Below, piece after piece: positions 1 through 64,000 of a stretch of 64,000 nucleotides of DNA. The notes under the pieces were generated by a model, which was given only the letters and a program-made list of their open reading frames with translations, had not been told where the DNA came from and did not search any database. Made by a program: the position numbers and the translations under genes. This DNA is from Deroplatys truncata (Eukaryota; Arthropoda; Insecta; Mantodea; Mantidae): positions 214,807,290 to 214,871,289 of the forward strand of contig CM060990.1 in the NCBI GenBank assembly GCA_030765065.1, given 5' to 3'. Within the stretch, counting starts at the first letter, position 1. Each line of letters opens with the position of its first letter.

Positions 1-1195
1 CAAAGACGTCAGCTAGAAGAAGTACATCCGAAGTTAAGTAGAGATCGCTGTACTCTCCCAGGTTTCTCACATTAAACAGCTCCCATACATTTCTAGCATG
101 ATCGTAGTCAGCATCAGTAATTTCTTCTTCATTTAATCTATTGTAGAAGGAGTCCTTAGGAGGCAAGCAGCTCTCGTTCAGGGCATCCCATGACGTAACA
201 AAATCATATGGAAATACACCCTTACGGGTCATCAACTTCAATTTGTCTTCTCCAAAGTACTTTAGCGTTTCAGGATACGAGGTTAGATTTTTTACCAACT
301 TATCCAAGCTTGTACTGAGGAATCGGAAGCTATCCACAAATCGAAGCTTTATATCTCCTACATACTTGGTGAATGAGATATAGCTTTCTTCAGAGTTAGG
401 AATTACCTCCACACGTTCACTTGTACAACCCAGCTCCTTAACAATGAAATGAGAGTCATATCCGCTAAGGTTATGCATGAAGACTGGTATATATTTAGGT
501 GTTTTACAGGCTAAATTACATTCATTATGAAGACTTCCACGATATTCACCGCTGATGTGATCATGGTCGCGTACTTTATAGTTCTCTTCTGTAAAGGGTT
601 TTCTACACAAGTAGCATGTCGTAGAAGACTCGAAATCCTTTTGCTGTTGATCCGTAAGTTTCAGAGGCTTAGCAGATTTGTATATATTACCAATCATTTT
701 TGCAAGAGATGTAAGGTACAGCATAAACGTCTGAGCAGCATCAGCACCACGATACACATAGGGATGCTTAGGAAGATCAGTTTCGAGATGTTCAACACTG
801 GATGTAGGTTTCACGTAAACACAGAAGCTCATTGGTGTGTGCTCTTGATAAGGTGTTGTATAGGAAGTTTCAGGATTGGGTGTACACGTATGGCATGGAG
901 TGAGAATACTCTCAAAATCCGCATAGATGACATAAGGTACTTTCAGCATCCTCTCAACATTTTTAAACTGTACAATTGATTTCTCCTTGGTAGGCATAAC
1001 TACCCTTGCAACACCATGTTGAATACAGACGGCTGCATGTTCTTGTAGTTTTTCCTGTCCACTTCGTCCATATCGATCATCAAAATGTGTAAAGCAGCGC
1101 TTACAAGTATAAACCCGTCCATTATGGTTAGTTTTCTGGCGTCGAACGAGTTTCTCAAAATTCCTTATATTCCTTAAGTTTTCCACTGCTATCAT
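1..1195 (-). CDS. polB: Family-B DNA polymerase, left-arm copy, cut by the window edge
   Basis: This is the mirror copy of the polymerase frame at 7049-9709, covering about its first 398 residues before the window ends. It includes the N-terminal zinc-binding motif, exonuclease motif I (YADFES), the endonuclease VII-like cysteine/histidine cluster, exonuclease motif II, and the YLTSD exonuclease III motif. Polymerase motifs A-C would lie outside the window. At least two substitutions separate it from the right copy near the edge. It overlaps the zinc-finger frame (1155-2183) by 41 nt in a different phase, exactly as on the right. Whether this copy is full length cannot be seen. Confidence 0.88.
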   Translation of the reverse strand, partial: MIAVENLRNIRNFEKLVRRQKTNHNGRVYTCKRCFTHFDDRYGRSGQEKLQEHAAVCIQHGVARVVMPTKEKSIVQFKNVERMLKVPYVIYADFESILTPCHTCTPNPETSYTTPYQEHTPMSFCVYVKPTSSVEHLETDLPKHPYVYRGADAAQTFMLYLTSLAKMIGNIYKSAKPLKLTDQQQKDFESSTTCYLCRKPFTEENYKVRDHDHISGEYRGSLHNECNLACKTPKYIPVFMHNLSGYDSHFIVKELGCTSERVEVIPNSEESYISFTKYVGDIKLRFVDSFRFLSTSLDKLVKNLTSYPETLKYFGEDKLKLMTRKGVFPYDFVTSWDALNESCLPPKDSFYNRLNEEEITDADYDHARNVWELFNVRNLGEYSDLYLTSDVLLLADVF

Positions 1196-2183
1196 TCAAT
1201 AGTAGCAGGTCGCGATGTTCAGGTAGTTCAATATCAGCAACCTTTATCGGATACACTTCATGCTTCTCATCCAACCCGAAAACGTTAATAGACATATTGT
1301 TAAACTTCTCAAATTTAGGTATTTGAGAAAGTGGAGTAGGGTAGGAAACACAGCTGAAGTCGTACTTGTCTTGAAGTTGTTTGTATTTGCTCACACGTTG
1401 CGCATCCTTCCCTATGAATTTAGCTAATATAGAGTACATGAAACATTTATCGTCGGTAAAGTTCTGAATGTTTATACACGCTTCTTTAGCTCCGACAGAT
1501 GACGGTAGTGGTATGTAGCTACTTCCTCGTAACGGGTTGTACTTGTTGATACGAAGTCGAACTCCTTCCACAGCAAGCAAAGCCCAGCTGCTACCCTTAA
1601 GCTGAGACTCCTCCATTTCAGTCACCAATTTCTTGAATTTCACTTCCATCGTTGACTCCAGATCAGTTTCCAGGAAAACAGCTTGATTCCGTGTTTTAAA
1701 TGTTTTGTCACAGGTTTCTCCAATACTGTTAACAAATCGACACTCAGCCAGCAGATTAATTTTAACACTCTTATGAATGCTAAGCTCTTTATGCACAGCC
1801 AGGATTATACGTTGTTTTGCCTCTTGCAGATACATATTTAGGTCCTTAGCTGATTCGCATCGTATAAAATACGATTTCAATCGTCCTTCGAATGAAGTTT
1901 CGTATTCTTTCATATCGCAGTCCTCCATTGTTGACAGCAACTGATGTTTAGTTGGCTCCAATCTTCTTTTCTTCTGAGGGCTGCTTATTTCACATATATC
2001 TTCGTGTCGCTGTCCCTTATAACAATCTTTGAAGGTTACATTACAATGTTTACATTTGAAGAGCTTCTTGCAGCTCATCTCGTGTCTTCTCTTGTCATAA
2101 CCTCGGAGGAACTTCTTCCCACATTTTCCGCATGCATATCCAGTAGCGCTTGGAATAATATCCTTATACGCTGAGTTATTCAT
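1155..2183 (-). CDS. C2HC zinc-finger protein (N-terminal part of PolB locus), left-arm copy
   Basis: This 342-residue frame is identical in translation to the right-arm copy at 6061-7089. It has two C-x2-C-x12-H-x3-C fingers in the first 64 residues, then a basic PQKKRRLEP stretch that looks like a nuclear localisation signal. The remaining region resembles the N-terminal part of the large arthropod and cnidarian PolB proteins. It is read leftwards, away from the palindrome axis, and ends 41 nt inside the polymerase frame. See the right-arm copy for the full description. Complete identity of 342 residues between arms implies very recent duplication or ongoing gene conversion. Confidence 0.85.
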   Translation of the reverse strand: MNNSAYKDIIPSATGYACGKCGKKFLRGYDKRRHEMSCKKLFKCKHCNVTFKDCYKGQRHEDICEISSPQKKRRLEPTKHQLLSTMEDCDMKEYETSFEGRLKSYFIRCESAKDLNMYLQEAKQRIILAVHKELSIHKSVKINLLAECRFVNSIGETCDKTFKTRNQAVFLETDLESTMEVKFKKLVTEMEESQLKGSSWALLAVEGVRLRINKYNPLRGSSYIPLPSSVGAKEACINIQNFTDDKCFMYSILAKFIGKDAQRVSKYKQLQDKYDFSCVSYPTPLSQIPKFEKFNNMSINVFGLDEKHEVYPIKVADIELPEHRDLLLLNDSSGKLKEYKEF

Positions 2184-2341
2184 CTTTATTCTTGATGTAA
2201 TAACGTATTAATCACTGATCAATGAAATGTAGACCTCTTCACCTTGACACCACTTTAGAAAGCTGATTATTCTTGGAGAGAACACGATGTTAACACCTCA
2301 AGACTAATTAGCACAATGAGGTCCAATGCCCTAGATCACCA

Positions 2342-2349
2342 TATTTATA
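2342..2349 (-). promoter_or_regulatory. TATA box of left-arm PolB locus
   Basis: TATAAATA on the minus strand, mirror image of 5895-5902 and about 160 nt upstream of the zinc-finger start codon. The mirrored CRE-like TGACGTCA lies at 2469-2476. Confidence 0.5.
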
Positions 2350-2843
2350 GAGGGAGCACGAACCTTTTAGATCAATCATAAACTCGCTCCATAACCACCT
2401 GTATATAATCGCTCAACGTGTACTAACCCCCCAGCCATATAACCTCAAGTCTAGAGACAGGATGTTTATGACGTCACACCCAGAGACAGGATGTCTGGCA
2501 GCATCAAACACGTTTAAACTCGTCTCATAACTACCTGCTTATGCTGTCACACCAGCAAGAGAAGTATTCCCACACGCTCATTCAGACATATATTTCAAAT
2601 TCAAGCCCACCACCACCATCACCACCTATTGTACCAAGGTTAATTCAAGCTGTATTATCACAATACTTAAAAGTAAAAGCTTAAAAGGAAACCTAGAAGA
2701 TTTTCCCCCTTATTTACTTAATTATTTCATGTTTTTATTCCCTTTTCAATTCTTCCTTTCCATCTTCTCACACAAAAACCATTACATTTCACTACAATCA
2801 TGAGAAAAGCAATTTTTCCAGGGTTACACAGATTCTAAGCTTC

Positions 2844-3957
2844 TAAATCGAACCCGGTAATACTTTTAATAAATGTATTTTAGCTCCCCAATATCAGCAT
2901 CTACCATTTAATCTTTACTCGAACCTGATATGATCCATAAGCTTGAAGATATATGAAATCACCCTTCGGGATTCGATCTGAGTACTTTAAAGTAATATTT
3001 GTCACGATAACGATATTTAAGGACTAGATACTCTTGTTTGCGTTTACCTTGACATGTTTATCTAAATTAAATTACGAGTTATTAAATTTTTGCAAGTAAA
3101 TTTCATTGAATCGGTATTCGAACCCAGAACACCAGGAACAGGATAATTTATAATATTAGTCTGACATGTTAAACAAAGTTGTATGCAGTTACATCATCGA
3201 TCTAAGTGATATATTCTAGTGTACAGAGGAAAATTAAGAAAGTCATTAAAAGATGGGGAATCGAACCAAGCACAACTGATTGACAATTATATACAGCATT
3301 AATCACCCATCATAGAAGCTATCAATCATGCTTTGCTACACTCCTCTACCTCACTTAGTTCCCGAGATAATGAAAATTTAAAAATTAAGGATCGAACCCA
3401 GGAAGTCAGGTATCTAATTACACATTTACAAGATACTACCTAATATCATAAACGCAATAAAGTTTATTTGGCGTCTTTATCTTAATTGGTTTAGGAGTTA
3501 TTAAATTTATAAGTAAATTCCATCGAATCAGTATTCGAACCCAGAACACCAAGAACAAAATAATTTATAATATGAGTTTGGTATGCTTAAAGGTGCTGTA
3601 TGTAGTTACAGCATCAATGTAACTGATATTTTCTAGAGTATAGAGTAAAATTAAGGAAGTCATTAAAAAATCGGGATTCGAACTAGAGACAACTGATTAA
3701 ACATTATATACAGTATTAATTACACATTATAACAGCTATCAAACATGCTTTGGTCCATTCATCTAGCTTTCTTAGTTTCCGAGATAATGAAGTTTTTAAA
3801 ATTAAGGATCGAACCCAGGACACCAGGTACCAAAATATACATCCACAAGAAACTAGCTAATGACATTAATGTAATCAAGTTTATTTGGCGTCTTTATCTT
3901 AATTAGTCTCTGAGTTATTAGAAGATGAATTTGCATTCACTCCTAGGATTCGAACCC
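2844..3957 (-). repeat. Left-arm copy of the GGTTCGA (B-box-like) array
   Basis: Mirror of 4287-5400. Reverse-complement motifs of the form GGATTCGAACCC recur every 131-147 bp, within units that repeat about every 417 bp. See the right-arm entry for the motif list. Confidence 0.8.
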
Positions 3958-4087
3958 AGGCATCCCGGTCAACTTGGAACAAGGTCCTAATGACGCGGCG
4001 CATTCCAAAGAATTGATTAGTTTTTATCCCATTGTTCTATCTCTTTTCATTCAGGAGATATAAGCGATTAAACAGTAGAAATAGAAT

Positions 4088-4156
4088 GGGCGGAGCTTGC
4101 CGGCATAGATCAAAGAACTTTATCAGATGTCGGCATCTCTGTGCGCTCAAACCGGT
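4088..4156. other. Palindrome apex: 69-bp non-symmetric segment with an internal imperfect hairpin
   Basis: The two arms stop pairing at 4087/4157. Inside, TGCCGGCAT (4098-4106) can pair with ATGTCGGCA (4127-4135), nine pairs including one G-T. Within that, GATcAAAG (4108-4115) pairs with CTTTATC (4118-4124) around an AA loop. The internal axis is offset about 5 bp from the palindrome axis, and 4088-4097 and 4136-4156 stay unpaired. The result is a long arm ending in an incompletely paired tip. Similar tips occur at hairpin telomeres of poxviruses, asfarviruses and parvoviruses; that parallel is inference only. Confidence 0.75.
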
Positions 4157-4286
4157 ATTCTATTTCTACTGTTTAATCGCTTATATCTCCTGAATGAAAA
4201 GAGATAGAACAATGGGATAAAAACTAATCAATTCTTTGGAATGCGCCGCGTCATTAGGACCTTGTTCCAAGTTGACCGGGATGCCT

Positions 4287-5400
4287 GGGTTCGAATCCTA
4301 GGAGTGAATGCAAATTCATCTTCTAATAACTCAGAGACTAATTAAGATAAAGACGCCAAATAAACTTTATTACATTAATGTCATTAGCTAGTTTCTTGTG
4401 GATGTATATTTTGGTACCTGGTGTCCTGGGTTCGATCCTTAATTTTAAAAACTTCATTATCTCGGAAACTAAGAAAGCTAGATGAATGGACCAAAGCATG
4501 TTTGATAGCTGTTATAATGTGTAATTAATACTGTATATAATGTTTAATCAGTTGTCTCTAGTTCGAATCCCGATTTTTTAATGACTTCCTTAATTTTACT
4601 CTATACTCTAGAAAATATCAGTTACATTGATGCTGTAACTACATACAGCACCTTTAAGCATACCAAACTCATATTATAAATTATTTTGTTCTTGGTGTTC
4701 TGGGTTCGAATACTGATTCGATGGAATTTACTTATAAATTTAATAACTCCTAAACCAATTAAGATAAAGACGCCAAATAAACTTTATTGCGTTTATGATA
4801 TTAGGTAGTATCTTGTAAATGTGTAATTAGATACCTGACTTCCTGGGTTCGATCCTTAATTTTTAAATTTTCATTATCTCGGGAACTAAGTGAGGTAGAG
4901 GAGTGTAGCAAAGCATGATTGATAGCTTCTATGATGGGTGATTAATGCTGTATATAATTGTCAATCAGTTGTGCTTGGTTCGATTCCCCATCTTTTAATG
5001 ACTTTCTTAATTTTCCTCTGTACACTAGAATATATCACTTAGATCGATGATGTAACTGCATACAACTTTGTTTAACATGTCAGACTAATATTATAAATTA
5101 TCCTGTTCCTGGTGTTCTGGGTTCGAATACCGATTCAATGAAATTTACTTGCAAAAATTTAATAACTCGTAATTTAATTTAGATAAACATGTCAAGGTAA
5201 ACGCAAACAAGAGTATCTAGTCCTTAAATATCGTTATCGTGACAAATATTACTTTAAAGTACTCAGATCGAATCCCGAAGGGTGATTTCATATATCTTCA
5301 AGCTTATGGATCATATCAGGTTCGAGTAAAGATTAAATGGTAGATGCTGATATTGGGGAGCTAAAATACATTTATTAAAAGTATTACCGGGTTCGATTTA
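4287..5400 (+). repeat. Array of tRNA T-arm / B-box-like GGTTCGA motifs, right arm
   Basis: Motifs of the form GGTTCGANTCC occur near 4288, 4429, 4560, 4703, 4846, 4977, 5120, 5267 (degenerate), 5319 and 5390. The first eight are spaced 141, 131, 143, 143, 131, 143 and 147 bp, a three-motif higher-order unit of about 417 bp. Flanking blocks also repeat, such as GATAAAGACGCCAAATAAAC near 4347 and 4763. GGTTCGANTCC matches the Pol III B box / tRNA T-arm consensus, but no cloverleaf or A box at normal spacing was found, so these are not tRNA genes. They could bind TFIIIC, act as iterons, or be remnants of a tRNA-derived repeat. Confidence 0.82.
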
Positions 5401-5749
5401 GAAGCTTAGAATCTGTGTAACTCTGGAAAAATTGCTTTTCTCATGATTGTAGTGAAATGTAATGGTCTTTGTGTGAGAAGATGGAAAGGAAGAATTGAAA
5501 AGGGAATAAAAACATGAAATAATTAAGTAAATAAGGGGGAAAATCTTCTAGGTTTCCTTTTAAGCTTTTACTTTTAAGTATTGTGATAATACAGCTTGAA
5601 TTAACCTTGGTACAATAGGTGGTGATGGTGGTGGTGGGCTTGAATTTGAAATATATGTCTGAATGAGCGTGTGGGAATACTTCTCTTGCTGGTGTGACAG
5701 CATAAGCAGGTAGTTATGAGACGAGTTTAAACGCGTTTGATGCTGCCAG

Positions 5750-5902
5750 ACATCCTGTCTCTGGGTGTGACGTCATAAACATCCTGTCTCTAGACTTGAG
5801 GTTATATGGCTGGGGGGTTAGTACACGTTGAGCGATCATATACAGGTGGTTATGGAGCGAGTTTATGATTGATCTAAAAGGTTCGTGCTCCCTCTATAAA
5901 TA
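5750..5902 (+). promoter_or_regulatory. Likely Pol II promoter of the PolB locus: CRE site, direct repeat, TATA box
   Basis: A direct repeat CATCCTGTCTCT occurs at 5751-5762 and 5780-5791, bracketing a perfect CRE/AP-1-type TGACGTCA at 5768-5775. A TATA box TATAAATA lies at 5895-5902, about 160 nt upstream of the ATG at 6061. The whole arrangement is mirrored at 2342-2494. Its function is inferred from motif and position only. Confidence 0.5.
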
Positions 5903-6060
5903 TGGTGATCTAGGGCATTGGACTTCATTGTGCTAATTAGTCTTGAGGTGTTAACATCGTGTTCTCTCCAAGAATAATCAGCTTTCTAAAGTGGTGTCAA
6001 GGTGAAGAGGTCTACATTTCATTGATCAGTGATTAATACGTTATTACATCAAGAATAAAG

Positions 6061-7089
6061 ATGAATAACTCAGCGTATAAGGATATTATTCCAAGCGCTA
6101 CTGGATATGCATGCGGAAAATGTGGGAAGAAGTTCCTCCGAGGTTATGACAAGAGAAGACACGAGATGAGCTGCAAGAAGCTCTTCAAATGTAAACATTG
6201 TAATGTAACCTTCAAAGATTGTTATAAGGGACAGCGACACGAAGATATATGTGAAATAAGCAGCCCTCAGAAGAAAAGAAGATTGGAGCCAACTAAACAT
6301 CAGTTGCTGTCAACAATGGAGGACTGCGATATGAAAGAATACGAAACTTCATTCGAAGGACGATTGAAATCGTATTTTATACGATGCGAATCAGCTAAGG
6401 ACCTAAATATGTATCTGCAAGAGGCAAAACAACGTATAATCCTGGCTGTGCATAAAGAGCTTAGCATTCATAAGAGTGTTAAAATTAATCTGCTGGCTGA
6501 GTGTCGATTTGTTAACAGTATTGGAGAAACCTGTGACAAAACATTTAAAACACGGAATCAAGCTGTTTTCCTGGAAACTGATCTGGAGTCAACGATGGAA
6601 GTGAAATTCAAGAAATTGGTGACTGAAATGGAGGAGTCTCAGCTTAAGGGTAGCAGCTGGGCTTTGCTTGCTGTGGAAGGAGTTCGACTTCGTATCAACA
6701 AGTACAACCCGTTACGAGGAAGTAGCTACATACCACTACCGTCATCTGTCGGAGCTAAAGAAGCGTGTATAAACATTCAGAACTTTACCGACGATAAATG
6801 TTTCATGTACTCTATATTAGCTAAATTCATAGGGAAGGATGCGCAACGTGTGAGCAAATACAAACAACTTCAAGACAAGTACGACTTCAGCTGTGTTTCC
6901 TACCCTACTCCACTTTCTCAAATACCTAAATTTGAGAAGTTTAACAATATGTCTATTAACGTTTTCGGGTTGGATGAGAAGCATGAAGTGTATCCGATAA
7001 AGGTTGCTGATATTGAACTACCTGAACATCGCGACCTGCTACTATTGAATGATAGCAGTGGAAAACTTAAGGAATATAAGGAATTTTGA
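6061..7089 (+). CDS. C2HC zinc-finger protein forming the N-terminal part of the PolB locus
   Basis: This 342-residue frame has two C-x2-C-x12-H-x3-C zinc fingers (C18, C21, H34, C38 and C44, C47, H60, C64). A basic stretch at about residues 69-77 (PQKKRRLEP) is a plausible nuclear localisation signal. The downstream region contains NPLRGSSYIPLP and an NNMSINVFG block, which resemble the N-terminal segment of large metazoan PolB proteins of the Polinton/adintovirus type, where finger and polymerase regions lie in one chain. Here the frame stops 41 nt after the polymerase frame opens, in a different phase. The break is a +1 change near 7084-7089, shared with the left arm. This could be a fixed mutation, a programmed frameshift, or two separate proteins. 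A TATA box lies about 160 nt upstream, and the ATG is the first in frame. Confidence 0.87.
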   Translation: MNNSAYKDIIPSATGYACGKCGKKFLRGYDKRRHEMSCKKLFKCKHCNVTFKDCYKGQRHEDICEISSPQKKRRLEPTKHQLLSTMEDCDMKEYETSFEGRLKSYFIRCESAKDLNMYLQEAKQRIILAVHKELSIHKSVKINLLAECRFVNSIGETCDKTFKTRNQAVFLETDLESTMEVKFKKLVTEMEESQLKGSSWALLAVEGVRLRINKYNPLRGSSYIPLPSSVGAKEACINIQNFTDDKCFMYSILAKFIGKDAQRVSKYKQLQDKYDFSCVSYPTPLSQIPKFEKFNNMSINVFGLDEKHEVYPIKVADIELPEHRDLLLLNDSSGKLKEYKEF

Positions 7090-9709
7090 GAAACTCGTTC
7101 GACGCCAGAAAACTAACCATAATGGACGGGTTTATACTTGTAAGCGCTGCTTTACACATTTTGATGATCGATATGGACGAAGTGGACAGGAAAAACTACA
7201 AGAACATGCAGCCGTCTGTATTCAACATGGTGTTGCAAGGGTAGTTATGCCTACCAAGGAGAAATCAATTGTACAGTTTAAAAATGTTGAGAGGATGCTG
7301 AAAGTACCTTATGTCATCTATGCGGATTTTGAGAGTATTCTCACTCCATGCCATACGTGTACACCCAATCCTGAAACTTCCTATACAACACCTTATCAAG
7401 AGCACACACCAATGAGCTTCTGTGTTTACGTGAAACCTACATCCAGTGTTGAACATCTCGAAACTGATCTTCCTAAGCATCCCTATGTGTATCGTGGTGC
7501 TGATGCTGCTCAGACGTTTATGCTGTACCTTACATCTCTTGCAAAAATGATTGGTAATATATACAAATCTGCTAAGCCTCTGAAACTTACGGATCAACAG
7601 CAAAAGGATTTCGAGTCTTCTACGACATGCTACTTGTGTAGAAAACCCTTTACAGAAGAGAACTATAAAGTACGCGACCATGATCACATCAGCGGTGAAT
7701 ATCGTGGAAGTCTTCATAATGAATGTAATTTAGCCTGTAAAACACCTAAATATATACCAGTCTTCATGCATAACCTTAGCGGATATGACTCTCATTTCAT
7801 TGTTAAGGAGCTGGGTTGTACAAGTGAACGTGTGGAGGTAATTCCTAACTCTGAAGAAAGCTATATCTCATTCACCAAGTATGTAGGAGATATAAAGCTT
7901 CGATTTGTGGATAGCTTCCGATTCCTCAGTACAAGCTTGGATAAGTTGGTAAAAAATCTAACCTCGTATCCTGAAACGCTAAAGTACTTTGGAGAAGACA
8001 AATTGAAGTTGATGACCCGTAAGGGTGTATTTCCATATGATTTTGTTACGTCATGGGATGCCCTGAACGAGAGCTGCTTGCCTCCTAAGGACTCCTTCTA
8101 CAATAGATTAAATGAAGAAGAAATTACTGATGCTGACTACGATCATGCTAGAAATGTATGGGAGCTGTTTAATGTGAGAAACCTGGGAGAGTACAGCGAT
8201 CTCTACTTAACTTCGGATGTACTTCTCCTAGCTGATGTCTTTGAGACGTTCAGAGAGCAAACCCTTAAAACACACAAAGTTGATCCTGCCCATTATTTTA
8301 CCTCTCCAGGTCTTACATGGGACGCCATGTTGCTGTATACTGGAATTAAGCTGGAACTGTTACAAGATTATGATCAACTACTCATGGTGGAATCAGGTAT
8401 AAGAGGAGGTTTATGCCAAGTTTCTCATCGGTATGCTGAGGCTAATAACACTTATATGGAGAAGTTTGATCCGACGAGACCAACCCAATTTATCACATAC
8501 GAGGACGCAAATAACCAATATGGGTGGGCAATGTGTCACGCCCTTCCTTTTGGTGGATTTCAGTGGGTGTCACCTGAAGAAATCAACTTAGAAACACTAC
8601 AAGAAGATGATCCTCATGGGTACATATTAGAAGTCGACATCGAGTATCCTGCAGAACTTCACGATCTACACAACGATCTACCTTTCCTGCCAGAGTGTAT
8701 GAAACCATTGGAATCATCTACAAAGAAACTGATACCTCATCTTGGACCTCGAAAGAAGTATGTAGTGCATTACATGGCTTTGAAGCAAGCTCTTAGTCAT
8801 GGACTACGACTAACAAAAATCCATCGTGTGCTACAATTCCGACAGTCTCAGTGGTTGAAACCTTATGTGGAATTTAACAACAGGCTACGACAACAAGCTG
8901 CAAATGATTTCGAGAAGGATCTCTACAAACTCTTTAACAACGCTATGTTTGGAAAAACTATGGAGAACCTGCGTAATCGTATGGATATACGACTGGTGAC
9001 CAATGAAAAAACTCTAGAGAAGCTGATCGCCAAGCCTACGTTTATCGACAGGACGATATATGCTGATAATCTAGCTGCTGTACATATGGCCTCTCGTCAG
9101 ATTGTATTCAAGAAGCCTATATACATTGGTATGAGTGTGTTGGACATCTCCAAGACATTAATGTATAACTATCATTACGACGTTTTGTTGCCTTATTATG
9201 GAGCTGAAAACCTGAAGCTTATGTATATGGACACTGATTCGTTCATTCATCGTGTAACAACTGAAGATGTGTACCAGGACAAGCTACGTTTTCTTGAACA
9301 TCTCGATACAGCTGATTACCCTGCCAACCATATATGTTACTCTACTCAGAACAAGAAGGTATTGGGAAAATTTAAAGATGAGGCTAATAGCAAAATCATC
9401 CTACGCTTTGTTGGACTACGTCCTAAGATGTATGCCTTAGATATTCAAGGGTCAATGATAAAAAAGATTAAAGGTATAAAACGTAGCGCTATTAAGCAGT
9501 ACATTTCGTTTGACAGCTATACAGACTGTCTTAAAACCAGTGAAATCATCAGAACACCTATGAATCTGATCCTATCACGAAAGCATGCCCTTGCTACAGT
9601 ACAAGTGAATAAAATTGCATTGACTCCGTTTGATGATAAAAGAATTATTGCTGAGGACGGGATAACAACATATGCGTATGGACATTACGCCATTACAAAC
9701 AGTGCTTAA
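7049..9709 (+). CDS. polB: Family-B DNA polymerase (Polinton/adintovirus-like, probably protein-primed)
   Basis: This 886-residue frame has no internal stop. Visible in order: a C/H zinc-binding cluster (C31, C34, H53, C57); exonuclease I motif YADFES (D93, E95); an endonuclease VII-like cluster CYLC...DHDH...NECN (residues 194-230); exonuclease II HNLSGYD (N242, D247); exonuclease III YLTSD (Y386, D390); polymerase motif A EDANNQYG (D486); motif B KLFNNAMFGK (K627-K636); motif C YMDTDS (D728, D730); and a KMY motif (793-795). All catalytic acidic residues are present, so the enzyme looks recently functional. Related polymerases copy linear double-stranded DNA from a terminal protein in the nucleus; protein priming is inferred from family, since no terminal-protein domain was identified. 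The ATG at 7049 may not be a genuine start, because the frame is probably entered from the upstream zinc-finger frame. An AATAAA lies about 200 nt downstream. Confidence 0.93.
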   Translation: MIAVENLRNIRNFEKLVRRQKTNHNGRVYTCKRCFTHFDDRYGRSGQEKLQEHAAVCIQHGVARVVMPTKEKSIVQFKNVERMLKVPYVIYADFESILTPCHTCTPNPETSYTTPYQEHTPMSFCVYVKPTSSVEHLETDLPKHPYVYRGADAAQTFMLYLTSLAKMIGNIYKSAKPLKLTDQQQKDFESSTTCYLCRKPFTEENYKVRDHDHISGEYRGSLHNECNLACKTPKYIPVFMHNLSGYDSHFIVKELGCTSERVEVIPNSEESYISFTKYVGDIKLRFVDSFRFLSTSLDKLVKNLTSYPETLKYFGEDKLKLMTRKGVFPYDFVTSWDALNESCLPPKDSFYNRLNEEEITDADYDHARNVWELFNVRNLGEYSDLYLTSDVLLLADVFETFREQTLKTHKVDPAHYFTSPGLTWDAMLLYTGIKLELLQDYDQLLMVESGIRGGLCQVSHRYAEANNTYMEKFDPTRPTQFITYEDANNQYGWAMCHALPFGGFQWVSPEEINLETLQEDDPHGYILEVDIEYPAELHDLHNDLPFLPECMKPLESSTKKLIPHLGPRKKYVVHYMALKQALSHGLRLTKIHRVLQFRQSQWLKPYVEFNNRLRQQAANDFEKDLYKLFNNAMFGKTMENLRNRMDIRLVTNEKTLEKLIAKPTFIDRTIYADNLAAVHMASRQIVFKKPIYIGMSVLDISKTLMYNYHYDVLLPYYGAENLKLMYMDTDSFIHRVTTEDVYQDKLRFLEHLDTADYPANHICYSTQNKKVLGKFKDEANSKIILRFVGLRPKMYALDIQGSMIKKIKGIKRSAIKQYISFDSYTDCLKTSEIIRTPMNLILSRKHALATVQVNKIALTPFDDKRIIAEDGITTYAYGHYAITNSA

Positions 9710-10134
9710 AAGAATGTAAGTTAAAGATAAAGATTTTCTAGTGAGTCTACAATCTTAAAAAAGAAGGTATCTGTGTGCTGTATATGCAGATAGCTGACGC
9801 CTGATGAAGAAAGAAGAAGATGGAAGGGAAGGTGGTAACCCTGCCATTAGGAGCAATCCTAGTGCTAGTCTCAAGCCTAGATAAAAGGGGAGAGGCATCT
9901 ATAACGAACTAAAATAAAGGTATGTTGACGTAAAGCTTTTCAGTTTGTGAACCAATATGCAGTTTATCCCTCTCCGCATCGTACAATAAGTGTTTAACAT
10001 ATAATAAGTTTGTAAGATTTAGAAAAAAGTATATAAATTGTTGTAACGTTGGATGAGAAAAGTTTTATAATCGAATTACTCTCTATATTACCATGAGTAC
10101 CTGTGATACTAGTTGAATTGCCTGTTAAAATGAC
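9710..10134 (+). other. 3' flank of PolB with polyadenylation signal
   Basis: AATAAA at 9913-9918 is a candidate poly(A) signal for the polymerase. No other coding potential is seen. The outer border of the PolB element cannot be placed because its left partner is outside the window. Confidence 0.45.
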
Positions 10135-11180
10135 TTAAATACCTGTGATACTACCCGAATCGTGTGAAATTACATTAAATAGCTCAGATACGAATTCCTG
10201 CTCTAAATTAGTACGAGCACCTGTGATACTATCAGAATTGCCTATTAAAATGACTCAAATACCATTGATACAACCTGAATCAGCTGCATTTACCTTAAAT
10301 AGCCGTGATACAAAATCTCTGATCGAAATTATTACGAGCGTCTGTGAAACTATGCTGATTATCCAAATACTTATGATATTACCTGAACTATCTGTAAAAT
10401 ACGAAACTAGGCTATAACCAACCCCTGGAACCTACCCTCCTGTAATGCTTGCTTAATTACTCTAAGCATCTATGTTACTTGAATTATCATAAATACCTAC
10501 GATACCCTCTGAATTACCTTGAAATATGAAACTATGCTATACCCAACCCTGGAATCTAGCCTCCTGTGATACTACCTGAATTAGCCTAAATACCTACGGT
10601 ACTAGCTGAATTAGCTGTGAAATCATGCATAGCTATGATGCAGTTAGCCTCTGGAATCTAGCCTCCTGTGATACTAGCTGAATTAGCTTAAATGCTCACG
10701 ATACTAGCTGAATTGGCTATGAAAATGATTTAAATACCTGTGATACTACCCGAATCATGTGAAATTACCTTAACTAGCTCTGATACGAATTCCTGCTCTA
10801 AATTAGCACGAGCACCTGTGATGCTATCTGAATTACCTGTTAAAATGACTCAAATACCATTGATACAACCTGAATCATCTGCATTTACCTTAAATAGCTG
10901 TGATACAAATCTCTGATCGAAATTATCAATAATATCTGTGAAGCTCTGTCGATTACCTCAAATACTTACGATATTACCTGAACTATCTGTGAAATACGAA
11001 GCTAGGTTATAACCAACCCCTGAAACCTACCCTCCTGTAATGCTTGCTTAATTACTCTAAACACCTATGTTACTTGAATTATCCTAAATACCTACGATAC
11101 CCTCTGAATTACCTTGAAATATGAAACTATGCTATACCCAACCCTGGAATCTAGCCTCCTGTGATACTACCTGAATTACT
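10135..11180 (+). repeat. Degenerate tandem repeat, 'gatacta-ctgaatta' type, with a 595-bp duplication
   Basis: Short units built on CCTGTGATACTACCTGAATTA recur throughout. A larger block at 10135-10580 is repeated at 10730-11177 (offset 595 bp) with modest divergence. Frames read here have no coding character. Confidence 0.8.
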
Positions 11181-11204
11181 TACCTGTTAGTGTTAGTGGG
11201 TTAG

Positions 11205-11392
11205 CTTTTCCCGTTGCAGGTCACCTTTTTCCCTTTGGTGGTCGCCTTTTTTCCCTTTGCTGGTGACATTTTTCCCTTTGCTGGTCACGTTTTTCCCTTT
11301 GCTAGTCAACTTTTTCCCTTTGTGGGCCTCCTTTTTCCCTGAGCAGTCACCTTTTTCCCCTGAACGAGTCACCTTTTCCCTGAATAGGTTAC
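11205..11392 (+). repeat. Minisatellite of TTTTTCCCTTTGCTGGTCAC units
   Basis: About eight imperfect units of 20-24 bp with the core CTTTTTCCCTTTG followed by a variable GGTCA segment. Confidence 0.85.
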
Positions 11393-11472
11393 GTGATGGG
11401 CATGTCTAGAATTAGCGTTCTAACATTGACATGAAACAGTTTTCCACTAAGTTCACGTCTAAAGTCGCTTTC

Positions 11473-12230
11473 AAGTCTAGCCCTCCTATTCCCTATCTCT
11501 CCTGTATATAAGTCCATATTCCTACTGCTACACTACCTGTCTAGCCTAACACCTCTTCTCCTGTTCCTATACCTCTCATATAAACCATACTCTATTCCTC
11601 TAGCTCTGTCTAGCCTAACGCCTCTCTCGTTTACCCATGACTCTCACATAAACCATACTCTGCTCCTCGACCTCTGTCTAGTCTAACTCCTCTCCTCGTT
11701 TTCCTATACCACTCATATAAACCATACATTACTCAGCATCTGTCTAGCCTAACACCTCTTCTCCTGTTCCTATACCTCTCATATAAACCATACTCTACTC
11801 CTCGACTTCTGTCTAGCCTAACACCTTTCCTCGTTTTCCTATATCTCTCACATAAACCATACTCTGCTCCTCAACCTCTGTCTAGTCTAACTCCTCTCCT
11901 CGTTTTCCTATACCACTCATATAAACCATGCACTACGTTTCAAGCCTCTGTCTAGTCTAACACCTCCCCTCGTTTTCCTATACCTCTCATATAAACTATA
12001 CTCTACTCAGCCTCTGTCTAGCCTAGCACCTCCCCTCGTATTCCCTATCTTTCTCATATAAAGCGCACTCCCCTCCTACCACTGTCTAGCCTAGCGTCAG
12101 TCCTCGTATTCCCTATCTCTCCCATATAAACGCATTTTCCTCCTTGAACCGTCGCATCTAGCCTCGTTTTCCCTATCCTTTCCCATATAAACGCAAAAAA
12201 CTGCGCTCGATCTCTCCTATATATCCTACT
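11473..12230 (+). repeat. ~65-bp tandem array with a CATATAAA box in each unit
   Basis: About eleven units containing CTGTCTAGCCTAACACCTC, then CTCGTTTTCCTATACC and CTCATATAAACCATACT. The unit size varies around 65 bp, and divergence rises toward the right end. The repeated CATATAAAC resembles a TATA box, but nothing shows promoter activity. Confidence 0.85.
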
Positions 12231-12377
12231 GGTGTCACTAGAGATAACCATGTCCTGCTATCATTATGTTCATAGAAATCGTTCATGGGTGCAGCCGTTG
12301 TTTAAATCAGGGATTGCTATTTTGAGTACCTGTGTCCTGCAAACTGACTTCCAGCACTCCTTATGTTTTCCAGCAGT

Positions 12378-12580
12378 CTACACACCGATAATCCCTCGAA
12401 TATATCCATAGGATAATCTGAAAATGGGTTCCACTCCAATTGGTGGAGCATCTGATCCCCTTTTAGCCAAATCATCTGCCCTTTCGTTGCCATGAATTCC
12501 CATATGTCCCGTACCCATAACAGTGACACTATTTTACGTTTCATGAAGGACTCTCGGCACTCCTAGACAACTTTTGATTT
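12378..12580 (-). pseudogene. RNase H fragment of a LINE
   Basis: On the minus strand a frame starting near 12527 reads GHMGIHGNERADDLAKRGS, the conserved C-terminal RNase H segment found in jockey/I-type LINE ORF2 proteins. The frame shifts just upstream, where the preceding strand (SLLWV) lies in another phase, and stops at 12378. It is a short decayed relic. No reverse transcriptase remains nearby. Confidence 0.75.
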
Positions 12581-13104
12581 GATTTTATTCGCTTCAAGAT
12601 CCTTCAAGGTTGCTTGCCTGTGTAAACGTATGGTAATGTACCTTATCCAAATTTAAATGAGCATGGTAGAGCAAAATGGAACAATTTTCTGAAACTACAA
12701 TTAAGTGTAAACTACTCAGCTGTGAAACACTGAAATAAAACCGTGAGTGCGACTGCACGACAATATAATACATGTCCTGAAAAGGTTTGTTAAATTGTAA
12801 CATTTATAAGTAAATAAAGAGGGAGGGAAGCAAGTAAAACAAGTATAGAGAGATACTGATTTTTCAATATTCAGAGAGGCACGCAATGCAGGTTTCACTC
12901 CCCATTACCGACATTTGCAGAATTGCACAAAAGAAGCCACTTTGCTGTTTGGATTGCAGAAAACTTCAAATCGTGTAGTACATTCAAAGATTCCTTCGAA
13001 CGGCATTATAAGATAACGCCAGAAAACATTTGTCAGCAAACTCCAGCTTGAAGACTCACCATCATAAACACAGCACGTATTGTCGCACATTATTTACAAA
13101 CTGT
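12581..13104. other. No recognisable feature
   Basis: Only short non-conserved frames. It borders the LINE relic on the left and a SINE on the right. Confidence 0.4.
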
Positions 13105-13504
13105 TGAGCAAGATGGCTCCACGGTAACCTGTGAGAGACGCATTCGGGTGGTTCCGGGTTCGATTCCCATCGCCTCGGCCACTATGAATTTGAGATTTTT
13201 CCTGGTTTCCCCAGTTTGGTAGGACGAATGCTGGGATGGTTCCTCTTCTACCACGAATTTTCTGTCCATCTTTTCCTGCCCCCATTATTTCCTTTCATCT
13301 ATTGAATCTTCATATGTTTCAGTTGCAGTATCAGGTGATGGTGATTGGTGCGTTGCGGCGAGACGGTGGAATTTGCACTGTAGAAAGATTTCTCCCTAGC
13401 ACTTAGTTGGCCAGCTGCGGCCCCTTCCTGGGAGTGGCTCGTTTCATTCTGGGATCCCTAGGTTGAACATGACTAAAGCGGGATCGTGCTGGCATTAGAA
13501 TGGG
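13105..13504 (+). mobile_element. tRNA-derived SINE (family 2), 5' part, interrupted by the 19.7-kb element
   Basis: The tRNA-like head has an A-box-like GATGGCTCCACGGTAACC and a B box GGGTTCGATTCC (about 13160). The body (TTTTCCTGG...GGTTCCTCTTC) matches the copies at 45460 and 42584. It is cut at 13504 and resumes in the same orientation at 33213. The 6-bp AATGGG at 13499-13504 is repeated at 33213-33218. Confidence 0.8.
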
Positions 13505-13540
13505 AGTAGAAATAAAAGGAGAGAGCTGGCTCAAAAACAC

Positions 13541-13760
13541 GTGTTAACACGTGCTAAATACGCCTAATCCGCTAATGACCGTCACTAATGACATGTTTAA
13601 TGGATATGTGTGGTAATACATATGTAAACGCTAATGACCGGCGCTAATGACACGTCTAATGGATATGCGTGGTAATACATATGTAACCGCTAATGACTGG
13701 CGCTAATGACCCGTCTAATGGATATGTGTGGTAATACATATGTAATCCGTAATATGTAAT
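13541..13760 (+). repeat. Left subterminal ~67-bp tandem repeats after an E-box palindrome
   Basis: The perfect palindrome CACGTGTTAACACGTG begins the block. It is followed by three units of CGCTAATGAC...GTCTAATGGATATGTGTGGTAATACATATGTAA type. The inverse block lies at 32980-33180. Confidence 0.8.
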
Positions 13761-13969
13761 GAACACCGCTAATGGTACGTCTATTGGACACACGCGAGAT
13801 ACTGCTACAGAGTGTTTATCATAAACAGCGGTGTGGGATAATTGTGTACGAGTATCAATAAGATAAAGCAGATAAGGGCGATAAAAGGAATAATTGAACA
13901 GAGTATCGAACTCTGACTAACATCATCATTCTGGGTAGGCGTGATATTAGCGATATTCCCAGTAAAAGA

Positions 13970-14252
13970 GACCCTTGGTATAAACCATATGAGTAACGAA
14001 ACCTGGTATTGAACCTCGGAGTATTATTACGTTATTCGCAGTAACAAACCCTGGTATCTAAACTAGGATGTGCGTTATACGCAGTAACGAACCCCTTGGT
14101 ATAAAGCATATGATTAACGAAAACTGGTATTGAACCTAGATGTGATATGTGCGATATTCGCAGTAACGAACCTCTTGGTATAAAACATATGAGTAACGAG
14201 CCCTGGTATCGAGCCCAAGATGAGCGATACTCGCAGTAACGAAAACCTTGGT
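13970..14252 (+). repeat. Left ~80-bp subterminal array (outer part)
   Basis: Units read TTGGTATAAAGCATATGAGT, then AACGAACCCTGGTATCGAACC, then a GCGATATTCGCAGTAACGAA segment. The array is split by the LINE and continues at 20152. Each unit holds a TATAAA and an inverse GGTTCGATA motif. Confidence 0.85.
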
Positions 14253-14561
14253 GATGATGATGAGGTGGGGCTTAAGAGCGCTCAACTGCTAAGCTTATTA
14301 GCGCCGTTACTATGTGTAAAATATAAAATGTAAAAGTAAAAAAATTAAAAAACCGCACACAAACCGCTTGGTCAAAAACACTGAATAACACAACAGAGCA
14401 AACACTAAGATCTACACACTAAAATCATGGTCAACAAGAGAATAAAACAACGTGTCAAGAACTGTAGAATGCGAGGGACACGAGCGCCAGATGTCCACTG
14501 GGGAGGAGTGCCCCCATTAAAAGATAATGTAAAATTAAACAGCTAAATGGCGCTCAGCGCA

Positions 14562-17500
14562 TCAAATGCGACGGCTAAAACCAATTATAGTGGCAAAACG
14601 TAAAAGACATTCTACAGCATGCGCGTCGTCTACCAAAACGTTGGCTAGGCCAACAGGCAGACCAACACGAACGCGCAACAGAGATAAAACTTGACACTCT
14701 GCTAAAATGTGACGCACCATTAAAGGCGCATCACACTGCGCACAGAGTGGTGCGAGGTCACCACTGAGCAGGTATTTATGGCTAAAACACAATGTCCAAT
14801 TCGTAGACGAGCTAAAAGCACCTCTGCCCGACGGGAAGAACGAGAAGAGGTACCCCAGACTAACGGGAGAGGTTTAACCTTCCGCAAATTGTTCCCCCTA
14901 AGAGCCGCCCACTCATCGCGCCAGCGCGAGAGGATACTCCAACGTAAAATAACATAAAAATCTGAGGAAGGAACAACACAGGTAAAACATCTGGGTGATA
15001 AAATGGCCGATTTGGCAGCGGCGTCGATAGACTCCTTGCCCGAGCTGCCCACATGACCTGGAATCCACACGGAGGAGACGCTGATGCCAGAAGCACCAAG
15101 CGAGTGGAGCAGGTCATGAATGCGCTGTACGAGTGGGTGGTAACTGTACAGCGCGTGAAAATCCTGAAGGGCACTCAGAAAGTCCGTACAAACAACACAG
15201 CGCCGTAAGACGTGCCGCTGAATGTATAAAACACATTGATATATACTAAAACGTTCGGCGGTATAAATCGAAAATTGTCCAGGTAAACGAACAGTAAAAC
15301 TCTGTGCACCAAAAACAAAGGCATATCCTACTCCAATATCAGTCTTAGACCCATCAGCATATATAAAATGACAGTCCCCGACCTCCGCCAGTAGTTCTAA
15401 AAAAAGCGGATCTAAGGACGAAAGCAGGGGTCTCATTTTTCGACATCGACGTAAACCCAAGGTGACAGTGGGCCTCAGCGCGCAACCATGGAGGAAAACT
15501 CGTTTCCCCCCGTGGAAGGGCCGGAATGCCGTAACGTCCAAATACCGAAGAAGTTGAGGAAATCGAACCGCTGTAAGGAACAGGGCAGAGGAGCTAACTA
15601 AATATTGCCGATCAAGCGAATCCTCGTAAAATATCGCGAAGGACGGGTGGTCAGGCAAGCTGGAGAGTCGACAGGCATAGCTGCACAAGAGCATCTCACG
15701 CCTGAAGGACAGCGGAGGATCTGCAGCTTCAGCATATAGGCTAGGTACAGGGCTGGTTGTAAAGGCCCCTGTAGCGACTCTTATGCCAATATGGTGTATG
15801 GTATTCAATCGACGTAATACAGATGGACGCGCCGACGAATAGACAATGCACCGGAATCAAGCTTGGATCCAACCAAAAGAGCGATAAAGGCGAAGAAGGA
15901 CGGTCCGATCAGCTCCCCAGGATGTACCACTTAAAACACAAAAAAGATTAACAGAACGGTCACACTTTGCTTTTAAAAAGGAAATGTGCGAAGTCCAACA
16001 CACCTTCCTATCCAAAATCAAACCCAAACATTTCACCTCGTATGCAAATTGAAGCATCTCCGGCCCAAGATAGAGAGAGGGCGGAGGGAAATATTTCCGG
16101 CGCCAGAAGTTGATGCAAATGTATGTTTAGGCGGAGAAATTAAAGGCGTTAGCATTACTCCAGGCCTAGAGACGGTCGATACAACTCTGGAGACGGCGTT
16201 CGAGTAGACAAGTCCGACGCAAACTGCAATAAATGGCAAATCGTCAACAAAAAGGGACGATGAAATGCCAGGTGGAATACAATCAACAATGGGGTTGATA
16301 GCAATTGCAAAAGACTGGGTACAGAGCCTTGCGGTATTCCTTCTCTTGAATGAAACGACTAGATAAAACTGAGACCACACGTACACAAAAGACGCGATCC
16401 GTCATAAACTCCCGAAGAAATATGGGACGACGACCGCGGAAATTCCATGCATGGAGTGTACGCAAAATGCCGCCCTCCAGCAAGTGTCATAACCTTTCTC
16501 TAGGTCAAAAAATACAGCCGCTGTTTGACACTTTCTCAGAAATCCGTTCATAATATGCGTCGACAGAGACACCAGATGGTCAAAAGCGATGGCGACAAAT
16601 CCACACTGAGCGTTCGCCAGAAGTTTCTGAGACTCAAGCCACCAATTCAACCCCCCGTTGATCATGCGCTTCATCACCTTGCAAACGCAACTGGTGAGGG
16701 AGATACGGCGGTAGCTGGAAGGTAGTTGGCGATCCTTACCAGGCTTAAGTATCGGACAATGGTGGCCTCGCGCCGAACGGAAGGAAAAAGGCCGTCCTGC
16801 CAAATACGATTATAGACCCGTAAAAGAAAGCGCTTACTGTCGGCTGAAAGGTTCTTTAACAGCAGAACATGAATGCCATCCGGCCCAGGAGCGGAGTGCC
16901 TAGAGCAATGAAGAGCGTGCTCCAGCTCCCTCATTGTAAAAAGGGCATTGTAACATTCCGTATTAGCAGACCGAAAAGTATAGGTTGCGTAATCCAGCCG
17001 GTCTTTGATACAGCAAAAGCCGACGGAATAATGGTCTGAACTGGAAACCGCCTCAAAGGCAGCACACAGAGTGTTAGCGATGGCAGCCGGATCCACTATG
17101 GTGGCATTGGAAACCTGAAGGCCAGAAACAGTACAATGCGACACTTTACCTGAGAAGCGACGAAGTTTATACCAAACAAGAGATGAAGGCGTAAAGCGAT
17201 TAAAAGACTCGGCAAAACGAGTCCACGACGCCTTCTTGCTATTCTGAATAATGCGACGAGCCCTGGTGCGCGATTGTTTAAAAGTCACCAAATTATAAGT
17301 GTAGGGTGGCGCCGAAACACCCTAAGCGCAGTCCTACGATCACGAAAAGCGTCCCGACAATCCTCGTTCCACCACGGAACAGGAATACGCCGAGGGTGAG
17401 AGGACGATCGGGGAATTGTGTGTTCGGCGGCAGATAGAATCGCAGACGAAAGGTACTGCACCATTTGGTTAACGTTAGTGAAGGGCTGGTCCGCAAAAGA

Positions 17501-18224
17501 CACGAAGCTGGAATACAATCTCCAATCGGCTTTTCTGAATATCCAGGTAGGTACTCTGGAATGCTGGACGTGGTGAGATAGAACAGAAACGACGCAGGGG
17601 TAATGGTCGCTGGAGTAGGTGTCAGCGACGACGTTCCACTGCGGACGACGAGCAAGCTGGTGTGAGCAAACGGCTAGGTCCAGGTGAGAGAATGTACCAG
17701 AACAATCAGAAATAAAAGTAGGTTTTACCGGTATTGAGGATGGAGAGATTGAATTGGTAAAAAGGTCGAAAAGAACTGTTCCCCTCGCGTAAGCCCTTGG
17801 CGAACCCTACAGGGGGTGATGGGCATTAAAATCTCCCAACAAAAGAAATGGTGTTGGGAGAGCGGACAGGAGATCTCGAATGTCCGCGGGAGCAGGGGGG
17901 ACGATGGAGGTGAATACACAGAGGAAACAGAAAAGAAAAAACCGGGTAACTGCGGTCTAATGGCAACAGCTCGCAAGTCGGACGTTGAAAATGAACGTCG
18001 TTACGCACTAACAACATGACACCTCCATGAGCAGGAGTACCCTCATCCAGTTCAAGATCGTAGCGAACCGGAGTATATCCTCGGAGATCAAAAGGATCGT
18101 GACGGCGAAGCTTAGTCTCCTGCAAACACACGACCATAGGCGAATGGGAACGCAATAAAAGTTGCAGTTCCGCCCTATGCCATCGTAAACCACGTACATT
18201 CCAGGTCAGGATAGCCATTAACAA
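14562..18224 (-). pseudogene. LINE ORF2: endonuclease, reverse transcriptase, RNase H (broken)
   Basis: It starts 13 nt after the ORF1 stop with an APE-type endonuclease (TWNVRGL, then LQETK). Reverse transcriptase pieces follow: APGPDGI near 16890, KPGKDRQLPSSYRRISLTS near 16740, and the catalytic block altered to FVDD near 16235 (normally YADD-like). RNase H lies at about 15350-15000 (IYADGSKTD, then WIPGHVGS near 15060). A terminal C-x2-C...H...C zinc motif (CAQCDAPLMVRHILAEC) lies near 14700. Several frameshifts split it into frames of 60-360 residues, and a stop interrupts the zinc region near 14720. About 1,220 codons overall, a normal length for this family. Confidence 0.88.
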
Positions 18225-18239
18225 AAAGGGATAAACTGT

Positions 18240-19527
18240 CTACTTAAAAGGGCGGCTTGAAGTTACCTTTTGTTTAACCTTTGGGCTTGGGCCTTTGGTA
18301 TGGAGTTGGTCAGCCTCCATAGCCTCCTCGAAGGGCGGGCCCACGCGCTCAGAGCCAGAAACCGATTCAAGCGCCGAGAATCGGCTTTCGGTTGCGATGG
18401 GTGAGGGGTGCCGCTGATCGCGGCTTGTCCCAGGAGCTTCCTGGGACTGCGACCTCCGAGGAGGAGAAGGTGAACCTTTCTTACCGCGCGCACGCTGAGG
18501 GTCCTTCAGAAAATCTTCCCTTCCAGGTTTCTGCTGTGGTTTCTTTCCAGCGGCTTGCGACTTCAGGTCCTTGGGACCAGCTTTAGATGGCTTGCTAACT
18601 ATAGCAGAAATAAACGGCCGGAAGTTAGTGGCGGTTAATGCAGTCATGGTCCAGATCTGAGTTTCGGCATCTACTCGTGGTACTGGCGAGGCAACAACCG
18701 AACTAAATGTGCCAGATCGCAGGAGCAAAGGTTGGCGCGCATGGTAACGCCTCCGGGCTTCGGCGAAGGAGAGTTTCTGCTATACCCGGATCTCCTGGAT
18801 CGCCTTCTCGTCCAAGTACGACGGACAGTCCGCAAACGACGCAGAATGAGACCCTTTGCAGTTAACGCAGACGGGGGCTGTAAAACAGGTATCTTAGTGT
18901 GACGACTGGCTACATCAGGCACAGATGGTAACGTCACTCTTACAGGCGGCTTGCGTATGCCCAAAACGTTGGCATTTAAAACAACGCAGATGTCTAGGAA
19001 TATAATCCCTCACCGCAATGCGTTCGTACCCTGCTGAAATGTTTGTGGTCAGATCGACGCCATCAAATGTTATAAACAGGGTACAAGTGGGTACCAATAC
19101 TCCGTCGCGTTTGGCCTTGCATCCGATGCACTGCTGTCACTTTTTGATCTGATAGATATTTGACTAGGTCCTCGTCCGATATACCGTCGAGGCTATGGGT
19201 GATAACGACGCCTCGACAGGAATTCTAGGTGCGGTGCTTCTCAACACGGATGGGATAACCGTGGAGAAGCGTAGCGCTCAACAAGGTCTTTGTTTGTTGA
19301 TCGAACTTGCTGTGTGCTAATAATGACCCGTTTCGAAGGCGAGTGCAGGACTGAACCGCACCAGCAATAGCATCAATGCCTTTTTGAATGATTAAAGGGT
19401 TCACCTTCTCTAACCTTTGCCCTTCTTCGGTTCGTGAAATGACCAAGTAACAACCAGTTGTCGGTGGTGTCACTGCTGTTACATAAACTTTTCGGCTTGT
19501 TGGTATTAACGGAAAAGGGTGCTCCAT
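18240..19527 (-). pseudogene. LINE ORF1: CCHC zinc-knuckle RNA-binding protein (broken)
   Basis: The N-terminal frame (to about 19225) resembles the I-element ORF1 domain, ending at one in-frame stop after KHRT. Downstream the frame contains a CCHC knuckle CFKCQRFGHTQAAC near 18970, followed by a basic, proline- and serine-rich tail ending at 18240. Related proteins coat LINE RNA. The start is taken at the ATG at 19527 because homology begins there. Frameshifts near 19130 and 18880 separate the pieces. ORF2 begins 13 nt beyond the stop. Confidence 0.8.
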
Positions 19528-20151
19528 AGCGAAATAAATCCTCCACCATTGCAACCGTCTCCGTCCTCGGGCTCTGACTTCCCGGGCGTTACCCCGGCTT
19601 GGGTGAGTGGCCTATCTATACCGATCTCACCCCAGGGTCACACCTCCCAGAACATAGACAGAGGGACCCAATCGCCGTCAGAAGTCAGCAGCTCATGCAA
19701 TGCCCCCCGCGGGAGTGCAGTTGAACAGCGGATTCGAACACAAACCCTAAATGACGACCCCGGGTGGTGGGGATGACGCCATTACCCACTCACCCAGCCC
19801 GGCATCTCGTACGCGGGTATCCGTCAGGCTGTGTCCATGGAGGATTAAAAGAAAAGCTTAAAAGGAACTAAAAGTGTGTGGGCGTTTCGCACTCAAGGTA
19901 TGCCGGCGAAGAAGGAAAAGAGATGTGTAAATGAATGGACGTGGTGCGAAATGTGCATAAATAGAAGAGAGAATAAAGAAACGATGGCGAGAGCGTCATG
20001 GAATGAAATGCTCAGAACGCACGAGAGCCTACCTTGAGTTCCCCAGTCACGAGAACGAACACACCTCGACCGGACGGGGATGAAGCGATGAAGATGGCGA
20101 TGACTGGCTCGGGAATCCCCGGGTACGCCAAAACCCGTACTCACATAAACT

Positions 20152-20335
20152 CCTTGGTATAAAGCATATGAGTAACGAACCCTGGTATCGAACCTAGATG
20201 TGATGTGTGCGATATTCGCAGTAACGAACCTCTTGGTATAAAGCATATGAGTAACGAGCCCTGGTGTCGAACCCAGGATGAGCGATATTCGCAGTAACGA
20301 ACCCCTTGGTATAAAGTATATGAGTGATATGAATG
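20152..20335 (+). repeat. Left ~80-bp subterminal array (inner continuation)
   Basis: Three further GGTATAAAGCATATGAG units directly after the LINE, continuing the array of 13970-14252. An additional pair of units lies at 21310-21440. Confidence 0.85.
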
Positions 20336-20409
20336 ATGTTCCAGGTGCAGTAAAAAAACCTCAACGCTTGTATGAATGATTCCAAACGAAAATGAAACAG
20401 CATTCGAGG

Positions 20410-20995
20410 TGGCTACATATCACTCGAACCGAAGACTGGTGTAAATCATGCAAGTCTGACTATGGAAATTTATAGAATAGCGATTAGCGCTCTGTTCATG
20501 AAAAACAAACGTCAGAGTTTCGCTCTGGTAATGTACTGAACAAACAATCTCACTTAGTGAAGTGACAATATCTGTGGACAGAGTCGATATGTAGGTCACC
20601 ACTTAGCATGTAAATGGCGCTCTAGATACGGAGAGTGCTAACTAATGTATGAACACAAGACTGACATTGCTTAGACGTAATAACAATAACAAATATAACG
20701 AGAGACAGTGTAACTCTTACGAATGTAGGTCACCGGCGTCCAATGTGAATACATTATACACTCTCGAGGGAAAAATGGCTATTAGTGCTCTATTCATGAA
20801 AAAAACCGTCAGACGTTCGCTCTGGTAATGTAATGAACAAACAATCTCACTTAGCGAAGTGACAATATCTGTGGACAGAGCCGATATGTAGGTCATCACT
20901 TAGCATGGAAATAGCGCTCTAGATACGGAGAGTGCAAACTAATGTATGAACACGAGACTGAAATTGCTTAGACGTAATAACAATAATTAAACGCT
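20410..20995 (+). repeat. Two ~297-bp direct repeats, left arm
   Basis: Blocks at about 20420-20697 and 20717-20994 share AGGTCACCACTTAGCATG, the GCGCTCTAGATACGGAGAGTGC segment and CTTAGACGTAATAACAATAA. The inverse pair is at 31855-32405. Frames are conserved only because the DNA repeats; no domain is seen. Confidence 0.8.
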
Positions 20996-21439
20996 ACTCT
21001 TCGATCGATGAATACGATTAAGTATTTTTTGATTAATGTAAATAAGTATACATGAATTGCCACGCGCGCCTGGTTGCCATAATATATGTGTGTGAGGGTG
21101 TTAAGACGATTATTACGCGTGTATAATTATTACAACTAATAACACATGTGGAAATGCCGAGAGAGAAACTCTTAAGATCGCCCTCCGACCTCCCTCCTAA
21201 ATCATTGGTCGCGTGGTATTGTGAATACCGAAGATCTTTCCTCCCTAAATCATTGGTCGCGTGCTTTAAACCGATAAGGGGGGCTATAAAAGAATGATTG
21301 AACGAGTAACGAGCTCTCTTGGTATAAAGCATATGAGTAACGAACCAGGATATCGAACCCAGGAGTGATATGAGCGATATTCGCAGTAACGAGCCCCCTT
21401 GGTATAAAGCATATGAGTAACGAACCCTGATATCGAACA

Positions 21440-21830
21440 TACATTCATACTTCGTACACACATGCATACGTACACACATACACATAAATACATCATACAT
21501 ACATATATCATACATACATACACACATACATACGTACATACATACATACACATATACACACATACATACATACGTACATACATACATCACACATACATAC
21601 ATATGTCATGCATACATACACATATACATACACACATGCATACATCATACATACATACGTAAATATTGCATACATACACACATACATACATATATACATG
21701 CATACATGATACATACATACACACATGCATACACACATACATATATCATACATACATACATCATACATACATACACATACAGACATACATATATACACAC
21801 ATCATACATGCATGCATACATGCGGGAGCA
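21440..21830 (+). repeat. (ACAT)n / (CATA)n microsatellite, left arm
   Basis: About 390 bp of ACAT/CATAC repeats with interruptions. Mirrored by a TATG-type tract at 30980-31395 of similar length. Open frames here are artefacts of the repeat. Confidence 0.95.
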
Positions 21831-24800
21831 TTTGGACAATCCTATATTTGCACTAATATACATTGTTAAATGACAAGCTATTCAATAGGCTCATTGTGCT
21901 TATCAAAGGTAAAATAACCAGCAAAATGAAAAATATTCATTGTAGGAAAAAATCTAGCTTACAAATAGACAAGGAACCCATGGTTAAGGGATACAGAGGA
22001 TGGAAAAAAAATATCATCCTTCTTTAAAGTGACCGAGATGTACAAGATAATGAGGTTTGATGTATATGCTGATTAGTATGCAGTGAATGTAACACATGCA
22101 TTCACAGATATTCCTGAATATGTGTTGATTCCATCATTAAATGGAACATGTGCAAGCAAATACACTGTTTAGGTATGTCATATTCAACTCAACCATGAAC
22201 TTCCTTTGAAACATCCTCAGGATTTCAATGAGCTTGTTATAGATTGTGAGGATGTTTGCACCATATATAAAACCTAGCAAATATTAGAGCAAGTCAGTAG
22301 TGCAGAAAATTATCAGACTTTTGCACCTTTACTTCAACAAAGGACACAATTATTGTGAAACTGTTGTATTTAATTAAGGGAATTTTCTATGAAAAGAGAA
22401 TGCTAAGTGCGTAAGAAACATATAGCATCATAAAAGACAACTTTAGCAACAGTTTGCAATAAAAAAATGAACAAGTACTCTGCCACCAGATGCAGCAGAA
22501 GCTCAGAACATTGCTGTTTCTGGTTCACGTGTTTTATTAGCTGCTTGTATTCTCAATGAAAATTCAGTATACATTACTTGTAATTGTTTAGGTGCACATG
22601 AATTTAGCTCTTTACTTGTACAAAGTTAATCCTTTTCTTCCTCGGATTTGCAAGCGCTACTTCAGTATTTTGTTGCTAGTGGGTATAACTACTCCGGAAA
22701 ATATAAAGGGTCCAGCACGTAGTTTCTCTCTGGAAACACATACGTATTTTTATACTCCAGCTATGATCCGCAGCACGACAAATCCATTACAAACATTAGA
22801 AAGTAGTACTCAAATATAAACAATTCTAATTTGTTTTTTTAGAAACATAACATTCTAAACATTTTCAGAGTCCCGTGATATCAAAAGCCTCGCTTTGTAA
22901 GAAGGAGAAAAGAATGTATAGATGTCTCTCTAAAAGTAGTAGGACTTCTCTTTTAACTTCACTGCAGGTGTCAAACATAATGTTGAACAACTCTAAGCTC
23001 TCCTTATCGTGTACAGTTAATTTGCCGCCAGTAGCGAAGCGTACATTTATAACAAGGACAGCTTTCCTAACATTTTAAATTCCATAAATCACGTCTTACT
23101 TAAATACCTAACATGCAACGTATGTAATTAAAATAATTCTTAAAATATGATACTCAACTAAATACTTTGGTATTTTTAACTCAATACGATAAGATTTCTT
23201 CTCTGCAAGAATATCCATTATCATCTCTCTCAACTGAGGATCCTTTGACATCTCAGATAGTAGGATCGCGCAATGGTCGATTAAGATAAACACGGCAGTC
23301 GTTCATAGGCCATCCATTTTCGTAAAACGCTTTAACTCGCTTAAGAGCACTGATACTATAATCACTTGAAGCAGCTGTCGCAGGCAAACACGACCCCTAA
23401 TGTAGCAGCTTTGTCACTTGCTGGTAAATACCTTGTCACTCATTCTGGTGAATGAATTTCAGCCCCTAAGGAGGCAAATTAGTCTGAAGCACGCTGAACA
23501 GATTATCAGTGAGATAAAACTTAGCTAAAAAGACACAGCTAAAAACGCGAGTCCAGTAATTTAATTTGCTAACAAGACCACGGTCGCAACTGACAATGGA
23601 TCCTAATCACAATCGTCTACTGCATGTTCTACTATCCGTCCACCTAAATTCTGCGAAATGAAATTTTATTGCTGCAACTCCTCGAGAATGTATGACTGTG
23701 CAGAGGAAGTTTGAAACGCTCTTCCCGCAAGAGTTTACACCGTCAGGGTCGGTTTCACCAGCAGATGCTAAATTTTAAGTGTTCAACTGATTTAACGCTG
23801 AAGTTGATAGAAATTCTGTTTCATCGAACAATGTTAAATTTAACAACGTGCTAAAGTCGGTGTTAAGTTAACATCGCCGTACCCCTGTGTTAAGACGTTT
23901 AACAAATGTTAGAAGCTGAAAAATGGCTGTCGTGGACCAACGTGTTAATGCGAGTTTGCCACAATTAGCATTTTTGAATGGCATTCCTAGCAGAAGAGTA
24001 GTCGTAAATCATAATTAAGTTGACACCCTGCAAAAGGAATTTTTAAAGCTATATAGACTGTCCAGGGGGGTCGTGAGGACGGTTTTATGGAAAATATGAG
24101 AGGTCAAAATACTACCAACAGAAGCATGTCTGTTTCTCCTAAGCTGCAAGTCTTAATTAGATACTTAGATTTTATGCTACTAAAATTGTTCATTTACTTG
24201 ACTGGTATTAATATTGATATTTCCAATACTATCGTTTGTAGGTTTATCCGTAAGGTTTCCAAATGTAATGTCCATTGTCTTAATTAGCAGTCCCTACGGT
24301 GCAAGAGTCACTATATTGTTACATAACCAGCCTGGCACCATGAGACAACTTCCATTTTCATTAACACGTAATATATTATTCCTTTAAAACACGCTATTAA
24401 TATTCTAGAGCTTGTAAATTTAAAATCTAGGACTCAAACTGGGACTTTGTATCACCCCGTATATACAAGGAAATTAGGTGATCGTCTATTTGTTTCTATT
24501 CAAGACCACACTGCGTACAGCGTCCACAATTACCAGTTGCTGCTGTACAGTTTGCGTTTTCTTTCCCACAATTATCTCTAGTAGGTAATCTCACTGGATT
24601 TTATCGATACATCACGAGTAAATTTATCTATGCAATCCAACTATTATAAACCATTTGTTACTGTATACAATAACGTGCATTTGCCATACCGATAATAGCA
24701 ATGGCGTAATACCTTATTCCAAGTTACCGTGGCTTATAGACACAAGATAAAACCATCTGTTTATACTCTTTTCCCTGAGCAACCAAGATGCAAAAACCCC

Positions 24801-25190
24801 CAGACATGATTAAACATAGAATACTTACGATCTGAATTTATAATTGCCATGCTGTGCTGATAATAGGCTACATCACAGTCTGTAACATCTGCTCAGTTCT
24901 TTCCCAGGAAGGAAATGCGTGTAAATGGCTGTCTAACTTATCGGTTCATCGCGCCAGGTAAACACAAATTAAATTCAGGGTGATAAACTAACATCTCAAT
25001 GGATACGAACATATGAAGACGCTCTCACTTATGTCAGCTATGGATGCCAGGTTATTTAATAATTTATTTCCTACAATTTATAATGCTAGGATTGCCTAAA
25101 ATGCTGTATCCAACTGCGGTATTATCCGGTAATCGTAGGTGTGTGTGTTCGTAATAAAGTTTATATGCAGTGATTTGTGATTTTTAATTA
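21831..25190. other. Inner left arm of the giant element
   Basis: Pairs with 27479-30975. It contains the HARBI1-like relic and several short frames that recur in the right arm with a few differences (for example 22592-22819 against 29985-30212, 75 residues, four changes). No domain is recognised in those frames. Confidence 0.7.
23923..24290 (+). pseudogene. HARBI1/PIF-like transposase relic, left arm
   Basis: Two frames together resemble the N-terminal part of Harbinger nuclease (HARBI1): a KLYRLSRGVV segment, then SVSPKLQVLIRYLDF and ISNTIVCRFIRKVSK. The first frame has a stop near 24018 that the right-arm copy lacks, and a frame change near 24085. No DDE catalytic triad is retained. It probably derives from a PIF/Harbinger insertion that predates the inverted duplication. 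Confidence 0.55.
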
Positions 25191-27377
25191 ATTATGATTT
25201 AATTTAAAATTATGCCTCGGCTGCTTCAGTTATATCTGGTAGAGCAAGTATCTCTTAACAAGGGTGGTGCGGCTGTAGAATAGTTTGACACACTTTGCAC
25301 AAGTTACAGTTTAAATTCTCACTTCTTTATTAATTCTGGAATACAGTTGAATAAAATATCAAATAATAACAAATTACTGAACTATTTACTTATGGAGCTG
25401 TAAGATATTAAGCTCTATATGTGTGCTAACGAACTTCAGTTTACAGAGAATTTCTTAAGTTCTTTATTCGCGTTAAAAATTATAAAACATACAAATTTGT
25501 ATCTATGCGAATATTAAATGAAATGTATTTTTCAGTGGTAGTAATCATCTGTTCCTAACTACATTTCTTTTAATGGTCAAAATTTATCTTCTCCGCACTG
25601 CACTAATACTTCACATCTGCTCACACTGAGCTTCATCTACCGAACTGACTTGGCTTGGGTACGCTACCTCTTAGCGTCCACAGCTGAAAATTTTAAATTT
25701 AATTTTTCTCTTTTCTGATTGGCTAAACCTACTCTAGCAGAACACTGTTAGTTTGACATTGATTGGCTTGTTGCATCCATGTGTCTATTTACAAACTTTT
25801 TGACGTTACATCAGTATTTTTCCATCGACTGTTGGTAGCCTTCCTTAGCTTTCTAACCTATTGTTCTGCCATGGTTACAACTCATTGTTAGTCACCCTCT
25901 GCTTTCCACTTTATGACACTGTTTACTACAAAAAGAAAGAAAATAAAAATAAAAGAACAGCTTGCTTCTACCCTCACAGCTCTTACGTTTCTAAACTAAG
26001 ATGTACATTCACGTACTACTTTATACATTATACAATAAATATGCATAACAATATGGATGTAATATACACTTTATAGGAAGTACTGATCGCTTAGGCGGAC
26101 TATTATTTTTTTATATTGTATAATTAAATTGATAGCAGCTAAGTGATAGAAATACTGCTTCACAACTTAATATGACACTGGTGAAATTTGTACCACGAGC
26201 AATAGATGAGTCTTACACCCGAACCGTAATCATCAAGATTGCACTTGTTGCATTAATTACCTTTATAGATCACATGACATATATAAATAAAAATATTATG
26301 ATTAGATAATGTAATAAAACAAATACACTTAATTTCAAATATAAATATTGTCGTTTAAATTTAAATCGAAATCACCTGAAGAAGTCAAAACGAACAGCGG
26401 AAATGAGAGCATGCCAACCCATAAACTAAGAGAAGCTAGAAAAAACTTCTAAGGACTTCAGAAACAAATCTTAATTGTGAACAATAATAAACGATTATTT
26501 TAAATCATGTTATAAAAAACGAATTTACACCTTTAAGGTGGTGACTAGCCACTGAAGTTCATTCGTCTTCGGGGAGTATTTATAAAACAAAAGTTAAGAA
26601 ACTAATATCCCAAAATGTGGTGCCAAATCCGGTCTTTAAGAAGGGTGGTCGGGTTTTTCCCAAACAAATAATGCGATCAGATCTTGAGTTTGCTTCGCTG
26701 TGTGTGGTAGGGCATTGTCAATCATTACTGTTTAGCCATAAACCTCATATACAATTGGCGATGAATGTTTGCTGGCGTAACACATCTTGCACTCAAAAAA
26801 CGAATCAGTGATCTGGCTTCACAATCGGCGGGTCGTTTGATTGTTTTAAACACTTCGAAATGCTCTAACAACAGGAAATCGCCAAAAGACAATCATTCAC
26901 AGCTGCATCTGGCTTCCTAATGACTGAAGTGATCGCATATGCTCAAAATTGCGATTACAGCGGTAAAATATTAAAACGGTACTTACTTTAAAAACATGCC
27001 TCGCACCTAACGTATTAGTAAAACGATCCAGCATATTCTAAATATTTAGCTGTAAGAAGTGTGCGAGTAAAATGAATGATTAGTTTAAGAGGATCACTGT
27101 ATGATTACCTACTACCTTGCTATGTCTCAAGTACATTAATTCCTGGCGTATTTTCTCACGTTTCAATAGGTATTATCACTTCCCTCGTCTGAATCGTTTA
27201 TCCCTTCAAAATGATCTCAGAGCGACAATTTCCAAATCATTCTTCCCAACGAAACTTAGGCCTTACATTTAGTCTAGCTTCCCTCCACAATAGTTCAGTG
27301 ATTAATATTAGACTTTTATTTCAGCAAATCCTAAACCTCCTTACATTTACGGATAAATTTGAAGAAAAAGTTGAACT
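25191..27377. other. Spacer between the arms of the giant element
   Basis: AT-rich unique DNA without supported genes, except for the mariner relic described separately and the SINE fragment immediately to its right. Confidence 0.6.
26605..27003 (-). mobile_element. Internally deleted mariner relic
   Basis: On the minus strand the right end carries the same terminal repeat as the element at 56542 (AAAGTAAGTACCGTTTTAATA). It holds the start of the transposase (TPANIHRQL) joined to the region around the second catalytic block (PHTAKQTQDLIA) with the centre deleted. The left terminus is missing. Confidence 0.75.
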
Positions 27378-27478
27378 TTATTTATGAACCACTCCCGTCC
27401 CATTCTATATTGGGCGTGAAAGCCTGGTAATTTTGCTCAGAGACCTCTTTATAGGCTTGAGGTTCTTTTACGTGGCAT
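27376..27478 (-). mobile_element. SINE family 1, 3' fragment
   Basis: CCCATTCTATATTGGGCGTGAAAG and GGCTTGAGGTTCTTTTACGTG match the tail half of copies at 60217 and 35272. It abuts the inner end of the right arm. Confidence 0.8.
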
Positions 27479-28507
27479 AATTAAATAAAAATCACAAATC
27501 ATTACATATAAACTTTATTACGAACACACACACACACCTACGATTAAGAGATAATACCGCAATTGGATACAGCATTTTAGGAATTCCTAGCATTATAAAT
27601 TGTGGGAAATAAATTATTAAATAACCTGGCATACATAGGTGACATGAGTGAGAGCGTTTTCATATGTTCGTATTCATAGAGATGTTAGTTTATCTCCTTG
27701 AATTTAATTTGTGTTTACTTGGCGTGTTGAACCGAAAAGTTAGACAGTCATTTACATGCATTTCCTTCCTGGGAAAGAACTGAGCAGATGTTACAAACTG
27801 TGATATAGTCTATTATCAGCACAGCATGGTAACTATAAATTCAGATCGTAAGTATTCTATGTTTAATCATGTCCGGGGGTTTTTGCATCTTGGTTGCTCA
27901 GGGAAAAGAGTATAAACAGATGGTTTTATCTTGTGTCTATAAGCCACGGTAACTTGGAATAAGGTATTACACCATTGCTATTATCGTATGGCAATATACC
28001 CACTATTGGATACAGTAACAAATGGTTTATAATGGTAGGATTGCATAGATAAATTTACTCGTGATGTATCGATAAAATCCAGTGACATTACCTACTACAG
28101 ATAATTGTGTGAAAGAAAACGCAAACTGTACAGCAGCAACTGGTAACTGTGGACGCTGTAGGCAGTGTGGTCTTGAATACAAAACAAATAGACGATCACC
28201 TAATTCCCTTGTATATACGGGGTTATACAAAGTCCCAGTTTGAGTCCTAGGTTTTAAATATACAAGCTCTAGAATATTAATAGCGTGTTTTAAAGGAATA
28301 ATATATTACGTGTTAATGAAAATGGAAGTTGTCTCATTAGTGCTGGGCTTGTTAAGTAAAAATATAGTGACTCCTGCACCGTAGGGACTGCTAATTGCAA
28401 ACAATGGACATTACATCGATGGAAAAAAATTGGATGAAACACAAATTCCGTCAAGGGAGGCATTTTACAGTAGTCTGCAAGACCGGACCATAAGCGAAAA
28501 TGGGTTA

Positions 28508-28930
28508 TCAATGATTAATCAAGCAGGTCTGAAAAATACAACATTTGGAAACCTTATGGATAAACCCACAAACGATAGCTTTGGAAATATCAATATTAAT
28601 ACCAGTCAAGTAAATGAACAATTTTAGTAGCATAAAATCTAAGTATCTAATTAAGACTTGCAGCTTAGGAGAAACAGACATGCTTCTGTTGGTAGTATTT
28701 TGACCTCTCATATTTTCCATAAAACCATCCTCACGACCCCCCTGGACAGTCTATATAGCCTTAAAAATTCCTTTTGCAGGGTGTCAACTTTATTATGACG
28801 TACGACTACTCCTCTGCTAGGAATGCCGTTCAAAAATACTAATTGTGGCAAACTCGCATTAACAGATTGGACTACGGCAGCCATTTTTCAGCTTCTAACA
28901 TTTGTTAAACGTCTTAACACAGGGGTACGG
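28508..28930 (-). pseudogene. HARBI1/PIF-like transposase relic, right arm
   Basis: Mirror copy of 23923-24290 with the same SPKLQVLIRYLDF block and a HKVSK variant. The stop found near 24018 in the left copy is absent here. It carries about 115 nt near 28400-28525 not present on the left. The frame change after LWK remains, so it is still inactive. Confidence 0.55.
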
Positions 28931-30979
28931 CGATGTTAACTTAACACCGACTTTAGCACGTTGTTAAATTTAACATTGTTCGATGCAACAGAATTTCTAT
29001 CAACTTCAGCGTTAAATCAGTTGAACACTTAAAATTTAGCATCTGCTGGTGAAACCGACCCTGACGGTGTAAACTCTTGCGGGAAGAGCGTTTCAAACTT
29101 CCTCTGCACAGTCATACATTCTCGAGGAGTTGCAGCAATAAAATTTCATTTCGCAGAATTTAGGTGGACGGATAGTAGAACATGCAGTAGACATTTGTGA
29201 TTAGGATCCATTGTCAGTTGCGACCGTGGTCTTGTTAGCAAATTAAATTACTGGACTCGTGTTTTAGCTGTCTTTTTAGCTAAGTTTTATCTCACTGATA
29301 ATCTGTTCAGCGTGCTTCAGACTAATTTGCCTCCTTAGGGGCTGAAATTCATTCACCAGAATGAGTGACAAGGTATTTACCAGCAAGTGACAAAGCTGCT
29401 ACATTAGGGGTCGTGTTTGCCTGCGACAGCTGCTTCAAGTGAATGTAGTATGAGTGCTCTTAAGCGAGTTAAAGCGTTTTACGAAAATATATGGCCTATG
29501 AACGACTGCCGTGTTTATTTTAATTGACCATTGAGCGATCCTACTCTCTGAGATGTCAAAAGATCCTCAGTTGAGAGAGATGATAATGGATATTCTTGCA
29601 GAGAAGAAATCTTATCGTATTGAGTTAAAAATACCAAAGTATTTAGTTGAGTATCATATTTTAAGAATTATTTTAATTACATGCTTTGCATGATAGGTAT
29701 TTAAGTAAGACGTGATTTATGGAATTTAAAATGTTAGGAAAGCTGTCCCTGTTATAAATGTACGCTTCGCTACTGGCGGCAACTTAACTTTACACGATAA
29801 GGAGAGCTTAGAGTTGTTCAACATTATGTTTGACACCTGCAGTGAAGTTAAAAGAGAAGTCCTACTACTTTTAGAGAGACATCTATACATTCTTTTCTCC
29901 TTCTTACAAAGCGAGGCTTTTGATATCACGGGACTCTGAAAATGTTTAGAATGTTATGTTTCTAAAAAAACAAATTAGAATTGTTTATATTTGAGTACCA
30001 CTTTCTAATGTTTGTAATGGATTTGTCGTGCTGCGGATCATAGCTGGAGTATAAAAATACGTATGTGTTTCCAGAGAGAAATTACGTGCTGGACCCTTTA
30101 TATTTTCCGGAGTAGTTATACCCACTAGCAACAAAATTCTGAAGTAGCGCTTGCAAATGCGAGGAAGGAAAGGATTAACTTTGTACAAGTAAAGAGCTAA
30201 ATTCATGTGCACCTAAACAATTAAAAGTAATGTATACTGAATTTTCATTGAGAATACAAGCAGCTAATAAAACACGTGAATCAGAAACAGCAATGTTCTG
30301 AGCTTCTGCTGTATCTGGTGGCAGAGTACTTGTTCATTTTTATTGCAAACTGTTGCTAAAGTTGTCTTTTATGATGCTATATGTTTCTTACGCACTTAGC
30401 GTTCTCTTTTCATAGAATATTCTCTTAATTAAATACAACAGTTTCACAATAATTGTGTCCTTTGTTGAAGTAAAGGTGCAAAAGTCTGATAATTTTCTGC
30501 ACTACTGACTTGCTCTAATATTTGCTAGGTTTTATATATAGTGCAAACATCCTCACAATCTATAACAAGCTCATTGGAATCCTGAGGATGTTTCAAAGGA
30601 AGTTCATGATTGAGTTGAATATGACATACCTAAACAGTGTATGTGCTTGCACATGTTCCATTTAATGATGGAATCAACACATATTCAGGAATATCTGTGA
30701 ATGCATGTGTTACATTCACTGCATACTAATTAGCATATACATCAAACCTCATTATCTTGTACACAGTACATCTCGGTCACTTTAAAAAAGGATGATATTT
30801 TTTCCATCCTCTGTATCCCTTAACCATGGGTTCCTTGTCTATTTGTAAGCTAGATTTTTACCTACAATGAATACTTTTCATTTTGCTGGTTATTTTACCT
30901 TTCATAAGCACAATAAGCCTATTGAATAGCTTGTCATTTAACGAGGTATATTAGTGCAAAGATAGGATTATCCAAATGC

Positions 30980-31395
30980 TTCCGCATGTATGTATGCATG
31001 TATGATGTATGTATGCATGATGTGTGTATATATGTATGTCTGTATGTATGTATGATGTATGTATGTGTGTATTCATGTGTGTATGTATGTATCATGTATG
31101 CATGTATATATGTATGTATGTGTGTATGTATGATGTATGTATGTGTGTATGTGTGCAAGATTTACGTTTGTATGTGTGAATGTATGTATGATGTATGCAT
31201 GTGTGTACGCATATGTGTATGTATGCATGGCATATGTATGTATTTGTGATGTATGTATGTGTGTATGTATGTATGTACGTATGTATATGTATCTACGTAT
31301 GTATGTGTGTATGTATGATGTATCTATGTGTATGTATGTGTGTATGTATGTATGAATGAATGCATGTATGTACGATGTATGAATGTATGTTCGAT
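30980..31395 (+). repeat. (TATG)n / (GTAT)n microsatellite, right arm
   Basis: Inverse counterpart of 21440-21830, with similar length and different interruption pattern. Confidence 0.95.
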
Positions 31396-31520
31396 ATCAG
31401 GGTTCGTTACTCATATGCTTTATACCAAGGGGGTTCGTTACTGCGAATATCGCTCATATCACTCCCGGGTTCCATATCCTGGTTCGTTACTCATATGCTT
31501 TATACCAAGACAGCTCGTTA
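31396..31520 (+). repeat. Right-arm array units (inner)
   Basis: Two GGTTCGTTACTCATATGCTT-TATACCAAG units, inverse of 21310-21440. Confidence 0.8.
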
Positions 31521-31854
31521 CTCGTTCAATCATTCTTTTTTTACCCCTGCTTTATCGGTTTTAGGCACGCGACCAATGATTTAGGGAGGAGGGATCTTCG
31601 GTATTCACAATACCACGCGACCAATGATTTAGGAGGGAGGTCGGAGGGCGATCTTAAGAGTCTCTCTCTCGGCATTTCCACATGTGTTATTAGTTGTAAT
31701 AATTATACACGCGTAATAATCGTCTTAACACCCCCCACACATATAGGATGGCAACCAGGCGCGCGAGGCAATTCATATACACTTATTTTCATTAATCAAA
31801 AAATACTTAATCGTATTCATCCATCAATGAGTAGCGTTTAATTATTGCTATTAC

Positions 31855-32405
31855 GTCTAAGCAATTTCAGTCTCGTGTTCATATATTAGTTTGCACTCTC
31901 CGTATCTAGAGCGCTATTTCCATGCTAAATGATGACCTACATATCGGCTTTGTCCACAGCTATTATCGCTTCGCTAAGTGAGATTGTTTGTTCACTGCAT
32001 TACCAGAGCGAACGTCTGACGGTTTTTTCCATGAATAAAGAGCTAATTGCTATTTTTCCCTCAAGAGTGTATAATGTATTCACATTGCACGCCGGTGACC
32101 TACATTCGTAAGAGTTACACTGTTTCTCGTTATATTTGTTATTGTTATTACGTCTAAGCAATTTCAGTCTTGTGTTTATACATTAGTTTGCACTCTCCGT
32201 ATCTAGAGCGTTATTTCCATGCTAGGTGATTACCTACATATAGACTCTGTCCACAGCTATTGTCACTTCGCTAAGTGAGATTGTTTGTTCAGTACGTCAC
32301 CAGAGCGAACGTCTGACTGTTTTTTCCATGAATAGAGCGCTAATCGCTATTGCATACACTTCCTTAGTCAGACTTGCATGAATTACACCAGTCTTCGGTT
32401 CGAGT
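31855..32405 (+). repeat. Two ~297-bp direct repeats, right arm
   Basis: CGTCTAAGCAATTTCAGTCT begins blocks near 31855 and 32151. These are the inverse of 20410-20995. Confidence 0.8.
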
Positions 32406-32489
32406 GATATGTAGCCACCTTGAGTGCTGTTTCATTTAGTTTGGAATCTTTCATACAAGCGTTGAGGTTTTTTACTGCAACTGGAACAT

Positions 32490-32850
32490 CGTTCATATCA
32501 CTCATATGCTTTATACCAAGGGGTTCGATACTGCGAATATCGCTCATCCTGGGTTCCATACCAGGGCTCGTTACTCATATGCTTTATACCAAGAGGTTCG
32601 TTACTGCGAATATCGCACACATCACATCTAGGTTCGATATCAGGGTTCGTTACTCATATGCTTTATACCAAGGGGTTTGTTACTGGGTATAACGCACATC
32701 CTAGGTTCGATACCAGGGTTCTTTACTGCGAATAACGCATATATCACTCCTAGTTTCGATGCCAGGGTTCGTTACTCATATGCTTTATACCAAGGGGCTC
32801 TTTTACTGGGAATATCGCTCATATCACGCCTACCCGGAATGATGATGATG
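32490..32850 (+). repeat. Right ~80-bp subterminal array
   Basis: Four or more units of CATATGCTTTATACCAAGGG and GGTTCGATACCAGGGTTCGT with GCGAATATCGC segments. It corresponds to the two left-arm pieces on either side of the LINE; the left array has about one extra unit. Confidence 0.85.
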
Positions 32851-32979
32851 TTAGTCAGAGTTCGATACTCGGTTCAGTCATTCTTTTTTTATCGCCCTTA
32901 TCGGCTTTATCACATTGATGCTGGTACACAGTTACCCCACACCCCTGTTTATGATAAACACTCTGTAGCAGGATCGCGC

Positions 32980-33180
32980 GTGTGTCCAATAGACGTACCA
33001 TTAGCGGCGGTCATTAGCGGATTACATATGTATTACCACACATATCCATTAGACGTGTCATTAGCGCCGGTCATTATCGGTTACATATGTATTACCATAC
33101 ATATCCATTAGACGTGTCATTAGTGACGGTCATTAGCGGATTACACGTGTTTAATACGTGTAATACGTGTTAACACGTGT
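32980..33180 (+). repeat. Right subterminal ~67-bp repeats and E-box palindrome
   Basis: Units ATTAGCGG...ACATATGTATTACCACACAT-ATCCATTAGACGTGTC, then CACGTGTT...GTTAACACGTG. Inverse of 13541-13760. Confidence 0.8.
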
Positions 33181-33212
33181 TTGTGAGACAGCTCTCTCCT
33201 TTTATCCCTACT

Positions 33213-33395
33213 AATGGGTATTATTCCGGAATCGTTAGGGATCCCATCCACAGTAGCTCGCATCGTCGTACGTACGCCCTTCGGATCTCCTCTTCATACC
33301 TTCTTTCCAGGAGTCACGCTGGAAGCACAAATGGCCTACTGTGGTCTACGTGCTGTGCTCCAGTGGCTGGAAGCCCCTCCGGCTGAGTAATCCTA
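33213..33395 (+). mobile_element. SINE family 2, 3' part, continuing 13105-13504
   Basis: CGTTAGGGATCCCATCC and GCCCTTCGGATCTCCTCTTC, then CCAGGAGTCACGCTGGAAGC, align with the 3' body of the SINE at 42584 (minus) and 45460. It starts with the AATGGG duplicate. This piece and the 5' piece together make one SINE split by the giant element. Confidence 0.78.
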
Positions 33396-34731
33396 ATTAT
33401 AATCTCAACAATACTATCCTATATTACGATATACACGGCAACACAACACGGCTTATCGCAACACAATAATCGATTTCAACAAAGTGCTAGATATGTATAT
33501 AGGTAAATGTCAACAGTTGCTCTGAATGTGGCGTTATTAACAGTGAATGAAATGCCATTATACGAGTAGTATGCAGCTAGAGCCATACTCAGGGTATTTT
33601 GCAATTACATTACCATGCGCATAAATAATAACTCTGTAATAAAAGCGCTTCATGTCGTAAATATGTATGTTACTTTCTTGTACTCATGTATTAGATAAGC
33701 AGGTCTATAGGTGTATGCTATGGATACTCATTTATTACAGCTAATCTGTTCATTTGTCAGAATAAATCAATAATTCCAAAGTGGTTCTCGGTATTAATTT
33801 TATATTGCGTGCTATAGTAGTGGAATGTGACCAAACTACGTATTCTTCTTACCCTCATTTCACTGTTTGGATCTTCGCGTGGAGTTTTCGATAACTTAAT
33901 ACGGTGGTTGCATAAGTGCTAGGTACCGGTAACATAGAAATACTCGCATAGCTAAAACCAGCTGAGGGGTGTTCCAAGCAGTTCGGAAGTGTAAGAAGTA
34001 AAGCATGGACAGTTGACACCATTCACTAAGCGCTGCGGTATCTGAATAATTTGAAGTGGAAATGGTCAGGTTTTCCATTTTAAGCGGTACCTAAAGGCAC
34101 GTGATATACCAGGTTTCATAACAGTTAGCTCGACCATTGTTGAGTAAAAATTTCCACAAACCCCCGTACACACGCGCGCGCGCGCCACAGTGAAGATCTA
34201 CCCGGAGTCGAAACTCCCCTTCTAGTGGCCCAAACGCATCCTAACTCGGTCCTGTTATCTTCGTGAGTAAAATATCAAGAACCCAACTCCGTCCCGTAGC
34301 ATACAGTACGAAATCCTAATAATAGTCTGAGCATAGTAAAATGTATAGTGATGTGGCATTCCTGTTACGAAAAGTCGATAGTGGCATTGAGCACAGTAGT
34401 TAGTTGTGACCGCGACATTGCTGGTAGCTCTTCCCTAAAGAACAAATGGTATTACAGATTGCATACTTTGGCATTTTTTAAAATGTTTCATGTGTTTATA
34501 ATTATGTTTTTTTAATCCTACACCGATTTTTAACGATTTTGTCTGTTGAGTTTACAAAATTGTTGCATGCATTTAGTAGAGCAATTTTTTTTTTAAAATA
34601 TAATATTTGTTTTTGCGGTTAAAATCGGTTTTAGTTAAACATGAAACTGCAATATCCTTTTGCAGTCCCTATAGATCTGTTGAAAGTCATGAGTATTTTA
34701 AAATGAACTAGACTGAGATTAATTTCCTACA
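33396..34731. other. No recognisable feature
   Basis: Unique AT-rich sequence with a short (CG)n run near 34172-34184. Confidence 0.4.
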
Positions 34732-34835
34732 GGACCGAGTTAGGTTGTTTAGATTTTGGAAAACGGGACCGAGTTAGGTTGTTTACATTTTGGACGATGG
34801 GACCGAGTTAGGATTCGAAAGTAGAAAAAGGGACC
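34732..34835 (+). repeat. ~35-bp tandem repeat
   Basis: Two to three units of GGACCGAGTTAGGTTGTTTA plus CATTTTGGA(N)4-5. The last is truncated. Confidence 0.75.
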
Positions 34836-35271
34836 GAGATGGGTTTCACCGAGTCCCCAGCGAGGGATACTCCGTGGATTTTTCCATTAAGACAATACCT
34901 GGTTACCTAAACCGCCTCCCTCGCTTACGCAGGAACAGAAGTGGATACGCTGCTTATGCGCGTCAACCCAAAAGGGAAGACTACCGAAAACCTCGGTAGG
35001 GCCAACACAGCCTAGCACGCCGTCTCCGAGCTGTCCAGGCTGATACCAGAGGACATTAAGGTGTCTCACAACCCCTCCTGGGCATCACGCACCGACGTAC
35101 CCGATGACCCATATGTTTTAGAAACCACTGTCCCGTCGAGTCCAATCCAATCGGAAGAACTGCCTTCCGGAAAGGGCTCAAATGTTCGTCCGACGTACTT
35201 CTGTTAACATCATAAGTACCACAATTGCTAGGTGTATGCAGCGCTCGCACCACAGTAGCTGAAGGGGTCAA
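34836..35271. other. No recognisable feature
   Basis: GC-richer than its surroundings (about 34880-35170) with a 69-residue plus-strand frame at 34790-34999. No domain recognised. Confidence 0.35.
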
Positions 35272-35555
35272 ATTAATTTGAGTTTTATTTATGCACGCTC
35301 TTTAACTACTATGGTTCTTAGCACCCCCTTCTATGTTGGGGTGAAAGACCGGAAAATTTGCTCGTTTTGCTTAGGTTTGAAGTTCTTTTACGTGCCGTAA
35401 ACCTACGACACGGGACCACCGGCTTTATTTCCCTTCCGAAGGAAGCAATGCTAAGGATTTTTACGCACGAAAAAATCCATCGCCCTCCGCCGGGTTTAAA
35501 CCCGTGACCTCGGGGACTAGAGGCTAGCATGGTACACCTAAATCACGGAAGACGA
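35272..35555 (-). mobile_element. tRNA-derived SINE, family 1
   Basis: Read on the minus strand: tRNA-like head with B-box-like GGTCACGGGTTTAAACCCGG, then GGGCGATGGATTTTTTCGTG, the CCGGTGGTCCCGTGTCG block, ACGTAAAAGAA, a CTTTCACCCC tail, and an AT-rich 3' end. Confidence 0.88.
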
Positions 35556-36229
35556 CACTGAAGGTGTGGTAACTCCCCCTACATAAAACACACACACACA
35601 CACACACACGCTTACAAAAATAGAATTTTTTTTTACTTTGACATAACATAACATTAGCAGTTAAGGAGCACCCATGAATAAAACTCAAGTCAATTTAATT
35701 TAATTTTCATATTCTTTCAATGCAATCGCGAGAAAGAAGTGAATTTCCAGAGGTCTTTAAAAGAAAGACAAAGTATTGAACAATTCTAAGTTTAGGTAAT
35801 GGATATCTCGGAAAATGGCTTATGCCACAAAAAGGTTATTTGAAATAAATTGTGAGTTTTAAAGAGATCTATATTCTTCTGTGTGGTACGTTTTCGTCTA
35901 TCATTTAACTATACCACTTATACAAGATTATACAAAATTCCTTCCGAATAAAGAGGGCTTCACAGGCTATTCCCGAAAATTCAAGATATATATTTTATTT
36001 GTCATGTAAAATATATTTAATATTTGGTATTTTAATCAAAATCGTTGGAGTAATTTTTGAGAAAATAAAACTTTCGAAAATGTTTCATGTAAAAGGTAGT
36101 TGTAGATGGTGATTTTCTTTCAAACCTTCGTGTAGTATCTTTGAAAAATACCGAACATAAATAACAGTTTTGTATTTATCCGACTTTTCGGTTTGAGTTA
36201 TGCTGTTCACGGACCACCCACACACACTC

Positions 36230-36269
<40 letters not shown>

Positions 36270-39200
36270 GCATATACACGGACCTTTTTCTAAAATGCTT
36301 TCTTTTTTATTCAGTGGGTCTCAAAACATGTATTTTCGGTGAAATTTCGATATCGAAGTTTTGGATGGAATGCAATAGATACTTCTACTTACTAAAGATA
36401 TGCAGTAGAGAAAGTAAGAAAAGAAAGCACGAACCGTACCGAGGATTAAAAGCAATTTGAATGCTGGGGCCTATCTGTTTCCCACACCACAATGAAGTGC
36501 AAATATTCGTCTGAGCTATTACTTGTCTCGTATAAACTTGCCGATAGGAACTCTACCTCCGCTGAATGTATTCTTCACTTCTATTGGCTTTCTGTGAATA
36601 TAGGGCGGGGCCAATAGGCTCATTGTGCAACATTTTTAGACATTTCTCCCAGTTCGGTGCTGTGCCCTGACATTCCGATTTAGGACGCAGAGGGTAGCAT
36701 TGCAGTTCAAGGTAATTTAATGGATAAGAATGACAAGGAAAAGTCGAGCAAAGTAGGAAACCTGCCCAGTGGAAATGTGATTCACAGTGCTGAGACCACT
36801 ATGTTGTGCGACATCAAATGTAACACACATCTGCCTGATCCAGCACCAACAAAAGTTTGAGGCTATTATTGAAATAGTGAGAGACGCTGGTGAAGAAAGC
36901 CGGCCGACCTTTTCCGCCATGTTTGCCACCCGCACATGGTAGCTGAATAGCGTGTTTAGGAAACGCTAAATGTCTGGCAGTAACTTGATTTGCTACCGCT
37001 GCCGCCCCGAGCTTAAATCTTATTACTCTCCATCAATCCCGTCCTGTAATAAGTTAATACAGCATGGGGCTGTAACACACAGCTAACTCGATTTCGCTAG
37101 CAGAAGCCCAGAATCCTCCCCTCTCTCTTGCGCAGACAAGAATACCTCCAATGCGCCACCAATCGACAGTCTAGAACCTCGGCGTGCCGTCGCTTCTTAC
37201 ACATATGTGCGCAAGATCGGCAATTACGCTCTATTACATGCAGAAACTAAGTTCAAGTCTCTATCATTTTTTCAAGCATTATATATACTTTAATTAATAC
37301 ACCTGTGAGGAAGTATGAATAAAGGTTGTGAAGGTTGCACAGCAGGGTACAGGTAATAATAACAGCGCTGATCCCCCTACCCAGAAGGTAATATCTGGGG
37401 ATTAGGATATCCTACAGCTCTTTTGTCCTCATCTTGGTTTACGTGCGGGACCATTATACATATACTGCTGTCAAAAATAATTATTTAGTTATAAAGGCGC
37501 TACATATTACCTTTCTGAGGTGAGAACAACGATCTGATAACCACGCACATGTACAAGCCAGGGTAAACAAGTGAATAGCAAGGTTCAAAATTCATTGTGC
37601 TGTAGTATAGGTAGATACATTTTTATTTCTCAATATCTTAGTTAAGTACAGCATTTGATATTGCTAATACTCCAGTATAACATAGAATTTAAATAATATG
37701 CCATAGATATTCCTTGTCTGCCCTAAGTATTATCTTTCTGATGTTGCTTACCTACATTTATTAGTCCCAATACACAAACTCCAGGTAATTAGTGTATTGT
37801 TGATCCTAATAATTTTTACTGCATTATCCTATCTTTATTTACAATTGTCCAGCCCACCATTGTTACGGAAGTATCTTTAATTCCAGCTTCCTCATGTTCA
37901 TTCTTACCCATTTCTCTCTAACTTTACTGTAATTCCCTACAATTCTTTATATTATATGTTCTCATGTTACATTCAGAATCTTTCTAATTAGTATTTCCCC
38001 ATCTAAATTCTTTCATTTATGTTGCCATGGTTGTTTTCTCCATACGTTTGTTTGCGGTATAGTAGACAATGAAAACATATTGTAGCAAGTAAATGCGCAA
38101 TTTAGACCTCCTTCTATGTAATGTACCAATATTAAATCCGTCGCAAAGATTATGTCCTTGCAGCCACAGTAGTTGTTACTTTTCAAAGATTTCCGTGTCT
38201 ATATTTCCCATTTTGTGCTGAAGGATACCCCATTTCAAAAAAGCAGATCAAAGTCCTTCGGCTAAACTATGAACACAATTGGACCTATATAAGGTGTCAG
38301 CCATTTACTTGCATATTAGCTATGTTGTCGGAAGAATCGGTGAAGATGCCCTTTTGCTTTGTAACCTTTACAGGTTCATTGTTGATTCCCAATACCTGAA
38401 AATACTGTATTTTTTTCTTTTCGCCCATGTGTCTTGCATTTCATGTGTTAGGAAAGAATAAACTTACTTGCCTTACTTGTAGACTGGCATTCAAAGTTAT
38501 TCATTGTAGGTAAGGTTTGTTCACTCAAGCCAAATACATCGCCGTCCCTTTTAACAACACATGTTTGCAGAGAGGATGAATAGAATGGCTAAAAATGAAT
38601 GCTCAAATCATCCTTGGGGTCCACCAAGCTTAGAGTTACCGATAATCATCTTCTCAGCATAAGAGACAACCCCAGAAAAATCTTATCGAGATAACTCAAA
38701 CCTAACTGTGATTCGAACCATTATAAGGCAAACAACACGCTAGTCACACATAATGGGGGGCTTCAGTTGCCATGTGAAGAAATAGCAGCGTGGAAAGTTG
38801 TAGGTAATGTTAAGACCAAAACGTGTGGTACATATCCAGATGACTAGACCATTAGCCATTGACTTTTGATTTTTTTATAAACGGAATACATTTATTGAAA
38901 ATATTCATTATAAAGAATATATCTTTATATGCATACCTTACATACATTATTTTATACTTTATACTTCATTGCGTTTTACAACGGAATATAGTCCGATATG
39001 GAATATTTAGTTTGGATTCTTTTTCTCGTGAAAGGAATTGAAAATCTTCTGTAACCAGAGGTAATTCAAATAATTTATGATTTCCCTCCGTAGTATGTGA
39101 TTCATAACAGTATATATAGTTAGCAGCAAAAGGAAAAAATGTCAGAAAAGAAGAAAGATATAATAACTTATTATTTATTTATTTATCTTTGGGACGCGGA

Positions 39201-39365
39201 CAAAGACCCTCCAAATATCGAATACTTCACAAATAGCTTCTGGATCCCTTGGATACACTGCCAGTGGCCACGTACAATAGATATCTTGACATATAATAAA
39301 GCTATAACCATTTTTCTGATAATTTTCTATTTTGTTTGAATAATTGATGCTTTATTGAATAGTGT
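35556..39365. other. No gene seen; two microsatellites
   Basis: (CA)n at about 35587-35610, and (CT)n followed by (CA)n at about 36225-36270. The remaining sequence has only short unsupported frames. Confidence 0.45.
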
Positions 39366-39607
39366 TTAACGCTCATTCTTACTACGTTTGACACGACAGG
39401 CGGTGGACACTGATGATAAATGAAATGAAAAGTACGAAAGGAAACGTTCCCGTCTATTTTTGGAGGTATCTACCCGGAATTGCCAGTTGTGACAACTGAG
39501 GAAAATCTCGAAAAAGCCTCAGTCAGGGAGGACGGTCCTGGCGGAATTTGAACTGTATACCTTCACGAACACGAGTCCCTGCCTTAACGACCTCGGCCGA
39601 CCGTGTT
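39366..39607 (-). mobile_element. SINE family 3
   Basis: On the minus strand the head is GGTCGGCCGAGGTCGTTAAGG with a B-box-like GGTATACAGTTCAAATTCCG, then a GAGGCTTTTTCGAGATTTTCCTC body and a TCAGTGTCCACCGCCTGTC end. Matches 40637, 60868 and 62121. Confidence 0.82.
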
Positions 39608-40636
39608 GATAATTGATCCTTGTATAATGTTATGTAACCACTACACCACGGAGGAGAACGGAAAGAGTATGGCATTTTAAGATCAGCTTGTAGGGTGCAG
39701 GGCCGTATTTAGAGGGGGTTTCTAGGGTTCAACCCCCCTTACAATAAAAGATAAAAAATAAATAGAACTATATTTTAACAGTGGTATCAATGTTCGTTGC
39801 TGCATAGAAGCAAACATAACTAAGTAATAAATAAATAAAGTAGCATGTTTTCTCTCTAATTCAGACTACAATTGGTTAATATACCTTTACTAACATATTG
39901 CTGATCATAGGAATACAACAGGATTATAGACAAAAATATAATCAAATTTTATTGCCGTAATATGTACGTCATATTCGGTAAACCATATACATATACACAT
40001 TTATCTCTAGTTTATAAACATGATCAGCCAATTATAACAAAAGAGTAATTTGCTTTTAGTAAACGAATATCATCATCTGCGGATGGTTTACGGGGAGTGC
40101 CCACTTTCTGACGAGTATGTAGACCATCTTCCCCACCTTCCTCAAATATTTTATCCAGTAATTTACTATAAAAACACTTTTATGCACTGTCGTTGCAATT
40201 GCTGTAATAATACGAGGGGCCTCCCACATACCCACGATATGTTCACGAGTAATTTCGCTAGTATACGGCATGAGTGTTTCGGAGACAATAAACATGTTTT
40301 GGTTTCAATAATAGCAGAAAAAGCAAATGCATCAACCTCCCCTCTTTTTCCCCTTATTATCGTGTTATCAAGCCACCACGCTTTACAACAGGTAAGGTGA
40401 AGGACACGCCTCAAATGACCCCAGAAAACGATACAAAATCCGCCAAAGATTTTCTTTGGTGCTGTTTGTACGTATAACAAAATGTATAATGTAGCTATTT
40501 CTGCAATTGTTTATCTCGGTTAAAATGGAGTAAGTTGAAAAATAAACTTTCGTAAGAAAAGCTTGTATACCCATTAATAAACGATAGTAGGTAGGGAAAG
40601 TCATGTGAGTGTAGCACATCCGATTTCTGTAGTAGT
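39608..40636. other. Unassigned; overlapping open frames on both strands at 40050-40480
   Basis: Frames of 116 (+), 104 (-) and 79 (-) residues overlap at 40050-40480. The minus frames contain HLTCCKAWWLDNTIIRGKRG and EITREHIVGMWEAPRIITAI. I do not recognise a family. A decayed transposase is possible. Confidence 0.3.
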
Positions 40637-40901
40637 GTTAAACACCCGTTCCTTCCATGTATACCACAGACGGTGGACACTGATACATACAACGAAATGA
40701 CGTTTGGGAAATAAATTTTAGGAGGGAAAAGTTCCAGGCCGAAGTTTAGGGTAGGTATGTACCTCTCCGTGCATTTGTCAGTTATGAGAAAGGAGGAAAA
40801 CCTGCAGAAAACCTCACTCAGGGAGGTCAGTCCTGGCGAAAGTTGAACCACAGACCTCCCGTTCACGAGTACGTGCCTCAAGACTTCGGCCACCCGTGTC
40901 A
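40637..40901 (-). mobile_element. SINE family 3
   Basis: Same layout as 39366: minus-strand head GGCCGAAGTCTTGAGGCACG, GGTTTTCTGCAGGTTTTCCTC body, and CAGTGTCCACCGTCTGTGG end. Confidence 0.82.
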
Positions 40902-41089
40902 GTTTCATAGCTAAACGTCTCGCTTCTACATGTGCAATGGTAATTGTTTTTCGCGTAGAGAAACATCGACACATGCGGACAAGTGAAACCGTAGGGATGC
41001 GGTAGGATAAATGTTCTTCCTCACTAGCCGTGTGTAAGTACTAAGTTGGAAAGTTGAGTAAGACTTGAAAAACGCAATGTTACGGCCGG

Positions 41090-41163
41090 CACTGGAACCA
41101 TGGAGCTTCGGCTCTCTGTGCCGATGTTTTTACAGTTTGAGCTACCATGGTGAGATGCCGTAC
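41090..41163 (-). other. tRNA-like sequence, probably the head of another SINE
   Basis: On the minus strand a D-arm-like TGGTAGCTCAAACTG, a CGGC(ACAGAGA)GCCG stem-loop and a GGTTCCAGTGCC B-box-like segment follow in tRNA order. The acceptor stem is poor, so a functional tRNA is unlikely. Confidence 0.4.
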
Positions 41164-41943
41164 GCGCATTAAATTTTCTCATCTGATTTTAGTATCCCAG
41201 TAAACATCCGATTGGTGATTCCAGTCCCGACCGTGGCATTGAGTTTTTCAAGTTTGAATCAACTTTCCAATATGCAGGGACTTTTGCGGCTTCAATGGTG
41301 TCCTCTGTCCTATGTGCAATTTTCGGCTTGATGTATTTACAATTTTATGTAGCGTGGACATTGATGATCACTTGTTTGAAAGCAGGTTTCTACTGACAAA
41401 TATCTGAACCTGAAAATGTATGTAATATAATAATAGTATTAATACACACATACATGCATACACACAATTCTTTCTCTTCGTCGGTATTTACAAACAGCGA
41501 TTCTAATAAAAACTATGTAATACACCAGACGCTGCATAAATTAATTTCAATTTAAAATATTTATAATACCACAATGAACGTATTACAGTACAGAGGCTCC
41601 TGTGTCACCTGTGTAATGTTCATAATATCCGGCAACTCATAAACCCAATCAGCAAGCGAGAAAGTTCAACTAACTTACTTCACAGGTTACGCATTGCTTT
41701 TAACTACATTTTAAGTTTCTGTTTTGCTAGTATACTTGCTCTTCTTATTTGCCGTTGTATATTCCAGTTACAGATAAAACACACTGTGAATGTTCATTCC
41801 GTTATTGGAGAGCCGAAAAATTATAACTGTGAAAGAAATTTTATTTTCATAAATATCAGCTTTCATTTTCATTCAACTGGCAGAAAATTTCGCAGCACGT
41901 TGTATAATGTATCTTGTTTAAGCTCACAAATGAGATATTATTA

Positions 41944-42007
<64 letters not shown>

Positions 42008-42569
42008 GATCACCATTATCATCATTGTCGTTATCATTGCCATTATCATCAGAGTTACCGTGGACGTCAACCTCATTATCGTTGTTCGTAAGTGCTATGT
42101 GTACCAATTGCTAAAGAGCTAAAGAGATGGCTAGTGACGCCTGAAATGAGGTAAGGGCGAAATGGATACTTTGCGCGTTGGGGAAGGAGTGAAAGTGCAA
42201 AGGTGCAAAAGCTTTCCCTCAGCACACTCCTATTGCTGGCCCTCTCTTCAGTTCTCAGGTGCATACTGTTATAATTGACCTTGAATATGGTTAGGAATAC
42301 TGACTGGCCAAAATGTTCACTGGCGAAATGTTAAGCTGACAATGCAAACTAATATCTCTATCCATAGATAAAGCATTGCAAGATTTCTGAAGTATCAAAG
42401 TGGTTGTGATACAAGCACTGCAGTGTTTCACTGTCACTTCATAAAACTACATTTGAAATTAAGATATTAGAATGTAACAGAATCGATCTCACATACTGCT
42501 ACTGCAGATAATTCTCTACGATGATTACGTAATAATAATAATAATAATAATAATAACAATGTGATTTTA
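41164..42569. other. No gene; (TTA)n and (AAT)n microsatellites
   Basis: (TTA)n at about 41938-42006 and (AAT)n at about 42530-42556. Polyleucine, polytyrosine and polyasparagine frames here are repeat artefacts. Confidence 0.7.
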
Positions 42570-42583
42570 TGCAAAGACTTAAA

Positions 42584-43151
42584 GGTAACGGTACGTATAA
42601 CATAGGGGCCCCCGGAACCATGGCAGAGCTCGCACACAGGCCAGTGGGCCCATTGCACTTCCAACGTGATCCCTGGGAGGGAGGGAGGGATGAGGGGAGA
42701 GGCCCGAAGGGCGACCAGATGATACAGACGGACGCAAGCATGGACGGGGTCCCTAACGTTTCCAGGTGGAACGCATCTGACGCCGCATGGTCCCTGCCTA
42801 CACCTCCAGGGTACCTCGGAGCGGAGCCCCACGCTGAGGAGAGACCTAACTGAGTGATATCGCAGCGACGCCAGGAAAGAAACCTTTACAGAGCGCAAGC
42901 CACCGCACAGCCGCAACCGTCGAACACCGTCGCCTGGTCCTACAACCTTGAAATATATGACAAGGTAGATGATGGGTACTTGAAATGAGAGGACAGAGAG
43001 TTGTGGTAGAAGATGAACCACCCCAGCATTCGTCTGGCGACCCAAGGAAACCACGAAAAACCCATGGGCCAGAGTGGGCGGTCGCCGGGGATCGATCCCG
43101 GGACCTGAATGCGAGTCACAGACGTAACCGCCTGTGCCATCCCGCTCGGTG
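42584..43151 (-). mobile_element. tRNA-derived SINE, family 2, with 14-bp target duplication
   Basis: Head on the minus strand near 43150 (GAGCGGGATGGCACAGGCGG, B box GGGATCGATCCCCGG), tail at 42584. Flanked by perfect TGCAAAGACTTAAA at 42570-42583 and 43152-43165. About 568 bp. The direct repeat indicates LINE-driven insertion. Confidence 0.92.
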
Positions 43152-43165
43152 TGCAAAGACTTAAA

Positions 43166-45448
43166 ACGGTATGTGTCCCAATGTTGCATCACCTTTCTAA
43201 TTAATATAAACCGTATAAAACCAAAAAATATTAAATGGACAAAAGTCTTTATTTTAAGAACACATAGGAGTGGAGTTCCGTCTTTTCTAAAGCTTCTCAA
43301 TATATCATCTCCATCTCTATGGAAAAAGGATACTGTAGCCTTTTCTCTTTGATAAGTCCCATTATATTTCCTATTATTATGCTTGAACCCCATTTGGCCA
43401 ATCATATAACCCTAGGCCCTTAATTGGGGAGTACTACATGTCCCTTTTCCTCAATTTCACGTTCACTCCTTTTGGATTCATGCTGAAAATTTAAACGAAT
43501 GAACAAAGCAGATCAAAACAACTACTAAGCTTCTGAAAATATGGTCGAAGGAGAAAAGAAAGCAGTGTGAAGGGATACTCAGAGCTCTTCTGTAACCTCG
43601 TCGTTAAGAAGGCGACTACAATTATTTATTAAGCTTAAAGAACCGCTCTTAACAAATGTGCCGCTATTTGGCATTCTGTAACTTGTTTGTTATCGGATAT
43701 TTGTTTTCTCGCGGTTTGTTAGCTCACTGGAGTGACTAATCGTACATTCGTGCGTTCTGCGAGAGCGTTTTGTTTCCCACTGCCTTCAGCGCCGTAATAT
43801 TGACTACCGAGTGCTTTTGTTACTTTTCCTTGCCAAGATGGAGACAAAGTGTGCTATGAAAACGTCATACAAAAAATATAAAATATATGTGGATTTTTAA
43901 AACTCCCACCCATTGCTTAGATTAGCATGACTTACATTTTCTTGTGACCCCAAGTAATTAGATTTTTAAGGGCAAAACTTGCCAAGCTGTTGAACAGCTG
44001 TTGCAGTGGCCCTGTAAAATGAGTTTAATGTTATTTAGGAATGACAGATAAAAGAACTAGCAAAGCAGTTTCATATTGTTTTGATGCACGTTTCACTAAT
44101 TCATATCAACCCGCAATTATTGCTTGATTTTCTTTATGGTTTTTTGACTTTCAATTATACTTTTTAAAGATAGCAGTGATCATGCAGATTTTTCTAGAAT
44201 TTTAATGTGTGCTATCAAGCATAACCAAGTACTTATTCTTTTATTCATGATTTGGCAATGTTCAGCTTTAGTTCAGCTCTGTGTGCACATGTTCTTGCAT
44301 CTTCAACTTTGAATGAAAATCATTGTTGGTATCTGATGATATCCATGTCATTTAAGGAAGATATCCGTTAAGTGGAAGGTCGTAGTGAAAAGAAAGGTTA
44401 GTTTCACTAGTTGTGTTATCTGGGGGAATGTTACAACTACAAGTATTTTATTTCGGATTATTTTTCATGCCCAAATTTACTATGTATAAATTATAATTTT
44501 ATAAACCAACTAACCGTTAGTTCTTCCTCTTCCAGCAGCACCAGTATGAACTCAATTTCTATGGTTACGAGAAATTGGTAAATAGCTTTCTGCCAGTCAA
44601 TTCTTTTAGCAGATTGGAAATTATTTTAAAATAATTCTGGGAACGAAAACGTATCAGCTCTCAAAAGTGTTCCGTTCCTAACCTTAACCTAAAAATGAGG
44701 CAAATGAATTTGTGAACCATGCAAATAAACACAAGAGTCGTCACTATTTGAACCTAAAACTCTTTAATCAATAACTATTAGTTTTTATTACGATACGAAA
44801 GTACACAACATTTATTTTCCTATTAAAATTCGTATCTTAAAACTTATGTTAGGAGCATCATTTACCAATGCTATCACACGGAACATTGCTTATTCAAGCG
44901 TAATCCGTTACATTTATATTTTACCCTAAAACGAATAAATAAACATTTGATGATTAAAATGACAAGCTTCTATGGTGCTTTGCCTCTTCCAGAAGAATTA
45001 AAACGACGTCTGTGTGAATCTGTTGTGTAACAAACGCGTTAGCATAAGGGTCTCGGGGTTTGTTGCATTCAATAAACGTCTTTATTCTTAACAAAACTTT
45101 GCTTTTCTTTACGAAGTTACAGAATGCCGATCAATTGGTTGGCGGCTTTAGCAGTTTGTTAAGCCTTAGCAAAGCGTTACAGAATACCCCTGAATATATG
45201 GCCTATTCCAAGCAGTACGAATATATGCTGTTAAATATAGGCGATTTTTCGCTTTTCTTTATTCTCGTATTTTCATGCTATAAAAGATTCCATATAAAAG
45301 AATAATTATAATTTCGCTTTGAAACTTGTGTTTATGTTTGTACAGACAATAGAAATGGATCTGAGTTTTGGTGTGATAAACATTAAATCGATTCTTCACT
45401 CTTAATATAGAAATAACGCTAATAAAATGAATATTTTCAAAGAGTAAA
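43166..45448. other. No recognisable feature
   Basis: AT-rich unique sequence with only short frames. Confidence 0.4.
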
Positions 45449-45459
45449 CAGTAAAGGTT

Positions 45460-46034
45460 ACCGAGCTAGATGGCTCCGCGTTAACGTGTGAGGCTCGCAT
45501 TCGGAAAGTCCCGGGTTCGATTTCCGGCAACCGCCAACTCTGACCATGGGGTTTTCCTGGATTTCCCGGATATATAGGCGAATGTTGGTTGGTTCCTCTT
45601 CCGCCACGACTTTCTTGTCCCTTATTTCTTGTACCTCTCATTTCCTTCATCATCGTCTGTTTTAGGATTGTAGGACCAGGCGGGTTGTCCGGTATGTTGC
45701 GACTGGGAGGCGGACGTGCGCTTTCTTGGCGCACATAGGGACTGCTCAGCTAGGTCCCACCTGCAGATGCTCCTAGGCGGCCTTCCCTTCAGGGGCCTCT
45801 TGGTGGGTTAGGGGCTTGTGGGCAGGCTTGAGTGGCATCGGATGCGCTCGAACTGGAAACGTTCGGGAGCCCGCCCATCTTTGTGCACGTTGTCACCCTG
45901 ATCTGGTCGTCCTCGGATCTCTCCCCTCTTCCCTCCCAAGGGATCACGGTAGAAACACAAAGGGCCCATTGGCCTACGTGCGGTGCTCCACCCCAGTTGC
46001 GGGGCCCTTCCATAGTATGTACCTTTACCTTTTA
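45460..46034 (+). mobile_element. tRNA-derived SINE, family 2
   Basis: Starts ACCGAGCTAGATGGCTCCGC with B box GGGTTCGATTTCC. The body includes GGCGGACGTGCGCTTTCTTG and CCTCGGATCTCTCCCCTC, ending in a TACCTTTACC tail. Flanked by CAGTAAAGGTT (45449-45459) and CAGAAAAGGTT (46035-46045), a one-mismatch 11-bp target duplication. Confidence 0.88.
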
Positions 46035-46045
46035 CAGAAAAGGTT

Positions 46046-47122
46046 TAGCTATAACCCTCAGACAGCGAAACCCACAGCAATTCTTAATTACTTACGTCTG
46101 GATTACCTACTGACAAAATTCCAATTCAGAAAAACAAAAACTGTACAGTATGGAGTAAGATGATGTAAACAGCTACTCAAAGATTGTCAGTTGCGATAGC
46201 GTTTGGTTTTCAAGGTTGCAATTCGGTATTATTGTGTGTGTGTGTGTGTGTGTGTGTGTGCAAAATATAGAATCTGAAAGTTTTACCCTCATGTCTCCCT
46301 TATAATAGTTTTCCGTCGCGTTGCATTTTGTCTGTTTCAAACTTGCAGATGCACAGCCCGAGAAGTAACAATATACCTATATATATATATATACATTTAA
46401 CTGAGATCTAACTTAAGTTTTAAACAATTTCACTATTTCTTTCCCAAATACTCGAAGGCAGCGATCCTTTCTGTGCGTATTACGATCAAGCGAACGCTGT
46501 GTGGTTATATGCTTTGATCATTAACGTTTCTGTTGCTACATACTTTCGTACTTTGAGAGTTGACATTGGTTTTTTATACCAACAAGCTGCAACGATGTGC
46601 ATTGCAAGTCACATGTTTGAAAGTTCCACACATGCGACCTGCAACACGTCTACACTGTGTGAGGACAGAATAACACTCCGTTACAGGTACCATGTTGTCG
46701 GGAGCATTCCCAGGCATCATATCAAACTTACTGATTTTTTACAGCAATTCCTGAGAAAATAAGAACAGAGAAACGAAATTTTGTTGCAAGGAACCTTTTA
46801 CAGCTATCCTGGATTAAAAGGGAGAGCAACAGTCACCATCTAATTGTTGCGAGATTTTACAACATGTAGAGAAACATACCTATAATGAGCGCACTTGAAT
46901 TTGTGACCATATAATGAACCATTTACAGCAAAATACTGTTACCCATTTTATTCACTTTATCACGAAGATTTTTTCCTAGAAAGCATCGGACGCTAACACC
47001 ACCTGTATAATTACTTCCCGATGTAACTAACCGTACTAACTCTGGAGCAACAGGCCGATTGGGGCAAAGCCTACCGCACGGCTGCTGCATCCACTACCTT
47101 CGTTCACACAGGACATCAAGGT
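46046..47122. other. No gene; (TG)n and (TA)n microsatellites
   Basis: (TG)n at about 46234-46260 and (TA)n at about 46378-46392. The frame at 46499-46762 is unrecognised. Confidence 0.45.
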
Positions 47123-47378
47123 GAAAAGTTCCCGAGGTCGCAAGTTCAAACTCGGGGGAGGGCGATGGAATTTGTCGGGCCAAAATATCCTTAGCATGGC
47201 TTCCTTCGGAAGGGAAGCAAAGCCGGTGGCCCCGTGTCGTAGGTTTACGGCACGTAAAAGAACCTCAAGCTTTATAAAGAGGCCTCTGAGCAAAATTACC
47301 GGTCTTTCACGCCCAATATAGAATGGGACGCTAAGGACCACAGCAATTAAAGAGAGTCCATAAATAAAACTCAATTTT
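47123..47378 (+). mobile_element. SINE family 1, lacking the first half of the tRNA head
   Basis: Begins at AAAAGTTCCCGAGGTCGCAA (B-box region) and then carries the whole body including GGTGGCCCCGTGTCGTAGG and CTTTCACGCCCAATATAGAA. The A-box part is missing. Confidence 0.85.
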
Positions 47379-48139
47379 TTTTTTCAGTAATGAGGGTGGC
47401 CTGTCGTCACTTCCCTTCTCCCTCCGTTCGCTTAGATGCAGTTTGCGGGGCGGAACCGCTGCGTTTTCATCAAGTAGATCCTTAGTTGGTCAGCAAAGAG
47501 GTCATGAGACGGAGTGTAACATGTACGAGACCTCCCATCTGGGTAGCTATGTTTTTTTAATACTAAAACAAAATGCACCACTGTGATGTACTGTGGCCAC
47601 AGAATTGATATATAGAAGAAATGCAGTTCCTCGTAAAACTCGTGAAAATGAACCCTAAATTACTCACACAGAAATATAAGAAGATAATACCAGGAGATAT
47701 AAATTGCGCTGCATAGAGTAGAACAATGAGATATCAAAGGATTCACTACTCATACACGTTTGATGGTTTGCCCTGAAAGAAGAAGCAACTCAGAGCGTAA
47801 GTCCGATATTATTTCCCAGCTATATAAAAGTCAATGAGAATCAAGAGGACATTATATTCCATTTACATACAGTTTAAGATATCTACATGTTTTATTTGCC
47901 ATACCAATATGTTCAAGATGTGGTATCCTGGACACACATAGAGTTGAACTGCTTTTTGAGTAAATTAAAAACAACTCACCTTTTTTTTATTTATTTCTTC
48001 ATGCCTGTACAACTGTTTAGAGTGAAGGAGTGAAAACGTCCGCATTCCTGTTTTAATAGTGCTTGACGCAAATATAAAATGCAATCTTTTCCTACTGTTC
48101 ATTTTTGGTTATGCTGCTTGTTGTTCACGGACACACATA

Positions 48140-48482
48140 CAGGGTGGACCATTTAAGCTGAGACTGTTCAATATCTCCAAAACTAGGCGTTGTAGAGCGA
48201 AATGTCTGTAATAAAAGTTGCTTGATATTACGGGGGAAAGTAAATGCCATTAGTCGTGTTTTATTTGGAGGACGTTGTGATGGTCATTTTAGGGTCAATT
48301 TAACTTTTTTTAATGGGAACTTACCTTTTTAAGTTGTTTTCTCACTCCTCATAAAAAACTAAACATTTGTATAAGAAAGTTTGCAATTGTTCTTACACCA
48401 ACGTAAATAACGACAATTCTGAATTTCTGAAACCCTTAGTTTTGGAGATATTGCACAGTCTTAACTAAAATGGCCCAGCCTG
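48140..48482. mobile_element. TA-flanked MITE (CAGGGTGGACC family)
   Basis: About 50-bp terminal inverted repeats: CAGGGTGGACCATTTAAGCT at the left and the inverse ending GGCCCAGCCTG at the right, both containing ATATCTCCAAAACTA. TA on both sides (48138-48139, 48483-48484). 343 bp, no coding. Another full copy is at 59694. Confidence 0.88.
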
Positions 48483-48484
48483 TA

Positions 48485-51400
48485 TATACGCGCATAGACT
48501 TTCTCTCTAGAAATCCATTTTAGCTACAGAAAAATTAAAAATATGTGTTCTTTATAAACTCGGCTCTAATCATGAACCATTTTGGGTTTTCTGTAATTTA
48601 TAGTTAACTAAGAACAGGAATTCGTCGAATTAAGCTTGAATAAGCTTGAACCTTTACCAAGAGAACAGGATTGTTTTTTAAATAGAACAATGCATTTATC
48701 TATTGCTCATATAATATAAAACCACAATCCAAGGCTTTTTCAATTTAGCTATATGTGTAATTATGTATTTGAACAAAAAAGAAATAAAACCTTCCAGCGA
48801 CATATAATCGAAGAAGTTATTATGGATAACTAATAGTTGAAAGTGACTGCAGAAACGAAGTTGTGTAGTGTTTTACATTGAGAGCATGGCAATACACAAG
48901 CTGCTCTGCCAGAGTATGACAAAATTCCTTAAATCTGTAGCCTAATCTGTCAAGTATTTTGCTATGTATACTCCCTTTCCGCGTTATAACGAACCTTTCT
49001 GAATATTTGCATATTCTCTTTAAAGTATGGTATAAACTGAAACACGTGAAAAAATGTGATATAATCACATGGCTTTCTACTCCTGTTCTATTTTCATAAC
49101 TGTTCTGCAGGCTATTTGCACACACGCTTGTTTTTCTCACTACTTCCCGTTAATCATGACAAATGTCAGAAATGGTTTCAATACCCAATTTATAGGAGCT
49201 ATACAAGAGCATACCGTAGGCTGATAAGACAGTCGATCGTTGTGTATTTACCTACTTTGTATTTCAATACTCTTTGCATGGGTTCAGGAGAAACAAAAGA
49301 GCAAAAATAGAAACTTATAATATTGGAAAATGATAACGAACAACACTGAAAATCTTGGAAATCTCGAAAAAAGTTGTTTAAGCAAATTGTAATATCTTGA
49401 TGAGCTCTAAATTTTTGCAGAAGTAAGTTTTGTCTGTTATTTAAAGTTTCCAAATTATATAAAATACTATGAGAATTAGATAACTTCATTGGCTAATCAC
49501 AGAAAATACAAGGTAAACATTTCAAAGGTGTTTCAAACATATGATTTCTTTTTAATAAAATCATTTGTCAGTGTTTGAAATATAAAGGGTAGTTTAAGGC
49601 GGTAGTTTTCTTACAAACTTTCCCCTGGCATTCTTAAATATTGCCTGGTTAAAGTATTTATTAATTTAGTATTTAACCTACCGTCTGTGTTTAATTATGC
49701 TCTTCATAAATACAGGCGCACGTGCGCGCGGGGGGGGTTATTTCTCAAAGCTTTATTTTTGAATTCAGGCGACATCAAAAAGCGTACTTCTGATTAAACC
49801 TTGATATCCAATTTTTGGGTGGAATGAAATTCTTTCCCTACCAGTAGTAGAGCAAAATATGAAAATGGTCAGTTGTGCATTATTACCCGATAATTATGCT
49901 CTGCAATAAGGGTTCCAACAAGAACGGAAGATTAGCGTATTTATGGCATTTAATTCCGACATTTAAAGGTTTTTGTTCTGTTTCTAATACTGCACTTTTG
50001 GTGGGAACGTGAACGGTTTTCCTGTTGCAGACGTCATCTGTATATTTAAAGCCAGCAAGAGTAAATTAGCCGCACCTAAGACCAGTAACGGCTCATGAGT
50101 ATAGATTTTGGGTGTTCGCAATACTTTAGTCAGACAGCCCCGAAAATGTGAAATACCATCTGCTGCATAATAGTTACGATTATGTACAAATTGGTGGAAT
50201 TGTAGCTTCTCCTAATAACAATAATGCATAACTTCTCTGACGAAAGAAAGGTGTTTTGGGAGGGGGTGTTTGTTGTTGTGTGTATAGTTATGTACACCCT
50301 GTTAGGGTACGAACGAAATAATGTGTAAATTAAATTGTAGTTGAGAGTATGAAGGGTATGAAGAAACCGGGAGATGTTTCCGGACTTAGGCACGTTACCT
50401 ACTTGCTACAGTGACTAACTTCTGCCGTAGTGTGCTACCATCTTGTGGCATTGCCGTAAAATTAGAGTGACAGTATGGAAACAGAGTGCGGGAAGAGCTT
50501 CGCGCGCTAGAGCACTTCTTGTATCCACGATTCGTATGTATTTGGCCCCATAAGGTGATTACGTCATACCAGTTGCGCATGGACAGAAGCTCCTTAAAAC
50601 ACACAAGTGAAGGTATGTTAGCGAATTTGTTGCCACGTTTCAACGAGTTTAGGAGTAGCGCAGTAGATTTAAATGCCGTAAATTTTAAATTACCGCATAT
50701 GCGTTACATTTAATAGCATTTAAAGAAAAAATAACCAATAAATTTGCAAGGTGTCAAAAGTGAGGGTGTTCACGTGCTCTAGTGCTCTTATACAACGCCA
50801 CCACTGCCTAAGACAGCAATTTTTTACTCTAGAGATAAGCAGTATTTATGATTTCACCAGTAATAACAGAGATGACCATGCTCTCTAGTGCGGAACACAG
50901 CACTGAACAATAAGTCTGCTTATTTTTTCAGTTATAATGATCAGTTTGTCCAAAGGCATGCTAATGCATTCAACATTTAAGGAAGGCTTACTACAATCGA
51001 AAATAAAATTTTGTGTAATAAATATTACCTTATGAGGTATCAAAGCAAAACACTGTAATGAAGCTTCCTCCAAATAGTTCAGCTAAGGATCTGTACGACA
51101 ACGTTCTAGATTGGCATTTGGTGCCAATCTATGTGCTCGCAATACTAAATAGGAAGGTAGTGTTATTTTCTTGCTGGTAATATACTGGGAGTATCAACTT
51201 CACTTAATCGTACTACAGTGTTATTTGCAGTATTCGACAAGAGGCTTTTGGTAAAGTCATATAAACCTAGGTGCATTTGCAGACATTCTGAAACATCACC
51301 CATACAGTCACCCATGCAATGTGAGTCTAAAATCTGAACCTGTAAGTGTACCAACAAACGTAAATGCACGTTTAGTCAGCAATGGTTTTGTACATCTTTC

Positions 51401-51699
51401 CAATTTTATGAGTTAGGAAGTTATAGGAGTGGTTCTAGTTATGTTGATCTCCCCTACATTAGAAAGTGCCTTGGGATCGGGGGAAAATGAATTCTAGGTG
51501 CGCGGTTAATTCTGCTGCCTCGGCTATTGTGTACTGAATAAAGGGTGATCACAATAGAATGTTGTCGTTGTTGTTGTGGAAACAGCAGCAGGGAACCATA
51601 GCCTGCCTCTTTCAATCAAAATGAAATCTTCTTTGTAGGCGGTGATATTTTCACACCAGTCAGCTTAATAATGCGTTATTAGCTTGTCCAATTTAAGTG
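48485..51699. other. No recognisable feature
   Basis: Unique AT-rich sequence with a G-run near 49730. No frame with recognisable homology. Confidence 0.4.
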
Positions 51700-52900
51700 A
51701 AATGCATGCGGCAAAATAGTTCCTCCAGCTTTATCCATTATTCTCACTTTTCCGCTTTTCTACTTTTCTCTGCATATGAAACACTTATCTTAATATTATC
51801 CATCGTGTAATTTTTCTTTTTTCTACCCGAACCTTTTCGCAACGTACCACTCTCTCAAGCATACTTGTCAAGCAGTTTCTTCTCATGCAATTTCCCAATC
51901 AATTTATTTTCCTCTTTCTGATTAGTTTCAGTATTGTTCTTCGCCCATGTATTTTTAAAAATCTTCATTATTAATTTTATCTGTTCATTTTGCATGCTCC
52001 ATTCTTCTTAATTTCAAATACCTTCAGTCATTGTTCGTCGATCCGTCGCAGCGTCCATGTTTCTACATCACAAAATGACACACTATGTAAACAGTTCACT
52101 AATCTCTTCTTTAGTTCTCTCTTCAAGAACCACTAATATTTTAACACTTTCTTTCCTATTGCTATTCACTGTTTGATCGAATTCAAGTTACTACTTGCGG
52201 TGAATCCCAAGTTTATAAACCTATCCACTTTCTCCACTATTTGGTCTCAGATTCTAATTTATCTTCTTTACTTTTCTTCCAAAGACTACAGCCTTAGTAT
52301 TTTTCTTTCTTGCGTTTATCTTTATCCCGTATTCCTTGCCACTGTCATTCATCTATCAGTAAAAATTTCACTATGGTCTTTTTCTCTTCTGTTAGCAGTG
52401 TCATTACCGAATATTACCTTTTTTATCCTTCTTCCTCCTAATATCCCTCCTCCTTAGTTCTGGATTTTTTTCCATACCAAATTCTTCAGGTAGTTTTAAA
52501 CAGGCAGTTGGTAAGGGGTATCCCTTGGGTACACCTCTCCCAATCCTACCTCTTTCTGACATATCCCCTCTTATTTTCACCCTGATTAGTGGTCTCATAT
52601 ACGGATTACTTAGGAGTGTCTTCTCTTTGGTATCCACACCATTTTTTCAGCATCCTCTAAAACTCCTTCTTCAACCCTAAGCTTTTTCACGCCTTTGGTG
52701 TCATGTGTATTTTTTTTCTTTCTATAAGGCTGTTCGTAAAACCTGTCTCAACCTTAAAAGACAGTGAAAAGTTAAATTCTATATATTTGCCTCTATCTAA
52801 TGCATACGCGTTTCCATTAGCTTCGTCCGTTTCTACCCTCGCGCTGTCGCCAATGACATGCTATAAATATTCATTTGTTATAAATCTCACCTTTGAACAC
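51700..52900 (-). pseudogene. Heavily decayed LINE reverse transcriptase, 3' half
   Basis: On the minus strand, GRGVPKGYPL at about 52530 corresponds to the RT motif before the catalytic aspartates. Further down, FINLGFTASSNL, ETWTLRRID and HGRRTILKLIRKRKINWLG appear in order but in different frames with many stops. The order matches the C-terminal half of an endonuclease-type LINE ORF2. Old relic. Confidence 0.7.
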
Positions 52901-53423
52901 CTGATCCTATGCAGAAAAAATTTCTGTATCAGATTATATCATTTTAGAGCCTTTATAGAGTTTTGTATGCACAAATTTCTAAAGACAACGAGTTTTTCAG
53001 TAAAAGTCCGATATTTGCTGTTTCTATGCTTATCACTCAGTAACTAATAAACTAAAGGGTATAATGCAACAATATTTTGTTCTTAGCTACAATAAACCTC
53101 TGTGTTTACACCTGCCAGTATGAATTCTCTATCTTTAATAAAATGAGAGTTATAATTTTTTAAACTAAATATTCTCGGTAAATCCTATATCTATGCAGTA
53201 GAAAAGTCAGCCAGCAAGAAATGTTTTTTGTTATTGGGTTTACAACGGGGAGCAAGTTGGAGAAAATATTGATGAGGGTTGGATACAGTTTTTAAAAGAA
53301 GCTGGAATCCTGTAACTTCCTGCATGACAAACAAAAGTCATCTGTCTATTCAGCTAACAGACCGGTCGCGACGTAGAGGTCAGTAAAAGTTTACTCAGTT
53401 GTAAGGAAGTGAGTACGTTTATA

Positions 53424-54861
53424 CAGAATGTTTAAAAACAGAGGGCATAATTTCAGGTATGTATTCCCCATAAGTAGACAATAAAAAAGTCCATTTACAG
53501 CATGTGTCCGGAATTGCTTGGCCTTCAAAACACACATTCACCGGAAAGCATTTCTTACCGCAGGTAGTTTTCTTTACAGAAGACGTTCAAAATGTCCACC
53601 TCCTGCCTGAACATACACGCCTCGCATCGACGTCTCATGGACGTGAGAACACGACCCTAAATTCCAGGAGTATTGCGTATTTCTTCACAACCTACCGCAA
53701 TTCAATTCTGAAGGAATCCCCTTGTCAGGCACCGAGACGAATATACCAACGCTTTTAAATGCCTCACAAGTAGAAATTGACAGGGTTCAAATCAGGTGAG
53801 CGTGGTGACTAAACAACTGGACTACTTCTACCTATCCATCGACCTGGAATCCTTCAATCCAAGTACCGGCGAGCGGTACGACTGAAATGTGTAGGAGCGC
53901 CATCATGCAAGAAATGAGCTTGTTGACAAATGCTCAGTGAAATGTCTTCATACACATGGGGTATGGTGTTTTCCATGAAGTTTGTGTGCGCCTGCCTTGT
54001 AAGTCTATTTACATGTTCATGGGGTCCAAATAACCGATCACCAATGACATCGGTCCACATGCTAAGAGTGAACCGTACTTGGTGATGAGATGGAACAATT
54101 GCATGCGGGTTTTCATATGCCCATGATGCTGATTGTGGAAATTTGCAGTGTCATTTCGTGTGAACTGTGCTTCATCTGTAAATAACACTAAGTCAGGAAA
54201 GTTCGGATTTGTAACACACTGCTGCACGAACCACTGGCAGAACATCAATCGATTATCTTATCTGCCGGTGATAGGGCCTGTACACGTTGTAAATGATAAA
54301 GATGCAACTTTTGCCCTCGCAACAGTCTCCAGGCTGTCGTATGAGGAACATTCACTTGCAACGCTAACCTTCATTTAATGATAGGAGTCATGTGCACAGA
54401 ATCCAGAAGCTCCTCCTTTACTCTGGAGTTGTAGATCTTGGTCGTCCCCTCCCCCAATCAGGAGATGTAAACTTCCCGTGAGCGCACAGATGGCGATGGA
54501 GACGTTTAAATGTTTTCCGATCTGAACTTCGCTGTGGGTGCCTCTTTTGGTACAAACGACGAGCCAGCGCAACATTGCCGTCCGCCTTACCGTATATAAA
54601 GTGCATTTCTGCCAGTTCATGATTTAAGTACACGTCGATCAGTCGACCGCCAAACACAACACTCAATGTACCCTTTGCCTCGGAATGAACTATCACGGCA
54701 ACTGCCTGCGGGAAGAAAAACTTTCCGATGAATATCACTCTTCTGAAGGGCATAACTCAGACACCAAGCATTTCCGAACACATGTTGTAATGGACCTTTT
54801 TATTGTCTACATATGGGGAACGCATACCTAAGTTTATGCCCTCTATTGTTGAAACATTCTG
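53424..54861 (-). mobile_element. Tc1/mariner-superfamily element with ~115-bp terminal inverted repeats
   Basis: Bounded by CAGAATGTTT and AAACATTCTG with TA on both sides (53422-53423, 54862-54863). The inverted repeats extend about 115 bp, sharing GAGGGCATAA, GTAGACAATAAAAA and GTCCATTAC. 1,438 bp, near full length. It encodes the broken transposase described separately. Confidence 0.88.
53500..54753 (-). pseudogene. Transposase, DUF4817-type helix-turn-helix plus DDE domain (broken)
   Basis: The N-terminal helix-turn-helix frame (about 54640-54418) contains MHFIYGKADGNVALARRLYQ and ends after GRGRPRSTTPE at a stop. Further frames hold LVLFTDEAQFTR (first catalytic D, about 54190), HDGAPTHFSRT (second, about 53900) and SPDLNPVNFYL near 53790, where the third catalytic residue looks like N instead of D, followed by a stop. 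Frameshifts separate the pieces. These proteins cut at TA dinucleotides. Inactive copy. Confidence 0.82.
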
Positions 54862-54863
54862 TA

Positions 54864-55514
54864 GTATGCAGTCTTATGTAGGTTAGTTATTTAACATTTC
54901 CGTACATATTTATGGTTATGGGGAGAGAAGCTAGGAAGAGACGAAATGTTGATAAACTAAGAAGAGTAATAATGAATGTGTTAGATTATTAAATTAAAAT
55001 GAGTGTTAGTAAGGCAGCAAAAGAAACAGCTAAGGCTACCTGGGATTTCAGAAACGGTAGTGTACAGGATAACAAAAAGGAACGAATGAAAGGACCTCTA
55101 AGAACCTATAAAGAAATGCAAAAAGAAGAATGGGGAAAGCAAAACCACGCTAGATTAATGCAATATTATAATGGAATAGTTCAAAGCTGAGTGTGGCACA
55201 TCGTTCATTCTTTGCTGTTTGAAAACGTTCCACCCAGGTTGAATGTGACTTTGTCAAGGCTAAACAGTAGCCGGCAACAAATCATGATCTAGTTAAGCAC
55301 TACCTATAAGAATTTTAAAAATTTATAAACAAAACAGATTTTGAAAAACTGTAAATATAAAATTGAAAAAGAATTGTTTAAATTGAGCACAGAAAACTGT
55401 AATTGAAAATAATTGTAATTGGTTCAAGAATTGCATGTAGTGTTACGATATAACTAAGCATGCAGTATTAGTAAACTAAAAGAAACATACATATATACAT
55501 ACACACAAACACAT
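54864..55514. other. Unassigned, with a 63-residue lysine-rich frame
   Basis: The frame 54999-55190 (+) contains AAKETAKATWDFRNGSVQDN and is not recognised. It could belong to the LINE relic that continues beyond the SINE at 55515, but this is not shown. Confidence 0.3.
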
Positions 55515-55794
55515 GTCGTTCTCCGTGGTCTAGTGGTTACCGTGCTAGCCTCTAGTTCCCGAGGTCGCGAGTACAAACCCGGTGGAGGGCGATGGATTTT
55601 TCGGGCGTAAAAATCCTTAACATGGAAGGGAAATAAAGCTGGTGGTCCCATGTCTTAGATTTAACGACACGTAAAAGAATCTCAAGGCTGATAAAGAGGC
55701 CTCTGAGAAAAATTACGGTCTTTCACGCCCAATATAGAATGGAACGCTAAGGATCACAGCAGCTAAAGAGTGTCCATAAATAAAACTAAATTTA
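55515..55794 (+). mobile_element. tRNA-derived SINE, family 1, complete head
   Basis: Best-preserved tRNA head: CTCCGTGGTCTAGTGGTTAC (A box) and GGTCGCGAGTACAAACCCGG (B box). The body matches 60217, 35272 and 47123. AT-rich 3' end. Confidence 0.9.
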
Positions 55795-55830
55795 ATTGTT
55801 ATACACACACACATACATGCATACACACAC

Positions 55831-56345
55831 TCTATTGGGTAAAAGCGCACGCAGAAATCCAGGGCAACGAGCTAGCAGATCAACTTGCGAAAGGGGCATC
55901 CACAAGTAGGGATCTTCATGAGTGTTACAACAGAAGCCCAAAAAGTGCTATAATTAGTGAACTCAAAGAACCAAGTGCAGTGAAGTGGCAGAAAGATTGG
56001 GATCTAAGTTAGAAAGGTGCCATCACAAAAGCATTCATACCAGTTATTGAAAACAGACTCAAATTAAAAATTAGTTTAGCCCCTAATCTAACCTTGATAT
56101 TAGCAGGACAGGGCAAAATAAGAGCATGCCTGCATAGGTTTAAAATAATAAACAATTCAACGGGTCCATGTCAGCTCGGTAGCTAAGCATTTATTGCTTG
56201 AATGCAAACTACTAAATAATGAAAGAGACAACTTAATCTCAACAGTTTTAAGAAACGAACATTAGCCACATATAAGAGACAATTTATTAATTAAGTATAG
56301 TAAAAACATTTCAAAATTTGTATATAATAAACCATTTGAAAAATG
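55831..56345 (+). pseudogene. LINE ORF2 C-terminal relic (RNase H and tail)
   Basis: YWVKAHAEIQGNELADQLAK is a typical RNase H segment. After a stop near 56010 the same strand reads KGAITKAF and GKIRACLHRFKI, the conserved tail of such proteins, then decays into stops. Upstream RT is missing or beyond recognition. A SINE sits immediately upstream. Confidence 0.72.
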
Positions 56346-56541
56346 CGTAATGATCAAGAATGTCACAAATTCATCTTTAAACTGTAAAATAAAGATTGTA
56401 TAACATTTGTAACATATAATTAAAGATAATTTAAGTGCATTTATTATTACTGCATATAATGGAGCATGCAATAAATAAATCTTCTAAAACTACCCACCCA
56501 TCTACTAACCTACCCACTTACCTACCTTACCTACATTAATA

Positions 56542-57819
56542 CGAGACGTGATTTTAAAGTAAGTACCGTTTTAATATTTTGCAGCTGCAGTCGCGATTTT
56601 GAGCATGCGCGATCACTTTCTCCATCCATTAGGAAGTCAGACGTAGCTGTTAGCAATCGTTATTTTGTGTTCTCCTGTTGTTAGAGCGTTTCAAAATGTG
56701 CAAAACATTCTAACGACCTGACGACTGTGAAGTCAGATCAGTGATTCAGTTTTTGAATGAGAGAAATGTTACGCCAGCAAACATTCATCGCCAATTGTGT
56801 GAGATTTATGGGTAAACAATAATGAGTGATGGAATGATGAAGAAGTGAGTTAGACAGTTTAATGAAGGTCGTGAAAATGTGCATGATGAACCGCGGAGCG
56901 GCCGACCGTCTGTGTTCACAGATGATTTGCTACAAGCTGTGGAAGAATACATTCGCGAGGACAGATGTTTCACCATATCGATGTTGTCTTCGCATTTTCC
57001 ACAAATTTCAAGGTCAGTCCTCCACTACATTGTGACAGAACGCTCAGTATTTCGGGAACTGTGCTCGAGATGGGTGCCCAAAAATCTTACCGATGAGCAC
57101 AAGAAACGATCTGCCGCTCTACTGACTTTTCTCACGCGATATGCTGAGGAATGCGATGATTTGCTAACGCACATTGTTACAGGTGATGAGACATGAGCGT
57201 CTCACATCACTCCTGAATCAAAGCAACATTCCAAAGATTGGAGGCACACAACATCCCCGTGAAGAAGAAATTCAAACAGACATATCCACTCGCAAGATCG
57301 TGTGTACGGTATTCTGCGACACACAAGGCGTTTTGCTGATTGAGTTCTTGCCTAGGAATGCGAATTTCAACAATGACGTCCATTGTGAGACACTACGAAA
57401 ACTCCGTCGTACAATACAGAACAAAAGGCGTGGAATCCTTTTGGTTCATGATAATGTCCGGCCACACACAGCCAAACAAACTCAAGATCTGTTCGCATCA
57501 TTTGGTTTGGAACAATTCGACCACCCTCCCTACAGTCTGGATTTGGCACCAAGATATTTTCATCTCTTTCTTCATCTGAAGAAATTCCTTTTTGGAAACC
57601 TTTCAACCACGATGATGTTGTGAAACAAGAAGTACAGACTTGGCTTTCATCACAGTCGGCATCATTCTTTGACGCTTTTGGATGCCCGAAAGGTACCTGA
57701 ATAACGGTGGTGACTATGTGGAGAAATAATGTAAGGTAATGAATGATGATAAAGTTTTTGGAAAATAATATTGTTATTTTTTAAAAGAAATATCGGTACT
57801 TACTTTATAAACACGCCTC

Positions 57820-57820
<1 letters not shown>
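56542..57820 (+). mobile_element. mariner element (irritans/mellifera-like), near full length
   Basis: Bounded by TA (56540-56541, 57821-57822) with about 28-bp inverted ends containing AAAGTAAGTACCG / CGGTACTTACTTT. 1,279 bp, the normal mariner length. Encodes the broken transposase below. A deleted relative is at 26605-27003. Confidence 0.92.
56696..57729 (+). pseudogene. mariner transposase (broken)
   Basis: The helix-turn-helix part includes TPANIHRQL and DEPRSGRPS. The first catalytic block VTGDET (57174-57194) is followed at once by a stop where tryptophan is usual. The second block is HDNVRPHTA near 57450. The third reads YSLDLAPRYFHLF near 57530, so the D of the usual SD is replaced by Y. 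At least one frameshift lies near 57260, and early stops occur near 56711 and 56815. It ends NGGDYVEK at 57729. Inactive. Confidence 0.9.
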
Positions 57821-57822
<2 letters not shown>

Positions 57823-57850
<28 letters not shown>

Positions 57851-57892
57851 CATACATACATACATACATACATAAATACATACATACATAAT
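57823..57892 (+). repeat. (CATA)n microsatellite
   Basis: About 17 CATA units directly abutting the right end of the mariner element. Confidence 0.95.
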
Positions 57893-58519
57893 GCTATAGT
57901 GTAAGGAATACAACATACGAATTAATGTTATGCTTTCTGTTTTGTTAATTATTGAAGAAATAAGTTCGAGCTCAATTTTTCATATGTAATACTTATGTCC
58001 TACAGGTATTAATTGAGAAAAATATATTTTTCTATTAAAAGTAATGATTTGATATGAATATATAACTCATAATACGTGCTTTTGAACAGAAATAGTATAC
58101 CAATAAACATCTACATTCGTACAGGTACTCTATAGAAGGGGAAAAAACTCTTCCTCATACGATGGCCATGTTTCACACGAGTCGCAAATATGTTAGTGCA
58201 ATATTTCAACTACTAAATGAAATTTTAAAAATATCCTATACTGCATAAATTCGGTTGTTCCAGTAAGTTTTAATCGTACTCTAGATGGTTGGTGCGTTTT
58301 ATTATAAAAGCGTACAAATAAAGTTTATTTACAAAATGCATATAAATTCCACAATTGTAACTCCGAAATGCTCCTATGTACATTTTCCCCTTAAAATCCT
58401 AGTTTTCATAATTTCATCGCATTACTCAGGTCACAAAACAAAGACGCAACGTGCAAATGTTGAAGGATTTCTTTTTCGTGTTTTTATTCAATATGATTGC
58501 ATCTGCTTTAAAGTTTCAC
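57893..58519. other. No recognisable feature
   Basis: AT-rich. Possibly includes the degraded body of a MITE whose right end is at 58520-58587. Confidence 0.35.
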
Positions 58520-58587
58520 TATGTTTTCTTTCTACAACACTTAGTTTTGGAGATATTGTACAATCTCAACTTAAATGGTCCACCCTG
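58520..58587. mobile_element. MITE right end (CAGGGTGGACC family)
   Basis: ACTTAGTTTTGGAGATATTG, then CAATCTCAACTTAAATGGTCC and CACCCTG followed by TA. The left end is not found. Confidence 0.65.
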
Positions 58588-59489
58588 TATAATAGAGTCA
58601 ACGCTGACTTTAAAGTGCGTAAAGAGATGTTTAGACAGCTTGGTTGCACCTATTACACTTTCGGTTTGAGGTATATCCACAGAGCGTAGTCGTGTGTGAT
58701 GGCTGGAAGCATCACTTTAATCAGTTTTATAATGGAACTTGCAATTAAAATAAGCACCTATCCTTGTCACAGAACATATTGGAAACGATGTACTTTTGTC
58801 GCCACAACTCTCACATATTTAAAGGCAGTTTATACTTACCTATATGCAGAACCATAATTTAGGCAGGTGCCAAAGGGGCCCGGGATCTGAACGGCAAATT
58901 TAGAGGGGCGGCAAAATACCCAAACTGAAAGTAGTTTTTTAGATATAATTTTTGAGATAAAAAAGACAGTTTGTCGACCTTAAATAACAAATAGATGTTT
59001 AGTGTTGTCAGACGTAAGTGAGAGAAGTTTTAACCTGTCCGCTCGCTGTTGACTTTGCTTGTGAACGTCTACGCGTCTCTTTTGCCGCTGGTTCCACCTA
59101 GTACTGTGTTTTAGAGGACACGGAGGTATTTAAAACAGAATCATCTGACCTCCAGTAAGAGTGACCTGAGATCTTGCGTTATATTGTAGTTACATTATAA
59201 TTTTAAGGTTATGATACATTCACTTCCTTATAAGTAGTGTAGAGTTTGTAATGAAATCTTTAAAACTACAATTATTATAGTTCGTATGTTGATTTTACAT
59301 ATAATGTAAAATATTTATGAGATATATCCTAAGAATATAGTTTCTGCATGTGTATGTCTGTTACTCATTATATTGTTTGTTAATATTTTTCTTCTAGTTT
59401 TTATATATTCTAATTCTCGCATTCAGCTTTATAAAATTATATATTTTATATTTTATTTTATTTAATATTTAAATGAGAACCCACAATTA
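58588..59489. other. No recognisable feature
   Basis: AT-rich unique sequence. Confidence 0.4.
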
Positions 59490-59661
59490 GGGTCAATTTA
59501 AATTGACCTTAAAATGACCATCACAACGTTCTCCAAATAAAAGACAACTAATGGCATTTACTTTCCCTTATAATTTCAAGCAACTTTTATTCAAGGTATT
59601 TCTTTCTACAGCGCTTAGTTTTGGAGATATTATACAATCTCAACTTAAATGGTCCATCCTG
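59490..59661. mobile_element. MITE, right half (CAGGGTGGACC family)
   Basis: Contains GGTCAATTTAAATTGACC, ATGGCATTTACTTTCCC and the terminal TTAAATGGTCCATCCTG. Lies 32 bp from a complete copy. Confidence 0.8.
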
Positions 59662-59693
59662 TATATGAATATATATACACATATCTCCATATA

Positions 59694-60031
59694 CAGGGTG
59701 GACCGTCTAAGTTGAGACTGTACAATATCTCCAAAACTAAGCATTTCAGAAATTCAAAATTTTCGTTGTTATTTACGTTGAACAATTGCAAAGCTCCTTA
59801 AACAAATGTTATTTAGTTTCTTATGAGGAGTGAGAAAACATCATAAAAATAGATTCCCAATTTAAAAAAAATTAAATTGACCCTAAAGTGAATCATAACG
59901 CCCTCCAAATAAAACACGACTAATGGCATTTACTTTCACCCCTCATATCAAGTAACTTATCTCCAAGACATTTCTTTCTAAAACGCTTAGTTTTGGAGAT
60001 ATTACTGTCCCAACGCAAATGGTTCAGCCTC
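59694..60031. mobile_element. TA-flanked MITE, complete copy (CAGGGTGGACC family)
   Basis: Starts CAGGGTGGACCGTCTAAGTT with ATATCTCCAAAACTAAG, ends with the inverse through CAAATGGTTCAGCCTC. TA at 59692-59693 and 60032-60033. 338 bp, same body as 48140. Confidence 0.87.
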
Positions 60032-60216
60032 TATATACTATATATGCTATATTATTATGAGAAGAAAGAAGAAATACCCAACGAGAGGTTTTCGAGTTGG
60101 ACATTTTTTCATCCATTCTTCACACTTTGGGATACCTCTAAGAATAACGTCGCTATCATCCATTTGTTCACATGAGCCTTGCTGGCTCATTTGGTTGAGT
60201 AGGAAAATTTAAAATT

Positions 60217-60505
60217 TAAATTGAGTGTTATTCATAGACGCTCTTTAACTATTATGGTCCTTAAGTGTCCCATTCTATATTGGGCGTGAAAGACCGGAAA
60301 TTTTGCTCAGAGGCCTCTTATCAGGCTTGAGGTTCTTTTACGTGCCGTAAATCTACGACACGGGACCACCGGCTTTACTTCCCTTCCGAAGGAATCCACG
60401 CTAAGGATTTTTACGCCCGAAAAAATCCATCGCTCTCCGCCGGGTTTGAACCCGCGACCTTGGGAACTAAAGGCTAGCACGGTATCACTAGTCCACGGAG
60501 GTCGA
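60217..60505 (-). mobile_element. tRNA-derived SINE, family 1
   Basis: The minus-strand head ends at 60505 with B-box-like GGTCGCGGGTTCAAACCCGG. The full body follows, including CCGGTGGTCCCGTGTCG and CTTTCACGCCCAATATAGAA. Confidence 0.9.
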
Positions 60506-60867
60506 CTGGTTGGGTAGAAATTTCTGTGTCCCGAGGTTGAGAATTCGGTTAAGTTCATGTCATTTAAGTTTGCTTAAATGCGCAACTCTCGCGTCAGGAG
60601 ATTTGTTGGCATGATAAAGGTAAAATTCCGCCACAACGACGACGCACGTGACACTGGAGTTGCTAACGCTGTATATACTCATACTTCTCAAGTACTCTAC
60701 GAATTTCAAGCGCATAAATCTACCAGGAATAGAATTGTCGCTCATGGAATAATGGATTTGAGGAATGCTCTGACGTGTCGTTTTTCCAGTGCCCCACTAC
60801 GAAATTTACTGATTTACTAACTTAATATAATTTCCACCTATATTCGTAAAACAGTTTTAATACAGTG

Positions 60868-61135
60868 TTTAATGTCTGTCCTTCTTACATATGGGCACCA
60901 CAGGTGCTGGAAACTGATGCATGAAATAAAATTATAATTGAGAAAGGAAATATCATTTGGGAAGGAAACCTTCCATACTTCATTTCAGTGTACATCCGCT
61001 GCATTTGCTAGTTATGAGGACTGAGGAAAACGCGGAGAAAAACTCAAGCCACGGAGAATGGTTCTGGTGGAATTTGAAACCACGGACTTCCCGTTCACGA
61101 GTCCGTTCCTTAAACGATCTCGGCCATCTGTTGCG
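60868..61135 (-). mobile_element. SINE family 3
   Basis: Minus strand: head GGCCGAGATCGTTTAAGGA, AAGTCCGTGGTTTCAAATTCC B-box region, a CTCCGCGTTTTCCTCAGTCC body, and a GTAAGAAGGACAGACATTAA end. Confidence 0.85.
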
Positions 61136-62120
61136 GTGAAACTAAACCAAAGTATTCAATGCAGCCTTATGTGTCCAGTCTTTGTCAATATCGTAATGTA
61201 TATTCATGAAGAAAACTGAATTAAAATACTTGTCGAAACGAAAGTCTTCCCTTGTAAACTCTGCTACATTAGATGGAGTTAAGCATACAGCTTTATGGGA
61301 TATTCCAGGTTCTTTTTCTTTCTTTTTTTCCATTCTTTTTTATGCTAATTGGCAATTTATATTTTCATTAATATAAAACCTTTATATTTTATGTAATGGG
61401 TATATTTGTTTTTCTAGGAAATATTTTTCATTCTCTAGTACTTATAATTCTTACAAATAATTTTCTTCTGATACGACTTCTTTCTGTGACTATTTTATCT
61501 GTTTTCCGACATGAGGATTGAAAAAGGGATTGGAGAATTTGTTCCTTTAACCTAGTAGGTAGCGTTGTACAGTTTGTAAGCTGTAGGAGTAATGTGGTTT
61601 GCTCACTAGGCACTAGCTCGAGAACGTATATGGATAAGGGTTGTGATGTCACTCCCCCAACTAATACGCCAAAATTCTCCGTATTACATCGCTGATTGAA
61701 GCCCTAGTGGTAAATTGGAAGCCTTTACAAGCCGACAATAGGAAGAGGGATGCGTTCCAAGCACAATATGTAGTTGATCATACACCCTTCTGCTACTCCC
61801 TGTTTCGAATTTAGGGAGCGCTTCCGCTGCTCTATTTGCTCCGAAACTGGTTGTCACAGCGCGGACATACCTTAAATAGGGGGACGACGCTAAAATGAAC
61901 TCATTCTAAAATTAAAGTATAACTGCCTAAAACTAAGAAAAAAGAACAAAGTTTCAGTGTTTTCGACCTGTCATATCTCAGAAACCAAAGCCTTGTACAG
62001 AAAGAAACCCACCTGAAAGTCAAAAAAATATTATTGAACGTGGGTAAACATGTTATTATAAAAAGTGAATTTAACGAAAATTGTACAATATCTAAGCAAG
62101 TTTAACAGCGGTGATCATAA
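61136..62120. other. No recognisable feature
   Basis: Unique sequence between two SINE-3 copies. Confidence 0.4.
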
Positions 62121-62389
62121 CACGGGTGGCGAAGTCGTTAAGATACGGCTCATAAACGCGAGACCCGTTGTCCATATCCCGCCAGTACCGTCGTCTCTGG
62201 CTGAGCTTTCTTTTTAAAGGTTTTTCTCAGTCCTCATAACAGGCAAATGCCGGTGAGACACCCTAAACTTAGATATAGAACGCTTCTTTCCCAAAATTCC
62301 TTTACCTTTCCGTAATTTCACTTTATTGCATGTATATCGGTGTCGACCGTCTGTGATGCCGCGTGTAGTAAGAACGGACATTAAACGCT
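62121..62389 (+). mobile_element. SINE family 3, plus orientation
   Basis: Head CACGGGTGGCGAAGTCGTTA, body TTTTTCTCAGTCCTCATAAC and GGTGAGACACCCTAAACTTA, end GTGTCGACCGTCTGTG then GTAAGAACGGACATTAAACG. Confidence 0.85.
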
Positions 62390-63188
62390 ACCACTACTAC
62401 TGAAAAAAGAGGGAAAATGACGGTGATGTAAACAGAAACTTTGAGGTCAGACTCCTTCTGCGTGTCCCTGTCAGGCTTAGACAGCTAATTTTGTTCAGAG
62501 GTTTACCTTCAGTAGTTTTGATAGCATAAGGGAATATTTGCAGAAACATAAGCTATAATGGCAAGTCTAGCATATTAATATTAGAGACCTGAATATCACT
62601 CTGAGTGTGAAGTAAAGAAGCAACGGGTAAAGAATATATAAGAGTATATTAGGCTATAGTGAATGGCCTATTGAACACCCATATCTGTAGATCATTTGGT
62701 CTGTACTGAATTAGCGGCATAAAAACCTCAGATTAATAGCGAAATCCTTCCTAACATACATCGAGTGGTCAACGAGGGCACCGTTGGGCACCCAAAATTA
62801 GAATTTTATAACAGCAGTGCAACTCGATGTTAAGTAAATCGATCTCCAATGACTAGCATTCACCAATTTGCAGCTACATTCACTGCAAACTGATTTGGAA
62901 CTTTCACCTCTACAATAGCATCTGCCACCCTCGCATCCTACTCAGGCAAAGTGGTACTCCTTTGCTGTTTATAGCTACACACTCTTTACCCAGTTTGTTG
63001 CTTGATTTCTATCAATCACCACATGGCATCCATTTTGCATGAAATCCACCACATGATTATTTGTGGCTTCATAGGTGTTAGAAAGGTAACTGAAATATAA
63101 GAAGGAATACTATAAATACAAGAATTAATAACGGCTTTTCCTTTCGAAACATGTTCCTCATCCATATCCCCCCCCCAAGGACTCACCA
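62390..63188. other. No recognisable feature
   Basis: Unique sequence, ending in a C9 run at 63169-63177 just before the LINE. Confidence 0.4.
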
Positions 63189-64000
63189 TATGTGAGTACG
63201 GTGTTGGCGTACCCGGGGGTTCCCGAGCCACTCATCGCCATATTCATCCCTACATCCCCGTCCGGTCGAGGTGGGGTCGTTCTCGTGACCGGGGGACTCA
63301 AGGTAGGCTCTCGTGCGTTCTGTGCATTTCATTCCATGTCGCCCCTCGCCATCGTTTCTTTCTTCTCTTCTATTTATGCACATTTCGCCCCACGCCCATT
63401 CATTTACACATCTATTTTACTTCTTCGCAGCCTACCTTGCGTGCGAAACGCCCACACACTTTTAGTTACTTTTATCGTTTTATTTAAATCCTCCGTGGAC
63501 ACAGCCTGACGGATACCCACGCACTAGGTGCGTAGCTGGGTGAGTGGGTAATGGCGTCATCCCCACCACTCGGGGTCGTCATGTAGGGTATTGGTTCGTA
63601 TCCGCTATTCAACTGCAGTCCCGCGGGGGGGCAATGCATGAGCTGCTGACTTCTGACGGGGATTGGGTCCCTCTGTGTATGTTCTGGGAGGTGTGACCCT
63701 GAGGTGAGATAGGTATAGATAGGCCACTCACGCAAGCCGGGGTAACACCCGGGAGGTCAGAAACCGAGGTCGGAGACGGTTGCAATGGTGGAGGATTTAT
63801 TTCGCTATTACTCACAACAAGCGCCGAAAAGTCTATGTAACAGAAGTAGCACCGCCGACATCTGGTTGTTACTTGGTCATTTCACGTACAGAAGAAGGAC
63901 AAAGTTTTGAGAAGGTAAACCCTTTCATTATTCAGAAGGGCATTGACGCTTTGCAGGTGCGGTTCAGTCCTGCACTAGTCTTCGAATTGGTTCATTGTTG
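63189..64000 (+). mobile_element. Second copy of the I-clade LINE, 5' end only
   Basis: From TATGTGAGTACGG the sequence matches the 5' region of the element at 14253-20151 (reverse complement of 19528-20148), including GGGGTTCCCGAGCC and the AGCTGCTGACTTCTGACGG segment. It continues into ORF1 and off the window. Confidence 0.9.
63786..64000 (+). pseudogene. LINE ORF1, N-terminal fragment, frameshifted
   Basis: A frame from about 63822 reads RRKVYVTEVAPPTSGCYLVI and continues to KGIDAL near 63955, matching ORF1 of the first copy. A small deletion then shifts the frame (GCTTTGCAGG here against GCTATTGCTGG in the other copy). Upstream a frame difference also lies before RRK. The gene runs beyond the window. 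Confidence 0.75.

What the first reader, a model, noticed from the sequence alone, without database searches (positions are those of the whole stretch)
1..9918. PolB gene duplicated head-to-head in a giant, almost perfect palindrome
The sequence shows at least 4,087 bp per arm with no net indel and only about eight substitutions, each arm carrying the zinc-finger/PolB locus transcribed outward. PolB catalytic motifs are intact. Polinton- and adintovirus-type PolB elements usually have short terminal repeats and a single PolB, so a polymerase residing inside giant inverted arms is unusual. It may be an inverted dimer of a linear, hairpin-ended replicon or a distinct class of self-replicating element.
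Basis: partly seen in the sequence, partly recalled or inferred. Interest (0 to 1): 0.92.

Follow-up and report, generated by a model that had tools for sequence, protein, structure and literature searches.

The report
Palindromic polymerase-carrying jumping element family
An animal genome carries many, probably about a hundred or more, copies of a roughly 17,000-base mobile element that is almost a perfect mirror image, with a DNA polymerase gene like that of Polintons and adintoviruses in each half, which suggests that such virus-like elements can turn into self-complementary satellites that keep spreading.

Summary
The palindrome is real and larger than reported. The window cuts a 16.2-kb mobile element (E1; window -3986 to 12230) that is one inverted repeat over its whole length (arms about 8.07 kb, spacer 69 nt). 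Its left end was predicted by symmetry and found at exactly -3986, with the same 6-bp duplication (GGTGTC) as at the right end. Nine other same-axis copies were fetched; 8 of 9 show both ends, each with its own perfect 6-bp duplication. The exact 25-nt end occurs 124+125 times in the 4.29-Gb genome. Assembly artefact and local duplication are therefore excluded. Arms differ by 0-0.2% within ten copies; most copies differ more from each other, up to 2.06%, with two exceptions. Deletions occur symmetrically in both arms. Ends, 6-bp duplications and PolB are Polinton/adintovirus-like, but no integrase or capsid gene was found in E1; other loci have such genes. The axis holds an inward-facing terminus-like sequence, in one copy 26/28 identical to the real end of the window's second element, suggesting origin by snap-back self-priming. 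That mechanism is inferred. The window copy's polymerase gene is split.

The parts
1..12230 (.). E1: palindromic element; the window holds 12,230 of 16,217 bp, the left end lies outside at -3986 (C16:214803303)
   Evidence: Ends and GGTGTC on both sides; palindrome
1..4087 (-). Left arm (part inside the window)
   Evidence: 8 mismatches to the right arm, no indel
4074..4170 (.). Axis module AGTAG...CTACT (97 nt here; 97-100 nt in the 9 of 10 copies where both sides could be read): inward-facing terminus-like sequences around the spacer
4088..4156 (.). 69-nt non-palindromic spacer (loop); weak internal stem (fold z-score -1.44). Core shared by the copies, one side variable
   Evidence: whole 245-nt centre at all 40 scored places
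4157..12230 (+). Right arm, complete
4324..5187 (+). 417-bp tandem repeat (2.1 copies) with GGTTCGA-type motifs every 131-143 nt; mirror copy 3057-3920
6061..7089 (+). N-terminal part of the PolB gene (342 aa, weak zinc-finger matches); mirror copy 1155-2183
7049..9709 (+). Main part of PolB (886 aa, with a PF02945 endonuclease VII-like stretch); mirror copy 2-1195, cut by the window
10072..12131 (.). Subterminal tandem repeats (units of about 120, 21 and 69 bp)
12206..12230 (-). Right end, read inward AGTAGGATATATAGGAGAGATCGAG; 124+125 exact copies in the genome
12231..12236 (+). Target duplication GGTGTC, also immediately left of the left end
13505..33212 (.). E2: second, older element with giant inverted repeats, AGTAG ends and duplication AATGGG; supplies a real end to compare with the E1 axis

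Best explanation
SHOWN: E1 is one copy of an amplified family of Polinton/adintovirus-like DNA elements, most of which (of those paired or fetched) lie in the genome as whole palindromes of about 16-18 kb. The copies examined have AGTAGG...CCTACT outer ends, copy-specific 6-bp duplications, two outward-facing copies of a PolB gene, subterminal repeats and a shared loop core at the axis. INFERRED: the family began when the 3' end (...TATTTCTACT) of a linear Polinton/adintovirus-type genome, or a deletion derivative, folded back on an internal AGTAGAAATA less than 100 nt upstream, primed its own synthesis and copied the strand to its other end. That made an inverted dimer with two identical origin-bearing ends and the old terminus buried at the axis. 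The palindrome is now itself the replicating unit. PolB (its own or a relative's) copies it from the identical ends; displaced strands snap back into full-length hairpins, where differences between arms can be corrected, so new insertions have matching arms. A Polinton-type integrase from relatives in the same genome inserts it with a 6-bp duplication.
For: Left end predicted at -3986 and found there with the same 6-mer. Of 10 palindromic copies examined (own + 9 fetched), 9 show both ends and identical flanking 6-mers, all 9 different from each other; in the tenth no end was found. 249 exact ends, control 0; the first 100 listed give 47 convergent pairs and 6 singles, median 16,994 bp. The 245-nt centre matches over its whole length at all 40 scored of 1607 candidates. 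Arms 0-9 differences per 4.5 kb within copies; copies differ by up to 2.06%. Symmetric deletions: 6 loci with both arms cut at the same point; two PolB-less palindromes. Axis sequence 26/28 to the E2 end in one copy; that buried form occurs 37 times exactly. PolB 44-57% identical to relatives covering 95% or more of the query among the 120 listed. Integrase and packaging-ATPase genes elsewhere in the genome; one locus has both plus PLA2/adenovirus-PX and double-jelly-roll genes.
Against: No free DNA, transcript or raw read was examined. No monomer with a true B-end was found; the count that could show one did not complete. The arm test has exceptions: right arms of the two C5 copies are identical although one of these copies has 4 differences between its own arms, and C1 and C13 differ by 0.13% while the C1 arms differ by 0.20%. 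Post-insertion gene conversion could also equalise arms. The E2-like axis end was seen in 2 of 9 copies with both sides readable (C1, C4); in the rest the stem top is altered, and in two (C16_90, C16_30) it is not fully paired. In the nine fetched copies the spacer scores only 54-60 of 69 against the window's. The axis module could be a nested mini-element. One PolB-less palindrome (L034) has unequal flanking 6-mers. Integrase dependence rests on the 6-bp duplication and on integrase genes 26-33% identical to the query; no integrase-bearing element with the E1 end was seen, and the locus looked at (L031/L032) has no E1-type end in the stretch fetched and only about 160 aa of PolB.
Confidence: 0.75

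Rival explanations
1. Assembly or library artefact: a fold-back read assembled as a palindrome.
For: Palindromes are a known artefact; the window starts inside an arm.
Against: The window lies inside a 707-Mb contig; the left end lies where predicted with a matching duplication; dispersed copies share the axis.
Confidence: 0.01
2. Two ordinary single-PolB elements inserted head to head by chance.
For: Integrase-type elements are abundant here.
Against: The same centre at the 40 best-scored loci and the same loop core in all ten copies compared; duplications flank the outer ends; symmetric deletions.
Confidence: 0.01
3. A local inverted duplication kept alike by chromosomal gene conversion, as on sex chromosomes.
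For: Conversion would also give low within-copy divergence.
Against: Dispersed copies with their own duplications. The older E2 arms have diverged to about 87-94% identity and one arm alone is interrupted, so conversion does not keep arms alike for ever; it may still contribute in E1.
Confidence: 0.05
4. The palindrome is passive: a non-autonomous satellite replicated and integrated wholly by fuller adintoviruses, its PolB a passenger.
For: No integrase or capsid gene found; a PolB-less palindrome has a matching duplication (L033); the window copy's own gene is split.
Against: Five of five other PolB-bearing copies examined, one arm each, keep a 1217-aa frame, so the gene was maintained until recently.
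Confidence: 0.35
5. The axis module is a nested mini-element with inverted ends, not a buried terminus.
For: It begins AGTAG and ends CTACT.
Against: The flanking 6-mers are not a direct repeat, and the module lies exactly on the axis between perfectly palindromic flanks (read).
Confidence: 0.2

Closest known systems
Polinton/Maverick elements
   Same: 6-bp duplication; AGT-type ends (5'-(AGT)2//(ACT)2-3' is the commonest vertebrate motif, PMC8097293 section 7; here AGTAGG, one base off); PolB; total size 16-18 kb.
   Different: TIRs of intact vertebrate Mavericks are 46-1,447 bp; here the inverted repeat is the whole element. No integrase, ATPase or capsid gene found.
Adintoviruses (Adintoviridae)
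   Same: PolB 48% identical to that of Ladona dragonfly adintovirus and 39% to a single-frame PolB in a viral contig with rve integrase and A32-like ATPase (L001).
   Different: Lacks the integrase and hexon that PMC11071296 (passages) uses to define the group; PolB present twice in a palindrome.
Symmetrical defective genomes of adenovirus; hairpin self-priming of parvoviruses
   Same: Duplicated ends or inverted dimers made by fold-back of linear genomes (recalled; Daniell 1976 seen only as a reference entry).
   Different: Those are replication products; here the palindrome is a dispersed, integrated family.
Foldback and other long-TIR DNA transposons
   Same: Very long inverted repeats (recalled).
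   Different: PolB, Polinton-like ends and 6-bp duplications; near-perfect arms over the full length.

Membership tests
Polinton/Maverick | 6-bp target site duplication | tested here: met
   9 of 10 palindromic copies with matching 6-mers; no end found in the tenth. Short copies: 2 of 3 match
Polinton/Maverick | AG-type ends | tested here: met
   AGTAGG...CCTACT, compared with PMC8097293; one base off (AGT)2
Polinton/Maverick | protein-primed PolB | tested here: inconclusive
   PolB homology strong; protein priming not testable here; no useful solved-structure match
Polinton/Maverick | integrase, ATPase and capsid genes | tested here: not met
   None by Pfam on 120 window frames beyond 9700 or by tblastn with ten L001 proteins; right arms of 4 other copies have no other frame of 150 aa or more except one antisense to PolB
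Polinton/Maverick | short TIRs around a unique middle | tested here: not met
   Arms of 8.07-9.15 kb around a 69-nt spacer in the window copy
Adintoviridae | adintovirus-type PolB | tested here: met
Adintoviridae | integrase and hexon | tested here: not met
   hexon only by Pfam and by L001 proteins
Defective inverted-duplication genome of a linear virus | both ends identical and taken from one end of a parent | tested here: inconclusive
   Ends identical; buried end fits; parent not found

The most novel reading that the evidence does not exclude
A self-complementary linear DNA parasite: a Polinton/adintovirus-derived lineage whose genome is an inverted dimer that cycles through full-length hairpins, carries only its polymerase, borrows the integrase of its relatives and spins off polymerase-less palindromic satellites. 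Two other loci of the same host (E2 and the C72 palindrome) hint that adintovirus lineages take this route repeatedly.
Probability: 0.5. Interest if true: 0.93.

Novelty: new variant of a known kind. Interest (0 to 1): 0.88.

Why it matters
Palindromes of this size are expected to be unstable, yet here one is a unit of spread, with 249 exact ends in one genome. If arms are alike at insertion, their divergence dates each insertion much as paired LTRs do. The buried terminus makes an old question testable: how linear protein-primed genomes give rise to inverted dimers, and whether Polintons replicate as free linear DNA. It also suggests satellite-helper relations among endogenous adintoviruses.

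Tried and rejected
Phage records and viral contigs with the single PolB protein: no relative; an alignment query found one viral contig. PolB against solved structures: nothing useful. tRNA and Rfam scans of the window: none. A hairpin in the spacer: weak (13 of 200 shuffles fold as well). Programmed frameshifting at the frame join: no canonical -1 site seen by eye, a conserved stretch is missing there, and other copies are whole, so rejected for the window copy. PolB relic in E2: about 30 aa (E about 1e-4) inside a 124-bp segment of the right arm only; unexplained. Terminus-like motifs at the centres of E2 and of the C72 palindrome: none by the one pattern used. E1-type end at the C11 locus: none with up to 5 mismatches in the stretches fetched. 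My own earlier reading of C11 as a full provirus (notes) did not hold: only about 160 aa of PolB are there. Literature: searches list no title or abstract start that names a palindromic Polinton family; two were for adenovirus analogues. Only listings were seen, except passages of PMC11071296 and PMC12090768 and passages plus section 7 of PMC8097293. The founding adintovirus paper is not held, so 'not described' is limited to these.

The confidence in the best explanation was lowered from 0.78 to 0.75 on re-check, for the arm-divergence exceptions and the incomplete C11 locus.

Full report
WHAT IS THERE. The arms 1-4087 and 4157-8243 match with 8 differences and no indel around a 69-nt spacer. 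Seven of the 8 are transitions; the two in coding sequence are silent. The PolB frames lie in both arms, pointing outward. A protein search found 3469 relatives among the 8000 candidates it scored; the best cover nearly the whole query at 53-57%, and partial ones reach 72%; Ladona dragonfly adintovirus PolB is 48% identical.

HOW THE ENDS WERE FOUND. The second large inverted repeat of the window (E2, 13505-33212) starts AGTAG at both ends and is flanked on both sides by AATGGG. A similar end occurs, reversed, at 12230; by the pattern it was not a match, and by an ungapped count it has 16 of 22 positions, no more than the best chance match on the other strand, so this step alone was weak. Symmetry then put the left end at -3986, written down (a rougher guess, -3994). 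The fetched left flank shows the end at exactly that place, preceded by GGTGTC, the 6-mer that follows 12230.

IT IS A FAMILY. The window lies in a 4.29-Gb genome. Arm 1-3900 gave 41 matches (40 of 4891 candidates scored) at 22 loci by my grouping; 19 of 22 list both arms. In 16 of these 19 the distance between the arms is the same within a few nt (allowing, in two, for a match that stops short); in three (C13 at 47.6 Mb, C16 at 666 Mb, C1 at 255.0 Mb) the centre is shorter. The 245-nt centre matched whole at all 40 scored of 1607 candidates. Nine further loci were fetched on both sides: 8 of 9 have both ends and perfect 6-bp duplications (GTTACT, TACATC, AATGCA, CCCATG, GCTGCC, TACTCT, CTTATG, AGCACC; the last with 4 mismatches in the ends); the ninth (C10) showed no end within 5 mismatches. 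The exact 25-nt end occurs 124 times forward and 125 times reverse, its control 0 times. The first 100 of these 249 places, all that were listed, give 47 convergent pairs and 6 singles, lengths 7.9-21.3 kb, median 16,994. A 331-nt terminal query gave 40 places, 40 scored of 2677.

ARMS ARE COPIED FROM EACH OTHER. Over about 4.51 kb the two arms differ at 7 (own), 9, 1, 0, 3, 3, 0, 4, 4 and 0 (C10) sites; right arms of different copies differ by up to 2.06%. C10 is the clearest case: identical arms, 1.6-2.1% from every other copy. Exceptions: the right arms of the two C5 copies are identical while one of them has 4 differences between its own arms, and C1 and C13 differ by 0.13% while the C1 arms differ by 0.20%. 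In the window copy both arms have 4510 bases over this stretch, in the 18 other arms it is 4514-4516, so the private change is in both arms; that it is the split of the gene is my inference. Eight loci match only from position 733 of the query, and in the 6 where both arms are listed both stop at that point. Two short copies (L033, L034) lack PolB in both arms: L034 shows the same two breakpoints in each arm, and the arms of L033 align to each other over nearly its whole length (98.6%; L034 99.7%). L033 has a matching duplication (CTCTTA), L034 not (TATGTT/CATCGA). L029 keeps one arm, the spacer and a stub, with TCTGTC on both sides. E2 arms are only 87-94% alike, so chromosomal arms do diverge with time.

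THE AXIS. In 9 of 10 copies both sides of the module could be read; it runs AGTAG...CTACT over 97-100 nt, both ends facing inward. In two of them (C1, C4) the right side, read inward, is AGTAGAAATAAAATGAGAGAGCTGGC; the C1 side was compared with the E2 left end, 26 of 28 alike. This form joined to the palindromic flank occurs 37 times exactly. In the others the stem top differs between copies; it still pairs within the copy except in C16_90 and C16_30. The loop core is shared, but one side of the loop varies (scores 54-60 of 69 against the window's); the 40 places are the ones most like the window. A buried terminus is what self-priming of a folded-back 3' end would leave; a nested mini-element is the rival.

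WHAT IT LACKS, AND WHO COULD SUPPLY IT. Pfam on 120 other frames of the window and tblastn with ten proteins of an adinto-like contig (L001) found no integrase, ATPase or capsid gene for E1. The right arms of four other copies show no further frame of 150 aa or more except one antisense to PolB. The genome has 38 A32-type ATPase matches (150 scored of 1207) and 129 integrase matches (129 scored of 9144; 26-33% identical to the query, many in frames of 309 aa). In four places the two lie within about 5 kb (coordinates). The one fetched, C11, has integrase, A32 ATPase, PLA2/adenovirus-PX and double-jelly-roll genes, is not palindromic, and keeps only about 160 aa of PolB. It lies beside E1's 417-bp repeats (about 84%) and 69-bp repeats (about 73-82%), without an E1-type end in the stretch fetched. 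A locus on C72 is another palindrome (arms over 4 kb, 98-100%, 401-nt centre) with an integrase in each arm and PolB pieces at the outer sides; its ends were not sought beyond a scan of the fetched stretch (none) and it is a single locus on a 1.65-Mb contig. So inverted dimers may have arisen more than once.

STRENGTH OF EACH STEP. Shown by sequence: palindrome, ends, duplications, dispersal, symmetric deletions, axis module, arm homogeneity with the exceptions above. From established knowledge: 6-bp duplications and AGT-type ends mark Mavericks (PMC8097293). Inferred: snap-back origin, hairpin cycle, integrase in trans.

LIMITS.

Noticed in passing
13505-33212: E2: giant inverted repeats (13505-14252 + 20147-25196 against 27476-33212, 87-94% alike), duplication AATGGG, centre about 2.3 kb. 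Its family gave 70 matches (40 of 3452 candidates scored), most of those listed on contig C16, several as inverted pairs.
   Followed up: partly
14252-20147: A GC-richer insert, probably a retroelement, interrupts only the left arm of E2; the window's RVT_1, Exo_endo_phos and RNase_H matches may come from here (one search gives no positions); 19322-20147 matches 63189-63996 inverted.
   Followed up: partly
28417-28540: 124-bp segment only in the right arm of E2, resembling about 30 residues of PolB (E about 1e-4).
   Followed up: partly
3057-5187: GGTTCGA (B-box-like, name recalled) motifs every 131-143 nt in the 417-bp arrays; 64 matches in the window against 17 expected, 22 of them in the palindrome. 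Possible pol III factor or origin role, untested.
   Followed up: no
L030 (C72:157800-167700): A different palindrome with an integrase and a 270-aa frame in each arm and PolB pieces outside them.
   Followed up: partly
L029 (C2:7021800-7030450): Single-arm E1 copy whose two break points in the arm sequence nearly coincide (4498/4505), with matching TCTGTC; perhaps a product of cutting the folded hairpin.
   Followed up: partly
L031-L032 (C11:190106500-190119999): Adintovirus-like provirus, mostly without its PolB, beside a long array of the 417-bp repeats also found in E1.
   Followed up: partly
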